The translations under genes and the position numbers were made by a program. A stretch of 44,122 bases of DNA, taken from positions 1-44,122 of IMG/VR virus record IMGVR_UViG_3300047557_002041, one strand, 5' to 3'. Below the pieces are notes generated by a model. It saw only the letters and a list, made by a program, of their open reading frames with translations, was not told where the DNA came from and searched no databases. Shown here one piece after another: positions 1 to 44,122 of the stretch (position 1 is its first letter; each line of letters starts with the position of its first letter). The stretch comes from a virus.

Positions 1-127
1 TCAACGACTCCTCCCCGCTATGGAATCGTGTGGATTGGCTAAACAACCGTATTGAAGCTCTTGGTTGTGGCCGACCACTCACCCGTAATATGGGCTCATG
101 GATTATCTTTCAGCACATCAACCGTGC
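1..127. repeat. Terminal redundancy, copy 1 (matches 43996-44122)
   Basis: Bases 1-127 are identical to bases 43996-44122. An exact 127-base overlap equals a common assembler k-mer size, so it most likely marks circular closure of the contig rather than a physical terminal repeat. The unit genome would then be 43,995 bp. The same bases also occur inside the window at 41965-42091, as part of a 203-bp internal repeat. Confidence 0.9.
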
Positions 128-149
128 GCTTTTGGAGGGCGTGAAATGA
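1..149 (+). CDS. Small early protein, 3' part (gene crosses the circular join)
   Basis: The frame is open from the first base and stops with TGA at 147-149. Joined to the 5' part at 43890-44122 it makes an 84-residue protein. Its paralogue is the 84-residue product of 41859-42113. The two proteins are identical over their central parts and differ only near the ends (final residues VK here, AR there). I recognise no domain; the sequence is hydrophilic with a WNRVDWLNNRIE stretch. The stop overlaps the next start (ATGA), so translation is probably coupled. Confidence 0.8.
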   Translation, partial: NDSSPLWNRVDWLNNRIEALGCGRPLTRNMGSWIIFQHINRALLEGVK

Positions 150-502
150 CACAACAAACTATTCACGGCACCGTGTACCGTGTGGGGCAAGAGCTTTATA
201 TTGACAACCCTAAGCTGCTACCTGACGGAGTACAGCTAGAAATAATCCACAACAAACAAAGCACCCCTTATTGCAAAATCCTTGCCCTCCCTAACCCTGA
301 CCCTTTGGCCGTCAAGCCCACGCCGCTGACCCGTGAGGAGCTGATAACATTAAAAACGGTTTGGTACAAAGAGCATGATGGTGAATACTGTTTATCCTCA
401 AGATATACATATCGTGCCGCTTTGCACGCCCTAGGCATCCCCATGTTCCGCACCAAAGCCGAGTGCCGCTTGTATCACGAAATGGAGGCTAACGATGACT
501 AA
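146..502 (+). CDS. Hypothetical early protein, 118 aa
   Basis: The ATG at 146 overlaps the preceding stop as ATGA, with GGAGGG about 6 bases upstream, so I prefer it to the in-frame ATG at 98, which would lie inside the preceding gene. The first 15 residues (MTQQTIHGTVYRVGQ) nearly match the start of the small gene at 43592 (MTQQTINGTVYRVGQ), also at DNA level; the rest is unrelated. This suggests a shared N-terminal module on different C-terminal bodies. No known domain is visible. The end overlaps the next gene by 8 bases. Confidence 0.75.
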   Translation: MTQQTIHGTVYRVGQELYIDNPKLLPDGVQLEIIHNKQSTPYCKILALPNPDPLAVKPTPLTREELITLKTVWYKEHDGEYCLSSRYTYRAALHALGIPMFRTKAECRLYHEMEANDD

Positions 503-821
503 CCCCACCCCACCGTTGACGGCTGAAGAAGCACTTAAGGAGATTTACAAAGCCTGTGACTATGGTGATTCACATGGAAAATCTGCTGTTGAATGGCTTA
601 ACGACTACGCCGCCCAGCAAAATGCGGAGATGGTGGCGGAAAATGAATACCTAAAAAGGCTATTAAGCCGAATGAGCTGGTATGCCAACATTCCTAATGC
701 CACGGGCATTGATGAGGTTGACGATAAGCGAGATAAAGAGTGGGAAGAGTCTCAAAACGCTCTTGATGGCATGAAAAAAGGACCTTTTTGTTTGAACTCC
801 AAGCCGAAATCGAGCGGCTGA
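495..821 (+). CDS. Hypothetical early protein with coiled-coil tail, possibly frameshifted
   Basis: The annotated frame gives 108 residues with a charged helical middle (NAEMVAENEYLKRLL). The last part after MKKGP looks out of frame. In the -1 frame, open from 767, the text reads FELQAEIERLKQHLAKEAT and stops at 848-850. This closely resembles HALQAENERLKEMI at the end of the nearby gene 1349-1759. The -1 frame would also give the usual TGATG junction with the methyltransferase start at 850. The A6 run at 774-779 or T5 run at 785-789 could be where the frame changed, by mutation, read error or programmed slippage. Function unknown. Confidence 0.7.
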   Translation: MTNPTPPLTAEEALKEIYKACDYGDSHGKSAVEWLNDYAAQQNAEMVAENEYLKRLLSRMSWYANIPNATGIDEVDDKRDKEWEESQNALDGMKKGPFCLNSKPKSSG

Positions 822-849
822 AACAGCATCTAGCGAAGGAGGCGACGTG

Positions 850-1356
850 ATGAAGTTTGCATATGCTGACCCACCTTACTTTGGGTGCGGAAAATTATAT
901 AAAGAGCATCCCAATTGGGCTGATTGTGACTCGCTTGAATGGCATAAGGCTTTAATTGACAAGTTAGTAAATGAGTATCCTGACGGGTGGGCACTGTCAA
1001 TGACCAGTGGCAATCTGCATCACTTACTACCACTTGTACCAAAAAATGCTCGTGTTGCAGCATGGGTTAAGCCTTTTGCTATTTTTAAACCTAACGTCAA
1101 CCCCGCCTACACATGGGAACCTGTTATCTTTATGGGTGGGAGAAAGGGTGACAGAAAAAGAAGAACTATAAGAGACCACCTCTCATGTAATATCACCCTT
1201 AAAAAAGGGCTTACTGGAGCAAAACCAGAAGCTTTTTGCAAATGGGTACTCAATCTGCTGGGGTATGAGATGGGCGATATTTTAGATGATTTATTCCCAG
1301 GAACGGGAATTATGCAGCAAGTACTAATGAATTTAAAGGAACCCTCCAATGACTAA
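850..1356 (+). CDS. Small DNA adenine/cytosine-N4 methyltransferase-like protein
   Basis: The 168-residue protein has the catalytic DPPY motif of amino-methyltransferases at residues 7-10, and a DLFPGTG stretch resembling the AdoMet-binding FxGxG motif near residues 147-153. With DPPY before the AdoMet motif, the order matches the permuted beta-type arrangement. The protein is short for a DNA methyltransferase and no target-recognition domain is apparent. It may modify phage DNA against restriction, which is inference. ATG 850 is preferred over GTG 847 because of the AAGGAGG site just upstream. It overlaps the next gene by 8 bases. Confidence 0.75.
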   Translation: MKFAYADPPYFGCGKLYKEHPNWADCDSLEWHKALIDKLVNEYPDGWALSMTSGNLHHLLPLVPKNARVAAWVKPFAIFKPNVNPAYTWEPVIFMGGRKGDRKRRTIRDHLSCNITLKKGLTGAKPEAFCKWVLNLLGYEMGDILDDLFPGTGIMQQVLMNLKEPSND

Positions 1357-1759
1357 CTACGAAGCCCTATACAACCAAGCGATGGCCCACAATGCGATGC
1401 TGCGGGATGCAATAGATGCAGCTGATTCTTGCTTACTTAGCTATAAAATGGGTGAGCTCGCAGGATGGGAAATTGCTTTGTATTCACGTAAACGAGAAGC
1501 AGCCCTCAACGCCACCGGCCCTGATGTGGAGGCGTGGATGATTAATTTTCAAAATAAATCTATTGATACAACTATTAAACTGTACGAGTCCGAAATGCAA
1601 CAACTCGCCACCGTCACCGCTGAGCGGGATGCGGAACTTGTGGCGGAAAATGAGCGGATCGGAGGCTTAGCTGAGGAATGGGCAGGTAAATACCACGCAC
1701 TCCAAGCCGAAAACGAGCGGCTGAAAGAGATGATAAATGCTAACCCAGCGCAAGCATAA
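1349..1759 (+). CDS. Hypothetical early protein with C-terminal coiled coil
   Basis: 136 residues. The C-terminal half is heptad-like (AERDAELVAENERI and HALQAENERLKEMI), typical of a coiled coil. The gene appears related to the one at 495: both share (AE)LVAENE- and LQAExERLK-type text, also at DNA level, so they are probably diverged duplicates. The stop lies 23 bases inside the following gene. Function not recognised; an oligomerising early protein is plausible. Confidence 0.75.
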   Translation: MTNYEALYNQAMAHNAMLRDAIDAADSCLLSYKMGELAGWEIALYSRKREAALNATGPDVEAWMINFQNKSIDTTIKLYESEMQQLATVTAERDAELVAENERIGGLAEEWAGKYHALQAENERLKEMINANPAQA

Positions 1760-2054
1760 ACCAACCAAGGCAAACAGTGGCGTTGTGACCGTTTCTGACA
1801 TTGAGCGCATTAAAGAGATGCTGTACAAAGACACGCTGTGGATGCTGCGTTATGATGACCTTAACCCTGAAATCTGCCACGCTATGGCCATAAAAACGTG
1901 GAGGAACATAAAGGTGATGAACGCCGTGTTATACGGGCGTGAACACTGCCCCATCACCCACAAGATTTGGGATAACGTGATTACCGAGATGGCCAAGCGC
2001 TGGGCTTCAGTAGACCCGCAAGCGCAATGGGTACTGGATGCAATGGAGGGTTAG
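1737..2054 (+). CDS. Hypothetical early protein, 105 aa
   Basis: The start overlaps the preceding gene, with a GAAAGAG site about 5 bases upstream. The protein has a basic N-terminus (QRKHKPTK) and a mixed helical body with several Trp residues (LWMLRYDD, TWRNIKVM, KRWASVDPQAQW). No domain is recognised. It belongs to the same run of overlapping small plus-strand genes. Confidence 0.65.
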   Translation: MLTQRKHKPTKANSGVVTVSDIERIKEMLYKDTLWMLRYDDLNPEICHAMAIKTWRNIKVMNAVLYGREHCPITHKIWDNVITEMAKRWASVDPQAQWVLDAMEG

Positions 2055-2056
2055 AG

Positions 2057-2104
2057 TTGAACAAGTTACGAGTGATTGCAAAGAAACGGAGGGGTAAAGG
2101 ATGA
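2057..2104 (+). CDS. Possible 15-aa basic peptide (leader-type ORF)
   Basis: A TTG-initiated frame encodes MNKLRVIAKKRRGKG and stops at 2102-2104, overlapping the next ATG as ATGA. It fills the gap between two genes and carries the next gene's ribosome site inside its coding part. It could couple translation or simply be chance; no other support. Confidence 0.2.
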   Translation: MNKLRVIAKKRRGKG

Positions 2105-2301
2105 CAGACATTGAAATAAAGCTGGATAGGCGCTTTGTAGTGGATATTACAGAAGGTTTGCCGTTACCAGAGACGTTTAATGCCACTCGTGCCCAATATG
2201 AAGCGGAGCAAAAACAAAAAAGAAAGGAAACAGCCGATTTGCTGGATGAATATTTGCTAAACGTTTTGTCGGATGTAACAATACAGAAAGGCGGTGAGTG
2301 A
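2101..2301 (+). CDS. Hypothetical small early protein, 66 aa
   Basis: Preceded by CGGAGGGG at good spacing. Charged, probably helical C-terminal half (EQKQKRKETADLLDEYLL). The stop overlaps the following start as TGATG (2299-2303). It sits directly before an HTH regulator, but no function is recognised. Confidence 0.65.
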   Translation: MTDIEIKLDRRFVVDITEGLPLPETFNATRAQYEAEQKQKRKETADLLDEYLLNVLSDVTIQKGGE

Positions 2302-2633
2302 TGGTGTATAACTCAGGGTTCAGAGGTCAAAGACCAGAGATCAATACCATAGGTCAAAGAATTAGGTACTTAAGATGGAAAAATGACCACTGTCGTAGAG
2401 TATTAAGCACTGCACTAAAAATCTCTGATCCTCTATTATCAATGTACGAATCCGGTACTCGAGTAGTGACGTTAGATGTCATTCGTGGGGTAAAATGTTT
2501 TTACAATGTGTCTTACGATTGGTTGATGGATGGGCAAGTATGCACCGGTTTTACATCTATGACCCCGATATCTACCCACTTACTACCCTTAACTGCTACG
2601 ACCGACTCGATAAGATCCAAGCAGCCCGTTTAA
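2301..2633 (+). CDS. XRE/Cro-like helix-turn-helix regulator
   Basis: Residues about 15-75 read as a Cro/CI-type HTH domain: IGQRIRYLRWKN, then an L-x-I-S-x-x-x-L-S-x-Y-E-S-G-T recognition region, ending in VSYDWLMDG. The roughly 30-residue tail after WLMDG is Thr/Ser/Pro-rich and lies in DNA shared with the next gene in another frame, so the tail may be unstructured. It lies just before the strong promoter at 2749 and could regulate it; that link is inference. Start is ATG 2301, coupled to the stop of the previous gene. Confidence 0.7.
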   Translation: MVYNSGFRGQRPEINTIGQRIRYLRWKNDHCRRVLSTALKISDPLLSMYESGTRVVTLDVIRGVKCFYNVSYDWLMDGQVCTGFTSMTPISTHLLPLTATTDSIRSKQPV

Positions 2634-2746
2634 TGGTCTATTGTCATAAGGAAGGGATGCCGTATCGGTGGTTTCGCACCCGTCGTGGGCAGGAAATTGA
2701 ACTGGTGTCTGCTTCTCCTAACGATTTGTTTACGGTATATGATTAG
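2540..2746 (+). CDS. Hypothetical early protein, 68 aa, overlapping the HTH gene
   Basis: The ATG at 2540 gives MHRFYIYDPDIYPL..., which looks like a natural start; the earlier in-frame ATG at 2495 is deep inside the HTH domain of the overlapping gene. The two genes overlap by 94 bases in different frames. The C-terminal half is basic (YRWFRTRRGQEIEL). No domain recognised. It ends 2 bases before the promoter at 2749. Confidence 0.6.
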   Translation: MHRFYIYDPDIYPLTTLNCYDRLDKIQAARLMVYCHKEGMPYRWFRTRRGQEIELVSASPNDLFTVYD

Positions 2747-2748
2747 GG

Positions 2749-2776
2749 TTGACAAGTTTGGTTATTATAATATAAT
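2749..2776 (+). promoter_or_regulatory. Sigma70-type promoter for the replication operon
   Basis: Consensus TTGACA at 2749-2754, a 16-base spacer, then consensus TATAAT at 2771-2776. The -10 region has the wider context ATTATAATATAATAG, which recurs at 43218-43232. It is followed by a long plus-strand operon starting at 2825. Confidence 0.8.
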
Positions 2777-2783
2777 AGTTACA

Positions 2784-2800
2784 CGTCACATGTAGTGACG
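2784..2800. promoter_or_regulatory. Inverted repeat at the transcript start (operator or 5' hairpin)
   Basis: CGTCAC and GTGACG surround a 5-base ATGTA centre. The repeat begins about 8 bases after the -10 box, near the expected +1. It could be an operator for one of the HTH proteins or a 5' mRNA hairpin. Confidence 0.45.
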
Positions 2801-2824
2801 GTTTAAAACACAGGAGACGTCTGT

Positions 2825-3652
2825 ATGACAAAGAACGAACCAAAGCCTATGGTTGCTTACGACTACTTAATGGATATGCCTGACGAACAGGATGACGCCC
2901 TTAGCGTCAGTATCCAGTTCAATAACATTTTAATGGGGCACACTGCTCTAAAAGAAATAGACGGTGTTGAAGCTCAACGAACAAAGTTCTCTGCTCAAGG
3001 ATTCCCCAAGCAGAACTTGGATGAGTTTTTGTTTATCCCTTTATACATCAACCCCAAACGCCGGATGGCCTATTTACAGGCTTACAGCGGAGACGCCACC
3101 CCACCGGATTGCCAATCCATTGACGGCGTTACTCCCGCACAGCCGCTGCTTTACAACAATATGCAAATTACATCGTGTATCGGGTGCCCTCTCGCTGGGT
3201 ATGGTAAAGATGCTAAGTGTAAAGAACGTGGGGCAATGGTCGGACTTGCGTACTTTGAAGACACCAAGACCTTAGTCCCTGTCCGCAAAGACGTTGGCGG
3301 GCTGTCCATTAAAGCCTTTCAACAGCTCTCTGCTGACTTGGCTTCGCCCGTTGATTTAGGTAATGGGTACAAAAACCTCCCTATCCACACACGGCTTGTT
3401 AAGTGCAAGATTGAAATCCGTGAAAGTAACTTTGGGCGCACCCCTACATGGGCGTTTGAAGTGCTTAAAGACAAGTTTGTCCCACCCGACTTGTTCGGTG
3501 AGGTCGAGAAGATTAAACCCTTAGCTCGTTCGTTTGTAAAAGCGGATGCGCCTCGCACTGCGTTATTGGCTGCACCACAAGAGACTAAAGCCTTAACTGG
3601 CGAGGTTTCGATTGACGTTGTTACGGCAGAACAAGCTGCTAATTGTTTTTAA
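2825..3652 (+). CDS. Phage replication-region protein with four-cysteine motif
   Basis: 275 residues, the first gene after the strongest early promoter and preceded by an AGGAG site. Four cysteines (C96, C118, C121, C132; CxxCP plus C) could bind zinc or an Fe-S cluster. The position ahead of helicase, primase and polymerase and a mostly beta-like central body would fit a single-strand DNA-binding or recombination mediator protein, but I do not recognise the family and this is inference. The C-terminus ends in Phe but lacks the strongly acidic tail of classical SSBs. Confidence 0.7.
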   Translation: MTKNEPKPMVAYDYLMDMPDEQDDALSVSIQFNNILMGHTALKEIDGVEAQRTKFSAQGFPKQNLDEFLFIPLYINPKRRMAYLQAYSGDATPPDCQSIDGVTPAQPLLYNNMQITSCIGCPLAGYGKDAKCKERGAMVGLAYFEDTKTLVPVRKDVGGLSIKAFQQLSADLASPVDLGNGYKNLPIHTRLVKCKIEIRESNFGRTPTWAFEVLKDKFVPPDLFGEVEKIKPLARSFVKADAPRTALLAAPQETKALTGEVSIDVVTAEQAANCF

Positions 3653-3669
3653 ACGTGAGGGTAGGGTGA

Positions 3670-3728
3670 AACTGGATTCTGCGCGTAGGCCAGTTCTTGT
3701 GTAAAAGCACAGCCGGTGAGAGCCCGGC
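3670..3728 (+). ncRNA. Candidate structured RNA or 5' UTR element, three hairpins
   Basis: The 109-base gap between genes holds three consecutive hairpins: AACTGG/CCAGTT (3670-3675 with 3690-3695), TGTG/CACA (3698-3701 with 3708-3711) and GCCGG/CCGGC with a 7-base loop (3712-3716 with 3724-3728). It is followed by a C-rich stretch and the next ribosome site. It could be a regulatory leader, an mRNA processing site or a weak terminator. No known riboswitch consensus is met. Confidence 0.35.
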
Positions 3729-3761
3729 CCCGCCCCTTATTTTGTAGAGAAAGGAAATGCT

Positions 3762-4025
3762 ATGTATACAGACCATAAGTTTACTGTTGACAAAGTAAAA
3801 GATGCGCGTGAGATTGTGTTGAAATGGTTAAAGCTTACGCACGAGAATGGATGGCTTCATTTAATAGCGAGTGATATAGAATGGTACGCTGATCAAAAAG
3901 CGAAAAACGTAGCTCTTCTATACGAGCGTTTCCGCCAAGCCATTGACATGGGTGAGATGCCAGTTGGGTGGACGGACATGGACGCTGAAGTAGAAGAAGT
4001 GCTTGGGCGCGGTTTAAAAGTATAG
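3762..4025 (+). CDS. Hypothetical protein, 87 aa
   Basis: Has a good AGAAAGGA ribosome site and an all-helical, acidic composition (WYADQKAKNVALLYERFRQAIDMGE). It lies between the four-cysteine protein and the DUF6378-like gene in the replication operon. Function not recognised. Confidence 0.65.
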   Translation: MYTDHKFTVDKVKDAREIVLKWLKLTHENGWLHLIASDIEWYADQKAKNVALLYERFRQAIDMGEMPVGWTDMDAEVEEVLGRGLKV

Positions 4026-4039
4026 AGAAAGGAATTGCT

Positions 4040-4519
4040 ATGTCTTTAGGTAAAGCGGGGACACGTAAGTATAAAAAAGCCATGCATAATTATGTAAAAA
4101 AAATTCCTGCATCACCAATCCCTAATTTGTCTAAGTTAGAAAGTTCAGAAGACAAGGAGGGCGCCCATGCTCTTAAACATAGTGAGCGCTACGCGTACTA
4201 CGCTGCAATGCGTAATAACATGGCGCCTAGTAACGAAGTAACCCCCGGGAGCACCGCTCGTAAAGCAGCGGACATTGTCTCAGGCTCAAGGCAAAAGACG
4301 CACGGGTCAGCGCCAGAGCAGTTTACAGACGTTGCAAAACGCTGGCAAAATCATATCCTTTTAACGCATGGCATCGATGTACCGCTAGTGCACACAGACG
4401 TGGGTTGGATGATGGCTGATTTAAAACGTTCCCGCGCAAAGTATGGAGAGTTTAACGAAGATGACTATGTGGATTGTATTGGCTACGTTGATTGTGTTGC
4501 TCAGTGCATAGATAGGTAA
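4040..4519 (+). CDS. DUF6378-like phage protein
   Basis: 159 residues. The first 75 residues are basic and low in structure. The C-terminal part has the pattern of the small phage family DUF6378: SGSRQKTHGSA, then VAKRWQNHI, DVGWMMADLKRSRAKYG and DDYVDCIGYVDCVAQC. Function is unknown; the family is common next to phage replication genes. The AGAAAGGA site upstream supports ATG 4040. Confidence 0.65.
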   Translation: MSLGKAGTRKYKKAMHNYVKKIPASPIPNLSKLESSEDKEGAHALKHSERYAYYAAMRNNMAPSNEVTPGSTARKAADIVSGSRQKTHGSAPEQFTDVAKRWQNHILLTHGIDVPLVHTDVGWMMADLKRSRAKYGEFNEDDYVDCIGYVDCVAQCIDR

Positions 4520-4524
4520 TCCAC

Positions 4525-5805
4525 ATGGTAGAACTCATTGTCCAGCCCGCGTACACAACGCTTCGCGGGCTCCCTCTTAACATGGTTCAGTTACTGGATG
4601 ACTCCCTTCGCTACCTCTCCATTAGCGCCAACGCGTTTAACCCCGCGTTTGCAAAGGGGCGGTGGGATGGGTACATCCGGTTGTTTGACCGTCACACCAT
4701 GCGCTTCCCTACAGGGCTAGCCCCTCGTGTGATTAAGCTGCTTAACAACGCAGGCTTAGAGACAACAATTACCAAGCGGACCAACGCGGCTGGTGAGAAA
4801 GCTAAGCGTACCTACAAGCCACCGTTTCCTTTACGCCCTTACCAGCAAGAAGCGGTAGAAGCGGCGATTAAATGGAAGCGCGGTGTGCTGAGTATCCCTA
4901 CAGGTGGTGGGAAGACGGAGGTAGCGCAGGCGGTTTTGGCCGAGTACAACGCTCAGAGAAATCTGTTCTTGGTTAATAGGTGCTCTCTTTTGCATCAGAC
5001 TACTAAGCGATTTAAAAAAGCGTTCCCAGATTCCAATGTCATTATGTGGGGCGATGGTAAGAAGCTGCCCAAAAAGATGCCGGAAGAATACATCCTCATA
5101 GCGATGGCCCAGACAGCGTTTAAGACGCCTAATGAATGGGTGTCCAACACGCAGATGGTGTTTATAGATGAATGTCACTACGCCCCGTCCAACACCTTTA
5201 AACGGACGATTGAGTACTGCTCGAATGCCGAATCGCTGATTGGCCTATCCGCCACCCCTTTTCGCAACGACAACGCTGACTTAGAGCTTGAAGGGTGGAC
5301 TGGGCCTATTATCTATAAGGTCGATTACGAGCACCTTATTTCTAATGGCTGGCTCGTCCCCCCAGTTTTTAGCCGTGTACGGACACTACGGCAAGCCTTA
5401 CTAGATACGCGTGGGCTTAAAACCATGATCTTTTCCGAGAAGATTAAAGACCTTGAGCTAGCCGCTGCGGTGTTTGATGAGTTTAATGTAACGATTGTAA
5501 CAAGTAAGACCAAAGACATTGAAGGTATTTTAGACAAGTTCCGTCGTGGTGAGATAACGCACATTGCCGCTACGCCTATGTTTGACGAGGGATTAGACAT
5601 CCCAGACATTGACGCCGTTGTCTTTTTTGCCACGGGCGCTAGCCGGACGCGCGCTATACAACGTATTGGGCGAGCGATGCGTATCGCTCCGGGGAAGACG
5701 CATTGCAAAGTCATTGACTTATTTGATTCGAAGTACTTTGATAGATTGGAAGCGTACAATAAAGAACCGGCGTTTAAGCGGCGTGTTGCGGAGGGCACAA
5801 AATAA
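4525..5805 (+). CDS. SF2 DEAD/DEAH-box helicase
   Basis: 426 residues with the superfamily 2 helicase motifs in order: a Q-like RPYQQEAV near residue 110, Walker A PTGGGKT near 127, Walker B IDECH near 215, SAT motif III (LSATPFRND), and motif VI QRIGRAMR near 380. About 100 residues precede the helicase core. It probably unwinds DNA during phage replication or recombination, as in UvsW/RecG-like phage helicases. It overlaps the next gene by 1 base (TAATG). Confidence 0.93.
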   Translation: MVELIVQPAYTTLRGLPLNMVQLLDDSLRYLSISANAFNPAFAKGRWDGYIRLFDRHTMRFPTGLAPRVIKLLNNAGLETTITKRTNAAGEKAKRTYKPPFPLRPYQQEAVEAAIKWKRGVLSIPTGGGKTEVAQAVLAEYNAQRNLFLVNRCSLLHQTTKRFKKAFPDSNVIMWGDGKKLPKKMPEEYILIAMAQTAFKTPNEWVSNTQMVFIDECHYAPSNTFKRTIEYCSNAESLIGLSATPFRNDNADLELEGWTGPIIYKVDYEHLISNGWLVPPVFSRVRTLRQALLDTRGLKTMIFSEKIKDLELAAAVFDEFNVTIVTSKTKDIEGILDKFRRGEITHIAATPMFDEGLDIPDIDAVVFFATGASRTRAIQRIGRAMRIAPGKTHCKVIDLFDSKYFDRLEAYNKEPAFKRRVAEGTK

Positions 5806-8723
5806 TGGCTGAGATTCGTAAGTTAAGCGCGTTGGTGCGCCAAGAAGCGTCGCTTGCGGATGTGGTCTTAGAGTGCGCCTCAGGAAAGTTCCCCGGCCTC
5901 ACTGCCGATAGCGCCGCAGGTAAGTTTGTAGGCAACCACGGCACTCATACGGGTGGAGATGGCGCTTGTGTCCTAGATTTAAACACGCAGCGCTGGGTAT
6001 GCCACAAGTGCCGTCAAGAAGGTAACGAGATCTGGCAGGGTGATGTCATTGCGTGGGTCCAATCCACTCAGTTTGACGGAGACCGTACCCGCTACCGCGA
6101 CGCCATTGACTGGCTGTGCGATTACTACCACATCGAAAAGACGATGAACCCTGCCGATAAGGCAGAGTACGATGTCTTTGAATCGTTATCAGAGCTTACC
6201 GAGTTCTGGCACGAGCGTTTAATTGCGTTGCCTGAGCGCCTCGATTGGATTGAGGAAAAGTGGGGCTTAACCAAACAGACGGTTAGCGAACTAAAGCTGG
6301 GGTTCTGTGATGAGATACCAAAGGGCATGGAACAAGGAACGTTGATCAATGCCGGTGTGGTCGATTTTCACTACAACCAACCCTTAGCCAATCGGATTAT
6401 CTGGCCGTATTTTCAGTACGGGCAGGTGGTCTATATGTCCGGCCGACTTCCGTACGATACGGCCGACAAGACGACCCCTAAGTACACCAACCTATATAAG
6501 ACGGATTACGTCCGCCCCACCCTTTACAACTTTGATAACGCCTACGGATATGATCGCAAGCATCGGGACGAGACACTTGCCGGGGTAGCTAAGACCAAGT
6601 GGCCCCTTATCTTTACCGAAGGGTTGCCCGATGCCGCAGCAGCACATCAATTTGGCTTACGGGCCGTAGCCCCCGGAGGGGCTTCCTCCTTTTCTGCGGC
6701 CATGCAAGCTGATACAAAAGTACTATTGGATCGGTGTGACGATTGCTTCAAGTACATTGTGTTTGATAGCGACAAAGCTGGGCAGCGTGGTTCGCGGGCA
6801 CTTGCGCAGAACTTGGCCGTGTTAGGTACCGACGCCATTATTGCCGATTTGCCTTCTAAGGAAGGTGAGAAGCTAGACCTTGCCGACTACTTACGCACCA
6901 CCACCCCCGAAGAGCTGTTCAATTACTTTTTGCAATTTAGTAACCCCACAACAGGGGAGCAAAACACCTTAGCCGCTTCTTTAATTCGGGAGATGTCTGC
7001 GACATCTGAAACTCGCCAGTTTAAAGAAGTGATGGAGGTATTGACGTTTCTACCTCACTCCAAGCAAGAACGTTACCTCAGTCTGCTGGCTGATAAAACG
7101 AAGTCGAATAAGTCGGCGCTTAAAAAGGAGATGGTGGAGGTCCAGAAAAAGGCGAAGACCACCAAGCTGCGTATTATTGAGGACTACGAGCGTAACCCGT
7201 TCTACGCCCAAGACTTTAGTTATGACGAAGTGACTAAGGTCTGGCGGGCGTACCGTTGCCTTCACGTCCCGTTTGAGGAGACTATTACTCAAGGTGTTGA
7301 GGAGACGACCTATACAGTGCGTAAGCCGGTGCTTATCACCATGGCAATGTACAAGGACGGTAACTTTGCTATTGAAAAGACCGAAGTTATGAACCTAGAC
7401 ACTATGACCGATGACCAGAAAACGAGGATCCCTCACGAACGGATCACGACCAAAGAATCAAATCGCTGGTCAATGAAGCGGCAGCATGTGTACTCGTACC
7501 AACAGTTTCAGGAAAAAGGTGGGCGGATTGAGATAGATCCGGGGAGGCTTTATGACGATATATTGGCGGAGCTTAAGCGCTATGTGTGGATGCCGGACGA
7601 ACAAGAGTTCGTACCGCTGGCACTATATATCATGTACACCTACATTTATATGGGCTTTTCGTCCTGTCCGTATATCCATCTACGTGGGCAGCCCGGCACA
7701 GGTAAGTCCACAACAGGAAGGATCATTGATTACTTGGGCTTCTATTCGATACCATCGGGAAGTACAACAGAGGCTGCCCTTTTCCGCTCGGCTCATGCTG
7801 GACGTGGATTGTTCGTTTTCGAAGAAGCAGAGAAGCTTAATAATCCACAAGATGGGACAACTGCGGCAGCCATCGTTGCACTCTGCAATGTCGGATACAC
7901 CAACGATGACAGCGCGTACGCTATCCGTTGCAACACGAACGACTACGGCGAACAAGACTACTTCTTCGTGTACGGGCCAAAGGTATTTGTTTCCACTAAA
8001 GGTTTGAAGAATACCTTATCGGAACGCTCTATCGTCTTTGAGTTTAGTAAAGGTAACGAGAAGAATATTAACCTCAATTACCGTGATTTCTTGGATGACC
8101 TAGACACACGGCAAGGCGAGCTGCAAGAGATTCGGGACAGGCTGCATGTGTGGTCCCTGACACGGTTCCGCGCCGTCCGAGAAGTGTTTGACGAGCTTCG
8201 CGATTCCTTCTTTTGTGAAGGCATGACACCACGGACAAAGCAAATCTGGATGCCTTTATTTGCTCTAGCTCGCTACGTTGGTGAGGCTAAGGGCACCGAC
8301 CTACTGACGCCGCTCATTGACCTTTCTATGAAGAAAATGAAACGCGCGCAGATTGTCGCTAACCAGTCCGACTTTGCTGTGACTGTACTTACGGCTTTGT
8401 ACGAATTGTACAAAGACAACCCTGAGACGGCTGGGGTGCACACTGTCGACGACGTAGAGTACCTGAACGGGTCTAAGGCTTCTACCCAAATCCAACTGTA
8501 CTTGAACAAAGAACAGGAATGGAAGGAAGGGTTCAACAGACTACAGGCTACGTTCATCGTAGAAGGACTGCGTAAAGCAGGGGCTATAGACAAGATGGCG
8601 AAGCCAGAGCGCCGAATGATTGGAGGTGAGCGAGTTCGTGTCTATCGGTTCGATGGAGAAGCTCTTGGAACGTATATAACGACTATCAATGCGGGTTTAG
8701 AGGAAGGTGAGGGCGATGCCTAA
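5805..8723 (+). CDS. Primase-helicase fusion (zinc finger, TOPRIM, AAA/SF3-like)
   Basis: 972 residues. A zinc-binding region lies near residues 40-72 (C, then CHKC). The TOPRIM fold is at about 265-350, with the catalytic Glu in FTEGLPDAAAA and the acidic pair in VFDSDKAG. The C-terminal ATPase has Walker A GQPGTGKST near 627 and Walker B LFVFEEAE near 670. It would both prime and unwind at the fork. This layout resembles T7 gp4 in logic, but the ATPase looks more like the SF3/AAA type of primase-helicases than RecA-like gp4. It lies between a helicase and the polymerase in one operon. Confidence 0.92.
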   Translation: MAEIRKLSALVRQEASLADVVLECASGKFPGLTADSAAGKFVGNHGTHTGGDGACVLDLNTQRWVCHKCRQEGNEIWQGDVIAWVQSTQFDGDRTRYRDAIDWLCDYYHIEKTMNPADKAEYDVFESLSELTEFWHERLIALPERLDWIEEKWGLTKQTVSELKLGFCDEIPKGMEQGTLINAGVVDFHYNQPLANRIIWPYFQYGQVVYMSGRLPYDTADKTTPKYTNLYKTDYVRPTLYNFDNAYGYDRKHRDETLAGVAKTKWPLIFTEGLPDAAAAHQFGLRAVAPGGASSFSAAMQADTKVLLDRCDDCFKYIVFDSDKAGQRGSRALAQNLAVLGTDAIIADLPSKEGEKLDLADYLRTTTPEELFNYFLQFSNPTTGEQNTLAASLIREMSATSETRQFKEVMEVLTFLPHSKQERYLSLLADKTKSNKSALKKEMVEVQKKAKTTKLRIIEDYERNPFYAQDFSYDEVTKVWRAYRCLHVPFEETITQGVEETTYTVRKPVLITMAMYKDGNFAIEKTEVMNLDTMTDDQKTRIPHERITTKESNRWSMKRQHVYSYQQFQEKGGRIEIDPGRLYDDILAELKRYVWMPDEQEFVPLALYIMYTYIYMGFSSCPYIHLRGQPGTGKSTTGRIIDYLGFYSIPSGSTTEAALFRSAHAGRGLFVFEEAEKLNNPQDGTTAAAIVALCNVGYTNDDSAYAIRCNTNDYGEQDYFFVYGPKVFVSTKGLKNTLSERSIVFEFSKGNEKNINLNYRDFLDDLDTRQGELQEIRDRLHVWSLTRFRAVREVFDELRDSFFCEGMTPRTKQIWMPLFALARYVGEAKGTDLLTPLIDLSMKKMKRAQIVANQSDFAVTVLTALYELYKDNPETAGVHTVDDVEYLNGSKASTQIQLYLNKEQEWKEGFNRLQATFIVEGLRKAGAIDKMAKPERRMIGGERVRVYRFDGEALGTYITTINAGLEEGEGDA

Positions 8724-10824
8724 GGTAACAATTTTAGAAGATATGTCCGAGGATGCGCAAGCTAAGGCGTTTGCGTTCTGTGATATGGTGCTTGCCAATT
8801 CTAGTCGGATGGTGGCGTGCGACACCGAGACAATGGGGAAGCAGTGGTACCAGATTGACCAGAAGATCCGCGCTTCGACAGATGCGCAGGAGATTAAAAA
8901 GTTAAAGAAGGAACAGGCGGCGTGCAGTAAAGAAGCGTTGTCACCCAGAACCAATTACCTCGCCTGTTTGCAGATAGGGGCGTCTAATTACGACGCCTTG
9001 GTTATTGTGACTAAGGGGGACGGTGAGGCGTTAGCAAAGACTGTAATGCGCAAGTTGATGGGTAACGGGCTTACATGGGTACTCCATAACGCCAAGTTCG
9101 ACCTTACCCAGTTCTTACACCACTGGGAACTTTCATTCCTAGACGAACACGTCCACGACACAATGGTGTGTGAATCCCTTATTATTGGCAACCGCGCCGC
9201 AATGAGCGTTTCGTTAAAAGATACAATGCCGCGTTACCGTATCGACGAGGAGTTTGTAAAGAACGACATTGGGGCAGCGGTGTCTAACTGGTGGGATGGG
9301 CTGACTAAAGAGCAGATTGCCTACGCCTCTAAAGATGTAATGGCGCTGTGCGACTTGGCCAAGCAGCAAAAAGAGATTATGGCGAACAACCAGCAGCTAC
9401 GGCTACGCCAATTAGAGTGCCGTTTAGTAGCGCCATTAACCCACATCGAGCAAGTCGGCCTTCACTTTGACGAAGCGAAGCTCAAGCGCTTTCTGTGCGA
9501 AGGTAAGATGGTAGCGGCTAAGTTCAAGGAACAGGCTTTTGAGGTCTTTGACGGTTGTAACCTGCTCTCTTCTCAGCAGGTACTGGCTAAGATTCAATCC
9601 CACTACGGAGTTACACCCGTAACTCGTAAGTTTGATGCTAAGACCGGCACCTTTGTGGATGAGCCTTCGTCCGATAAGTGGGCTTTGTTAGCGGCTGGAA
9701 TCCATCGAGAACCCGCTATAGCCGCTTTACTTCATTATAAAGAGCTGATGGGGCAGTTTAAGTTGGCGGAGACGTGGCTTGCTGCCAACCCATTACACAT
9801 TAGTTTTTTCCAAGTGCCTATGCGCGACGATGCGGGTGACGCTGGAGGGGCTAGGTCCGGGCGAATGTCCGCCTCTCCTCGACTACAGAACGTCCCCAAC
9901 TTTATGAAGCAGTTTGTAGTAGCCCCCGACGGGTGGTGCATCCTATCTTCTGACTACGCTGGGATTGAATTGCGTATTATCGCAGCTCTGTCTGGTGACG
10001 AGCGGATGCTTAAGGCGTTCCGTGAAGATATCTCGCTTCACAAGATGACGTGTGAATGGGCGTTAAATGTCCCCTACGCTGAGGTGAATAAGAAGGCGCC
10101 GTACTATACGGTGTCTAAAAACATCAACTTTGGTTTACCGTATGGGATGAAACCAAACAAGCTAAGGTTTCAGATCCTCAAAGGGACGAATGGGGATGTG
10201 CACATTACTGAGGATGAGGCCAAGGCGTATCACGAACTGTACTACGTCAACCACCCCAGCATTGGGCCGTGGCAGACACGGATGTTCTGGGACGCGTGCA
10301 CCAAAGGGTATACGGAGACACGGGCGGGCAGGCGCAGGTACTATAACGAAGCCGACCGCCCCGTAATGAATAAGATGTACGGGCGCCTATCTGACCCTCA
10401 AGGCGGCTTTGTTGATGAGAATTTTAACCCCATGGCCAGTTACCGCGCGGCGGACTGGCGGTGGCGTAACATTGCGTACAACACCCCTGTACAAGGAACA
10501 GGGGCCGACGGTCTAAAACAGGCGCTCGGTATGCTAGTACGTGAGTTAGACCCTTCACGAGCCAAGGTATTTGGAACGGTGCACGATAGTATTGACACCT
10601 TAGTCCGCTTAGATAGTGTTGATTATGCTTTAGATGTGCAGCACCAATGTATGGTGGACGGCATGACCATGTTTGTACCAGAAGTTCCGATTGAAGTGGA
10701 GCACACCGTTGGGCGCTGTTGGGCATCCCCGCCTGTTGATATAAAGACAGATAATTACGGGCTCTGGCAGGAGGACGATCTACAAAAACTCATCCTGCCC
10801 ACAAGTATGCGGCAACCCGTGTAA
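8716..10824 (+). CDS. Family A DNA polymerase with 3'-5' exonuclease
   Basis: 702 residues from ATG 8716, chosen over GTG 8707 because AGGAAGG is correctly spaced for it. The DEDDy exonuclease is complete: CDTET near 35, HNAKFD near 124, YASKD near 203. Polymerase motif A is SDYAGIELR near 412; motif B is KNINFGLPYG near 467 (Phe at the sugar-discriminating site); motif C is VHDS near 621, where most relatives have VHDE. No 5'-3' nuclease domain. It is the replicative polymerase. The start overlaps the primase gene by 8 bases, and the 3' end overlaps the antisense gene below by 45 bases. Confidence 0.95.
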   Translation: MPKVTILEDMSEDAQAKAFAFCDMVLANSSRMVACDTETMGKQWYQIDQKIRASTDAQEIKKLKKEQAACSKEALSPRTNYLACLQIGASNYDALVIVTKGDGEALAKTVMRKLMGNGLTWVLHNAKFDLTQFLHHWELSFLDEHVHDTMVCESLIIGNRAAMSVSLKDTMPRYRIDEEFVKNDIGAAVSNWWDGLTKEQIAYASKDVMALCDLAKQQKEIMANNQQLRLRQLECRLVAPLTHIEQVGLHFDEAKLKRFLCEGKMVAAKFKEQAFEVFDGCNLLSSQQVLAKIQSHYGVTPVTRKFDAKTGTFVDEPSSDKWALLAAGIHREPAIAALLHYKELMGQFKLAETWLAANPLHISFFQVPMRDDAGDAGGARSGRMSASPRLQNVPNFMKQFVVAPDGWCILSSDYAGIELRIIAALSGDERMLKAFREDISLHKMTCEWALNVPYAEVNKKAPYYTVSKNINFGLPYGMKPNKLRFQILKGTNGDVHITEDEAKAYHELYYVNHPSIGPWQTRMFWDACTKGYTETRAGRRRYYNEADRPVMNKMYGRLSDPQGGFVDENFNPMASYRAADWRWRNIAYNTPVQGTGADGLKQALGMLVRELDPSRAKVFGTVHDSIDTLVRLDSVDYALDVQHQCMVDGMTMFVPEVPIEVEHTVGRCWASPPVDIKTDNYGLWQEDDLQKLILPTSMRQPV

Positions 10825-11166
10825 GTACCGTATATGTGGTCCTTCTGGTTTAAATGGCAACCGGAAGGACAACATATACGGGTTGGGGAAGCAGTACCAC
10901 ACACCAATCAATTCTGTATGCACCACTACGAAACAATCCACCTCTTTACGCGTATACTTTTTGTGCCTTGTGTAAAATCGGAATGTTCTTCCCCGTTCAT
11001 CCAACGATGCACTTCCTTTAACTTGTACTTTCCAGCACACCCCATCTTTCTCAGCAATTAAATCGTACGGTAAATGATTCCCAAAAGGTGTGGCGACACT
11101 GTACCCGTTATTTAATAGGTACCTCATTGCTAATAATTCGCACCGAACTCCAATATCTGCTGACAA
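10780..11166 (-). CDS. PD-(D/E)XK nuclease-like protein, antisense insertion
   Basis: 128 residues on the opposite strand to its neighbours, starting at TTG 11166 with ATAGGAG well placed upstream. The segment ELLAMRYLLNNGYSVATP, then YDLIAEKDG and WKVQVKGS, matches the helix-strand-D-QVK core of small PD-(D/E)XK endonucleases such as Holliday resolvase-like or group I homing types. It overlaps the 3' end of the polymerase gene by 45 bases and has its own upstream region, like a mobile passenger (moron) or free-standing homing nuclease. No target is known. Confidence 0.75.
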   Translation of the reverse strand: MSADIGVRCELLAMRYLLNNGYSVATPFGNHLPYDLIAEKDGVCWKVQVKGSASLDERGRTFRFYTRHKKYTRKEVDCFVVVHTELIGVWYCFPNPYMLSFRLPFKPEGPHIRYLHGLPHTCGQDEFL

Positions 11167-11178
11167 AGTAGCTCCTAT

Positions 11179-11191
11179 GCACTATTAGTGC
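11179..11191. promoter_or_regulatory. Inverted repeat upstream of the antisense nuclease gene
   Basis: GCACTATTAGTGC is a perfect inverted repeat of 6-base arms around one base, about 13 bases upstream of the TTG start. It is a possible operator for the minus-strand gene. Confidence 0.35.
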
Positions 11192-11231
11192 TGTTTTAGG
11201 GGGTTAGCGTATCATCTAAGAATCTTTAAGT

Positions 11232-11283
11232 CTTGACTAATATATTACACAAGGCTTGACTAATATATTATACCGTGTATACT
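11232..11283 (+). promoter_or_regulatory. Promoter with twin operator-like repeats before the AbrB-like gene
   Basis: CTTGACTAATATATTA occurs twice, at 11232-11247 and 11255-11270, 23 bp apart (about two helical turns). Each copy contains the palindrome TAATATATTA. The second copy supplies the -35 TTGACT (11256-11261); after a 16-base spacer comes -10 TATACT (11278-11283). A protein bound to the repeats would cover the -35 box. The AbrB-like product of the next gene is the natural candidate autoregulator. Confidence 0.7.
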
Positions 11284-11302
11284 ACAAATCGGAGGTATTA
11301 TA

Positions 11303-11485
11303 ATGGCACGTACTAAAGAATCGTATCGAATTGGACCAACAGGTCAAGTATGGATCCCGCAATGGGCTTGCACCCACTTAAACGTGGCGCGTGGTGAGTC
11401 TATTGTATACCATTACGACCAAGAGACGAATCGTATTTATATTCAGAAAGAAGGCGCGCATGCTGACACGCAACCAACTGATTGA
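11303..11485 (+). CDS. AbrB/MazE-like swapped-hairpin regulator
   Basis: 60 residues with the pattern of the AbrB-type DNA-binding fold: IGPTGQVWIPQWACTHLNVARGESIVYHYDQE, i.e. a strand, G-x-V-x-I-P, a helix and a second hairpin. Proteins of this fold dimerise and bind DNA with the intertwined hairpins. Preceded by CGGAGG. The gene sits directly behind two identical palindromic repeats, suggesting autoregulation of the nucleotide and recombination genes downstream. No toxin partner is visible, so a toxin-antitoxin role is not supported. Confidence 0.75.
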   Translation: MARTKESYRIGPTGQVWIPQWACTHLNVARGESIVYHYDQETNRIYIQKEGAHADTQPTD

Positions 11486-12086
11486 AGCACTGGCCGACGA
11501 ACGCATTGAGATTGTGGGTTGCCCACCTTCTACAAGTCGTAAGTTTAAGGCGTGGTGTGACGCGCATGTGAGCGCCGCTAGTATTGACTTGCCTTTAGGT
11601 CGTTGGTTGTGGTTCTTTGACACACGTCGCTACGCCCCTCAGCGTTTAGGCCAAGCCCTGAACATTGAAATAAGCCCGTATGTCGTAGACCCATCCCGTC
11701 AAGACCACCCGTTTATCCTTGCTGACTTGGTTAAGACCACTGACCAGAACCCGTTTATCCTAGAGTCCGGTGGGTTTGCCATTGGTCATGCAGGCGACGG
11801 CATCAAGTTAGCCAACGATATTGCAGGTCAAGTGTACACACGTTCGACCGCAGAGCGTTGGGGTATTGACGTTTGCAAGTCGTCCGGTCTAATCAAGCCG
11901 GGTTACCACGGCCCTTTGGCGATCGAACTAACCAACCACCTAGGGGCCGGTGTTATTTTAAAGCGGGGTGCACTGTACACCCAAGTAGCGTTTATGTCTG
12001 TTGAACCAGTAAGCACTGAGGGGTGTTCTTACACAACGGGCGACGACTGGAAACCCGAGGACTTGTTACCTAAACCATTGATGTAG
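11460..12086 (+). CDS. dcd: dCTP deaminase / dUTPase-family enzyme
   Basis: 208 residues from ATG 11460, 26 bases inside the AbrB-like gene; earlier in-frame starts would sit deep in that gene. The core shows family motifs: TRSTAERWGI (phosphate-binding R-S motif, R128) and SGLIKPGYHGPLAIELTN (with the Glu at position 156 that activates water in dCTP deaminases). It would convert dCTP to dUTP or dUMP, or hydrolyse dUTP, to supply dTMP or protect phage DNA from uracil. Deaminase versus dUTPase cannot be settled from sequence alone, though the P-G-Y-x-G-x-L-x-x-E pattern favours deaminase. Confidence 0.85.
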   Translation: MLTRNQLIEALADERIEIVGCPPSTSRKFKAWCDAHVSAASIDLPLGRWLWFFDTRRYAPQRLGQALNIEISPYVVDPSRQDHPFILADLVKTTDQNPFILESGGFAIGHAGDGIKLANDIAGQVYTRSTAERWGIDVCKSSGLIKPGYHGPLAIELTNHLGAGVILKRGALYTQVAFMSVEPVSTEGCSYTTGDDWKPEDLLPKPLM

Positions 12087-12097
12087 AGAAAGAAGCC

Positions 12098-13054
12098 ATG
12101 AGACACTCCGCTTCAGCACTAAACACCTTATCCAAGTGTGGGTATAAGTACTACCTTGAAAAGTTCAAGGGTCTTAAAGAACAAGGTAAGCGGTCTTACA
12201 ATATGCTCTTGGGCGATATTGTAGGCACCGCCATCCAGCACGCCGCAGAGGTTCTGCACAAAACCAAGCGCGTGTCGGGCGAAGATATTAAGAATGCTTT
12301 GATACGTTCGTATCAAGAAAACCACACACGCGCAGGTATTACCCCAGAGCTCACCGATCGTATTATTACGCTCATAGCCCGTGGAACAGACCTCGATGTT
12401 ATGGCGGACATTGACCTTCTCTCGTCTGCGATTAACTCGACTCAGTACGAGTTCGTGCCGCCAGCGTTACTAAAAAACGGGCAACCGTCGAAGGATAAGA
12501 AGAAGCCAGCGCTTTCCTACACCGTTATTATTGCCCTAGAAGCCGTGCACTGGTTCTTTGACGAATTCCACGCGCATTACAAAGTGATTCGCGATGCGGA
12601 CGTTGTGGAGGCCGAGAAGGCGTTTGAAGTGCCTATCGGTGTGCCCTACTCGGTACGAGTTAATGATAAGGTCATTGAACAACGGGATACGCTTTCTGGC
12701 CGCTTTGACCTGTACTGTAAGACAGGTGAGGCTGAGGTAGTGTATGAGTTAAAATACACCAACACCGAGTACAAACAAGAGCAAGTCAACCATTTAACGC
12801 AGGTACTGGCCTATGATTACGCCATTAAAGGCGATGTGCATCTGGTGGATATTAAACGGCAGACTGTACTTAAGGCTGTTATTACAGACCCTCTCCGCGA
12901 GATGTTTATCAACCGTACTAACATGGCTCGTTTAATGGTAGACAACCAGATTTTCTTACCAGCCTGCGGCTCTGACCCCTATACAGAGAATTCTATTCTG
13001 TGCGGGTTTAAATGCGGTGGGTGCCCTTATGCAACGAAGGAGTTAGCATGCTAG
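12098..13054 (+). CDS. Cas4/AddB-like PD-(D/E)XK exonuclease with Fe-S cysteines
   Basis: 318 residues. Nuclease core: GRFDLYC near 200, E-x-K in YELKYTNTEY near 218, and a Q-x(6)-Y helix (QVNHLTQVLAYDY). One cysteine at C14 in LSKCGYKYY and a C-terminal set C302, C306, C309, C318 match the split [4Fe-4S] arrangement of Cas4, AddB and RecB-like nucleases. It probably resects or processes DNA ends in recombination. It is followed by RusA and a ferredoxin, a recombination module. The AGAAAGAAG site supports ATG 12098. Confidence 0.88.
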   Translation: MRHSASALNTLSKCGYKYYLEKFKGLKEQGKRSYNMLLGDIVGTAIQHAAEVLHKTKRVSGEDIKNALIRSYQENHTRAGITPELTDRIITLIARGTDLDVMADIDLLSSAINSTQYEFVPPALLKNGQPSKDKKKPALSYTVIIALEAVHWFFDEFHAHYKVIRDADVVEAEKAFEVPIGVPYSVRVNDKVIEQRDTLSGRFDLYCKTGEAEVVYELKYTNTEYKQEQVNHLTQVLAYDYAIKGDVHLVDIKRQTVLKAVITDPLREMFINRTNMARLMVDNQIFLPACGSDPYTENSILCGFKCGGCPYATKELAC

Positions 13055-13473
13055 CTAGTGTCCGATTACCTGTGTTTCCCATACCACCATCGCTTAACGA
13101 GGCGTATGCGGAGGTTAGAGGCCGCAGGCTGCTTACCGATAAGGCGAAGCGGTACAAAGCGAATGTGGCTAATATTATGGACGAGGAGCAGGCTACCGAT
13201 GCTCTCCGCTTTTTCGTACGCGGTCAAGAAGCTGTGGAGATGTACATCCACATCTACCGCTCTAATTGGTACACCAAAGCGGGGAAGCCAAATCGGAACG
13301 CTGGGGATTCGGACAACCGCGTTAAGCTCCTTAAAGACGCTATCTTTAACGCCATTGGCATTGACGATTGCTGCGTGTTCCACGATTCTATCCGTAAGCT
13401 GCCTTGCGCAGAAGGGCAGGAAAAGGTGGTGGTTATTATCACGGAAGTTGTCCCAGAAGTGGATTTGTTCTAA
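13048..13473 (+). CDS. rusA: RusA-like Holliday junction resolvase
   Basis: 141 residues from ATG 13048, which has AAGGAG upstream; the longer frame from 13012 lies inside the nuclease gene. It carries the RusA signature GDSDNRVKLLKDAIFNAIG followed by DD, with acidic metal ligands at about D87, D89 and D106/107 and a conserved Lys near 93. It cuts four-way junctions formed during replication and recombination, and clears branches before packaging. The stop TAA shares a base with the ferredoxin start. Confidence 0.92.
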   Translation: MLASVRLPVFPIPPSLNEAYAEVRGRRLLTDKAKRYKANVANIMDEEQATDALRFFVRGQEAVEMYIHIYRSNWYTKAGKPNRNAGDSDNRVKLLKDAIFNAIGIDDCCVFHDSIRKLPCAEGQEKVVVIITEVVPEVDLF

Positions 13474-13655
13474 TGCGTGTTGAGATAGACCATGCTCAAT
13501 GTATTCTCTGCGGCATCTGCGAAGGTCTATGCCCAGAGGTCTTTAAACAGGATTCAACGGTCGAGATAACCCAAGAACGTATTTCAGAGAACTACGCTCG
13601 TTGCTATGTGGCCTGCGAAGCCTGCCCAATGGAATGTATCAGCTTGCAGAAATAG
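13473..13655 (+). CDS. Small [4Fe-4S]/[3Fe-4S] ferredoxin
   Basis: 60 residues from ATG 13473, overlapping the RusA stop (TAATG). Cysteines at 10, 13, 16 and 20 form C-x2-C-x2-C-x3-C-P, and CP at 51-52 supplies the fourth ligand. C44, C48 and C55 are extra. This matches single-cluster ferredoxins of the Desulfovibrio gigas type, where C20 and a later Cys can form a disulfide. It would carry electrons or supply an Fe-S cluster in the cytoplasm. It is the last gene of the replication operon, behind an Fe-S nuclease; a redox link to that nuclease or to nucleotide metabolism is inference. Confidence 0.9.
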   Translation: MRVEIDHAQCILCGICEGLCPEVFKQDSTVEITQERISENYARCYVACEACPMECISLQK

Positions 13656-13659
13656 CAAA

Positions 13660-13679
13660 GAGCCGTGTTTCCACGGCTC
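13660..13679. terminator. Convergent terminator hairpin
   Basis: GAGCCGTG and CACGGCTC form an 8-bp stem with a TTTC loop, just after the ferredoxin stop and downstream of the last minus-strand gene. Read on the minus strand the loop is GAAA and is followed by a short T-rich stretch. On the plus strand the T tract is poor. It probably ends the late transcript and helps separate the converging operons. Confidence 0.7.
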
Positions 13680-13706
13680 AGAGAGCGAGGGCGGTGCCCC
13701 CTAAGG

Positions 13707-13862
13707 CTATTTTTTCTTTTTAGGCTTTACTTCTTCTACAGGCTCAGGAGCTACTTCTTCTACAGGCTCAGGCTTAACGTCCGCCACCATAGGGTGGCCG
13801 AACACCTGTTTACCCGCTTCGTTGTAAACGTAAACTTCGTTAGGGGAACCGAGACGTGACAT
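13707..13862 (-). CDS. Small Pro-Glu-Lys-tailed protein, 51 aa (last gene of the late operon)
   Basis: The frame starts at ATG 13862 behind a near-perfect AGGAGGT site and encodes MSRLGSPNEVYVYNEAGKQV, a short middle, then two PEPVEEV units and a lysine-rich end (KPKKKK). It is too short for standard length cut-offs, but the ribosome site and position, 8 bases after the previous gene, support it. The N-terminus looks beta-like; the tail is disordered. It may be a minor virion or head-surface protein; function unknown. Confidence 0.75.
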   Translation of the reverse strand: MSRLGSPNEVYVYNEAGKQVFGHPMVADVKPEPVEEVAPEPVEEVKPKKKK

Positions 13863-13870
13863 ATGACCTC

Positions 13871-14323
13871 CTAGTCGGTGGTGCCTTGTGTGGCGAAAAC
13901 GTAATGAAGAATAATGGTGGCTGGGCCAGAGGCATTGACCAATAAAGCTGCCCCACGGTCAGTAACAATGTTCGTAGGTTCGCCCATTGATTGCGAATCC
14001 AGAATGGCGGTAGCGCCTAGGTTGTACGTCATCAAGTTGATGGCAGCAGCCACACCGGTCTTGGTCTTAAACGTAATGGTGTTGGCCAAAACCGTACTGA
14101 TTTGGTAGCCCACCACATAGATCCGTTGAGAGGAACTGAACCCAAACGTGTTATCAACGGTAGGGTCGTCAATGGTAAAATCGGCGGCGGTGTCTAAGGC
14201 AACGCGGGCGCGCATGACTTGGTTAGGGTGCACCTTAGAAAAGCAGCAACCTGTTTCCAAGTCCACTACTTCGCGGTGTGAGTTTTGGGTAATGGCGGAT
14301 AAGCCATTAACTGTGTTAGCCAT
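13871..14323 (-). CDS. Beta-rich putative virion protein, 150 aa
   Basis: The sequence is rich in Thr, Ala, Val and short beta-prone segments (RIYVVGYQIST, TITFKTKTGVAAAINL, ATIILHYVFATQG), without signal peptide or membrane segment. It has an AGGAGT site upstream. It lies near the end of the late operon after the lysis-type genes. A head-decoration or tail-accessory role is plausible but not shown. Confidence 0.65.
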   Translation of the reverse strand: MANTVNGLSAITQNSHREVVDLETGCCFSKVHPNQVMRARVALDTAADFTIDDPTVDNTFGFSSSQRIYVVGYQISTVLANTITFKTKTGVAAAINLMTYNLGATAILDSQSMGEPTNIVTDRGAALLVNASGPATIILHYVFATQGTTD

Positions 14324-14333
14324 AGGTTACTCC

Positions 14334-14600
14334 TTAAAACGCTTTCCGTAATATTTTGATTACCGTATACACGGCTTCAACAGCCGTCACTAATTCTGCC
14401 TCAGACATCCGAGACATGAGCTTGTCGTAAAAGCTGCGCTTTACACGACGAAGAGCTTCTACAATCTCTTTGGGTTCCACACCATCGCGCAACAACGGTA
14501 AACAATCCAGCACAGAAGCAACCAGTTCCAGCAGTTTCATCACCCAACGAAGGCGGATGACGTTACTAAACAACGAGGCAACTTTAAAGGCGAACAGCAT
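14334..14600 (-). CDS. Helical hydrophobic late protein, 88 aa
   Basis: The N-terminal half is hydrophobic but interrupted by Arg/Lys (MLFAFKVASLFSNVIRLRWVMKLLELV...LDCLPLL). The C-terminal half is charged helix (RRVKRSFYDKLMSRMSEAELVTAVEAVYTVIKILRKAF). It sits next to the endolysin-like gene, so a role in lysis at the membrane is possible. It does not have a clean holin topology, and I do not assign it. Confidence 0.6.
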   Translation of the reverse strand: MLFAFKVASLFSNVIRLRWVMKLLELVASVLDCLPLLRDGVEPKEIVEALRRVKRSFYDKLMSRMSEAELVTAVEAVYTVIKILRKAF

Positions 14601-14608
14601 GGCGGCTC

Positions 14609-15082
14609 CTATACGATGCGTAAGGGGAGGAACAGAACTTTATTCTTTCTTATTGTAGCAATGATTTGCTTCACCTTTTCCCAGTCTTTATCTTTAACAA
14701 TCACTACACAACCGGCAGACCCATTCCATTTGTTCTCTTCGTGTAAACCAATATGCAGACGGCGCCTCCGGCGGTTGGTCGACCAAATAGACACGCGGTC
14801 ACCACAATTATCGATGGGGTAGAATTCCCCAATGCCCGTAGCCCCTGCATCCTGACCTTTGTTTAAAGGCTCGGTATACAACGTGTGCGTACCACGAGGG
14901 ATAGGGCTCTTACTTGTAACCCAATCCGTATCCGTATAGCCAGCTTGCCCAGAACGCGCCGGAACACGGTCAATTAACTTGGTGACACGTCCTGTCTTAC
15001 GGTTAAATTCTTGAATCGTAAACCAACCATCAATGGTCGTTGTATCACGGTCAAAGAACGCGGTGTAGGAGATGTCGCTCAT
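14609..15082 (-). CDS. L,D-transpeptidase-like (YkuD/DUF2778-type) peptidoglycan enzyme
   Basis: 157 residues. The core has the L,D-transpeptidase pattern H-x3-H (H110, H114) followed by S-A-G-C with the candidate catalytic Cys125, then VVIVKDKDW. This resembles the HxxxH...SxGC signature of YkuD and related DUF2778/Tlde1 proteins. No signal peptide is present, as in holin-dependent endolysins. It overlaps the spanin-like gene by 4 bases, supporting a role as the phage endolysin acting on cross-links or tetrapeptide stems. Reaction direction cannot be told from sequence. Confidence 0.72.
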   Translation of the reverse strand: MSDISYTAFFDRDTTTIDGWFTIQEFNRKTGRVTKLIDRVPARSGQAGYTDTDWVTSKSPIPRGTHTLYTEPLNKGQDAGATGIGEFYPIDNCGDRVSIWSTNRRRRRLHIGLHEENKWNGSAGCVVIVKDKDWEKVKQIIATIRKNKVLFLPLRIV

Positions 15083-15435
15083 GCAGCCTCCTCGTGTTGC
15101 TTTAGCTTAGCTTCTAAGGCGGCTACACGACGTTGTTCGTGCGTCAGCCTACGTTTTAGAACTTCGATCTCTGTTTTTAGTTCTTGGATAGCTATCTCTA
15201 GCAATTTACGTGCATCTTCGCATACCCGACGTAGCGTTTTTTCAGCTTCCTTCGCTTTATTTGCGTCTTGCAACGCCTGCTCTAATGTCCCAATACGCGC
15301 GTCGTAAGCCTTGAGGGTAGCTTGTTGCGCCCCCGTCCATATTGCTGTCATGGTGGACATAAAAGCAAAGACCAGAAACGCAAGCAGTGCGTATTCTGGC
15401 GATAGCTTTGCCAGCCAAGGCAGCAGCATCTCCAT
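15079..15435 (-). CDS. Spanin (Rz)-like membrane-anchored coiled-coil protein
   Basis: 118 residues: one N-terminal membrane segment (LLAFLVFAFMSTMTAIW, about residues 17-35), then a long uninterrupted charged helix to the end (QALQDANKAKEAEK..., TEIEVLKRRLTHEQRRVAALEAKLKQHEEAA). This is the topology of inner-membrane spanins. No separate or embedded lipoprotein o-spanin was found. It sits directly before the endolysin-like gene. A holin-like or structural role is the alternative. Confidence 0.65.
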   Translation of the reverse strand: MEMLLPWLAKLSPEYALLAFLVFAFMSTMTAIWTGAQQATLKAYDARIGTLEQALQDANKAKEAEKTLRRVCEDARKLLEIAIQELKTEIEVLKRRLTHEQRRVAALEAKLKQHEEAA

Positions 15436-15773
15436 TATGCTTCCTCCACCATAGCTAGTAGTTGAGCACGCAACGGTTCTAGTTCATGGGGTAATTGTAC
15501 AGAATTAATTAGAGCGCGGAGGCGATCGTGGCGCTGGGTCTCGATGTACAGTTGCCCATCGGCAAGGACCGGGAGAACTTGCAATTGAACTTCTGTGGGC
15601 AGCGCGTCAATCGCTGCGTTAAATTTATCCTTGAGAGTTAATTCAACCCACATGGGGCCTTCTGGTTCTCCAGTTACCCAGCTACCGCCTTTTTCAGGCG
15701 CCCATGTTGGAGTCTCTGCGTAGTCGGCGAGGTTGCTCCACCGCCCATCAACGTGTTGGTAATGATACTGCAT
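15435..15773 (-). CDS. Putative tail fibre accessory/assembly protein
   Basis: 112 residues following the fibre gene, with the fibre stop and this start sharing one base. The N-terminus is aromatic (MQYHYQHVDGRWSNLADY), the rest helical. Small proteins in this position often chaperone fibres, and the aromatic start resembles tail-fibre-associated domains. Inference from position only. Confidence 0.55.
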   Translation of the reverse strand: MQYHYQHVDGRWSNLADYAETPTWAPEKGGSWVTGEPEGPMWVELTLKDKFNAAIDALPTEVQLQVLPVLADGQLYIETQRHDRLRALINSVQLPHELEPLRAQLLAMVEEA

Positions 15774-17047
15774 TAAGGGATCTCCGTTACTTCAAAGCCG
15801 GCTACTGCAATCCAAGCGTTAGCGGCGCCTGAGTCTACTCGGCGGTAGTCAATAGACTGGCTGCTATTCGTAGCGCAAGGAGTTACTGGTCCTGCTCCTG
15901 AGTTGGTGCCTGACATTTCTATGCCGTTATGACTTTCTCCAGTTGCCCGAATGCCCACGCCGTTTTGCGAGCCGGCCGTACTATTGTAAAACCAGCCAAA
16001 TTGAGAAGCCGGTGGAATAAACGAAGCTGCTGACACGGCAGTAAACGTGGTTGCAGATCCGTTGGTTAAAATCTCTGTAGTACCTGCGGTGCCCGTCTGC
16101 CCTTCACCACGAAAAGCCACATTGTACCAAAACGTCGGGGCGTTATTTGCGCCTACATAACGTCCCGGAATAATATTTGAAGACCCGTCATTTCGCCAAA
16201 CATAGGGGGTCTGCGCTTTAAGCGTGTATCCGCTTGGTAAGGTAACTGAACCTGATACGGCTTCATTGGTCACTGACCAAAGACCTCTGATATTGGTTCC
16301 GTCTGAAATGGCGTAGAGATAGTACCAAGTGCTTGAAGCCTCTGCGCCTGTATCCAAACCGTTAGCCCCTGAAGCAGAGAGCACTACAGCTTGGTCTGCG
16401 GAAAAGGTTAAAAGAGTGGTACCTGTGCTATCCATAATGGAATAGCCGGAAGGGATAGTGACTGTGCTTGCGCTAGTGTAAGAAGGATGTTTCCCTGATT
16501 TAAACCGTAAAGGGGCGATGGCAGAGGAAACATTGGTTGCAACAACGTACCAGAGTGTATCTGCAGCATGGTAATAGAGAATTGCATAATGTCGCGTTGA
16601 TGACAGGGTAATGCTAGAACCACTACCGGTGCGGATATTACCAGACCCACCACCATTGTTTCGGATAACAATATTGCGGCTCGCATTTACTGGAGTGATT
16701 AAGAGTAAGGTTCCCGTTGTAGAGGCGACAATGGTGTCTAAATCGTCTGTTGCCGCAGCCGCTTCTGTATCAACTTTGTGCATGCTGCCAGTCGACGTGA
16801 TGCTTCCGGTAGCAATAGTTAGTGACGAGTCAGGTGCTAGCGTTAAGCCTTTTTCAAAAATGGCTTTAGAAGAAAACGTCTTCTGCCCAGCTAACGTAAG
16901 AGCTGCGGTTAAAATATTTGAAATATCAGTTTCTTGCGCATTCACTTCAGTAATAATGTTATTTAAATCCGTGCGTAATTTTTCCCCGTCTGTGGGGTTA
17001 TTAACGTCGTTGTCGTAAACGGATGGGTCGACTAGAGCAATAACCAT
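15773..17047 (-). CDS. Tail fibre / receptor-binding protein
   Basis: 424 residues. The N-terminal 50 residues (DPSVYDNDVNN..., LRTDLNNIITEVNAQETDISNIL) look like a short particle-binding and coiled-coil segment. The rest is Ser/Thr/Gly-rich and beta-repetitive, typical of trimeric fibres (TIPSGYSIM and TLPSGYTLK are repeat-like). The C-terminal part has short glycine-rich turns. It directly follows the nozzle gene, as in many podoviruses. It should determine host binding. Confidence 0.8.
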   Translation of the reverse strand: MVIALVDPSVYDNDVNNPTDGEKLRTDLNNIITEVNAQETDISNILTAALTLAGQKTFSSKAIFEKGLTLAPDSSLTIATGSITSTGSMHKVDTEAAAATDDLDTIVASTTGTLLLITPVNASRNIVIRNNGGGSGNIRTGSGSSITLSSTRHYAILYYHAADTLWYVVATNVSSAIAPLRFKSGKHPSYTSASTVTIPSGYSIMDSTGTTLLTFSADQAVVLSASGANGLDTGAEASSTWYYLYAISDGTNIRGLWSVTNEAVSGSVTLPSGYTLKAQTPYVWRNDGSSNIIPGRYVGANNAPTFWYNVAFRGEGQTGTAGTTEILTNGSATTFTAVSAASFIPPASQFGWFYNSTAGSQNGVGIRATGESHNGIEMSGTNSGAGPVTPCATNSSQSIDYRRVDSGAANAWIAVAGFEVTEIP

Positions 17048-18678
17048 TACGCATATCCTAAGCTAGTAACGCTGTGTACAATTTCTAGTATATCAAACGA
17101 TGCGTCCACTTCGTTCGAGTAAAAACGATGCTGTACGCGGCGACCATTCCCAAAAAGCCTAAATTCTTCAAAGAATGGTTGCCCTGTTGTGTACGTCCCT
17201 GTAGACCCAGAGCCGTAAGTAGCACCGTAAGTGGAGGACGCTGTGGAGTTCCATGTAGAATCAGCGTCAGGTGGGTTAATACTGTTGGACTCATAGTAAT
17301 CTGTGGCGAAATCAAAAGCGTAAGTGTGAGACAGCGTACCTCTGGGTTGCGGCCCTAAGAAGATAGTCATAAAATTTGGTTTTCCGCGTGCGGCTAGTCC
17401 TAGCGGGAACCACGCAGTCCACACGATGCACTCTATAGCGGCGCCGTCAAAGTTATTAGAATCGTTCTGTAGAAATAAGTAGCCATTACCAGAATAACCA
17501 CCGCTGAGTATTTCTTGGCGGCCACCTATGCGCGTATTTGCCATGCAGCGGTGGGTGTACCCTTTGCGGAGCATCCACCCTCCCGGCTGACCTGATTTAA
17601 CATTCAAATAGTCATAACAGTGAATCGTGTCTATTTTCGTAGTATCTACAGCAGATACACCCCACCATATCTGACCACGATCTGAATAGTGAACAGCGCA
17701 AACGTCGTCGTACAAAGTAGTTACACGTTTAACGTCGCTCATAATAGGTAAGCCTACGTTAGTTACATTAGCTACAACAGACGCATTGTCCGATGTAGTT
17801 ACTGTATAAACTCCTTGCTTACCCCAAGCGTATACTGCTTGGTTTACTGCAATAGCAGCTCTCCAACCTACGCATCCAACCTCAGCAGATACCATCTGCC
17901 AGTCAAATGTTGTATGGTCAAACTGCGCTTCTTTGTGTGTTGTGCTGTACGAATAACTCCCAGCTAAATAGTACAAGCCTGTTTCTTTAAAAATAAGAAG
18001 ACCGTGGTCTAAAGGTATAAGTGCGGTAATAGGGATTCCATCGTTACCAATGGTCATAGCTCCTGCTGCGTCCGCAGCAGTACCAGCCGTCCAAACGTCA
18101 CCGTCAAACAAGTCACTGTAGTAAAGGATATCGCTGTTGTCTTGAACAGCGAACACACGCCCCATCCAAGTAACCCCAAACTTAGGGTAGTTACCTGACG
18201 TCCAAGTAGCGGGCGGTGAAGTGATAGAGGTTAAAGTTGTACCGTCCCATTTCTTAGGGGCGTCTAAGGGGCTAAAACAAAAGATATGGTCGTTTAAACG
18301 GCAAAATGACCATATGGCATTTGTGGTGAATCCGGTCGCGCCTGCCCACTGAGTGATAGCTGTACCAGCACCATTGAGCTCTCCAAGCTTGTTGTCGTAT
18401 GAAACTACCGTCTTCTGTGTAAACGTGTCATACCATATATTAGTAACGTCGTTTGTTATAGCGCTTGAGGTCTGCTTGGTAAACCCTTTCATCTTACGTA
18501 GAGAGCCACCTGTCACGTCCACATTCTGACATTTAATCAGTTGCGTCTCACCAACTTGTGCGGCTTGCATAACTTCAGGGACGTTGACACGTCCGCCAGA
18601 AAAGTCAGCAGCGCGAAAGTCAGGGTTTAAACGCCCTGACTGCGCTTGTGACAAGAATACATTATTGGAACGGCTCAT
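17047..18678 (-). CDS. Tail nozzle protein (T7 gp12-like / P22 gp10-like)
   Basis: 543 residues, rich in beta strands with repeated W/Y/G motifs (KKWDGTTL, GVTWMGRVFAV, YYSDLFDGDVWTAG, LLIFKETGLYYLAG), the pattern of beta-propeller nozzle proteins. The N-terminus (PDFRAADFSGGRVNVPE...KCQNVDVTGGSLRKMKGFT) matches the usual start of this family (N-x-x-v-x-x-G-x-l-r-k-R-x-G). It closes the tail tube below the adaptor. It overlaps the adaptor gene by 4 bases. Confidence 0.82.
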   Translation of the reverse strand: MSRSNNVFLSQAQSGRLNPDFRAADFSGGRVNVPEVMQAAQVGETQLIKCQNVDVTGGSLRKMKGFTKQTSSAITNDVTNIWYDTFTQKTVVSYDNKLGELNGAGTAITQWAGATGFTTNAIWSFCRLNDHIFCFSPLDAPKKWDGTTLTSITSPPATWTSGNYPKFGVTWMGRVFAVQDNSDILYYSDLFDGDVWTAGTAADAAGAMTIGNDGIPITALIPLDHGLLIFKETGLYYLAGSYSYSTTHKEAQFDHTTFDWQMVSAEVGCVGWRAAIAVNQAVYAWGKQGVYTVTTSDNASVVANVTNVGLPIMSDVKRVTTLYDDVCAVHYSDRGQIWWGVSAVDTTKIDTIHCYDYLNVKSGQPGGWMLRKGYTHRCMANTRIGGRQEILSGGYSGNGYLFLQNDSNNFDGAAIECIVWTAWFPLGLAARGKPNFMTIFLGPQPRGTLSHTYAFDFATDYYESNSINPPDADSTWNSTASSTYGATYGSGSTGTYTTGQPFFEEFRLFGNGRRVQHRFYSNEVDASFDILEIVHSVTSLGYA

Positions 18679-19674
18679 CGCATCATCACCGGTCGGATTA
18701 CTTCTTGGAACGACCAGCCGGGCCAGCCGCCTACGCTGTTGGCAAGGTCCGCAACTTTGGCTTGAAAACGTGTATATGCGGTGTTGGATTCCGTGTTAGT
18801 GCCGATATCATAAATATTCATTTTCATAATAGCGACGGCACCTTCAATGAGAATCCAATAATAAGGCTCTGGTACATCGACTAAATCTGCGCCCGACGTC
18901 CATATGGTAGGCACTTGGTGCCCATAATAAACAAGCGTAGTACCTGCGGTTACATTGTCTAGCACAAGGTATTGGCCATCGACGCGGTACTGCTTCAAAT
19001 TTGGGTATGGGTAGGCCGTCATATCAAACGCAGTCATATTCTGGTTTGGTTGAATAACTTCAGACCAAGCGAGGCGTTCACCGTTTTTATAGGGGGCTAT
19101 AGCAATTAAACGGTCGGGGTCAACGTAGGTAGTGCGTACAAACGTCCCAGAAGTAGTGTTGGAAATCATTTCTGACGCCCAATCGTTATCTTCAATTTGC
19201 CAGCCGTCTAAATAGACAACGCCTGTAGCGGACGTCCAGCTTATTTCAGCACGAAGTGTAGATACAGACCCGTCAAAATAGCCAGACACACTGTAACGCT
19301 GAAGACTGCCTGAATTGGCAATGGTCGTTGACACTGTCTGGCCGCCAGAGCTGTCTGAAAAAGTGAAAGTGATGGTGCCCGGTGTGTTGGTAGTATCTGC
19401 ACGCAACCATACGGAGGCTGTGTAACGTCCTGCGGCTGCGGTTCCGGTCGTTGTTTTACGGACATAAGGGCTTGCTCCTGTCGCCGTAGCTTTGTCTAAA
19501 TTGTAAGTGCCGTCATACGCTGCGGCGTTCATTCGGGAAATGGTTACGTTGTTGCCTACAATGGATTGGCACCCACGAGTAAGCGGCAGGTAATTAGTTA
19601 CACGCGGGGTTAAGCTGTAAGTTTTAACACCGGTCGTGGGGATAATCGTGTTAAACGCATAATCCCACGGCATA

Positions 19675-20511
<837 letters not shown>

Positions 20512-20529
20512 AGCGCCCTCTTTCCACTG

Positions 20530-20877
20530 TTACATTGGATTGCGTAATAGCTGTTCGTATTGGTTGTCAGCTCCAGCAAGAGCGAACTTCCTAGGGTCTT
20601 GGATATGATGGTTGCGCCATTTATCCACCTCTACTAAACGCCCTGACTCAAACAAGCCAAGCATCCGATAGTATTGACGCCAAGTCAATCGCCAGCGTTG
20701 CCCCGCTTGGTTCTGGGCGACAACACCGATACAGGCTGGGTCGCGGTGAAACGCAGCTTCTGCTGCTTTTTGGTATTCTGTTGCCTGAACAAGTGTAGCC
20801 TTGACACGACCATTTTGGTCAGCGTCAAGGCTCACTAAAGGAACTGTAGATGGTATCTCTGAACCGTTTACTTGCAT
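20530..20877 (-). CDS. Hypothetical late protein, 115 aa
   Basis: The start at ATG 20877 with AGAGGG upstream is preferred; a longer frame to 20994 would overlap the previous gene by about 100 bases. The sequence (IPSTVPLVSLDADQNGRVKATLVQATEYQKAAEAAFHRD...) contains a QYYRMLGLFESGRLVEVDKW segment. No family recognised. Lies in the capsid cluster. Confidence 0.65.
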   Translation of the reverse strand: MQVNGSEIPSTVPLVSLDADQNGRVKATLVQATEYQKAAEAAFHRDPACIGVVAQNQAGQRWRLTWRQYYRMLGLFESGRLVEVDKWRNHHIQDPRKFALAGADNQYEQLLRNPM

Positions 20878-20896
20878 TGCGCCCTCTTTTATTAGC

Positions 20897-21337
20897 CTAG
20901 ATAAAGGTTCCGATATAACGTCCAGCCAACGTGGCGGTTCCTGACGTAGCGTCAGTAAACAACCGAACTTTAACACCACGCAAGTTGCACACAAAGATGG
21001 CGGTTAAAGTGTTGGTTAGAGCGGTAATACCGTTAGAGTTTTGCACTAAGCTGCCCACAATTAACGTAGCGGTAGCAGTGTTCCCGTTAATAGCGCTTGG
21101 GGCGGTACCGCCAGCAGCTAGAATCGAGATTTCTTGGGGCGCTACTTGCCACGCGTTAGCAGTGGGGTCGTAGTACTCAACACGCATAATACCGGCAGAC
21201 AACGAGCTGGGAGAGGATACCGCTACCGAGAAAATGTGCTGCGTGCAAAACTCGGACTGATATGCCTCGTAGGAAGTGTCAGTAGAGGAGATGGTTCCGC
21301 TAATGACTTGGGTTAGCGGCATTACAACAGTAGACAT
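20897..21337 (-). CDS. Beta-rich capsid-cluster protein, 146 aa
   Basis: Ser/Thr/Ala-rich and beta-prone (SGTISSTDTSYEAYQSEF, IFSVAVSSPSSLSAGIMRVEYYD, GVKVRLFTDATSGTATLAGRYIG). It follows the coat gene by 18 bases, the usual place for a decoration or head-fibre protein, but also for neck proteins. Its amino-acid style resembles the 150-aa protein at 13871-14323. Confidence 0.65.
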   Translation of the reverse strand: MSTVVMPLTQVISGTISSTDTSYEAYQSEFCTQHIFSVAVSSPSSLSAGIMRVEYYDPTANAWQVAPQEISILAAGGTAPSAINGNTATATLIVGSLVQNSNGITALTNTLTAIFVCNLRGVKVRLFTDATSGTATLAGRYIGTFI

Positions 21338-21355
21338 AATGTTAAACCTCCACTA

Positions 21356-22606
21356 TTACGACAAGACGCGAGCTTGGAGTACCGCAGCGTGGTCAGGGCG
21401 TTGAATCACAGCACCGTAGCGAGTGGTAGCCATCACAATCAAGCACTGCTCCGCTTTATCCAAGCGGTTGTCGATAACAAGGTTGGAGGGCTCTTGCTGA
21501 ATATCATACAGCAAAGACGATTCACCTTGGCCGCCGCCTTTAACACCAGCGATGTTGTACTCGATGGCCGAACTCGAACCAGCAGCTTGAATGGTGTTGG
21601 TTTGAGCAACAGCAAAGTTCAGCACGCGGGCAGAAATGTCAGCGTTTTTGTACACACTTTCATTCTGAGCACCGTAGTCGCGGTGGCTGACTTGAGGCAA
21701 GTAAGCAATGTCGCTGTACGATTTAGGGGCGCAAAGGATACCGCGGCCGTTTACAGGAACGTTGCGTTGGTTGAAGTGAATGTTCAAACGGTTGAGGGTG
21801 TCAAACGTCAGATCTGAAGTGGCGGAACCGAACAAGCGAGGTACTTGTTGTTGGTCGAAGCGAGCGTTGCTGCTGTTCGACATACCCGACAAGTTACCCG
21901 TGGTGGTTGGGGTAATCAAGTTGGAAGCGCCGTTGATGGACGTTAGAGTACGAGTCAACGCGTAGTTGGTACGGTTGGAGATACCGATAGCATCCGTAAA
22001 GGCGGCGGTGCCGGTTCCGTAGTCACCAGCAGTGGTGGTGATGGCGCCGGTGTACAGCCAAGTCAACCAAGCGTATTCTTCGATGTCGTTCATCAAAGCG
22101 TATTTGATTTTGGCACCGTAGGCTTTGTTGGGGTCGGAGATCCAAGGGAGGGCGGTGTCTAAGAAGCGCTTGGTAAACAGCATGGCGCAACCGCGATACT
22201 GGTCTACTTGCAGCTCGATTTGACCTTCGTTGATGTTTTGCAGAGGTAGGGGGATACCAACCACAGCCGTACCAGCCGCAATCTTACGAGCGAAGGGGTT
22301 GGTGTTGGTAATGGAGGGCGCATCGGTAGCTACATAATCAGGGTAGCCGAACGAAGAAGTGGTGATGGTATCGGTCACGTCACCGACAGCAGGGTTGCTG
22401 AGGGTGGGGATCATGAAGCGAGTACCTTTCTTAGAACCACGCGGCAATTTCTCACCGAACATGTCTAAGATTTTTAATTGGTTTTCGCGCTCAGCAATTT
22501 TCAATTCGTTCATGAATTGCGAGCGGATAAAAATACCGTCTTGGTAAGTACGATCTAAACCAAAACCAGAAGCGGGTTGAAAACCACCTGATCCAGCACC
22601 GGGCAT
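21356..22606 (-). CDS. Major capsid protein
   Basis: 416 residues, directly after the scaffold gene in the canonical portal-scaffold-coat order. Features fit a coat subunit: an N-arm (FGLDRTYQDGIFIRSQFMNELKIAERENQLKILDMF), a central segment with VDQYRGCAMLFTKRFLDTALPW, and a C-terminal domain with RYGAVIQRP. The gene has its own 5' hairpin, suggesting high expression. Family-level fold is presumed HK97-like from position and size rather than a recognised motif. Confidence 0.85.
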   Translation of the reverse strand: MPGAGSGGFQPASGFGLDRTYQDGIFIRSQFMNELKIAERENQLKILDMFGEKLPRGSKKGTRFMIPTLSNPAVGDVTDTITTSSFGYPDYVATDAPSITNTNPFARKIAAGTAVVGIPLPLQNINEGQIELQVDQYRGCAMLFTKRFLDTALPWISDPNKAYGAKIKYALMNDIEEYAWLTWLYTGAITTTAGDYGTGTAAFTDAIGISNRTNYALTRTLTSINGASNLITPTTTGNLSGMSNSSNARFDQQQVPRLFGSATSDLTFDTLNRLNIHFNQRNVPVNGRGILCAPKSYSDIAYLPQVSHRDYGAQNESVYKNADISARVLNFAVAQTNTIQAAGSSSAIEYNIAGVKGGGQGESSLLYDIQQEPSNLVIDNRLDKAEQCLIVMATTRYGAVIQRPDHAAVLQARVLS

Positions 22607-22634
22607 AATAACTACCTTTCAAAATATAACGGGG

Positions 22635-22659
22635 GACTACACAGGAATTGAGTGTAGTC
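22635..22659 (-). promoter_or_regulatory. Hairpin in the 5' leader of the major capsid gene
   Basis: GACTACAC and GTGTAGTC form an 8-bp stem around a 9-base loop in the 73-base gap between scaffold and coat genes, about 29 bases before the coat start. No T tract follows in the direction of transcription, so it is more likely a processing or mRNA-stabilising hairpin than a terminator. It may raise coat expression relative to scaffold. Confidence 0.55.
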
Positions 22660-22679
22660 TACCATATTTTTTTAGGCAC

Positions 22680-23519
22680 TTACGCGGTGGTAATTGTCCA
22701 CCCCATATTGTATTTTTTATTGTAGTCTTCTAGACGTTTAATGTACTCACTGCGCTGGGCTGTAGCCTGCATGTACTGGTCTACGTCTTCATACTCCGGT
22801 AACTTAACAGGAATCTTAGAACCCGGTGGGAAGTTAAATTGGCCGGGGTGCTGCGCTACTTGTGTGCGGCCTACAGCGTTATATGCTGGGAGTGCTTGTG
22901 GCGCTCCAGTAGAAATAGGTAAGTCTTGCTTGACTTGCGTCCCTTGTGTGGGCATCACTGACTTAAGTTGCTCGATAGCCCATTGCGTTTTCTCTGGTCC
23001 CATTTCTAGATAGGGGTTTAAAGGCGAGTAAAGCTGCCCTAAAAATAGCTGCGCAGCGGCTGACGCGTTGTGCTCCACCAAATCGGGGGCTTGTGCTTTT
23101 AAAAACTTAGTGGCGTTTTCAATCTCCATCGACTGTTGCGTTTGGCGGACAGCGGGGATAAAAGGGTCTATTGTTTCTTGCTGGAATTTTTTAAGTTCCG
23201 CAGCCACAATTTTTTGCACTTGGTCAACAGGAACGTAAGGTTTATCCGTTTCTAAATCCACGTCAATGCTAATTTGCTTAGGGAGTGTCTCTAGTGGTGG
23301 CTGATTTACTTCTTTAGGCTGCACCACACGATACAGCTCTTGATGTTGCCGTAAAAGATCTTCGCGCGTCTGTTTGATAGTGGCTTCGGTAGCGGCTTGT
23401 GTAGCCTCTAAGTCAGCTTTTGTTAATGCTTCTGGCTTCGGTTGCTCTACGATAGGAGATTCTACTTCTCCGGTCATCGCTGCAATTTCATCTTGTGTAA
23501 AAGGATTATTCTGGTCCAC
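22680..23519 (-). CDS. Scaffolding protein
   Basis: 279 residues, between portal and coat genes. Acidic and Gln-rich N-terminus (NPFTQDEIAAMTGEVESPIVEQPKPEAL) followed by a long helical, coiled-coil-like region (TQAATEATIKQTREDLLRQHQELYRVV..., AAELKKFQQETID), and a C-terminal part with YIKRLEDYNKKYNMGW. This composition and position are typical of podovirus scaffold proteins that guide coat assembly and then leave. Confidence 0.8.
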   Translation of the reverse strand: MDQNNPFTQDEIAAMTGEVESPIVEQPKPEALTKADLEATQAATEATIKQTREDLLRQHQELYRVVQPKEVNQPPLETLPKQISIDVDLETDKPYVPVDQVQKIVAAELKKFQQETIDPFIPAVRQTQQSMEIENATKFLKAQAPDLVEHNASAAAQLFLGQLYSPLNPYLEMGPEKTQWAIEQLKSVMPTQGTQVKQDLPISTGAPQALPAYNAVGRTQVAQHPGQFNFPPGSKIPVKLPEYEDVDQYMQATAQRSEYIKRLEDYNKKYNMGWTITTA

Positions 23520-23788
23520 TATTCGCCCTCCGTGTACGGTTCTAACTCTGGTTCACTATGTAACTCTGCGTATTCTTCAGCAGCTTTAATAATCGCTCCA
23601 ACTTGCATAATAACAGCGGTTTCTGTGGCGCCGTTATAAATGCGTGTCTTCAGATCGAAGATAAGCGCTAGGAGATGGTCTAAGTAATCCGTAGCTTCAC
23701 TGGACTGGGGCGAAGGGGCTGACTTGGCCTTCACCTCCAACTTGAGATACGGTTGACCCTCCGACTGCGGATGTGTCTGGTTGTGCAT
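23519..23788 (-). CDS. Small late protein between portal and scaffold, 89 aa
   Basis: The ATG at 23788 has AGAGGGCG correctly spaced. The N-terminal 30 residues overlap the portal 3' end by 92 bases in another frame. The remainder is a helical segment (DYLDHLLALIFDLKTRIYN, VIMQVGAIIKAAEEYAEL) with an acidic tail (SEPELEPYTEGE). In T7-like phages small genes also occur here. Function unknown. Confidence 0.65.
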   Translation of the reverse strand: MHNQTHPQSEGQPYLKLEVKAKSAPSPQSSEATDYLDHLLALIFDLKTRIYNGATETAVIMQVGAIIKAAEEYAELHSEPELEPYTEGE

Positions 23789-25631
23789 TGGCGCCCTCTT
23801 TTAATGCTTGCTGGCCAAAAAAGCCTTTGATCTTGTCCGCAAAAGTGGGTTGCTGCATATTGACCTGCTGCATCATGGCTTGTGCTTGGGGCAGAATCAG
23901 GCGGCTTATATTGCGGACCCCTTGGTTCTCGAAGACCACTTTGAGGGCTTCTGGCCAGTTTAGAATCTGTTGTAGCATAGGCTGTTGCGCAGCCATTGTC
24001 AAGGTTTGCAGCAATGCGTTGGCTTGAACTTGTTTTGTAATATTGTACGAAGCGCCCCGCATTGTGAACTTGATGTCGTTCATTAAATACGTAGGGTCGA
24101 ATACGTACTCTTCGTTGGGGTTGTCTTTCCGGCGGAAGGTTCTGGGTTCGGTATTCATTTGACGAAGCAAGTCAACCAGCATCTCTAATACAGGAGTGAT
24201 GGCTTCCTTTTCAATGGTTTTAGCGTACAAATTCAAACGTGTGTTACCGGCGTTCGCCACTTGCATGGCTACACCCGTTTTCATGTACTCAGAAGCGTTG
24301 CCGCCTGACGTTAATTCACTATCACCAGTGGCGCGGACCATCTGCATCTCAAGGTGCGCCATAATAGCGGTAGGGTCTTGATGCGTTAGCTTGGAGCTAC
24401 CTTCAGCGCGGCGTAACGTTCCGGGTTGGCGCACATGGATAACGGTATCTGCGGACATTGGGGGGAGTGTCTTCTTACCGTTCTTAGCAAAAGACACTAG
24501 GTTTTGTGTCACCAATTCCCAAGGCCGGTTATTCTCCATAGACCAGCCGTCGATGTATTGGTTCAATACGGTATCTTTAGCCGCTTGAATGCCGGTAATG
24601 GAGCTTAAGGGGGTGTGCCCGTAGATACGGTTGGTTTCAGTGGTGTAGCGGGCGATGACAAACGGCTTACTCGACATGGAGTATGGGTTTGGCTCAAAGC
24701 GGATGAGCTTATTGTTCATTACTTCTGCCACGTAGTTTTTGTAAACGGTTTGCCCGTCTACAAAATCACCCCACGCTTCGTACACTTGCACTTTGTCGCC
24801 GTACTCAGACATGGAGAATTGGTAGTTGCGGCGTGTTTCTTCTTTAATTTGTTCGCGATTAGACTCCGTATTGCTCGCAAACGAGGGGGCGGCATTAACA
24901 GCTTCCCAAGTTACGGTATACGCAGGGTTCGCCATAATTTCTTCTTTAGGCACTGGTTTTTGGAAAATGAGCGTGGCCGTCCGCACGTCTCTAGCGGTGG
25001 GGTCGATGACTGTGTATAACAGGTTTAACGGAGTAAACTTAGGGGCGTCGTAGCGCACCTCTTGGTATTCTTGGAATACAACTTCAGGTCCGCCTTCTGA
25101 TAAGGCTTGAATTTTTCTCCAACGGGGGTAGGTTTCGCGACACCATTCCAAAGACGCAATAGCGGTCCCGTACTGTACGAGGTCTCGTAAAAAGGGTACA
25201 AAATCCTGCTCAAAGTTCATGGAGTCTAAGACCCACATTAAGTAGTCTTTGACCGCTGACGTTTTGTCAGAATCAAGGCCATCGAGCGGGACGACATCGA
25301 AGAAATCGTAGTCGTTCTGCATAAGATATTGGATAATTGCGGCTACGAGCCCTTCTCTATGGGCATAGGTGTCCGTCATTTTAATTTTTGACCCAAACCG
25401 GGTTGGGGTTTTAAACTGGGTCGCGATATCGCCTTGCTCTTGAAGGCTGTACACAGGGTCAAACTGGTTGACTTGGCGGTCGATTTCTTGCCATAGGTCT
25501 TCAATACTACGGCGTTGTTGCTTCCACGTAGAGTACTGCGACGTAATAGTCTGGGCGATGCGGTCCGCCTGTTCTGCTGCCAGGTCAGCGAGCTGGACCG
25601 CTTTTACAGATTTCCAGTTGAGTTCGTTCAT
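23697..25631 (-). CDS. Portal protein
   Basis: 644 residues, the right size for a podovirus portal (P22 725, T7 536). It starts with helical segments (QADRIAQTITSQYSTWKQQRRSIEDLWQEIDR). It continues with segments typical of portals (KIKMTDTYAHREGLVAAIIQYLMQND, TPLNLLYTVIDPTARD, RYTTETNRIYGHTPLSSITGIQ, YIDGWSMENNRPWEL) and ends with helices rich in Gln/Met (AQAMMQQVNMQQP), possibly lining the crown or barrel. It forms the 12-mer entry vertex for packaging. It lies upstream of scaffold and coat. Confidence 0.85.
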   Translation of the reverse strand: MNELNWKSVKAVQLADLAAEQADRIAQTITSQYSTWKQQRRSIEDLWQEIDRQVNQFDPVYSLQEQGDIATQFKTPTRFGSKIKMTDTYAHREGLVAAIIQYLMQNDYDFFDVVPLDGLDSDKTSAVKDYLMWVLDSMNFEQDFVPFLRDLVQYGTAIASLEWCRETYPRWRKIQALSEGGPEVVFQEYQEVRYDAPKFTPLNLLYTVIDPTARDVRTATLIFQKPVPKEEIMANPAYTVTWEAVNAAPSFASNTESNREQIKEETRRNYQFSMSEYGDKVQVYEAWGDFVDGQTVYKNYVAEVMNNKLIRFEPNPYSMSSKPFVIARYTTETNRIYGHTPLSSITGIQAAKDTVLNQYIDGWSMENNRPWELVTQNLVSFAKNGKKTLPPMSADTVIHVRQPGTLRRAEGSSKLTHQDPTAIMAHLEMQMVRATGDSELTSGGNASEYMKTGVAMQVANAGNTRLNLYAKTIEKEAITPVLEMLVDLLRQMNTEPRTFRRKDNPNEEYVFDPTYLMNDIKFTMRGASYNITKQVQANALLQTLTMAAQQPMLQQILNWPEALKVVFENQGVRNISRLILPQAQAMMQQVNMQQPTFADKIKGFFGQQALKEGANAQPDTSAVGGSTVSQVGGEGQVSPFAPVQ

Positions 25632-28600
25632 TAGTCGCCCTTTATCCGCGTTTTTAACTTGTTCTCATTGTACTTAGGGTACTTGTCTTTGATGCGTTGT
25701 TTTAAACGCTCATATTGCGATTGTACCTGCTGCCGTTGTCCGGGGTCTTCGGTTGTTTGCATCTTAGTATAGTAGTTTTTGGCTTCTTGCACCAATTTTT
25801 TAGACGGCAATGCGTTATCGCCTTTTACTTTACCTTTACGCAACTCTTTAACCAAAGCTGATATAACTGCGTCACCTTTAGCTTTAGCGTCTTGGGCGGC
25901 TAACTCTGGGTACTTATCCGCAAGCTGTTGCACTTTAGCGGTGAGATCTTCTTTGGGTAGGTCTTTAGCCAACTTACTAAGAGCTTGACGGTCTGCGGTG
26001 TAATTGTCAATGGCTTGTTTTTGTTTAGATCCTTTTAAAAAGACGTTTGCGTAAGCGTCAAAACCAGAACGCACCACAGGGTAGCCTTGTTTCTGAGTAA
26101 CGCCACCAGCGCCGTGTGTCTCAACCGCAGCGTCTGTTAAACGCGCCATTAAATACGTTGCTGGTGCGGCGGCTGGTGTAAGCGAGGCAGTTAAAGCTAC
26201 AGGATCAGCTAGTGCGTGCACACCTGCTTGCATTTTACGCACCAAGTCTGCGTCTTCGTCTGTCAGCACTGCGGTCGCTGTATTTGCTTTATCAAACCAC
26301 GTCATCATACCCGGGGCTTGTATAAGCGGTTGGTTAAATTGTGGGCCAACCGGGATGTCCGTAAAATTCAACCATGTTGCGTCTAAAGCGTTTGCCGGAG
26401 TGGGGGCATCTCGCATTGCTTGAAATTTATCTGCTTGATCTGGAAAAGTAGTGATTAAAGTATTGTAAACGCGAGGGTCGGCTAACGCTTGTCCGCCCCC
26501 AAAAAGGTATTTAAAACCAATGTAGCGCAGCAACCCTGCTCTTTGATTTTTGGCTAGCCATAAAACACGCTCGGCTTCGTTTAACCCTGCGCGCATAAAT
26601 GGAAAAGCAGCAGCGGCGGGCGTACGCATTACTGGGCGGGCTGTGTAAGTCGACCACGACGGAGATACTTGGGATAACTTGCGGTGCGCTTCAGCCATAA
26701 TTTCATTACGAGTTGCGTAAGAGTTACGGAGTTGTTGCGTGGATTCACCTTGCAGCGCTCTTCGTACTAACGATCCTTTTTTAAACACTTGCTCGTAGGT
26801 TAAACCGCGCGCTTTTAGTTCTTCTGTTACAGCGGCGTACAAGTACGCCGCGCGTATGTATTTTTCTGCCGCAATAATGGGGTTCTCTGGTCGAGTTAAT
26901 TGTTTACCGTAAAGTTCCGCAATTTGTTGCGCTGCATCTACATCTGTCACACCAGCCATATGATTGGCAAAATGGCGCCCGTTTTTAGTAAAGCCTACAC
27001 CTACTAAACTTTTGCTTAATGTAGAAACGGGTAAATCTGAGGCTCCAAAAAATAAAGGTATGTTGTTGCCTACAACGTTGACTCGGCCTTGCAACACAGC
27101 AGCTTGCCATCGCGCGGACGCGCGTAAAAGTTCCCGTGTCCCGACATCCATAGGGTTACCAAGCCCCACATCCACCATTGTTTCCGCTGCTTGGCGAAGG
27201 CTGGGGTTTTCGGATTGTAAAAGCGGGAGCACTTTATTGATAGGGGCATCTGGGCGCAGCACGTATTTAGCGCCGTCCCACTCAACGGGGGCGAACGATG
27301 CTTGGCGAATTAGGCGGTCGATGTGCTTTAGCATGGATTCGCCAGCAGTCTCGTTAGCGCGAGCTGCCTTCGGGGCGCCGCGTTTAAAAAACGCACTGGA
27401 TTTAATAGCGCTTTCTTTAGGCGATGTTACTACAGCACCTGTCTTTGGGTCGATTACAAACGGTAGGTTCTCAGTATTTGCATACTCCTGAGCGTAGTAA
27501 TTTTTGTTTCCTTTAAACCCTATAACAGTCGGTAATGTTTCACGCAAAACATCAAGTTCTTTTACATAAGCCGCTACATCATCAGGAATACCATATTGAA
27601 CAGCAAGATCAACTTGGCCTCGATGAAGGGTGCCTACTTCATTTTCCATTAAAGCTTTTTTAACTGCGGCATCTACAGGGGTGCCTTTAATTTTAGAGCC
27701 TATCTTGTCCTCCATATGCGCTAAGACAGTCATAAGTTCTGGGCGTAATAGGCTATCATTACCCATAGCTACGGCTGCGGCTTGAATAGCGTCGTCACCT
27801 AGCACATGTGCCGAGTCCATGAACGCTCGCGTAGCAAGAGGGACCAGTGGCATATGATTAGCAACCCATTCCGTTGCCGACTTGGCTATCGCGCCGGGTA
27901 AATCTAATAAAGCCCCAGTATTTAAATGGCCGGATTGTGCGGCTCTAACTACCGGGCCTTTTTTTTTTCTCTCCTCGGCAATTACTTGGCGCATCTGTGC
28001 AACTAGTTTATCTTCGGCTTCTTGCTTCATTAACGAAGCCATTTTAGCTTCTTGCACCGATTGAGCGACCCAAGCGTCCATTGCTTGCTGCTGCTGCGTC
28101 GCTTTGCCAACTTGGTTCGCCTTGATGGCTTGCATACCTTGCTGGACTTGCTGTATCCAAGCAGCCTCCGCTTGCTGTTTCTGCGCAGCCGAAAGCTGTT
28201 GGTTCGCCCTGATCTCAGCAACGCCTTGCTGGGCTTTCTGCACCCAAGCGTCCATCGCTTGCTGTTGCTGCGCGGATAAAGCGTCTGCGGTCGGTGTCGC
28301 AGGCATAGGAGAGGGCTCATATTGTTGAAGCTGTTGCATCTCAGCATTTAGCTGACGCTGCCGTGCTTCTATAGGTAAATTACCGGCATCTGTAACAACA
28401 GAAGGGGGTGCGCTAGACACTTCCGGTAGTAAATTGTGAGTTTGCTGGACGTTGCCGCGCAACAAACGGACTTCCCCAGAAGGGCCGTATTCAATGTCAG
28501 GTACTAGGCCGCCCATACCGCGACGTGCAGTAGGCTCATAACGCATACCCTCAGGTATTTGCATATTCTCAGGCATAGCGCCAGATGAAACTTTAATTCC

Positions 28601-29344
28601 TGACGGGTCTGTCGTCATTGGCGTGTCTGGTAAATAACGCTCTTGTGCTAGCTCGTCTACTGCACTTGCGCGGCCTGTTAATCGACGGGCGACTCCGGGT
28701 ATTTTGCTAGCGGCGGCTAGACTTATTGGAATGCCTGCGCCTAATGCGGTGCTTAGTCCGGGGTTTAATAAGCCTTCGGCCATGACGTCTTGACCGGCAG
28801 CCGCACGTTCTACGGCACGGTTGACTACGTCTGTTCCATAACCTAACGCGGCGTTTGCAGCAATTGTAGGCAATGCGCCACCTGCTTGGACAAAGGGTAC
28901 AGCCCCGGCGACGCCTGTCGTAAACGCTGGGAGCGTAGTATTTAAAGGGGTTTGTTGTACATTAGCGTCTTTAAGCTCGTCTTCCCGCCGTGCAAGTTCA
29001 TAAGCGCCAATTAACGTAGCTGCGGCTGGGATTGTAGCCCCTCCTGTAAAAGGTGCCATAGCGGCTCCAGCAACCCCAATGCCTATTTCTGGTAGCCGGT
29101 CGCCTAGAAAACCAGCAGGGCCGTATTCTTGTTGCGTCTGGTCAGTCCAAGGGAAGGCTACGGAATTAACTACGCCTTTGCCAAAATCCTGCGCGGCTTG
29201 GCCTACATTACCTAACATATCTTGTGCAGATTGCTGCCAAGAAATACCAGCTTGTTTTGGTTGTGCTGCTGGAGCTGGAAGCGCTTCTTGGATGTTAAAT
29301 TGCTTTGAATATGCTGCCGCTTCAGCGGGGCTTAATTCTTTCAT
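25631..29344 (-). CDS. Large internal virion (ejection) protein, T7 gp16-like position
   Basis: 1,237 residues. The N-terminal 230 residues alternate Gly/Ala-rich hydrophobic stretches (GIGVAGAAMAPFTGGATIPAAATLIGA; AVPFVQAGGALPTIAANAALGYG), as in membrane-penetrating ejection proteins. Residues about 355-440 hold three Gln-rich helical repeats (QQQAMDAWV...). The rest is mostly helical to a lysine-rich end (QSQYERLKQRIKDKYPKYNENKLKTRIKGD). It should leave the capsid with the DNA and form the cell-envelope channel. Unlike T7 gp16, no lytic transglycosylase motif is seen. Confidence 0.8.
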   Translation of the reverse strand: MKELSPAEAAAYSKQFNIQEALPAPAAQPKQAGISWQQSAQDMLGNVGQAAQDFGKGVVNSVAFPWTDQTQQEYGPAGFLGDRLPEIGIGVAGAAMAPFTGGATIPAAATLIGAYELARREDELKDANVQQTPLNTTLPAFTTGVAGAVPFVQAGGALPTIAANAALGYGTDVVNRAVERAAAGQDVMAEGLLNPGLSTALGAGIPISLAAASKIPGVARRLTGRASAVDELAQERYLPDTPMTTDPSGIKVSSGAMPENMQIPEGMRYEPTARRGMGGLVPDIEYGPSGEVRLLRGNVQQTHNLLPEVSSAPPSVVTDAGNLPIEARQRQLNAEMQQLQQYEPSPMPATPTADALSAQQQQAMDAWVQKAQQGVAEIRANQQLSAAQKQQAEAAWIQQVQQGMQAIKANQVGKATQQQQAMDAWVAQSVQEAKMASLMKQEAEDKLVAQMRQVIAEERKKKGPVVRAAQSGHLNTGALLDLPGAIAKSATEWVANHMPLVPLATRAFMDSAHVLGDDAIQAAAVAMGNDSLLRPELMTVLAHMEDKIGSKIKGTPVDAAVKKALMENEVGTLHRGQVDLAVQYGIPDDVAAYVKELDVLRETLPTVIGFKGNKNYYAQEYANTENLPFVIDPKTGAVVTSPKESAIKSSAFFKRGAPKAARANETAGESMLKHIDRLIRQASFAPVEWDGAKYVLRPDAPINKVLPLLQSENPSLRQAAETMVDVGLGNPMDVGTRELLRASARWQAAVLQGRVNVVGNNIPLFFGASDLPVSTLSKSLVGVGFTKNGRHFANHMAGVTDVDAAQQIAELYGKQLTRPENPIIAAEKYIRAAYLYAAVTEELKARGLTYEQVFKKGSLVRRALQGESTQQLRNSYATRNEIMAEAHRKLSQVSPSWSTYTARPVMRTPAAAAFPFMRAGLNEAERVLWLAKNQRAGLLRYIGFKYLFGGGQALADPRVYNTLITTFPDQADKFQAMRDAPTPANALDATWLNFTDIPVGPQFNQPLIQAPGMMTWFDKANTATAVLTDEDADLVRKMQAGVHALADPVALTASLTPAAAPATYLMARLTDAAVETHGAGGVTQKQGYPVVRSGFDAYANVFLKGSKQKQAIDNYTADRQALSKLAKDLPKEDLTAKVQQLADKYPELAAQDAKAKGDAVISALVKELRKGKVKGDNALPSKKLVQEAKNYYTKMQTTEDPGQRQQVQSQYERLKQRIKDKYPKYNENKLKTRIKGD

Positions 29345-30642
29345 TATGTATCATCCCCCGGCTTTACAAGTACGGCATTTACGGGTTTTCCTTGATAAAA
29401 AAGGCGGCCATCGGGGTATTTTACAATATTTGCATAGGGCACATTTCTGCCTGCTGTGTCGCGGTAGAAGGTAATGCCGCCACCTTTCATGCCTGCACGC
29501 AGGTTAGCAGCGTCTTCAGGGGATATAAAAGGTGCAACTTGGGAAATGTTATCTGGTTTTGGGCCTCGCGCGGCGGCGCGGCCTTCTTCTATATTGCGGT
29601 AGGCACTCGCGTTGCGTGAACTAATCATGGAGCTGCGTTCACCGGGGCCGTAACGGCGGTCTAACTGCGTATCTAATTCAGTGTTAGCGGCAGAAGCTAG
29701 GTCTTTACGCGCGCCGACACCAGCGGTGTAATCGGCTACAGGCACTTGTTCCTGCATCCGGCTTTCTTGCTGTAAATCTAGCAATTCTTTAGGCGTAAAT
29801 GCACCGTATCCAGCATCAACTAAATCCATGCCGTAAGGAATGTTTGCAGAAGGTACGGTTGTTTCAGCTACGTTGCCTTGTAACGGCTGCTGTTCATAAG
29901 GGTTTGAGCCGTAGTCTTGAGCGTAGGGCTCCACCATCGGCTGTTGGACTTGCTGTTGTGGTAAAGGTTGTACTTGAAGCGGAGGCATCGGCGCTTGCTG
30001 TTGAGGCTGAGCTTGAGGGGATTTTATACGCTCTGCTAGTGCTTGGATACCCGCCTTGCGTTGCTCTCCAGCCCTACGCGCTGCTGCTTGCTCTGCCCGG
30101 ATACGCTGCCCTGCTAAATAATCATTGCGCGCGGCAAGGGTTCGCTCCCCTACAGCGTCAACAGTGGGGGCTACGTTTAAACGATAATACTCTGGAGACA
30201 TGGCTGTTGGTAGGTCGCCATAATAAGGGGCCCCCTCTACACGGGCTTTGTCCTTTAAAGCGTTGTTTGTATATTGTTGTTGTTGGTTAAATAATGCGTT
30301 GTTTTCAAGCATTAAACGACGTTCTTCAGCCTGCCGTAATCGAGCAGCTTCATCTGCCTTTTTGAACATTCTATTTGCTTGCCACGCTGCCCCAGCACCT
30401 TGCAATGCGTTTTGAAACTGGTTGGCGTACATCATCGACGGGTGCATGGTCGAAGACATTTGAAATGTATTATTTGGTATCTGAGACATTAACGCTTGCT
30501 GCATTTGATATTGCAGCATAGGGTCTGCGCCCATAATATTAGTTACAGGCATGTAAGATTCGCCATAATTACGAACCGCTTGTTTCTCAGCGGTTGTTTC
30601 TGGCGGGCCAGCAATATTAAAATTTTGAAATCGTTGCGGCAT
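29344..30642 (-). CDS. Internal virion protein, T7 gp15-like position
   Basis: 432 residues, Gln/Ala/Met-rich and helical (LQYQMQQALMSQ, WQANRMFKKADEAARLRQAEERRLMLENN, QAAARRAGEQRKAGIQALAERI), with a Gln/Pro-rich linker in the middle (PQQQAPMPPLQVQPLPQQQ). The position between the gp14-like and gp16-like genes makes it a second ejection protein. The stop overlaps the next start (TAATG on the coding strand). Confidence 0.75.
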   Translation of the reverse strand: MPQRFQNFNIAGPPETTAEKQAVRNYGESYMPVTNIMGADPMLQYQMQQALMSQIPNNTFQMSSTMHPSMMYANQFQNALQGAGAAWQANRMFKKADEAARLRQAEERRLMLENNALFNQQQQYTNNALKDKARVEGAPYYGDLPTAMSPEYYRLNVAPTVDAVGERTLAARNDYLAGQRIRAEQAAARRAGEQRKAGIQALAERIKSPQAQPQQQAPMPPLQVQPLPQQQVQQPMVEPYAQDYGSNPYEQQPLQGNVAETTVPSANIPYGMDLVDAGYGAFTPKELLDLQQESRMQEQVPVADYTAGVGARKDLASAANTELDTQLDRRYGPGERSSMISSRNASAYRNIEEGRAAARGPKPDNISQVAPFISPEDAANLRAGMKGGGITFYRDTAGRNVPYANIVKYPDGRLFYQGKPVNAVLVKPGDDT

Positions 30643-30652
30643 TTAGAATTCC

Positions 30653-31417
30653 TTACATCGAGCCTATTGCGCCACCTAAACCAGCGCCTGCTTGTGCACC
30701 TAGCATTGGATTACCAAAAAAGGCGCCTATTGTTCCGCCTGCTATACCGCCAAGCACAGACCCCATACCACCACCACGAGATGCTGCATACTGGGCTGAT
30801 GCTAATTGGTTATTAAAATTATTAACTTGGGCCGCGTTGTAATTGCCTAAACCTTGTACATAATTGCCGAAGTTGGCGGAGCCTCCTTGTTGGAGGTCTT
30901 TAAGAGCAATCATAGGCGCGTAGGCAGCACTTACTTGCTGAGCGGCTTGGCCTTGTAGTAAACCTAAACGCGCTAACTCACGATCAAGCGCAGCTTGGCC
31001 GCTGTCGTAAATGGTTTTCTCAAGACCAGCACGCTGCACTGCTTGTTTGTTAGCGGCATCTTCCATCGTAAGTGCGCCAAACGTAGATTTGTAACGGTTG
31101 CCTAATTGCGCACGCGCTTGGCCAATTATTTTGTTGCGTTCTGACTCAAACGCCGGAATCATCGCAGAACGATATACATCTTCCTGCTCTTGGCGGATAG
31201 CGTAAGGATTCTGTATGTAATCTAATTGCTGTCCGTATAAACCTTGCTGTTGTTCAGCTTGGGTTCTAGCTAACCCTTGAAACGGGACGTCACTGAATGT
31301 GTAACCATTTTTTGATTTGTTCCACAATACATTCCCAAGGTCGGTATACGTACTTGGGGGAGGCGGTGGTTTGATTAGTTTCGGGGCTTTTGGGGATTTC
31401 GATTTGCCCTTGCTCAT
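30653..31417 (-). CDS. Internal virion protein, T7 gp14-like
   Basis: From ATG 31417, 254 residues; an upstream in-frame ATG at 31426 would add three residues. The basic Pro/Lys N-terminus is followed by a long helical body (ALDRELARLGLLQGQAAQQV), and the end is a glycine-rich hydrophobic tail (GSVLGGIAGGTIGAFFGNP..., AGAGLGGAIGSM), a pattern typical of gp14-like proteins that line the outer-membrane channel. The N-terminus is encoded in DNA shared with the preceding gene over more than 120 bases. Confidence 0.78.
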   Translation of the reverse strand: MSKGKSKSPKAPKLIKPPPPPSTYTDLGNVLWNKSKNGYTFSDVPFQGLARTQAEQQQGLYGQQLDYIQNPYAIRQEQEDVYRSAMIPAFESERNKIIGQARAQLGNRYKSTFGALTMEDAANKQAVQRAGLEKTIYDSGQAALDRELARLGLLQGQAAQQVSAAYAPMIALKDLQQGGSANFGNYVQGLGNYNAAQVNNFNNQLASAQYAASRGGGMGSVLGGIAGGTIGAFFGNPMLGAQAGAGLGGAIGSM

Positions 31418-31970
31418 AACTTTCAACCTTTATGCTATGCAGAGTCTCTATCAGTTTAGCATATTCACTGCGGGTGCAACGCCATTCCCACAACGGCAAA
31501 AAGCCGTGCTTAGAATGGTAGACTTCGGACAGGTTGGGGTTAAAAGTACCTAACGGTAAGCGAGTAAAAAAGTAAGGGTTGATGGTGCCGTGTATCCAAA
31601 CCTGCTCAATAGCGTCGTTAAACGCCTGTGTAACCCCTGCTACGATGCCATTTACCGCGTAACGTTCAGACCCACGCTGGCAAACAAAGTGGAGTTCTTT
31701 GATGGGGGCAACGGCGGTGTTATCGTGACACGAAACTTCGTCGGCCCAATACAGACCAATGAACACAGGTTTATTGTCAGCAACAGTTCCTGCAAGCCAC
31801 AGACGGTCCGCTATGCTGTCTAATAGTTCATCAGGTGTCAAATATGACCAAGTATGCGTTATGACGTCCCAGCGGTCACACAGACAGCTCAAAATCGACT
31901 GTCGGTGGTGTTGGCGATAAGGGATCAACGTCACTGGGTATTTTAATAACCGCTTCAAGACCGCCTGCAT
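31290..31970 (-). CDS. GNAT-fold virion-associated protein (T7 gp13-like position)
   Basis: 226 residues. The middle (LTPDELLDSIADRLWLAGTVADNKPVFIGLYWADE..., ELHFVCQRG, VNGIVAGVTQAFNDAI, GTINPYFFTRLP, LSEVYHSKHGFLPLWEWRCTR) reads like the GNAT-type fold found in podovirus gp13-like internal core proteins. In T7 this gene also precedes gp14. Acetyl-CoA-binding residues are not clear, so enzyme activity is doubtful. It overlaps both neighbours by about 95 and 128 bases. Confidence 0.65.
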   Translation of the reverse strand: MQAVLKRLLKYPVTLIPYRQHHRQSILSCLCDRWDVITHTWSYLTPDELLDSIADRLWLAGTVADNKPVFIGLYWADEVSCHDNTAVAPIKELHFVCQRGSERYAVNGIVAGVTQAFNDAIEQVWIHGTINPYFFTRLPLGTFNPNLSEVYHSKHGFLPLWEWRCTRSEYAKLIETLHSIKVESYEQGQIEIPKSPETNQTTASPKYVYRPWECIVEQIKKWLHIQ

Positions 31971-32256
31971 GGACTAAGTACTCCCCTTCATACATTATCT
32001 GCTGCCCACTAATCGGTTCCCCGTAAGGTTCCATTGTGGTTGGGTTGTACAAACTACACAAAATGTAGTCATTTTCATGCATTTCAGACGCTAAAACAGA
32101 ATATTGGTCTGAAAACTTAGGGAGTTTTAGCACTTTACCCACCATTAAAGGGGTTAAAGTGGGCTCTACAACGATTAACTGGTTACGTAACCAGTGCGTA
32201 TCCCACGGCACAGCGTGTATATGTAATAAATCAGGACGTAAAGAGTCGAATTTCAT
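31876..32256 (-). CDS. Hypothetical late protein, 126 aa
   Basis: Starts at ATG 32256 behind TAGAGGG (11 bases after the TerL stop). A longer frame to 32292 would overlap TerL. The sequence is beta-prone (QLIVVEPTLTPLMVGKVLKLPKF, IMYEGEYLVHAGGLEAVIKIP), ending PTPPTVDFELSV. It is between TerL and the gp13-like gene. No family recognised. Confidence 0.65.
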   Translation of the reverse strand: MKFDSLRPDLLHIHAVPWDTHWLRNQLIVVEPTLTPLMVGKVLKLPKFSDQYSVLASEMHENDYILCSLYNPTTMEPYGEPISGQQIMYEGEYLVHAGGLEAVIKIPSDVDPLSPTPPTVDFELSV

Positions 32257-32266
32257 ACAATGCCCT

Positions 32267-33784
32267 CTAATAACCAGTGTACGGATTAACATTTGTTTTT
32301 GGAATAGCTACCACAGAAAGCTCTGCCCCAAAAGTTGGGAAGACGGGCGAGCCGTTCATAAGATAGTGTACAGGATAACGGGCTGCATCGCCAACGTGTT
32401 CATAATCGCCATCTTTAAGCCATTCTTCTTTAGGCTCTCCCACTTTGCGTTCTGAGTAAACCAAACCTGTAGAAATGGCCTCTAAGAGCCATAAACAATC
32501 AGGGTGGTCGGATATTTGGAAGCCGCCGCGCCGGTGCATAAACGAGCGCATGATTTGAATACCGGGCGCTATTTTTTGGTACTCGGTAATCGGCCATTGG
32601 TTTGTGACGTAAGAGATTTCCTCTACGGCGGTTGTGCCTGTAAAATCATCTTGTTTGCGGGCTGCAACGTCGGCATAAACTTCTAAAGAAAAGCCGGGGA
32701 AGGTGCGTTGTATTTTTGTCCAGCATTTTTGTACGAAAAGTGGGAAAGTTATTTCACGGGTGCCCTTATATGCGCGAATGTAAGTCAGGCGCATCAAATC
32801 CATGTCTAATTGGCCCACCACGCACGCCTTATTAAGGCCGGGGTCAAAGCACACAAATAGGGGGTAATTTGGGTTTAATTCTAATTCTTCATCCTTTTTA
32901 ACATGGTCGTTGTAAGAAAAATCGTTGGAAAAGACGGCTTCACCAGCGAGCTTACGAGGTTGCCCTAAATAGTGTTCTTTAAAGTATTCGTCCCCTTTTC
33001 CTAGAGCTTTGAGCTGCGCCTTAATAGCATCGATATTTTTACGTAGGAACGGGGAAACGTGGTATGTAAAAGAGGCGGCAAAATCATGTTTATTAGGGTC
33101 ACGACGCTGCTCGAAAGCGGTTTTAAATAGGTAATGGTAAAAGTTACCGGTGTAGCCGGTTGGAGAATTAGGGTCGCGCTTACCTTCACCTAAAAAAGTG
33201 CTGGCGCAAACCACAATACCGCCTGTTTTACCTACACGAGCTACTGCTTCAGCATAGATAGTATTAGGTTGCTTGTCGTATTTGGATAATTCGTCCAGAA
33301 TAACCACTTGGCAAGGATTACCCGTAATGGCTTTAATGGAGTGAGGGACAGCTTTTAGTCGAGATCTTGTAGCAGCCACGCGGAGCTCGCCATCGGACAC
33401 CGAATCAATATCCAGCTCACGGAGCGCCGGGACCTTATGGCAAGAAATGAAACGGTCCTTAACATCGGTCAGAATCCTTTTGGATTGCTCATCGTTTGTG
33501 GATAGCAGTAGGACGCGCTGCCCCGGAAAAGCGTAAAGGCAAGTGGCGGCAATAAGGGCCATGCCTAAAGACTTGCCTGACTGGGAAGGGGCTTGGAACT
33601 TTGTAAAACGGTACATGCCTGCAAGAATGAGCATTGCCCGTTGGAATGGAAGCAACGGAAAAGTGCGTTCGCTTTCATGCAGCGTAGATTGGTCGAACAT
33701 AGCGTTGGCGGCATCGAGTAGCCAGAACGGGTTTTGCCCGTCAATCAGTATGTTCTGGTGCGGTGACGTGGTCGATAAAGGCAT
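32267..33784 (-). CDS. terL: Terminase large subunit
   Basis: 505 residues with all expected motifs: Walker A APSQSGKS (65-72), Walker B VVILDE (to 165), and the RNase H-like nuclease triad D313 (CFDPG), D371 (DVAARK) and D465 (HVGDAARY). It drives DNA into the head and cuts it. It overlaps the small subunit gene by 44 bases. Family type (headful or cos) cannot be told without alignment. Confidence 0.95.
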   Translation of the reverse strand: MPLSTTSPHQNILIDGQNPFWLLDAANAMFDQSTLHESERTFPLLPFQRAMLILAGMYRFTKFQAPSQSGKSLGMALIAATCLYAFPGQRVLLLSTNDEQSKRILTDVKDRFISCHKVPALRELDIDSVSDGELRVAATRSRLKAVPHSIKAITGNPCQVVILDELSKYDKQPNTIYAEAVARVGKTGGIVVCASTFLGEGKRDPNSPTGYTGNFYHYLFKTAFEQRRDPNKHDFAASFTYHVSPFLRKNIDAIKAQLKALGKGDEYFKEHYLGQPRKLAGEAVFSNDFSYNDHVKKDEELELNPNYPLFVCFDPGLNKACVVGQLDMDLMRLTYIRAYKGTREITFPLFVQKCWTKIQRTFPGFSLEVYADVAARKQDDFTGTTAVEEISYVTNQWPITEYQKIAPGIQIMRSFMHRRGGFQISDHPDCLWLLEAISTGLVYSERKVGEPKEEWLKDGDYEHVGDAARYPVHYLMNGSPVFPTFGAELSVVAIPKTNVNPYTGY

Positions 33785-34124
33785 TGAGGATGTCGATGTT
33801 CTCTTGTGTTAGGGCCACGGTCGTTTTAAATGAACTTAGATATTCGGTCAACGATTTAGGTTTTCGAGAAGCCTGTATAGCACGGGCTAGAACGTAACCA
33901 ATGTTTTCTTCTTTGGTTTCTCTAAAACCCTCACCTTTACCAAATTTTAGTTGGGTAACAAGTTTTCCAAGATCTATAAGTTCTTTTGCTTCTAACGTAG
34001 CACCGTCTTTAAGGCGCCTATGCGCAATACGAAGAAACGCCTCTGCTGATTCGGAGACGATATCTTCCATGTTTAAGTCGGTATTAACCGCTATAGTGCG
34101 ATTATTAAAATCGTCTTTAATCAT
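33741..34124 (-). CDS. terS: Terminase small subunit
   Basis: 127 residues directly upstream of TerL. Helical N-terminal part with EDIVSESAEAFLRIAHRRLKDGATLEAKELIDLGKLVTQLKFG, then a helix (GYVLARAIQASRKP) and an acidic end. The size and position fit a TerS that recognises the packaging site; no textbook HTH is clear. The hairpin-rich DNA just upstream is a natural target. Confidence 0.75.
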   Translation of the reverse strand: MIKDDFNNRTIAVNTDLNMEDIVSESAEAFLRIAHRRLKDGATLEAKELIDLGKLVTQLKFGKGEGFRETKEENIGYVLARAIQASRKPKSLTEYLSSFKTTVALTQENIDILNAFIDHVTAPEHTD

Positions 34125-34130
34125 TCAGGT

Positions 34131-34307
34131 TTATTTGTGCAGTAGAACGGTGTTCGTAAGAACCATGTACAGTAGTGCGCTCATAAGTAAAGCATATGTA
34201 GCTTTAGGTATGTCATTAAAGTGATAGTAGGCATAGCTTACTAAAAACTGCCATATTGCAAGGCCGCTTACCAACAGGCCGCAAAAAATTTTAAGAAAAT
34301 GAAACAT
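34131..34307 (-). CDS. Holin-like membrane protein, 58 aa
   Basis: Encoded from ATG 34307 behind AGGAG. Two hydrophobic helices: LKIFCGLLVSGLAIWQFLVSY and ATYALLMSALLYMVLTNTVLL, joined by a short HFNDIPK loop and ending in HK. The topology and size fit a class II holin. In T7 the holin gene likewise directly precedes terS. It is the first gene behind the late promoter and was too short for a 60-residue cut-off. Confidence 0.75.
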   Translation of the reverse strand: MFHFLKIFCGLLVSGLAIWQFLVSYAYYHFNDIPKATYALLMSALLYMVLTNTVLLHK

Positions 34308-34332
34308 ACTAGTCTCCTATAGCGTAAATAAT

Positions 34333-34360
34333 ATAATATCTATTTGTAGCCAGAAGTCAA
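34333..34360 (-). promoter_or_regulatory. Late promoter (minus strand)
   Basis: On the minus strand: TTGACT (34360-34355), 16-base spacer, TATTAT (34338-34333), 26 bases upstream of the holin-like start. The same TTGACT and 16-base spacing occur before the AbrB-like gene. It is the only good promoter candidate for the 20 kb late operon. Confidence 0.75.
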
Positions 34361-34368
34361 GTTTGTAA

Positions 34369-34400
34369 CATAATATACACATCGTAGCATAATATACACA
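34369..34400. repeat. Direct repeat upstream of the late promoter
   Basis: CATAATATACAC occurs at 34369-34380 and 34389-34400, 20 bp apart (about two helical turns), starting 9 bases upstream of the -35 box. Two in-phase sites are what an activator or repressor of late transcription would need. Confidence 0.55.
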
Positions 34401-34446
34401 GTTATATGCAGTTTTGTGTATATGTGTTTATAACACGCATTAAAAA

Positions 34447-34519
34447 GGGGCTTAACTTGTGACAAGCTGTCACGGGTTCAGTATGTTCCATTTTGGAACC
34501 AACTTACAGCAAAAGCCCC
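34447..34519. ncRNA. Nested hairpins (three-way junction-like); packaging-site or RNA candidate
   Basis: GGGGCTT (34447-34453) can pair with AAGCCCC (34513-34519). Inside are two perfect hairpins: GTGACA-AGC-TGTCAC (34459-34473) and GTTCCA-TTT-TGGAAC (34485-34499). No ORF crosses with support. It lies upstream of terS, so it may be a terminase recognition site; as RNA it could fold as a small three-way junction. The right strand of the outer stem is also used by the terminator at 34515-34532. Confidence 0.4.
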
Positions 34520-34532
34520 CAGAGACTAGGGC
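34515..34532 (-). terminator. Second minus-strand terminator-like hairpin
   Basis: On the minus strand: GCCC, 10-base loop, GGGC, followed by TTTTGCTGTAA. The tail GGGGGCTTTTGCTGTA repeats that of the terminator at 34706-34733. The stem is short. Two look-alike terminators about 190 bases apart suggest either a duplication or a short transcript between them. Confidence 0.45.
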
Positions 34533-34680
34533 AGTTACCTGCCACACCACACGAAGCGGACGTTCATCTTTGGGAGCTATGCTTTTATAGGAGAGGCATG
34601 GGGCACATCATCCAACAGCCACACGGCTCACGTTCAGCCTAGGCTTATGCGCTGGGAGAGGTGTTGTCTCTACGATAAGG

Positions 34681-34778
34681 TTATCCTACCACATCTCCTG
34701 ATACAGCAAAAGCCCCCATTGCTGAGGGCTTTTATCCTGTTTCTTGAATTTTCTTCGTCAATTTTATCCTACCACATC
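34681..34778. repeat. 15-bp direct repeats flanking a terminator
   Basis: TTATCCTACCACATC occurs at 34681-34695 and 34764-34778. The second copy encodes the last residues and stop of the 173-aa minus gene; the first is a copy of that gene end downstream. The segment between holds the terminator. This looks like a small duplication of the 3' end of the gene. Confidence 0.65.
34706..34733 (-). terminator. Terminator of the early minus-strand operon
   Basis: AAAAGCCC and GGGCTTTT form an 8-bp stem, with T-rich flanks on both strands. It begins 31 bases after the stop of the 173-aa gene. It is nearly symmetric and could work in both directions. Confidence 0.75.
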
Positions 34779-35285
34779 AAACACGTATTTGGCAGCTTGT
34801 ATTTCGTATTGTTTCAAATCTGCCTTGCGTTGCTCTTTGGGCACCGTGGGGTTGGCTGCCTGATACCGAAGGCGCCCGTCAATCTTTAGGCGCTCAAACT
34901 CCATAAAGCGCTGTAAGGGTATAAAGGGCCATTTGAGGGCAGAAAGGAACTGCACCCAGTGGGCGTCGTTAAAGGGCTGGTCGTGTTCGCCTTTAATATG
35001 GAAGGGTTCTAAAGCCACAGGGTTGATTTCAGGCACTTCGTCTTTTAGTTCCTGAAATTCCTCCTCCACCTTCTCCCATGTATCAGGGTGCATGTTACGT
35101 TTAAGACTGCGTAACCGTTGTGCTTCGTTCTTTAGTTGTGGGTCTAGCTTTACTTCTACGAGCCCACGGTCATAAGCTTGCCACACGTAATCGCCCATCT
35201 CTTGCAGAGCATCCAGTGTAGGCAATGGCCGTGGTTGCCACGTGTCCATTCGGGCCGTGAGAGTTGGGGGTAGCTTAGCCTTCAA
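34764..35285 (-). CDS. Hypothetical protein, 173 aa
   Basis: Helical, charged protein (LRSLKRNMHPDTWEKVEEEFQELKDEVPE; WPFIPLQRFMEFERLKIDGR). It overlaps the HNH gene by 11 bases and is the last gene of the early minus operon. No family recognised. Its final 15 bases are duplicated beyond the terminator. Confidence 0.65.
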   Translation of the reverse strand: MKAKLPPTLTARMDTWQPRPLPTLDALQEMGDYVWQAYDRGLVEVKLDPQLKNEAQRLRSLKRNMHPDTWEKVEEEFQELKDEVPEINPVALEPFHIKGEHDQPFNDAHWVQFLSALKWPFIPLQRFMEFERLKIDGRLRYQAANPTVPKEQRKADLKQYEIQAAKYVFDVVG

Positions 35286-35622
35286 GGTTTAATCTCCCTG
35301 TTTTATGCATGTCTACATGGCACTGGCGGCACACTAAAGCGCATTTGGCTGCTTCGGTTAGTATTTTTTGCGTGCCTTTAACCACGCCTTCCCCTCTTAA
35401 TATACTGCCAATAGTTCCTTGGTCCAAGGTAAATCGCTTTTCTTTTGGATTTAAGTGGTGCAAGTCTGCATCGTAGAAATCAACACCCATATGGCATTTT
35501 TGACATTCATTATTCCAAACGCCTAGTAGACTGGCTCGCATTTGATGTTCACGTTGACCACCAAAGTAGGGCATGTAGCTTTTACTGGGTACAAAAGAGC
35601 CGTAACCGAGAAGCTGAACCAT
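35275..35622 (-). CDS. HNH endonuclease
   Basis: 115 residues from ATG 35622, behind GGAGGTG. Zinc-binding pairs CxxC (C40, C43) and CxxC (C98, C101) frame the HNH core: DLHHLNP (H55, H56, N58) and the second part CHVDMH (H102, H106). It may be a free-standing homing nuclease or a packaging-associated HNH as in cos phages. It is in a separate operon from terminase, which favours the former. Confidence 0.85.
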   Translation of the reverse strand: MVQLLGYGSFVPSKSYMPYFGGQREHQMRASLLGVWNNECQKCHMGVDFYDADLHHLNPKEKRFTLDQGTIGSILRGEGVVKGTQKILTEAAKCALVCRQCHVDMHKTGRLNLEG

Positions 35623-35675
35623 GCAAACACCTCCAAGCCACAAAGTAGTAGGTTTAAAGGGCGGTTATGTGACGG

Positions 35676-36245
35676 TCACTTATTATCAATCCGATACGCT
35701 TGCAAAAAGCCATAGCCTTGTTCTACGCGTATGGCGGGTTTGATGCGCTTTTTAAGGCCGCTGTAGACGTTGAGGCTGTAATACCATACTCCATTCGGAG
35801 GGCAGTCAACCACGGCCCCTGTCCATGGATAGTGATACCGTTGTCTATCAACGTTTGTGGTGGTTGCGGGGAGTATTCGGACTCCACGCGTATCTGGAAG
35901 GTCGGCATGGCGGATGATGGTTTGACCGACCATGATGTTATGGCGTGGGTCAGTATTGGAGATTTCGTACTGTCCAAGAATGAGGTAACAGGCATTGGAG
36001 AGTTCATTGTGAATGGGGCCTACGGTGTAGATGGGTTGTCGGGAGTCGTAGCCGGGGTAAGTGGTGGCGATTTGTGTGGTGGATTCGGTGCGGTCTTCAA
36101 AAAGAAAAGCCGCGTAGGCTCCGAAGGGACGTAGGAGTACGGCGCAGGCAAGAAGTAAAAGGATTAGTTTCTTGAACACTGGGCGACGTCCGTTGAGCTT
36201 TATTGCGGCTTGTAAGGGATGAGATAGAGAAAGGAACATGAACAC
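35676..36245 (-). CDS. Secreted/periplasmic protein, up to 189 aa
   Basis: A strong signal peptide is visible: FKKLILLLLACAVLLRPFGAYA, probably cut after AYA. The start is uncertain. GTG 36245 and ATG 36239 leave a 22-residue pre-sequence, whereas GTG 36179 places the start directly at the signal (MFKKLILL); none has a strong ribosome site. The mature part contains three Cys, two of them well apart (ACYLILGQYE, VDCPPNGVWYYSL). An exported early phage protein could act at the envelope, for example in superinfection exclusion; that is inference. Confidence 0.7.
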   Translation of the reverse strand: MFMFLSLSHPLQAAIKLNGRRPVFKKLILLLLACAVLLRPFGAYAAFLFEDRTESTTQIATTYPGYDSRQPIYTVGPIHNELSNACYLILGQYEISNTDPRHNIMVGQTIIRHADLPDTRGVRILPATTTNVDRQRYHYPWTGAVVDCPPNGVWYYSLNVYSGLKKRIKPAIRVEQGYGFLQAYRIDNK

Positions 36246-36277
36246 TTGGGTATTGTATATGGTTTTTGGGCTTTGGT

Positions 36278-36502
36278 CTAGTCTTTGGCTTCCATGCAGT
36301 TTATAAAATCAATGGCCATTGCAAGGGCTTCTTTTACAGTGTTTCCATCCGTGTAGATAGGATACCAGTAGCCGTAGCTTCGTATGCTGTAGCTGTTGGT
36401 GGTTTCGTCGAGATCTAACGTAAACACAACTTGAGATGGCCGCTTACGCAGATTGTCTAGTTCTTCAGGGGTTAAGAGGTGTGGGGTTAGGTCTCTGGTC
36501 AT
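36278..36502 (-). CDS. Small HicB-like-fold protein, 74 aa
   Basis: The segment VVFTLDLDETTNSYSIRSYGYWYPIYTDGNTVKEALAMAIDFI has the strand-strand-loop-helix pattern of HicB-type or UPF0150 small domains. No HTH and no HicA partner are present, so it is not a recognisable toxin-antitoxin pair. It is the first gene of the minus early operon, 27 bases after the -10 box. Start is the second of two nearby ATGs, with AAAGGAG upstream. Confidence 0.6.
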   Translation of the reverse strand: MTRDLTPHLLTPEELDNLRKRPSQVVFTLDLDETTNSYSIRSYGYWYPIYTDGNTVKEALAMAIDFINCMEAKD

Positions 36503-36529
36503 TGGTCATTGGGCTCCTTTCTTTGTTCT

Positions 36530-36557
36530 ATTATAATACTGTTTTGAAAAAATGCAA
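36530..36557 (-). promoter_or_regulatory. Early minus-strand promoter
   Basis: On the minus strand: TTGCAT (36557-36552), 16-base spacer, consensus TATAAT (36535-36530) in the context GTATTATAATAG, the same -10 context as the plus-strand early promoter at 37633. The -35 is weak. The two promoters face outward from the 1.1 kb non-coding region. Confidence 0.65.
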
Positions 36558-36570
36558 ATAATTTTCTTTG

Positions 36571-36600
36571 GGGACGGGTCCCTTTAGTAAGGAATTTTTT
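36571..36600 (+). terminator. Hairpins followed by a T-run, function unclear
   Basis: GGGAC-GG-GTCCC (36571-36582) and CCTT-tagt-AAGG (36581-36592) are followed by a T-rich run. On the plus strand this looks like a weak terminator that would keep plus-strand transcripts from entering the minus operon. It could equally be part of the origin region. Confidence 0.35.
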
Positions 36601-36890
36601 TATTTTTCCCTACCCCCCACGCCCAACGCTCACTGCTCAGCGTTCAACGCCCAACACAATAGACCAATGCCATTGTTCAAAGAACATAGCCCATCGATCG
36701 ACCATTAAATACCCTCGATAAGCCAACAAAAGCCGATTACCTAAGGGTAAATAAGAGCGTCAATTGGTTTTGTTAGGTGTCATAGGCCAATGATCGTTGA
36801 ACAGAGAGTGTATAACTCATTCTAGGATCGACGAGAATGGGCCTTGATTATGTTTTAGGTACTTTGGGTAGGGGTAATTGGCTCTGGTTT

Positions 36891-37064
36891 TTGATCTTTG
36901 GGCATTGAACAATGAACTACTACAAGAGTCGTGTCCACCCGTCCACTTGCCCGTCCACTAGTGGACAGGGTGGACATCCCTTGGTGGGAGCGGATTTCGG
37001 CGATTTGCGTCCACACGTCCACTCATTTTATGGGAAGGGTAGGGGGGTTGATCTTTGGGCATTG
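36891..37064. repeat. 17-bp direct repeat
   Basis: TTGATCTTTGGGCATTG occurs at 36891-36907 and 37048-37064. A related inverted form (caatgttcaatgccc) lies at 37402-37416. These add to the repeat set of the origin-like region. Confidence 0.6.
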
Positions 37065-37399
37065 GTCAGGTGGCCTACCATCTATTTATATTATATATAT
37101 TGTTCCTCTCTCTCTCTCTCTCTCTCTCTCTCGCCTTCACTATAAGAAAAGCCATTTGGCCACCTGGCCATCCCCTATTATTTAAGTGGACCGGTGGCCA
37201 CAAAACGGGCAATCCCTTGCGCCCCAACGGTTTCGGCGCTGTCCACTAGTGGACGGGCAATTGGACGGGTGGACATGATTCTCTGTGAGAGGATTCTATA
37301 CAAAGTACAGTAAAAAGGTGTTTTTGAAACACTGTCTATGAGCGGGATGTCCACCCTGTCCACTAGTGGCCACACGTGGCCACACGTGGCCACAAAACG
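36933..37399. other. Candidate replication origin: inverted and tandem GTGGAC/GTGGCC repeats
   Basis: A 34-base segment at 36933-36966 recurs inverted at 37241-37274 with one mismatch. A 28-base segment at 36953-36980 recurs inverted at 37344-37371 with one mismatch. Both pairs share the perfect palindrome GTCCACTAGTGGAC (36953-36966; 37241-37254), with a near copy at 37358-37371. GTGGCCACA-type 10-base units follow in tandem at 37366, 37376 and 37386, and GTGGCCACAAAACG also occurs at 37194. There are no supported genes in 36558-37693. An AT-rich stretch lies directly to the right. This resembles iteron origins; alternatives are a regulatory or packaging region. Confidence 0.65.
37106..37132 (+). 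repeat. (CT)13 microsatellite
   Basis: Twenty-seven bases of alternating C and T, preceded by an alternating AT-rich run (37082-37103). Such a tract is rare in a compact phage genome. It lies in the centre of the inverted repeats and could form triplex or H-DNA, act as a protein site, or vary in length between isolates. Confidence 0.8.
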
Positions 37400-37439
37400 A
37401 CCAATGTTCAATGCCCTACATCCAAAGCCCATACACCGT

Positions 37440-37632
37440 ATATCTATCATATACATGTAAAGAAATGTTAAAGACTATTATAAAATTAACAATCTTTATA
37501 GTATAATATTATAATAATACGTCTTTGTAACATAACTTAACAATGTAAACAGCAACTTTACAATGTTAAGCACGTCTTAACATTATTAAGAATTGTAACT
37601 AATGTAAACAATGTAACAAACTATAAAAAAGG
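37440..37632. other. AT-rich element with TTAACA/TGTAAA repeats (candidate unwinding region)
   Basis: About 190 bases of very high A+T with repeated short words on both strands: TTAACA, TGTTAA, AATGTAAAC and AACAATGTAA. CTTAACA near 37537 and TGTTAAG near 37564 are arms of an inverted repeat. It adjoins the iteron-like block and ends at the promoter at 37633. The layout fits a DNA unwinding element. No DnaA-box consensus (TTATCCACA) was seen. Confidence 0.55.
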
Positions 37633-37660
37633 TTGACAGTTAAAACAATGCTATTATAAT
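37633..37660 (+). promoter_or_regulatory. Early plus-strand promoter
   Basis: Consensus TTGACA (37633-37638), 16-base spacer, consensus TATAAT (37655-37660). It precedes the run of small early genes from 37694 and is divergent from the promoter at 36530. Confidence 0.85.
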
Positions 37661-37693
37661 AGAGTTAAGAGAAACGGAAGGAGCCCAAGCATC

Positions 37694-37930
37694 ATGCCAT
37701 TTCAAGAAGAAGCTTTTTTGTTTCAAAAATGCACCGCTAACTGTGGTTGTGTTGGGAGCTGGATAGCCCCGCAAGGTACAAAAGACAATCTATCCCCCGT
37801 GTTTAAGGATACTGCGGATCTATTTAACTGGCTTAACGCCAATGGTTGGGAAGCAACCACACCTTACAGTTTTCGTTACATTAAAAAGGAAGGAACCCCA
37901 AACAATGACCATAGAACGTTTACCGTTTAA
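37694..37930 (+). CDS. Small early protein, 78 aa
   Basis: First gene behind the early promoter, with GGAAGGAG upstream. Contains three Cys near the N-terminus (KCTANCGC) and a DLFNWLNANGWEATTPYSFRYIKKEG segment. Overlaps the next gene by 26 bases. No family recognised; first early genes often reprogram the host. Confidence 0.7.
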   Translation: MPFQEEAFLFQKCTANCGCVGSWIAPQGTKDNLSPVFKDTADLFNWLNANGWEATTPYSFRYIKKEGTPNNDHRTFTV

Positions 37931-38054
37931 CGATGGTTGGCTTATATCCGATGTGCTAAACGGATATCTAGTCTCCCGCAAGTACTTTTTCTATACCAAA
38001 AAAGAAGCCATTGCCCTATTCAAACAGGAGGTGTACACCAACTATGTTCAATGA
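37905..38054 (+). CDS. Small early protein, 49 aa (paralogue of 39578 gene)
   Basis: Starts at ATG 37905 after GGAAGGAA. MTIE-x(7)-W-x-IS, then a G-x-LV, YF-x-Y-x-KKEA-x-ALFK-x-E pattern is shared with the 44-residue gene at 39578-39712. The pair are clear paralogues of one small family. Predicted strands followed by a KKEA helix. Function unknown. Confidence 0.75.
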   Translation: MTIERLPFNDGWLISDVLNGYLVSRKYFFYTKKEAIALFKQEVYTNYVQ

Positions 38055-38142
38055 TCTCTATTCAATCCCCAACGAAATAGCCCTTTACCTCTATGAACAA
38101 GACCTTTTGTCCCTGCTTTATGACACGTTAGAAACCCTATAG
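38044..38142 (+). CDS. Possible very small early protein, 32 aa
   Basis: An ATG frame (MFNDLYSIPNEIALYLYEQD...) with AGGAGGTG upstream, overlapping the previous gene by 11 bases and filling the gap to the next gene. Leucine- and acid-rich. Support is ribosome site and packing only. Confidence 0.5.
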   Translation: MFNDLYSIPNEIALYLYEQDLLSLLYDTLETL

Positions 38143-38157
38143 AAAGGGGACGCAATA

Positions 38158-38373
38158 ATGTTACCAAAGTTACTACACGCTTTTGGCGCTTATTCCTTTT
38201 GGTTGGTTGAGAACCAAAACACTACCAAGCTAGCCCTGCGGGTTGATAAAGGCACCCAATCTCAATACCCCATCAAGTATGCCAATGATGGATTGGGTTG
38301 GGACTACCCCGAATGTATTTCAAAACGTGCAAAAAACAAAGCCTTGTCACTAATAAAAGCCCTTAACTTGTAA
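38158..38373 (+). CDS. Small early protein, 71 aa
   Basis: Preceded by GAAAGGGGACGC. Contains HAFGAYSFWLVENQNTTKLALRVDKGTQ and a basic, helical end (SKRAKNKALSLIKAL). No family recognised. Confidence 0.65.
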   Translation: MLPKLLHAFGAYSFWLVENQNTTKLALRVDKGTQSQYPIKYANDGLGWDYPECISKRAKNKALSLIKALNL

Positions 38374-38415
38374 CTTAAACCGATTCAGTTCGTCGTTATG
38401 TTTAGGAGTACACCA

Positions 38416-38517
38416 ATGGGTAAATGGATCGAAACCACCTCAGAACAACACCCCTATATATGCTTTGCCATAGGTTTCAGCTCTCTGATCGTTGTTCTCT
38501 GTTTATTGAATTGTTAG
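38416..38517 (+). CDS. Small membrane protein, 33 aa
   Basis: ATG 38416 after TTAGGAG. A charged N-terminus (MGKWIETTSEQHP) is followed by one membrane helix (YICFAIGFSSLIVVLCLLNC). Likely a single-pass inner-membrane peptide. Too short for usual gene callers; function unknown. Confidence 0.55.
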   Translation: MGKWIETTSEQHPYICFAIGFSSLIVVLCLLNC

Positions 38518-38542
38518 TTGGAAAGAAAGGACCCCCTGCACA

Positions 38543-38977
38543 ATGAGTAACTACGTTTTACAATCCCTACGTTCTGAACAATCCCAAATTGATACGCTTT
38601 TGGAAGTGTTAGAGGAGCAAGGCCACAACCTAACTCATCAACAAATTGAAGGCGTGGAGGCTCTGGACTCTTACGAGTACTTTTCCGGTTTAGATATTGG
38701 CTTGGATTGTGACGATGCGGATATTATCGATACCGTTCGTGAGCATATTGCTGAAGCCGTGCTTGCCATTGAAACCACCATCACAAAACGCGTTCTTCTC
38801 GGTTGCGGTGGCCCTACACGCTATATAGAGGTGGATTTCGATGAAGACGGTGACGTGATTGGCGGACGATATTTTGATAATGCAGGGGCGATGAATGACC
38901 GTGACGCTGAAACAATGCGCACGTTAAACATAAACGAAGCCCAAGCCTTTGCAGACCGTTACTGCTTGGGGGAATAG
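38543..38977 (+). CDS. Acidic early protein, 144 aa
   Basis: Strongly acidic (SGLDIGLDCDDADIIDTVREHI; YIEVDFDEDGDVIGGRYFD). The acidic profile could suit a DNA mimic, but there is no direct evidence. Preceded by AAAGAAAGGA. One of the larger genes of this array. Confidence 0.65.
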   Translation: MSNYVLQSLRSEQSQIDTLLEVLEEQGHNLTHQQIEGVEALDSYEYFSGLDIGLDCDDADIIDTVREHIAEAVLAIETTITKRVLLGCGGPTRYIEVDFDEDGDVIGGRYFDNAGAMNDRDAETMRTLNINEAQAFADRYCLGE

Positions 38978-38994
38978 AAAGGAAACACAACACA

Positions 38995-39165
38995 ATGACC
39001 AACCCTTTCCCCTTAGATACTCCTAATTGGTACTACTACCAACTAATGGAGACCCGAGACCGTATGAAAGCCGGCGAGCTTTTAATAACCGATGTGAAAA
39101 TGGCTGAAGTTGCGTTTAGTGAAGCTGTAAAGCGTTATAAAGGAGTAACACAATGCACAAGGTGA
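38995..39165 (+). CDS. Small early protein, 56 aa
   Basis: ATG 38995 follows GAAAGGAAACACAACACA, the ribosome-site style repeated across this array. Sequence MTNPFPLDTPNWYYYQLMETRDRM then a helix (KMAEVAFSEAVKRYKG). It overlaps the next gene by 13 bases. It is below the 60-residue cut-off but well supported by site and spacing. Confidence 0.65.
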   Translation: MTNPFPLDTPNWYYYQLMETRDRMKAGELLITDVKMAEVAFSEAVKRYKGVTQCTR

Positions 39166-39347
39166 TTGCCGTAAACTACGCCACCGGTACAGATAAATTG
39201 ATAGGCCAATTCACCACGCTAGAGGAGGCCGAGGCTTTCCGGCCCTCATCTGAACAGGTGCAAGGCTTCACACACTTGGAGCTATGGCCGCATAACTGGA
39301 TACACACTGATAAGGGTTTCGCCCCATTTGCCACGTTAGAACTGTAG
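39153..39347 (+). CDS. Small early protein, 64 aa
   Basis: Preceded by AAAGGAGTAACACA. A compact alpha/beta sequence with LIGQFTTLEEAEAFRPSSEQ and aromatic LELWPHNWIHTDKGF. No family recognised. Confidence 0.65.
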   Translation: MHKVIAVNYATGTDKLIGQFTTLEEAEAFRPSSEQVQGFTHLELWPHNWIHTDKGFAPFATLEL

Positions 39348-39362
39348 AAAGGACACAGTACA

Positions 39363-39560
39363 ATGAGATTTGCAACAACCTACACAGACGACAAACCCGC
39401 ACGCTATTACGTTGACGGTGTACGGGTAAGCCGTGAGCGGTTTGAGTTTAAAGAAATACTTTGCCAACAAGAGGGCAAACAATACAACAGCAGCTATACC
39501 AAGTGTAAACAGCTAGGCAACGGTAGGCTGCGCCGTACCAGTTACCATAGTTACAGCTAG
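39363..39560 (+). CDS. Small basic early protein, 65 aa
   Basis: Preceded by AGAAAGGACACAGTACA. Basic, with many Arg/Lys/Tyr (RYYVDGVRVSRERFEFKE..., YTKCKQLGNGRLRRTSYHSYS). Two Cys. Possibly nucleic-acid binding from charge alone. Confidence 0.6.
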   Translation: MRFATTYTDDKPARYYVDGVRVSRERFEFKEILCQQEGKQYNSSYTKCKQLGNGRLRRTSYHSYS

Positions 39561-39577
39561 ATACGAAAGGTTACACA

Positions 39578-39712
39578 ATGACAATAGAAAAAACATATCA
39601 AGGGGCTTGGTGTATCTCCGCCATTATTGACGGCCACCTAGTCACAAAACAATACTTTGGCTATAGCAAAAAAGAAGCCGTAGCCCTGTTTAAAGAGGAG
39701 ACAGCACAATGA
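39578..39712 (+). CDS. Small early protein, 44 aa (paralogue of 37905 gene)
   Basis: ATG 39578 after CGAAAGGTTACACA. Shares the MTIE...W-x-IS...G-x-LV...YF-x-Y-x-KKEA-x-ALFK-x-E pattern with the 49-residue gene at 37905-38054. The stop overlaps the next start as ATGA. Conservation between the two copies shows both are genuine genes. Confidence 0.75.
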   Translation: MTIEKTYQGAWCISAIIDGHLVTKQYFGYSKKEAVALFKEETAQ

Positions 39713-40044
39713 CACAATCACAACACACACAAGGCCCGTGGTATGCCCATACCACCTTTATTAGTGGTGAAACAGACAATATAGCGATAGCCCAGTGTTC
39801 CTACCGTGGCGAGGTAGACCTTGACGAGGCAATGGCTAACGCCAAACTCATCGCCGCTGCGCCTGAATTGTTGGAAACCCTAACCTATTTAAAGGCCCAC
39901 CTATCTGAAATGGTGGCGGATGAATTGCCCGCTTTATTAGAGGAAGGGCCAACAAGTGAACTTATCCTGTCTCGCTTGGATTCTTACACGGCAAAAATCG
40001 ATAACGCTATCAACAAAGCGAAAGGAGAAACCGCACAATGCTAG
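39709..40044 (+). CDS. Widespread phage hypothetical protein (NAKLIAAAPELL motif)
   Basis: 111 residues with the hallmark HTQGPW start and ANAKLIAAAPELLETL motif of a small protein family found across many phages of Gram-negative hosts, of unknown function. AGAGGAG upstream. Its end overlaps the next gene by 7 bases. Confidence 0.8.
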   Translation: MTQSQHTQGPWYAHTTFISGETDNIAIAQCSYRGEVDLDEAMANAKLIAAAPELLETLTYLKAHLSEMVADELPALLEEGPTSELILSRLDSYTAKIDNAINKAKGETAQC

Positions 40045-40310
40045 CTAACGACTTCGCAAAAGCCACCCACGGTAAAGAATACGCCACCGTCATTAGTTAC
40101 GATATTTACAATAACTTTACAGAAGAAAGCATCATCCATTATTTAAACAAAACCTACGGTTGCGCTATTGAAAGCATCACTGGCGACCCTGCGTGGTACG
40201 GCCGTGGGACTGTGTATGGTAGTGGCTTGGGGCGTATTCCTGATGGTTGGGAAAGCCGATTGAGTGAGTCTTATAGTGAGTTAGAGTTGATTGACGATGA
40301 TGAGGACTAG
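40038..40310 (+). CDS. Hypothetical early protein, 90 aa
   Basis: Starts inside the previous gene with AAAGGAG upstream. The end is acidic (SESYSELELIDDDED). Contains a Gly/Tyr-rich centre (GDPAWYGRGTVYGSGLGRIPDGW). No family recognised. Confidence 0.65.
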   Translation: MLANDFAKATHGKEYATVISYDIYNNFTEESIIHYLNKTYGCAIESITGDPAWYGRGTVYGSGLGRIPDGWESRLSESYSELELIDDDED

Positions 40311-40313
40311 GCT

Positions 40314-40529
40314 TTGCACTACAGAGTAAAGATCAAAGAAACGGCAAGAAACCAACAAAAAACAATGACCGATGTTTGCAGAGCGTTGGATATTGACCCG
40401 CCCACGCTATACCATTGGAACGCTGGAAGGTCTTTTCCACGTATTCCAATGTTCATAGACCTTGCCCGTTACCTAAATACCACAATCGACGCTCTTTTAG
40501 AGGAGGTCTCGCCCGATGCAGAAAATTAA
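40314..40529 (+). CDS. XRE-family helix-turn-helix regulator, 71 aa
   Basis: A complete HTH domain reads KIKETARNQQKTMTDVCRALDIDPPTLYHWNAGRSFPRIPMFIDLARYLNTTIDALLEE. The start is TTG 40314, needed to include the first helix, with GAGGA 8 bases upstream; the later ATG at 40365 would truncate the domain. It is a candidate repressor or activator of early promoters. It overlaps the next gene by 14 bases. Confidence 0.78.
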   Translation: MHYRVKIKETARNQQKTMTDVCRALDIDPPTLYHWNAGRSFPRIPMFIDLARYLNTTIDALLEEVSPDAEN

Positions 40530-41052
40530 GTTCCATTGGACAGAGCAAGAGGACCGAACCCTATTAGACGGAGCCAAGGCATACCAACAAGGCTTAATTA
40601 CACCCCAAGAGGTGTATAAAGCCCTCCCCAAGCGTTCTAAAGATGCTATCCGTTCTCGTATTCAGTACCTTACAGGCTATGGCCTTAAGGGTCGTCCAGT
40701 TGTAAAAAAACATTGGACAGCGACCGAAGAACACGCCCTGATGACTTACGCCACACGAGAAACCCTTGCCCAATTAGCCAAGCGGTTTAATTGTTCAGTA
40801 ATAGCAATTAAGAATAAGCTTAAAAGGCTAAATACGTCGATCACAGAGCTTAGAATCGGGGCCAGCTATGAGGATCCCGAAATCTTGGCACGTTGCAACC
40901 CTCGGACTCTTGCAAGAGTTCTACGTAATAACGAACCTGTACGGCTATGGTATCGTGATCACGCCCCCTATACCACTCTATTAAGTCTCCCCAAAACCTT
41001 ATTATCTCGAATGGTCATAGAACAAAGAGGGCTTTACAATGGCAAAGCTTAG
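40516..41052 (+). CDS. Tandem SANT/Myb-like DNA-binding protein
   Basis: 178 residues. Two homeodomain-like repeats start at HWTEQEDRTLLDGAKAY...PKRSKDAIRSRIQYL (about residues 7-53) and HWTATEEHALMTYA...RFNCSVIAIKNKLKRL (about 66-107). The spaced Trp and the final R/K-x-R-L helix are typical of SANT/Myb-type HTH proteins. The C-terminal 70 residues are unrelated. It probably binds DNA as an early regulator. It overlaps the following gene, which carries another such repeat. Confidence 0.72.
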   Translation: MQKIKFHWTEQEDRTLLDGAKAYQQGLITPQEVYKALPKRSKDAIRSRIQYLTGYGLKGRPVVKKHWTATEEHALMTYATRETLAQLAKRFNCSVIAIKNKLKRLNTSITELRIGASYEDPEILARCNPRTLARVLRNNEPVRLWYRDHAPYTTLLSLPKTLLSRMVIEQRGLYNGKA

Positions 41053-41293
41053 GATTCAATGGACAATTCCTGAACTCAAGGAATTCCAGCGTTTATGGAA
41101 TGAGGACAGGGTACCTATTGCAGAAATACCAGTGTTATTGAATAAACAGGTTTCTGCACAACACCTCAGGGATACGGCCCATCGACTTAGGCAAGCTGGT
41201 TTCTATTTTAAGACAGCCCGCCGTATAGGGAACAAGCAATTTAACGATGTAGTCGATCTGGCTAGGCTAGCCAATTTACAACGCTATGAGTAG
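41039..41293 (+). CDS. Single SANT/Myb-like domain protein, 84 aa
   Basis: RIQWTIPELKEFQRLWNEDRVPIAEIPVLLNKQVSAQHLRDTAHRLRQAGF repeats the pattern of the domains in the preceding gene: W-T-x2-E, helix, then a final helix with HRLR. It looks like a third copy of the same domain in its own gene. The start overlaps the previous gene by 14 bases. Confidence 0.65.
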   Translation: MAKLRIQWTIPELKEFQRLWNEDRVPIAEIPVLLNKQVSAQHLRDTAHRLRQAGFYFKTARRIGNKQFNDVVDLARLANLQRYE

Positions 41294-41304
41294 AAAGGAA
41301 CACT

Positions 41305-41427
41305 ATGGAAACCCTGCTATGGATTTTAAACCCGATTATTTTAATACCCGCCACAATTTGCGTTTGTATCGTCATTGGGTTTACTGGCGCGGTGGCTCTT
41401 AAGATTATCAAAGCATTGAAAGGATAA
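41305..41427 (+). CDS. Small membrane protein, 40 aa
   Basis: ATG 41305 after AGAAAGGAACACT. One long hydrophobic span (LLWILNPIILIPATICVCIVIGFTGAVAL) and a basic end (KIIKALKG). A single-pass membrane peptide. Function unknown. Confidence 0.6.
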   Translation: METLLWILNPIILIPATICVCIVIGFTGAVALKIIKALKG

Positions 41428-41431
41428 CCCC

Positions 41432-41662
41432 ATGTCTGCAATCATCGACCACTTTGCTAGCCGCACGATACCTACGGATGAATGGGATGAGGTAGGCACC
41501 GCCACTAGTAATACCATATGCCAGTGCGGCTCCCACATCCCCCACGGCCAGCAATGCGCCTATATCAGCCACACGGTGGATAACGGCTTTGCGCTGGTGG
41601 ATGAGGTGGCTTATGTTTTGTGTCGCGATTGTTATGTTCAGTATTTAGGAGGAGTGTATTAG
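41432..41662 (+). CDS. Small zinc-ribbon-like protein, 76 aa
   Basis: Cysteines in CQCGSHIPHGQQC and LCRDCY (CxC...C and CxxC) suggest zinc binding. Preceded by TTGAAAGGATAACCCC. Ends directly at the next start with no gap. Confidence 0.68.
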   Translation: MSAIIDHFASRTIPTDEWDEVGTATSNTICQCGSHIPHGQQCAYISHTVDNGFALVDEVAYVLCRDCYVQYLGGVY

Positions 41663-41866
41663 ATGAACAGACACGAGGCAGCCATTGTAAGCGCTTATAC
41701 TGGTTTTTTACTTGGGTCATTTGAGGAAATGCAAAAGTATGCAGAAAAAACTCTTAACCGCCCTATCTTTACTCACGAGTTCGGGGATAAAAAACTGGCA
41801 GAAGAATTAAGGATGGCCACATATAACGATTTTATCAAGCTATGCAAGGAGATTACAGATGACTAA
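41663..41866 (+). CDS. DUF7736-like small phage protein
   Basis: 67 residues with the pattern E-A-x-I-x-S-A-Y-T-G-F-L-L-G-x-F...Y-A-E...NRPIFTHEF, which I associate with a small phage family (DUF7736-type) of unknown function. AGGAGGAG upstream. Overlaps the next gene by 8 bases. Confidence 0.68.
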   Translation: MNRHEAAIVSAYTGFLLGSFEEMQKYAEKTLNRPIFTHEFGDKKLAEELRMATYNDFIKLCKEITDD

Positions 41867-42113
41867 CACCATCCACCCAAAAGCCCTAAAAGAATATCGG
41901 CAAGATTTAGAAAATGCTACATTAGAGTTTATTGGTAAAAACCTTAGTGATTGGGGACGCTATCTCAACGACTCCTCCCCGCTATGGAATCGTGTGGATT
42001 GGCTAAACAACCGTATTGAAGCTCTTGGTTGTGGCCGACCACTCACCCGTAATATGGGCTCATGGATTATCTTTCAGCACATCAACCGTGCATTATTGGA
42101 GGGTGCAAGATGA
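41859..42113 (+). CDS. Small early protein, 84 aa (paralogue of the join-spanning gene)
   Basis: Full-length copy of the family also encoded at 43890-44122/1-149. The centre (YRQDLENATLEFIGKNLSDW..., WIIFQHINRALLEG) is identical at protein and DNA level, while the first 12 and last 2 residues differ. Ribosome site GCAAGGAG. It overlaps both neighbours. Function unknown. Confidence 0.75.
   Translation: MTNTIHPKALKEYRQDLENATLEFIGKNLSDWGRYLNDSSPLWNRVDWLNNRIEALGCGRPLTRNMGSWIIFQHINRALLEGAR
41889..42091. repeat. 203-bp exact direct repeat, copy 1 (copy 2: 43920-44122)
   Basis: Bases 41889-42091 are identical to 43920-44122. The spacing is 2,031 bp. Both copies lie inside paralogous coding sequences whose flanks are similar but clearly diverged on each side. 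This indicates recent gene conversion or an assembly effect. The contig ends exactly at the last identical base. Confidence 0.9.
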
Positions 42114-42238
42114 TCAACTACCTAACCCTAAACCTCACCCATCAAGAGCATAAAGCCCTGCTGTGGCTTATCCTTGGGGCGTGTGTAATCTATCTGTTAC
42201 GAAAACTGTACGTTTATGTAACCTCGGAGGGCGTGTGA
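42110..42238 (+). CDS. Small membrane protein, 42 aa
   Basis: ATG 42110 overlaps the previous stop (ATGA). Sequence MINYLTLNLTHQEHK followed by a membrane helix (ALLWLILGACVIYLLRKLYVYV). Ends TGATG with the next gene. Ribosome site GGAGGG. Confidence 0.65.
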   Translation: MINYLTLNLTHQEHKALLWLILGACVIYLLRKLYVYVTSEGV

Positions 42239-42420
42239 TGGTAGAACTAGCAAAGCATTGGGAGATTAGAACCAATAAATACGAAGGCAAGTGTTTTGTC
42301 TGTAAAAGAACTGTAATTGCTAAAAAAGGCCTAGCGGTGCCTACAGTAAACAAAGGGATCCTATACCTAGCTTGTCACGTTACTTGCCATAAAAAACTAT
42401 TAGAGGAGTCAGCTCAATGA
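42238..42420 (+). CDS. Small zinc-binding-like protein, 60 aa
   Basis: Starts at ATG 42238, overlapping the previous stop, with CGGAGGG upstream. A CFVCKRTV (CxxC) and a later CHVTCHKK (CxxxCH) suggest a small treble-clef or zinc-ribbon protein. A longer frame from 42163 is rejected because it lies inside the membrane protein gene. Confidence 0.7.
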   Translation: MVELAKHWEIRTNKYEGKCFVCKRTVIAKKGLAVPTVNKGILYLACHVTCHKKLLEESAQ

Positions 42421-42887
42421 ATGATCCGCTTGATACCCTTTACCCTGATAACGATAAATCCAAGCGTATCACCCCACGCACATTGAAAGGATCAAAACCC
42501 ATGAGTAAGAAAGCCCTGCTAACGGCCGTTGTGGCTGGTTTTATTTGCAGTTATGCCTTTAACGCGCTAACACATACCGAGGAAGAATGGACTAAGTACC
42601 TCCCCACGGGCCAGATGACGCTAGCCAAAGCAAAAATGCGTATTTGCCAAGATAAGGCCGTGTGCCCTAATGGCTATAAAGATGCGGCATCGATTAAAGT
42701 CTACTACCCCAGCGCACCAGAGCCCGCTCCTGCTAGCTATATCCCTCCAACGGAGTTGCCAAAGATGAGCGAGGTTCCATCCCTAGAAAGCTCAGTCAAC
42801 GGACCGTTAGCAGCCTTGCCCCTCAACAATACCGGCAAACAATTGATAAGTATGCTCGGCAATACTATCCAAAAAACCCAGCGTTAA
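42417..42887 (+). CDS. Membrane-anchored protein, likely partner or former N-terminus of the transglycosylase
   Basis: 156 residues from ATG 42417 (ATGA overlap), or 128 from ATG 42501, which has GAAAGGAT upstream. An N-terminal membrane anchor (KKALLTAVVAGFICSYAFNAL) is followed by a periplasmic-type segment with two Cys (CQDKAVC) and a Pro-rich linker (PSAPEPAPASYIPPTELP). The frame then runs out into GKQLISMLGNTIQKTQR, while the overlapping -1 frame encodes the first helix of the next gene's enzyme. The two may form one split or frameshifted product. Confidence 0.7.
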   Translation: MNDPLDTLYPDNDKSKRITPRTLKGSKPMSKKALLTAVVAGFICSYAFNALTHTEEEWTKYLPTGQMTLAKAKMRICQDKAVCPNGYKDAASIKVYYPSAPEPAPASYIPPTELPKMSEVPSLESSVNGPLAALPLNNTGKQLISMLGNTIQKTQR

Positions 42888-43210
42888 TGTCTAACCTTGT
42901 GGCTGCTGTTGTGACGACTGAAAGCCACTGGAACCCAAAAGCCCGTAGTCATGCTGGTGCCATTGGTCTTGGTCAGTTGATGCCAGCCACCGCCAAAAGC
43001 CTTGGGGTTGACCCGTCCGATCCTCACGAGAACTTGCAAGGAACCACCCGTTACCTTGCTGCCAATCTCAAACGGTTTAAGTCAATCCCATTGGCTGCGG
43101 CCAGCTATAATGCAGGCCCTAGTGCAGTGAATAGGCATGGAGGCATACCTCCTTACAAAGAAACCCAGACTTATGTTAAACGTGTGTGTAAACATCTTAA
43201 TGAATGTTGA
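42887..43210 (+). CDS. Lytic transglycosylase (SLT domain)
   Basis: 107 residues with a soluble lytic transglycosylase core: catalytic Glu12 in VVTTESHWNPKARS, then GAIGLGQLMPATAKSLGV, the AASYNAGPSAV motif and the IPPYKETQTYVKRV end. It cleaves glycan strands of peptidoglycan. ATG 42887 overlaps the previous stop. The same frame is open upstream to 42737 and reads TIDKYARQYYPKNPAL, the usual first helix of this family, so the gene probably lost its N-terminal part to a frameshift. It is encoded with early genes, not with the virion genes. Confidence 0.88.
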   Translation: MSNLVAAVVTTESHWNPKARSHAGAIGLGQLMPATAKSLGVDPSDPHENLQGTTRYLAANLKRFKSIPLAAASYNAGPSAVNRHGGIPPYKETQTYVKRVCKHLNEC

Positions 43211-43230
43211 CACAACCATTATAATATAAT
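43207..43230 (+). promoter_or_regulatory. Promoter-like element before 43261 gene
   Basis: TTGACA (43207-43212) and TATAAT (43225-43230) are both consensus but only 12 bases apart, too close for a normal sigma70 promoter. The -10 context ATTATAATATAATAG (43218-43232) is identical to that of the promoter at 2749. A TTACGTAA palindrome follows at 43239-43246. It may be a weakened or regulated version. Confidence 0.5.
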
Positions 43231-43260
43231 AGACTGTGTTACGTAAAGAAAGGAGCTGTT

Positions 43261-43578
43261 ATGAACACTATACAAGAACACAACACCGCTACCCGTTTGA
43301 CGTTACCAAACACTCCCACCGGTTTTACTGCTTACGATATTACTCGTGAGGGTGATGCAGAAGATACGATTCTGTACAAAGGGCCCAAGAGCCAAGGCGC
43401 CGCCCAGTTTACTTGCAGCGTTATATACGAAGGGCTTCGCCGTTTAACAGACGACGAACTCCTTAACTTTTGCGACAATTCCGGCGCTGTTATTAACCTT
43501 AATTACCGCTCCCATTTTGGCGGCGTTGTGCAACCTCACGGCGACAACACCGCTTTGGTTACTGTTTACATTGATTAA
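43261..43578 (+). CDS. Hypothetical early protein, 105 aa
   Basis: AGAAAGGAG upstream. Sequence with LPNTPTGFTAYDITREGDAEDTILYKG, a QGAAQFTCSVIYEGLRRLTDDELLNFCDN segment and a beta-like end (NLNYRSHFGGVVQPHGDNTALVTVYID). No family recognised. Confidence 0.68.
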   Translation: MNTIQEHNTATRLTLPNTPTGFTAYDITREGDAEDTILYKGPKSQGAAQFTCSVIYEGLRRLTDDELLNFCDNSGAVINLNYRSHFGGVVQPHGDNTALVTVYID

Positions 43579-43591
43579 GAAAGGTTAATCC

Positions 43592-43744
43592 ATGACACAA
43601 CAAACCATTAACGGCACCGTGTACCGTGTAGGGCAGGTGTTAAACAATTACACCGAGGTGGACAACGGATTTGCGTGGGTCACACAGTTTGAATACAGCG
43701 ATTGCCCCGTGTGTTGGCAACAAGTAATGGAGGAAGCAGCGTGA
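43592..43744 (+). CDS. Small early protein, 50 aa, with shared N-terminal module
   Basis: ATG 43592 after AGAAAGGTTAATCC. The first 15 residues (MTQQTINGTVYRVGQ) nearly match those of the 118-aa gene at 146, also at DNA level, and the rest differs. Two Cys in DCPVCW. The stop overlaps the next start (GTGA). Confidence 0.7.
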   Translation: MTQQTINGTVYRVGQVLNNYTEVDNGFAWVTQFEYSDCPVCWQQVMEEAA

Positions 43745-43893
43745 CCCACTACCTCTACTATAACGACGGCACCCGTGAAGCCATTGGAGAAAACGAAGTA
43801 GAAGCGTCAAACTGGCTCACAGAGCAAGGATACGGCCTCGAAGAAATTATGGATTTGTTAATGTTAGAAATGATAAAGGAGGAGTCACAGTGA
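43741..43893 (+). CDS. Small acidic early protein, 50 aa
   Basis: GTG 43741 is the likely start, overlapping the previous stop with GGAGGAAG 5 bases upstream. A longer frame from 43702 is unlikely because it would sit inside the previous gene. Sequence THYLYYNDGTREAIGENEVEASNWLTEQ..., ending in a Leu/Met/Glu helix. It overlaps the next start by 4 bases. Confidence 0.65.
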   Translation: MTHYLYYNDGTREAIGENEVEASNWLTEQGYGLEEIMDLLMLEMIKEESQ

Positions 43894-44122
43894 GAACTAA
43901 TTTACACCCCAAGGTAATTAAAGAATATCGGCAAGATTTAGAAAATGCTACATTAGAGTTTATTGGTAAAAACCTTAGTGATTGGGGACGCTATCTCAAC
44001 GACTCCTCCCCGCTATGGAATCGTGTGGATTGGCTAAACAACCGTATTGAAGCTCTTGGTTGTGGCCGACCACTCACCCGTAATATGGGCTCATGGATTA
44101 TCTTTCAGCACATCAACCGTGC
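43890..44122 (+). CDS. Small early protein, 5' part (continues at 1-149)
   Basis: GTG 43890 has AAAGGAGG upstream and overlaps the previous stop. The frame runs to the window end and continues exactly at base 3 of the window after removal of the 127-base redundancy, giving 84 residues. N-terminus MRTNLHPKVIKEY versus MTNTIHPKALKEY in the paralogue at 41859; the centre is identical. Confidence 0.8.
   Translation, partial: MRTNLHPKVIKEYRQDLENATLEFIGKNLSDWGRYLNDSSPLWNRVDWLNNRIEALGCGRPLTRNMGSWIIFQHINR
43996..44122. repeat. Terminal redundancy, copy 2 (matches 1-127)
   Basis: Exact copy of bases 1-127. It is also the right part of the second copy of the 203-bp repeat. See the entry at 1-127. Confidence 0.9.

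Follow-up and report, generated by a model that had tools for sequence, protein, structure and literature searches.

How does a phage that encodes its own replication proteins start to copy its genome when none of these proteins is recognizable as an initiator? For most environmental phages the origin has yet to be located, since the sequences of the initiators and of their sites are not conserved. The question is raised here by a viral contig of 44,122 bases (IMGVR_UViG_3300047557_002041), which we call the window and analysed at its full length. A sequence-only reading had proposed that a gene-free region near 37 kb, with long inverted repeats, is the replication origin. From the analysis of its sequence, we consider it reasonably probable that this region is indeed a phage replication origin, which shares its place with the divergent promoters of the early and late operons. 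We favour this reading because of its dense boxes, its inverted blocks, the presence of the genome's AT-richest stretch, and the recurrence of such boxes at replication genes in other replicons.

Genome setting of the non-coding region

The first 127 bases of the window are identical to the last 127 (1-127 and 43996-44122), and the contig thus appears to be circular with an assembly overlap. Closure is likely but uncertain, because the overlap falls within a 203-bp internal repeat (41889-42091 = 43920-44122). The likeness to 41965-42103 runs past the terminal overlap, and the sequence suggests that an early gene was duplicated at the closure point of the contig.

Judging by its genes, the 44-kb genome is that of a tailed phage with its own replication genes, since it encodes an SU10-type portal and a large terminase, together with a Toprim primase, an SF2 helicase, and a DNA polymerase of family A. 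The phage is probably a podovirus. The genes between 36502 and 13871 are read leftward, and those from 37694 on, past the contig end and as far as 13473, are read rightward. According to the ORF lists, the late (minus strand) and early (plus strand) operons are separated by a non-coding control region of 1191 bp (36503-37693), which is the longest gap without a supported ORF in the genome (the second longest has 639 bp) and agrees with the gene-free region first described. The opening part of the adjoining leftward operon contains an HNH-like gene (35275-35643) and the gene of the large terminase subunit (32267-33784, minus strand; phrog_2, 1.6e-25). The terminase genes closest to the region are 1.2-3.3 kb distant. 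Searches of the region against Rfam and for tRNA gave no matches, and we rejected a structured RNA or a tRNA.

The two divergent promoters of the sequence-only reading were recovered in a consensus scan. The leftward late operon has a promoter-like site of the sigma-70 type (36558-36530, minus strand; TTTGCA-17-TATAAT), and the early operon has a predicted sigma-70 promoter of consensus sequence (37633-37660, plus strand; TTGACA-16-TATAAT). The plus-strand GC skew at 4-fold degenerate sites changes from +0.37 on the left of the region to -0.32 on its right, and weakens with distance. The switch is sharp and real. However, in bacteria the maximum of the cumulative skew conventionally marks the terminus, and the sign at the region is the opposite of that usual for origins. 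Gene direction also changes at this position, and codon preference might produce such a signal, so the skew supports neither reading and we rejected it as proof of an origin.

An array of boxes around a TA/CT tract

Direct reading of the sequence and a repeat search both recovered the two inverted-repeat pairs reported earlier, 36933-36966 with 37241-37274 and 36953-36980 with 37344-37371, each with one mismatch. The repeat search also gave a 72-nt pair at 78% identity and a perfect 26-bp pair (36955-36980 and 37344-37369). The 14-bp palindrome said to be common to these repeats is present (GTCCACTAGTGGAC at 36953-36966), but its third copy is imperfect (GTCCACTAGTGGCC). Both pairs are parts of a larger structure that had gone unnoticed, made of two inverted blocks of about 98 bp with a common centre at 37103.5, and a third block. 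Block L (36925-37023, plus strand) carries seven GTCCAC boxes, at 36933, 36941, 36953, 36961, 36970, 37009, and 37017. Block R (37185-37282, minus strand) is its inverted copy, 78% identical, with boxes at 37186, 37241, 37249, and 37269. Block 3 (37344-37393, minus strand) has a perfect 26-bp inverted match to 36955-36980 and boxes at 37349 and 37358, which are followed by three copies of GTGGCCAC at 10-bp spacing. Midway between blocks L and R lies a TATTATATATATTGTTC(CT)13 tract (37087-37131, plus strand), also absent from the earlier description, whose CT run (37106-37131) is the only (CT)4 or longer run in the genome. The centre of the blocks coincides with the junction between the TA-rich stretch and the CT run.

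The array unit, GTCCAC, occurs 13 times within 431 bp (36933-37363) and 13 times in the remaining genome (Poisson p of 4e-21 at the genome's own rate). Ten additional copies of the variant GGCCAC, not noticed before (p of 2e-15), bring about 460 bp (36933-37393) to 13 GTCCAC and 10 GGCCAC. No other hexamer clusters as strongly in the genome, and in 20 dinucleotide shuffles of the whole sequence the best cluster had 6 copies, compared with the 13 seen here. Folded as single-stranded DNA, the region scores 8.9 s.d. better than shuffles. The AT-rich block described to the right of the repeats (37439-37638, 21.5% GC) proved to be the AT-richest stretch of the genome at window sizes of 100, 150, and 200 bp. 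It contains repeats of the type AACAATGTAA and is a candidate DNA unwinding element.

The region thus has the initiator-sized cluster of boxes and the adjacent AT-rich region of iteron/box origins, and we infer that it would work like one, as a candidate that we place in no named family. An early-operon phage protein would bind the GTCCAC boxes, and more weakly the GGCCAC boxes, in blocks L, R, and 3. Once bound, it would bend the inverted blocks, or pair them with each other, around the TA/CT tract; the duplex would open at the TA tract or in the adjacent AT-rich stretch (37439-37638). The primase-helicase, the SF2 helicase, and the family A polymerase would then begin synthesis. A DnaA-dependent (oriC-like) origin was rejected, since there are no DnaA boxes (TTWTNCACA or TTGTCCACA) in the region, and their counts are at chance level. 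The origin interpretation of the earlier reading therefore stands as the best one, strengthened by the AT-rich stretch and by arrays at replication genes elsewhere, whereas its appeal to the skew is ambiguous and it had not considered packaging (see below). Besides the reversed sign of the skew, points that count against it are the association of TA/CT tracts with terminase genes, a cluster of the same boxes at an integrase gene in other phages, the double-dyad matches in bacterial genomes, of which one in eight could be placed at a replication gene, and the distance between the array and the primase-helicase gene.

Replication proteins and candidate initiators

As stated earlier, the phage encodes its own primase-helicase and polymerase, and profile searches of its proteins recognized no Rep/O-type initiator. 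Three replication genes follow one another on the plus strand. They encode an SF2 (ResIII/UvsW-like) DNA helicase (4525-5805; PF04851 3.8e-24, phrog_16 1e-73), which is a candidate for a helicase acting at the origin, a 972-aa protein with a Toprim primase and an ATPase/helicase-like domain (5805-8723; Toprim_2 and DnaG-type matches), which is a candidate initiator, and a family A DNA polymerase (8707-10824; PF00476 4.9e-47). Three small DNA-binding-like early genes (40314-41293, plus strand), encoding an HTH protein, a Myb-like protein, and an 84-aa protein of unknown type, are alternative candidates for binding the boxes. The small XRE or SANT-like proteins had been suggested as possible initiators; all that points to them is their likeness to DNA-binding proteins, and the primase-helicase or the SF2 helicase are at least as good candidates. 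An AlphaFold prediction of the Myb-like protein made without alignment gave a partial model. For a putative C-terminal winged helix in the primase-helicase, single-sequence modelling gave a pLDDT of 35 and a search of the PDB gave no match. The boxes would most likely be bound by the Toprim primase-helicase itself, in the way that P4 alpha binds the repeats of its origin, or by one of the small early DNA-binding proteins.

The C-terminal part of the primase-helicase (about 400 residues) is 22-26% identical to Toprim/DUF3631 proteins of small plasmids from Acinetobacter, Thermus, Deinococcus, and Streptomyces, with which it shares a helicase-like domain with a Walker A motif; one archaeal virus also encodes a protein resembling this part. 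On these plasmids, ParA-like genes are found before or after the gene of the relative, a large HTH protein is encoded upstream, and the listed annotation contains no other initiators. Two of the plasmids have non-coding arrays of 8-mers, with five copies of GCGTGTCA in L008 and nine of CCGCTACC in L012, where the array adjoins the DUF3631 gene (shuffles gave at most four copies in both). In three others (L007, L010, and L011) the 8-mer arrays are no stronger than in shuffles. These results fit a family of primase-helicases working with replicon-specific boxes, although the large HTH protein of the plasmids is another candidate binder. The L012 array, at 1653-1810 of a 14-kb Streptomyces plasmid, is itself a candidate origin.

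GTCCAC arrays in other replicons

Queries with the terminase, the polymerase, the primase, and a strict pattern of the palindrome identified no relatives carrying the region. They matched one near-identical contig from the same sample (L005; 28 kb, 100% identity over 20.8 kb), from which the region is absent. Because no recognizable relative carries it, the comparisons below rely on motif and design, which is weaker than homology.

We scanned viral contigs for GTCCACNNGTGGAC followed by GTGGAC within 30 bases and obtained 34 stretches, mostly isolated matches. Ranking them by the number of boxes per 450 bp and keeping those with at least six resulted in eight viral groups (L031, L016, L025, L048, L029, L017/L027, L039, and L023). 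The GTCCAC clusters are at replication genes in five of the eight. They lie inside the gene of an O-like initiator in L016 (phrog_270, with DnaB adjoining) and L048 (phrog_270, 3.5e-37), and inside a weakly DnaD/O-like gene in L025 (E of 0.01). In L031 the cluster comes directly after the gene of a RepA-like AAA_25 helicase. In L039 it comes directly after that of a Prim-Pol/DUF3987 helicase, on a contig that also encodes a polymerase A and an SF2 helicase. Such a count would be reached by chance with a probability of 4e-4 to 1e-2 at a base rate of 0.1-0.2, which is assumed and not measured. The L029 cluster resembles actinobacterial DnaA boxes. In L017 (4619-4956) and L027 (4463-4800), the array flanks the gene of an integrase with an arm-binding domain, and its sequence context makes it probable that these arrays are attP arm sites.

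A scan of bacterial genomes for the double dyad gave eight matches. One of them (L081) is directly upstream of the gene of a Rep3 plasmid initiator, with a ParA-like gene adjoining; for the other seven, the flanking sequence that was read shows no replication gene at the match, or allowed no judgement. By these sequence scans, the GTCCAC motif is enriched at origins. Yet it is also found elsewhere and is not confined to them, given the matches at integrase-flanking and non-replication sites. Two Rhizobium/Sinorhizobium phages that share the Prim-Pol of L039 have arrays of other boxes directly after that gene. These are TTCCAAA/AATTCCA arrays (L089, 10280-10482; L091, 10445-10637) and are candidate origins.

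Comparison with known origins

A similar gene layout is known from the Lactococcus phages of Ceduovirus (c2/bIL67), whose origins lie where the early and late blocks diverge (PMC7150918). The region of the window is likewise non-coding and placed between divergent early and late operons. However, the Ceduovirus origins replicate plasmids without phage proteins, using an untranslated early transcript, whereas the window phage has a primase-helicase and a polymerase, and a dense array of boxes.

In phage P4, the winged helix of the alpha protein binds the origin repeats (PMC4234260). Like P4, the window has clustered short repeats in both orientations and, in the same genome, one protein that unites a Toprim primase with a helicase-like domain. 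The boxes differ in sequence, the array and the primase gene are far apart, and the solved domain of P4 alpha has no sequence match in the primase-helicase of the window. In origins of the pRN1 type, a primase-SF3 helicase binds a large stem-loop behind its own gene. The pRN1 origin itself lies directly downstream of the primase-helicase gene, and pRN1 lacks iterons (PMC4234260). The large inverted repeat of the window can form a long stem, as does the stem-loop of pRN1, and the arrays of L039, L089, and L091 are directly after the gene of a Prim-Pol helicase. In contrast, the primase of the window is of the Toprim type and its gene is not adjacent to the region.

In OriS of herpes simplex, inverted boxes flank an AT-rich spacer and an extra inverted box can form a hairpin (PMC12543377). 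The window also has inverted boxes flanking a spacer, an extra block, and an SF2 helicase. This is an analogy only, since the box sequence differs, the boxes are far more numerous, and the order is L-tract-R-3 instead of 3-1-spacer-2. The helicase is of the UvsW/ResIII type, as opposed to UL9 in OriS, and we claim no homology. L039, L055, L058, L104, and the L051 group encode SF2 helicases of the phrog_16 family, as does the window, whereas L066, L099, and L057 do not. This co-occurrence gives a lead towards a UL9-like reading, and a lead only, because helicases of this kind are frequent among phages.

Hexamer arrays at TA/CT tracts in other phages

Since L039 has GTCCAC boxes together with a TATATATATTTT(CT)n tract, we scanned viral contigs for such tracts (ATATAT followed by (CT)10). 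We found 31 stretches in around 17 unrelated groups besides the window. Compared with the other segments of its contig, the tract segment ranks first or close to first in hexamer clustering in L053 (0/61), L055 (0/79), L058 (0/117), and L064 (1/102), as it does in the window (0/416). Weaker arrays are present in the L051 group, L057, and L066, and no hexamer array is found at the tract in most other tract-bearing groups. A scan for repeats in the reverse order, meant as a negative control, revealed two more arrays, in L104 (0/63) and L099 (1/112); hence the TA-then-CT order is inessential and the reverse scan is no clean control. The tally of good cases is provisional, because the lists of boxes were read after the sequences had been seen.

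The hexamers differ from phage to phage. They are GTTACG in L055 (16 copies), CGTTAC in the L051 group, ATGTTG in L058, CAACGA in L066, GATCAC in L064, GTGTCC in L104, AACTAA in L099, and GTCCAC in the window and L039. The strongest array of this design is in L055, a 23-kb viral contig, with its 16 boxes around the tract at 8000-9050. In L058 (4950-5850), eight boxes surround a tract located between divergent genes and directly upstream of the terminase region. In several contigs (L050, L052, L054/L067, L062, L065, L069, and L070), the contig end is about 100 bp or less from the tract, as expected equally from genome ends and from assembly breaks at a repeat of variable length.

We found nothing relevant in the literature on phage origins with dinucleotide tracts. 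That several phage groups, unrelated to one another, have TA/CT tracts between arrays of a hexamer of their own is, at the level of sequence, a new observation. We tentatively suggest that they represent a recurring, undescribed cis-element of phages, an OriS-like origin possibly opened by an SF2 helicase, which may double as a packaging start. If this layout marks origins or packaging starts, it would provide a sequence-independent finder of them in uncultivated phages. If it marks origins, self-initiation by Toprim primase-helicases or SF2 helicases would become testable; if it is a packaging site instead, termini and packaging mode could be predicted from contigs alone.

Packaging, regulation, and recombination

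TA/CT tracts are often upstream of terminase genes, which makes packaging a real rival to the origin reading. The region would then be a packaging initiation site (pac or cos), where a small or HNH-assisted terminase reads the boxes and cuts in or near the central tract. In nearly all tract groups with a clear match to the large terminase, its gene is downstream and points away from the tract. The distance is usually 0.3-3.5 kb (0.3-1.6 kb in L051, L053, L058, L063, L064, L072, L073, and L075), reaching 3-8 kb in other groups, and in the window the large terminase gene starts 3.3 kb left of the tract. The gene of a small terminase comes directly after the tract in L072 and L075, and in the window the HNH-like gene and the terminase are at the head of the adjoining operon. 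In phage P1, the hexamer elements of pac flank the cut region on both sides. The window also has hexamers on either side of a centre, and in many tract phages the array is near the terminase; the window site differs from pac in its hexamer and in being outside the small-terminase gene. In L064 (10850-11912), upstream of the terminase gene, the boxes adjoining the TA/CT tract read TGATC(A/G), the pac hexamer of P1.

However, position alone does not decide, because the early/late junction holds most of the non-coding DNA and packaging genes are often preceded by replication genes. In L039, which shares the boxes and the tract, the array adjoins a primase-helicase gene, and 17 kb of sequence gave no match to a terminase. 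The module of L104 is at least 12 kb from the terminase, the tract of L092 (a contig without array) lies after the terminase gene, and several genes lie between the region and the terminase genes of the window. GTCCAC arrays located within initiator genes or beside the rep gene of a plasmid cannot serve as packaging sites of an ordinary type. We regard packaging as an unlikely explanation, next to the replication origin that we favour. The roles may also be combined in one region.

Regulation alone is in our view improbable. The boxes would then be operators or enhancers for a repressor or activator that switches the divergent promoters, such as the HTH proteins encoded at 40314 or 2298 or the Myb-like protein at 40516, and would have no role in replication. 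The array does lie between two divergent promoters, the phage has several small DNA-binding-like proteins, and palindromic 14-mers suit dimeric HTH proteins. But the boxes overlap neither promoter (the closest are about 240 bp and 375 bp off), and 23 sites, two inverted blocks of about 98 bp, and a dinucleotide tract exceed the needs of an operator. Regulation also leaves the AT-rich stretch without explanation. A recombination or maintenance site (attP arm sites or a partition site) or a decayed mobile repeat, as the integrase-flanking arrays of L017/L027 might suggest, is very improbable, since neither integrase, transposase, nor ParAB was recognized among the scanned proteins of the window (which left out some small ORFs) and the repeats occur nowhere else in the genome.

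Other repeats were noted in the window. A 17-bp direct repeat, TTGATCTTTGGGCATTG-like, occurs at 36891-36907 and 37048-37064, and degenerate copies of GGGCATTG/CAATGCCC are found in the gap 36503-37693, e.g., at 37402-37431. The early region has a 48-bp direct repeat (37983-38030 and 39653-39700, 83% identity), and a 1237-aa ORF (25631-29344) contains diverged internal repeats at 28068-28273.
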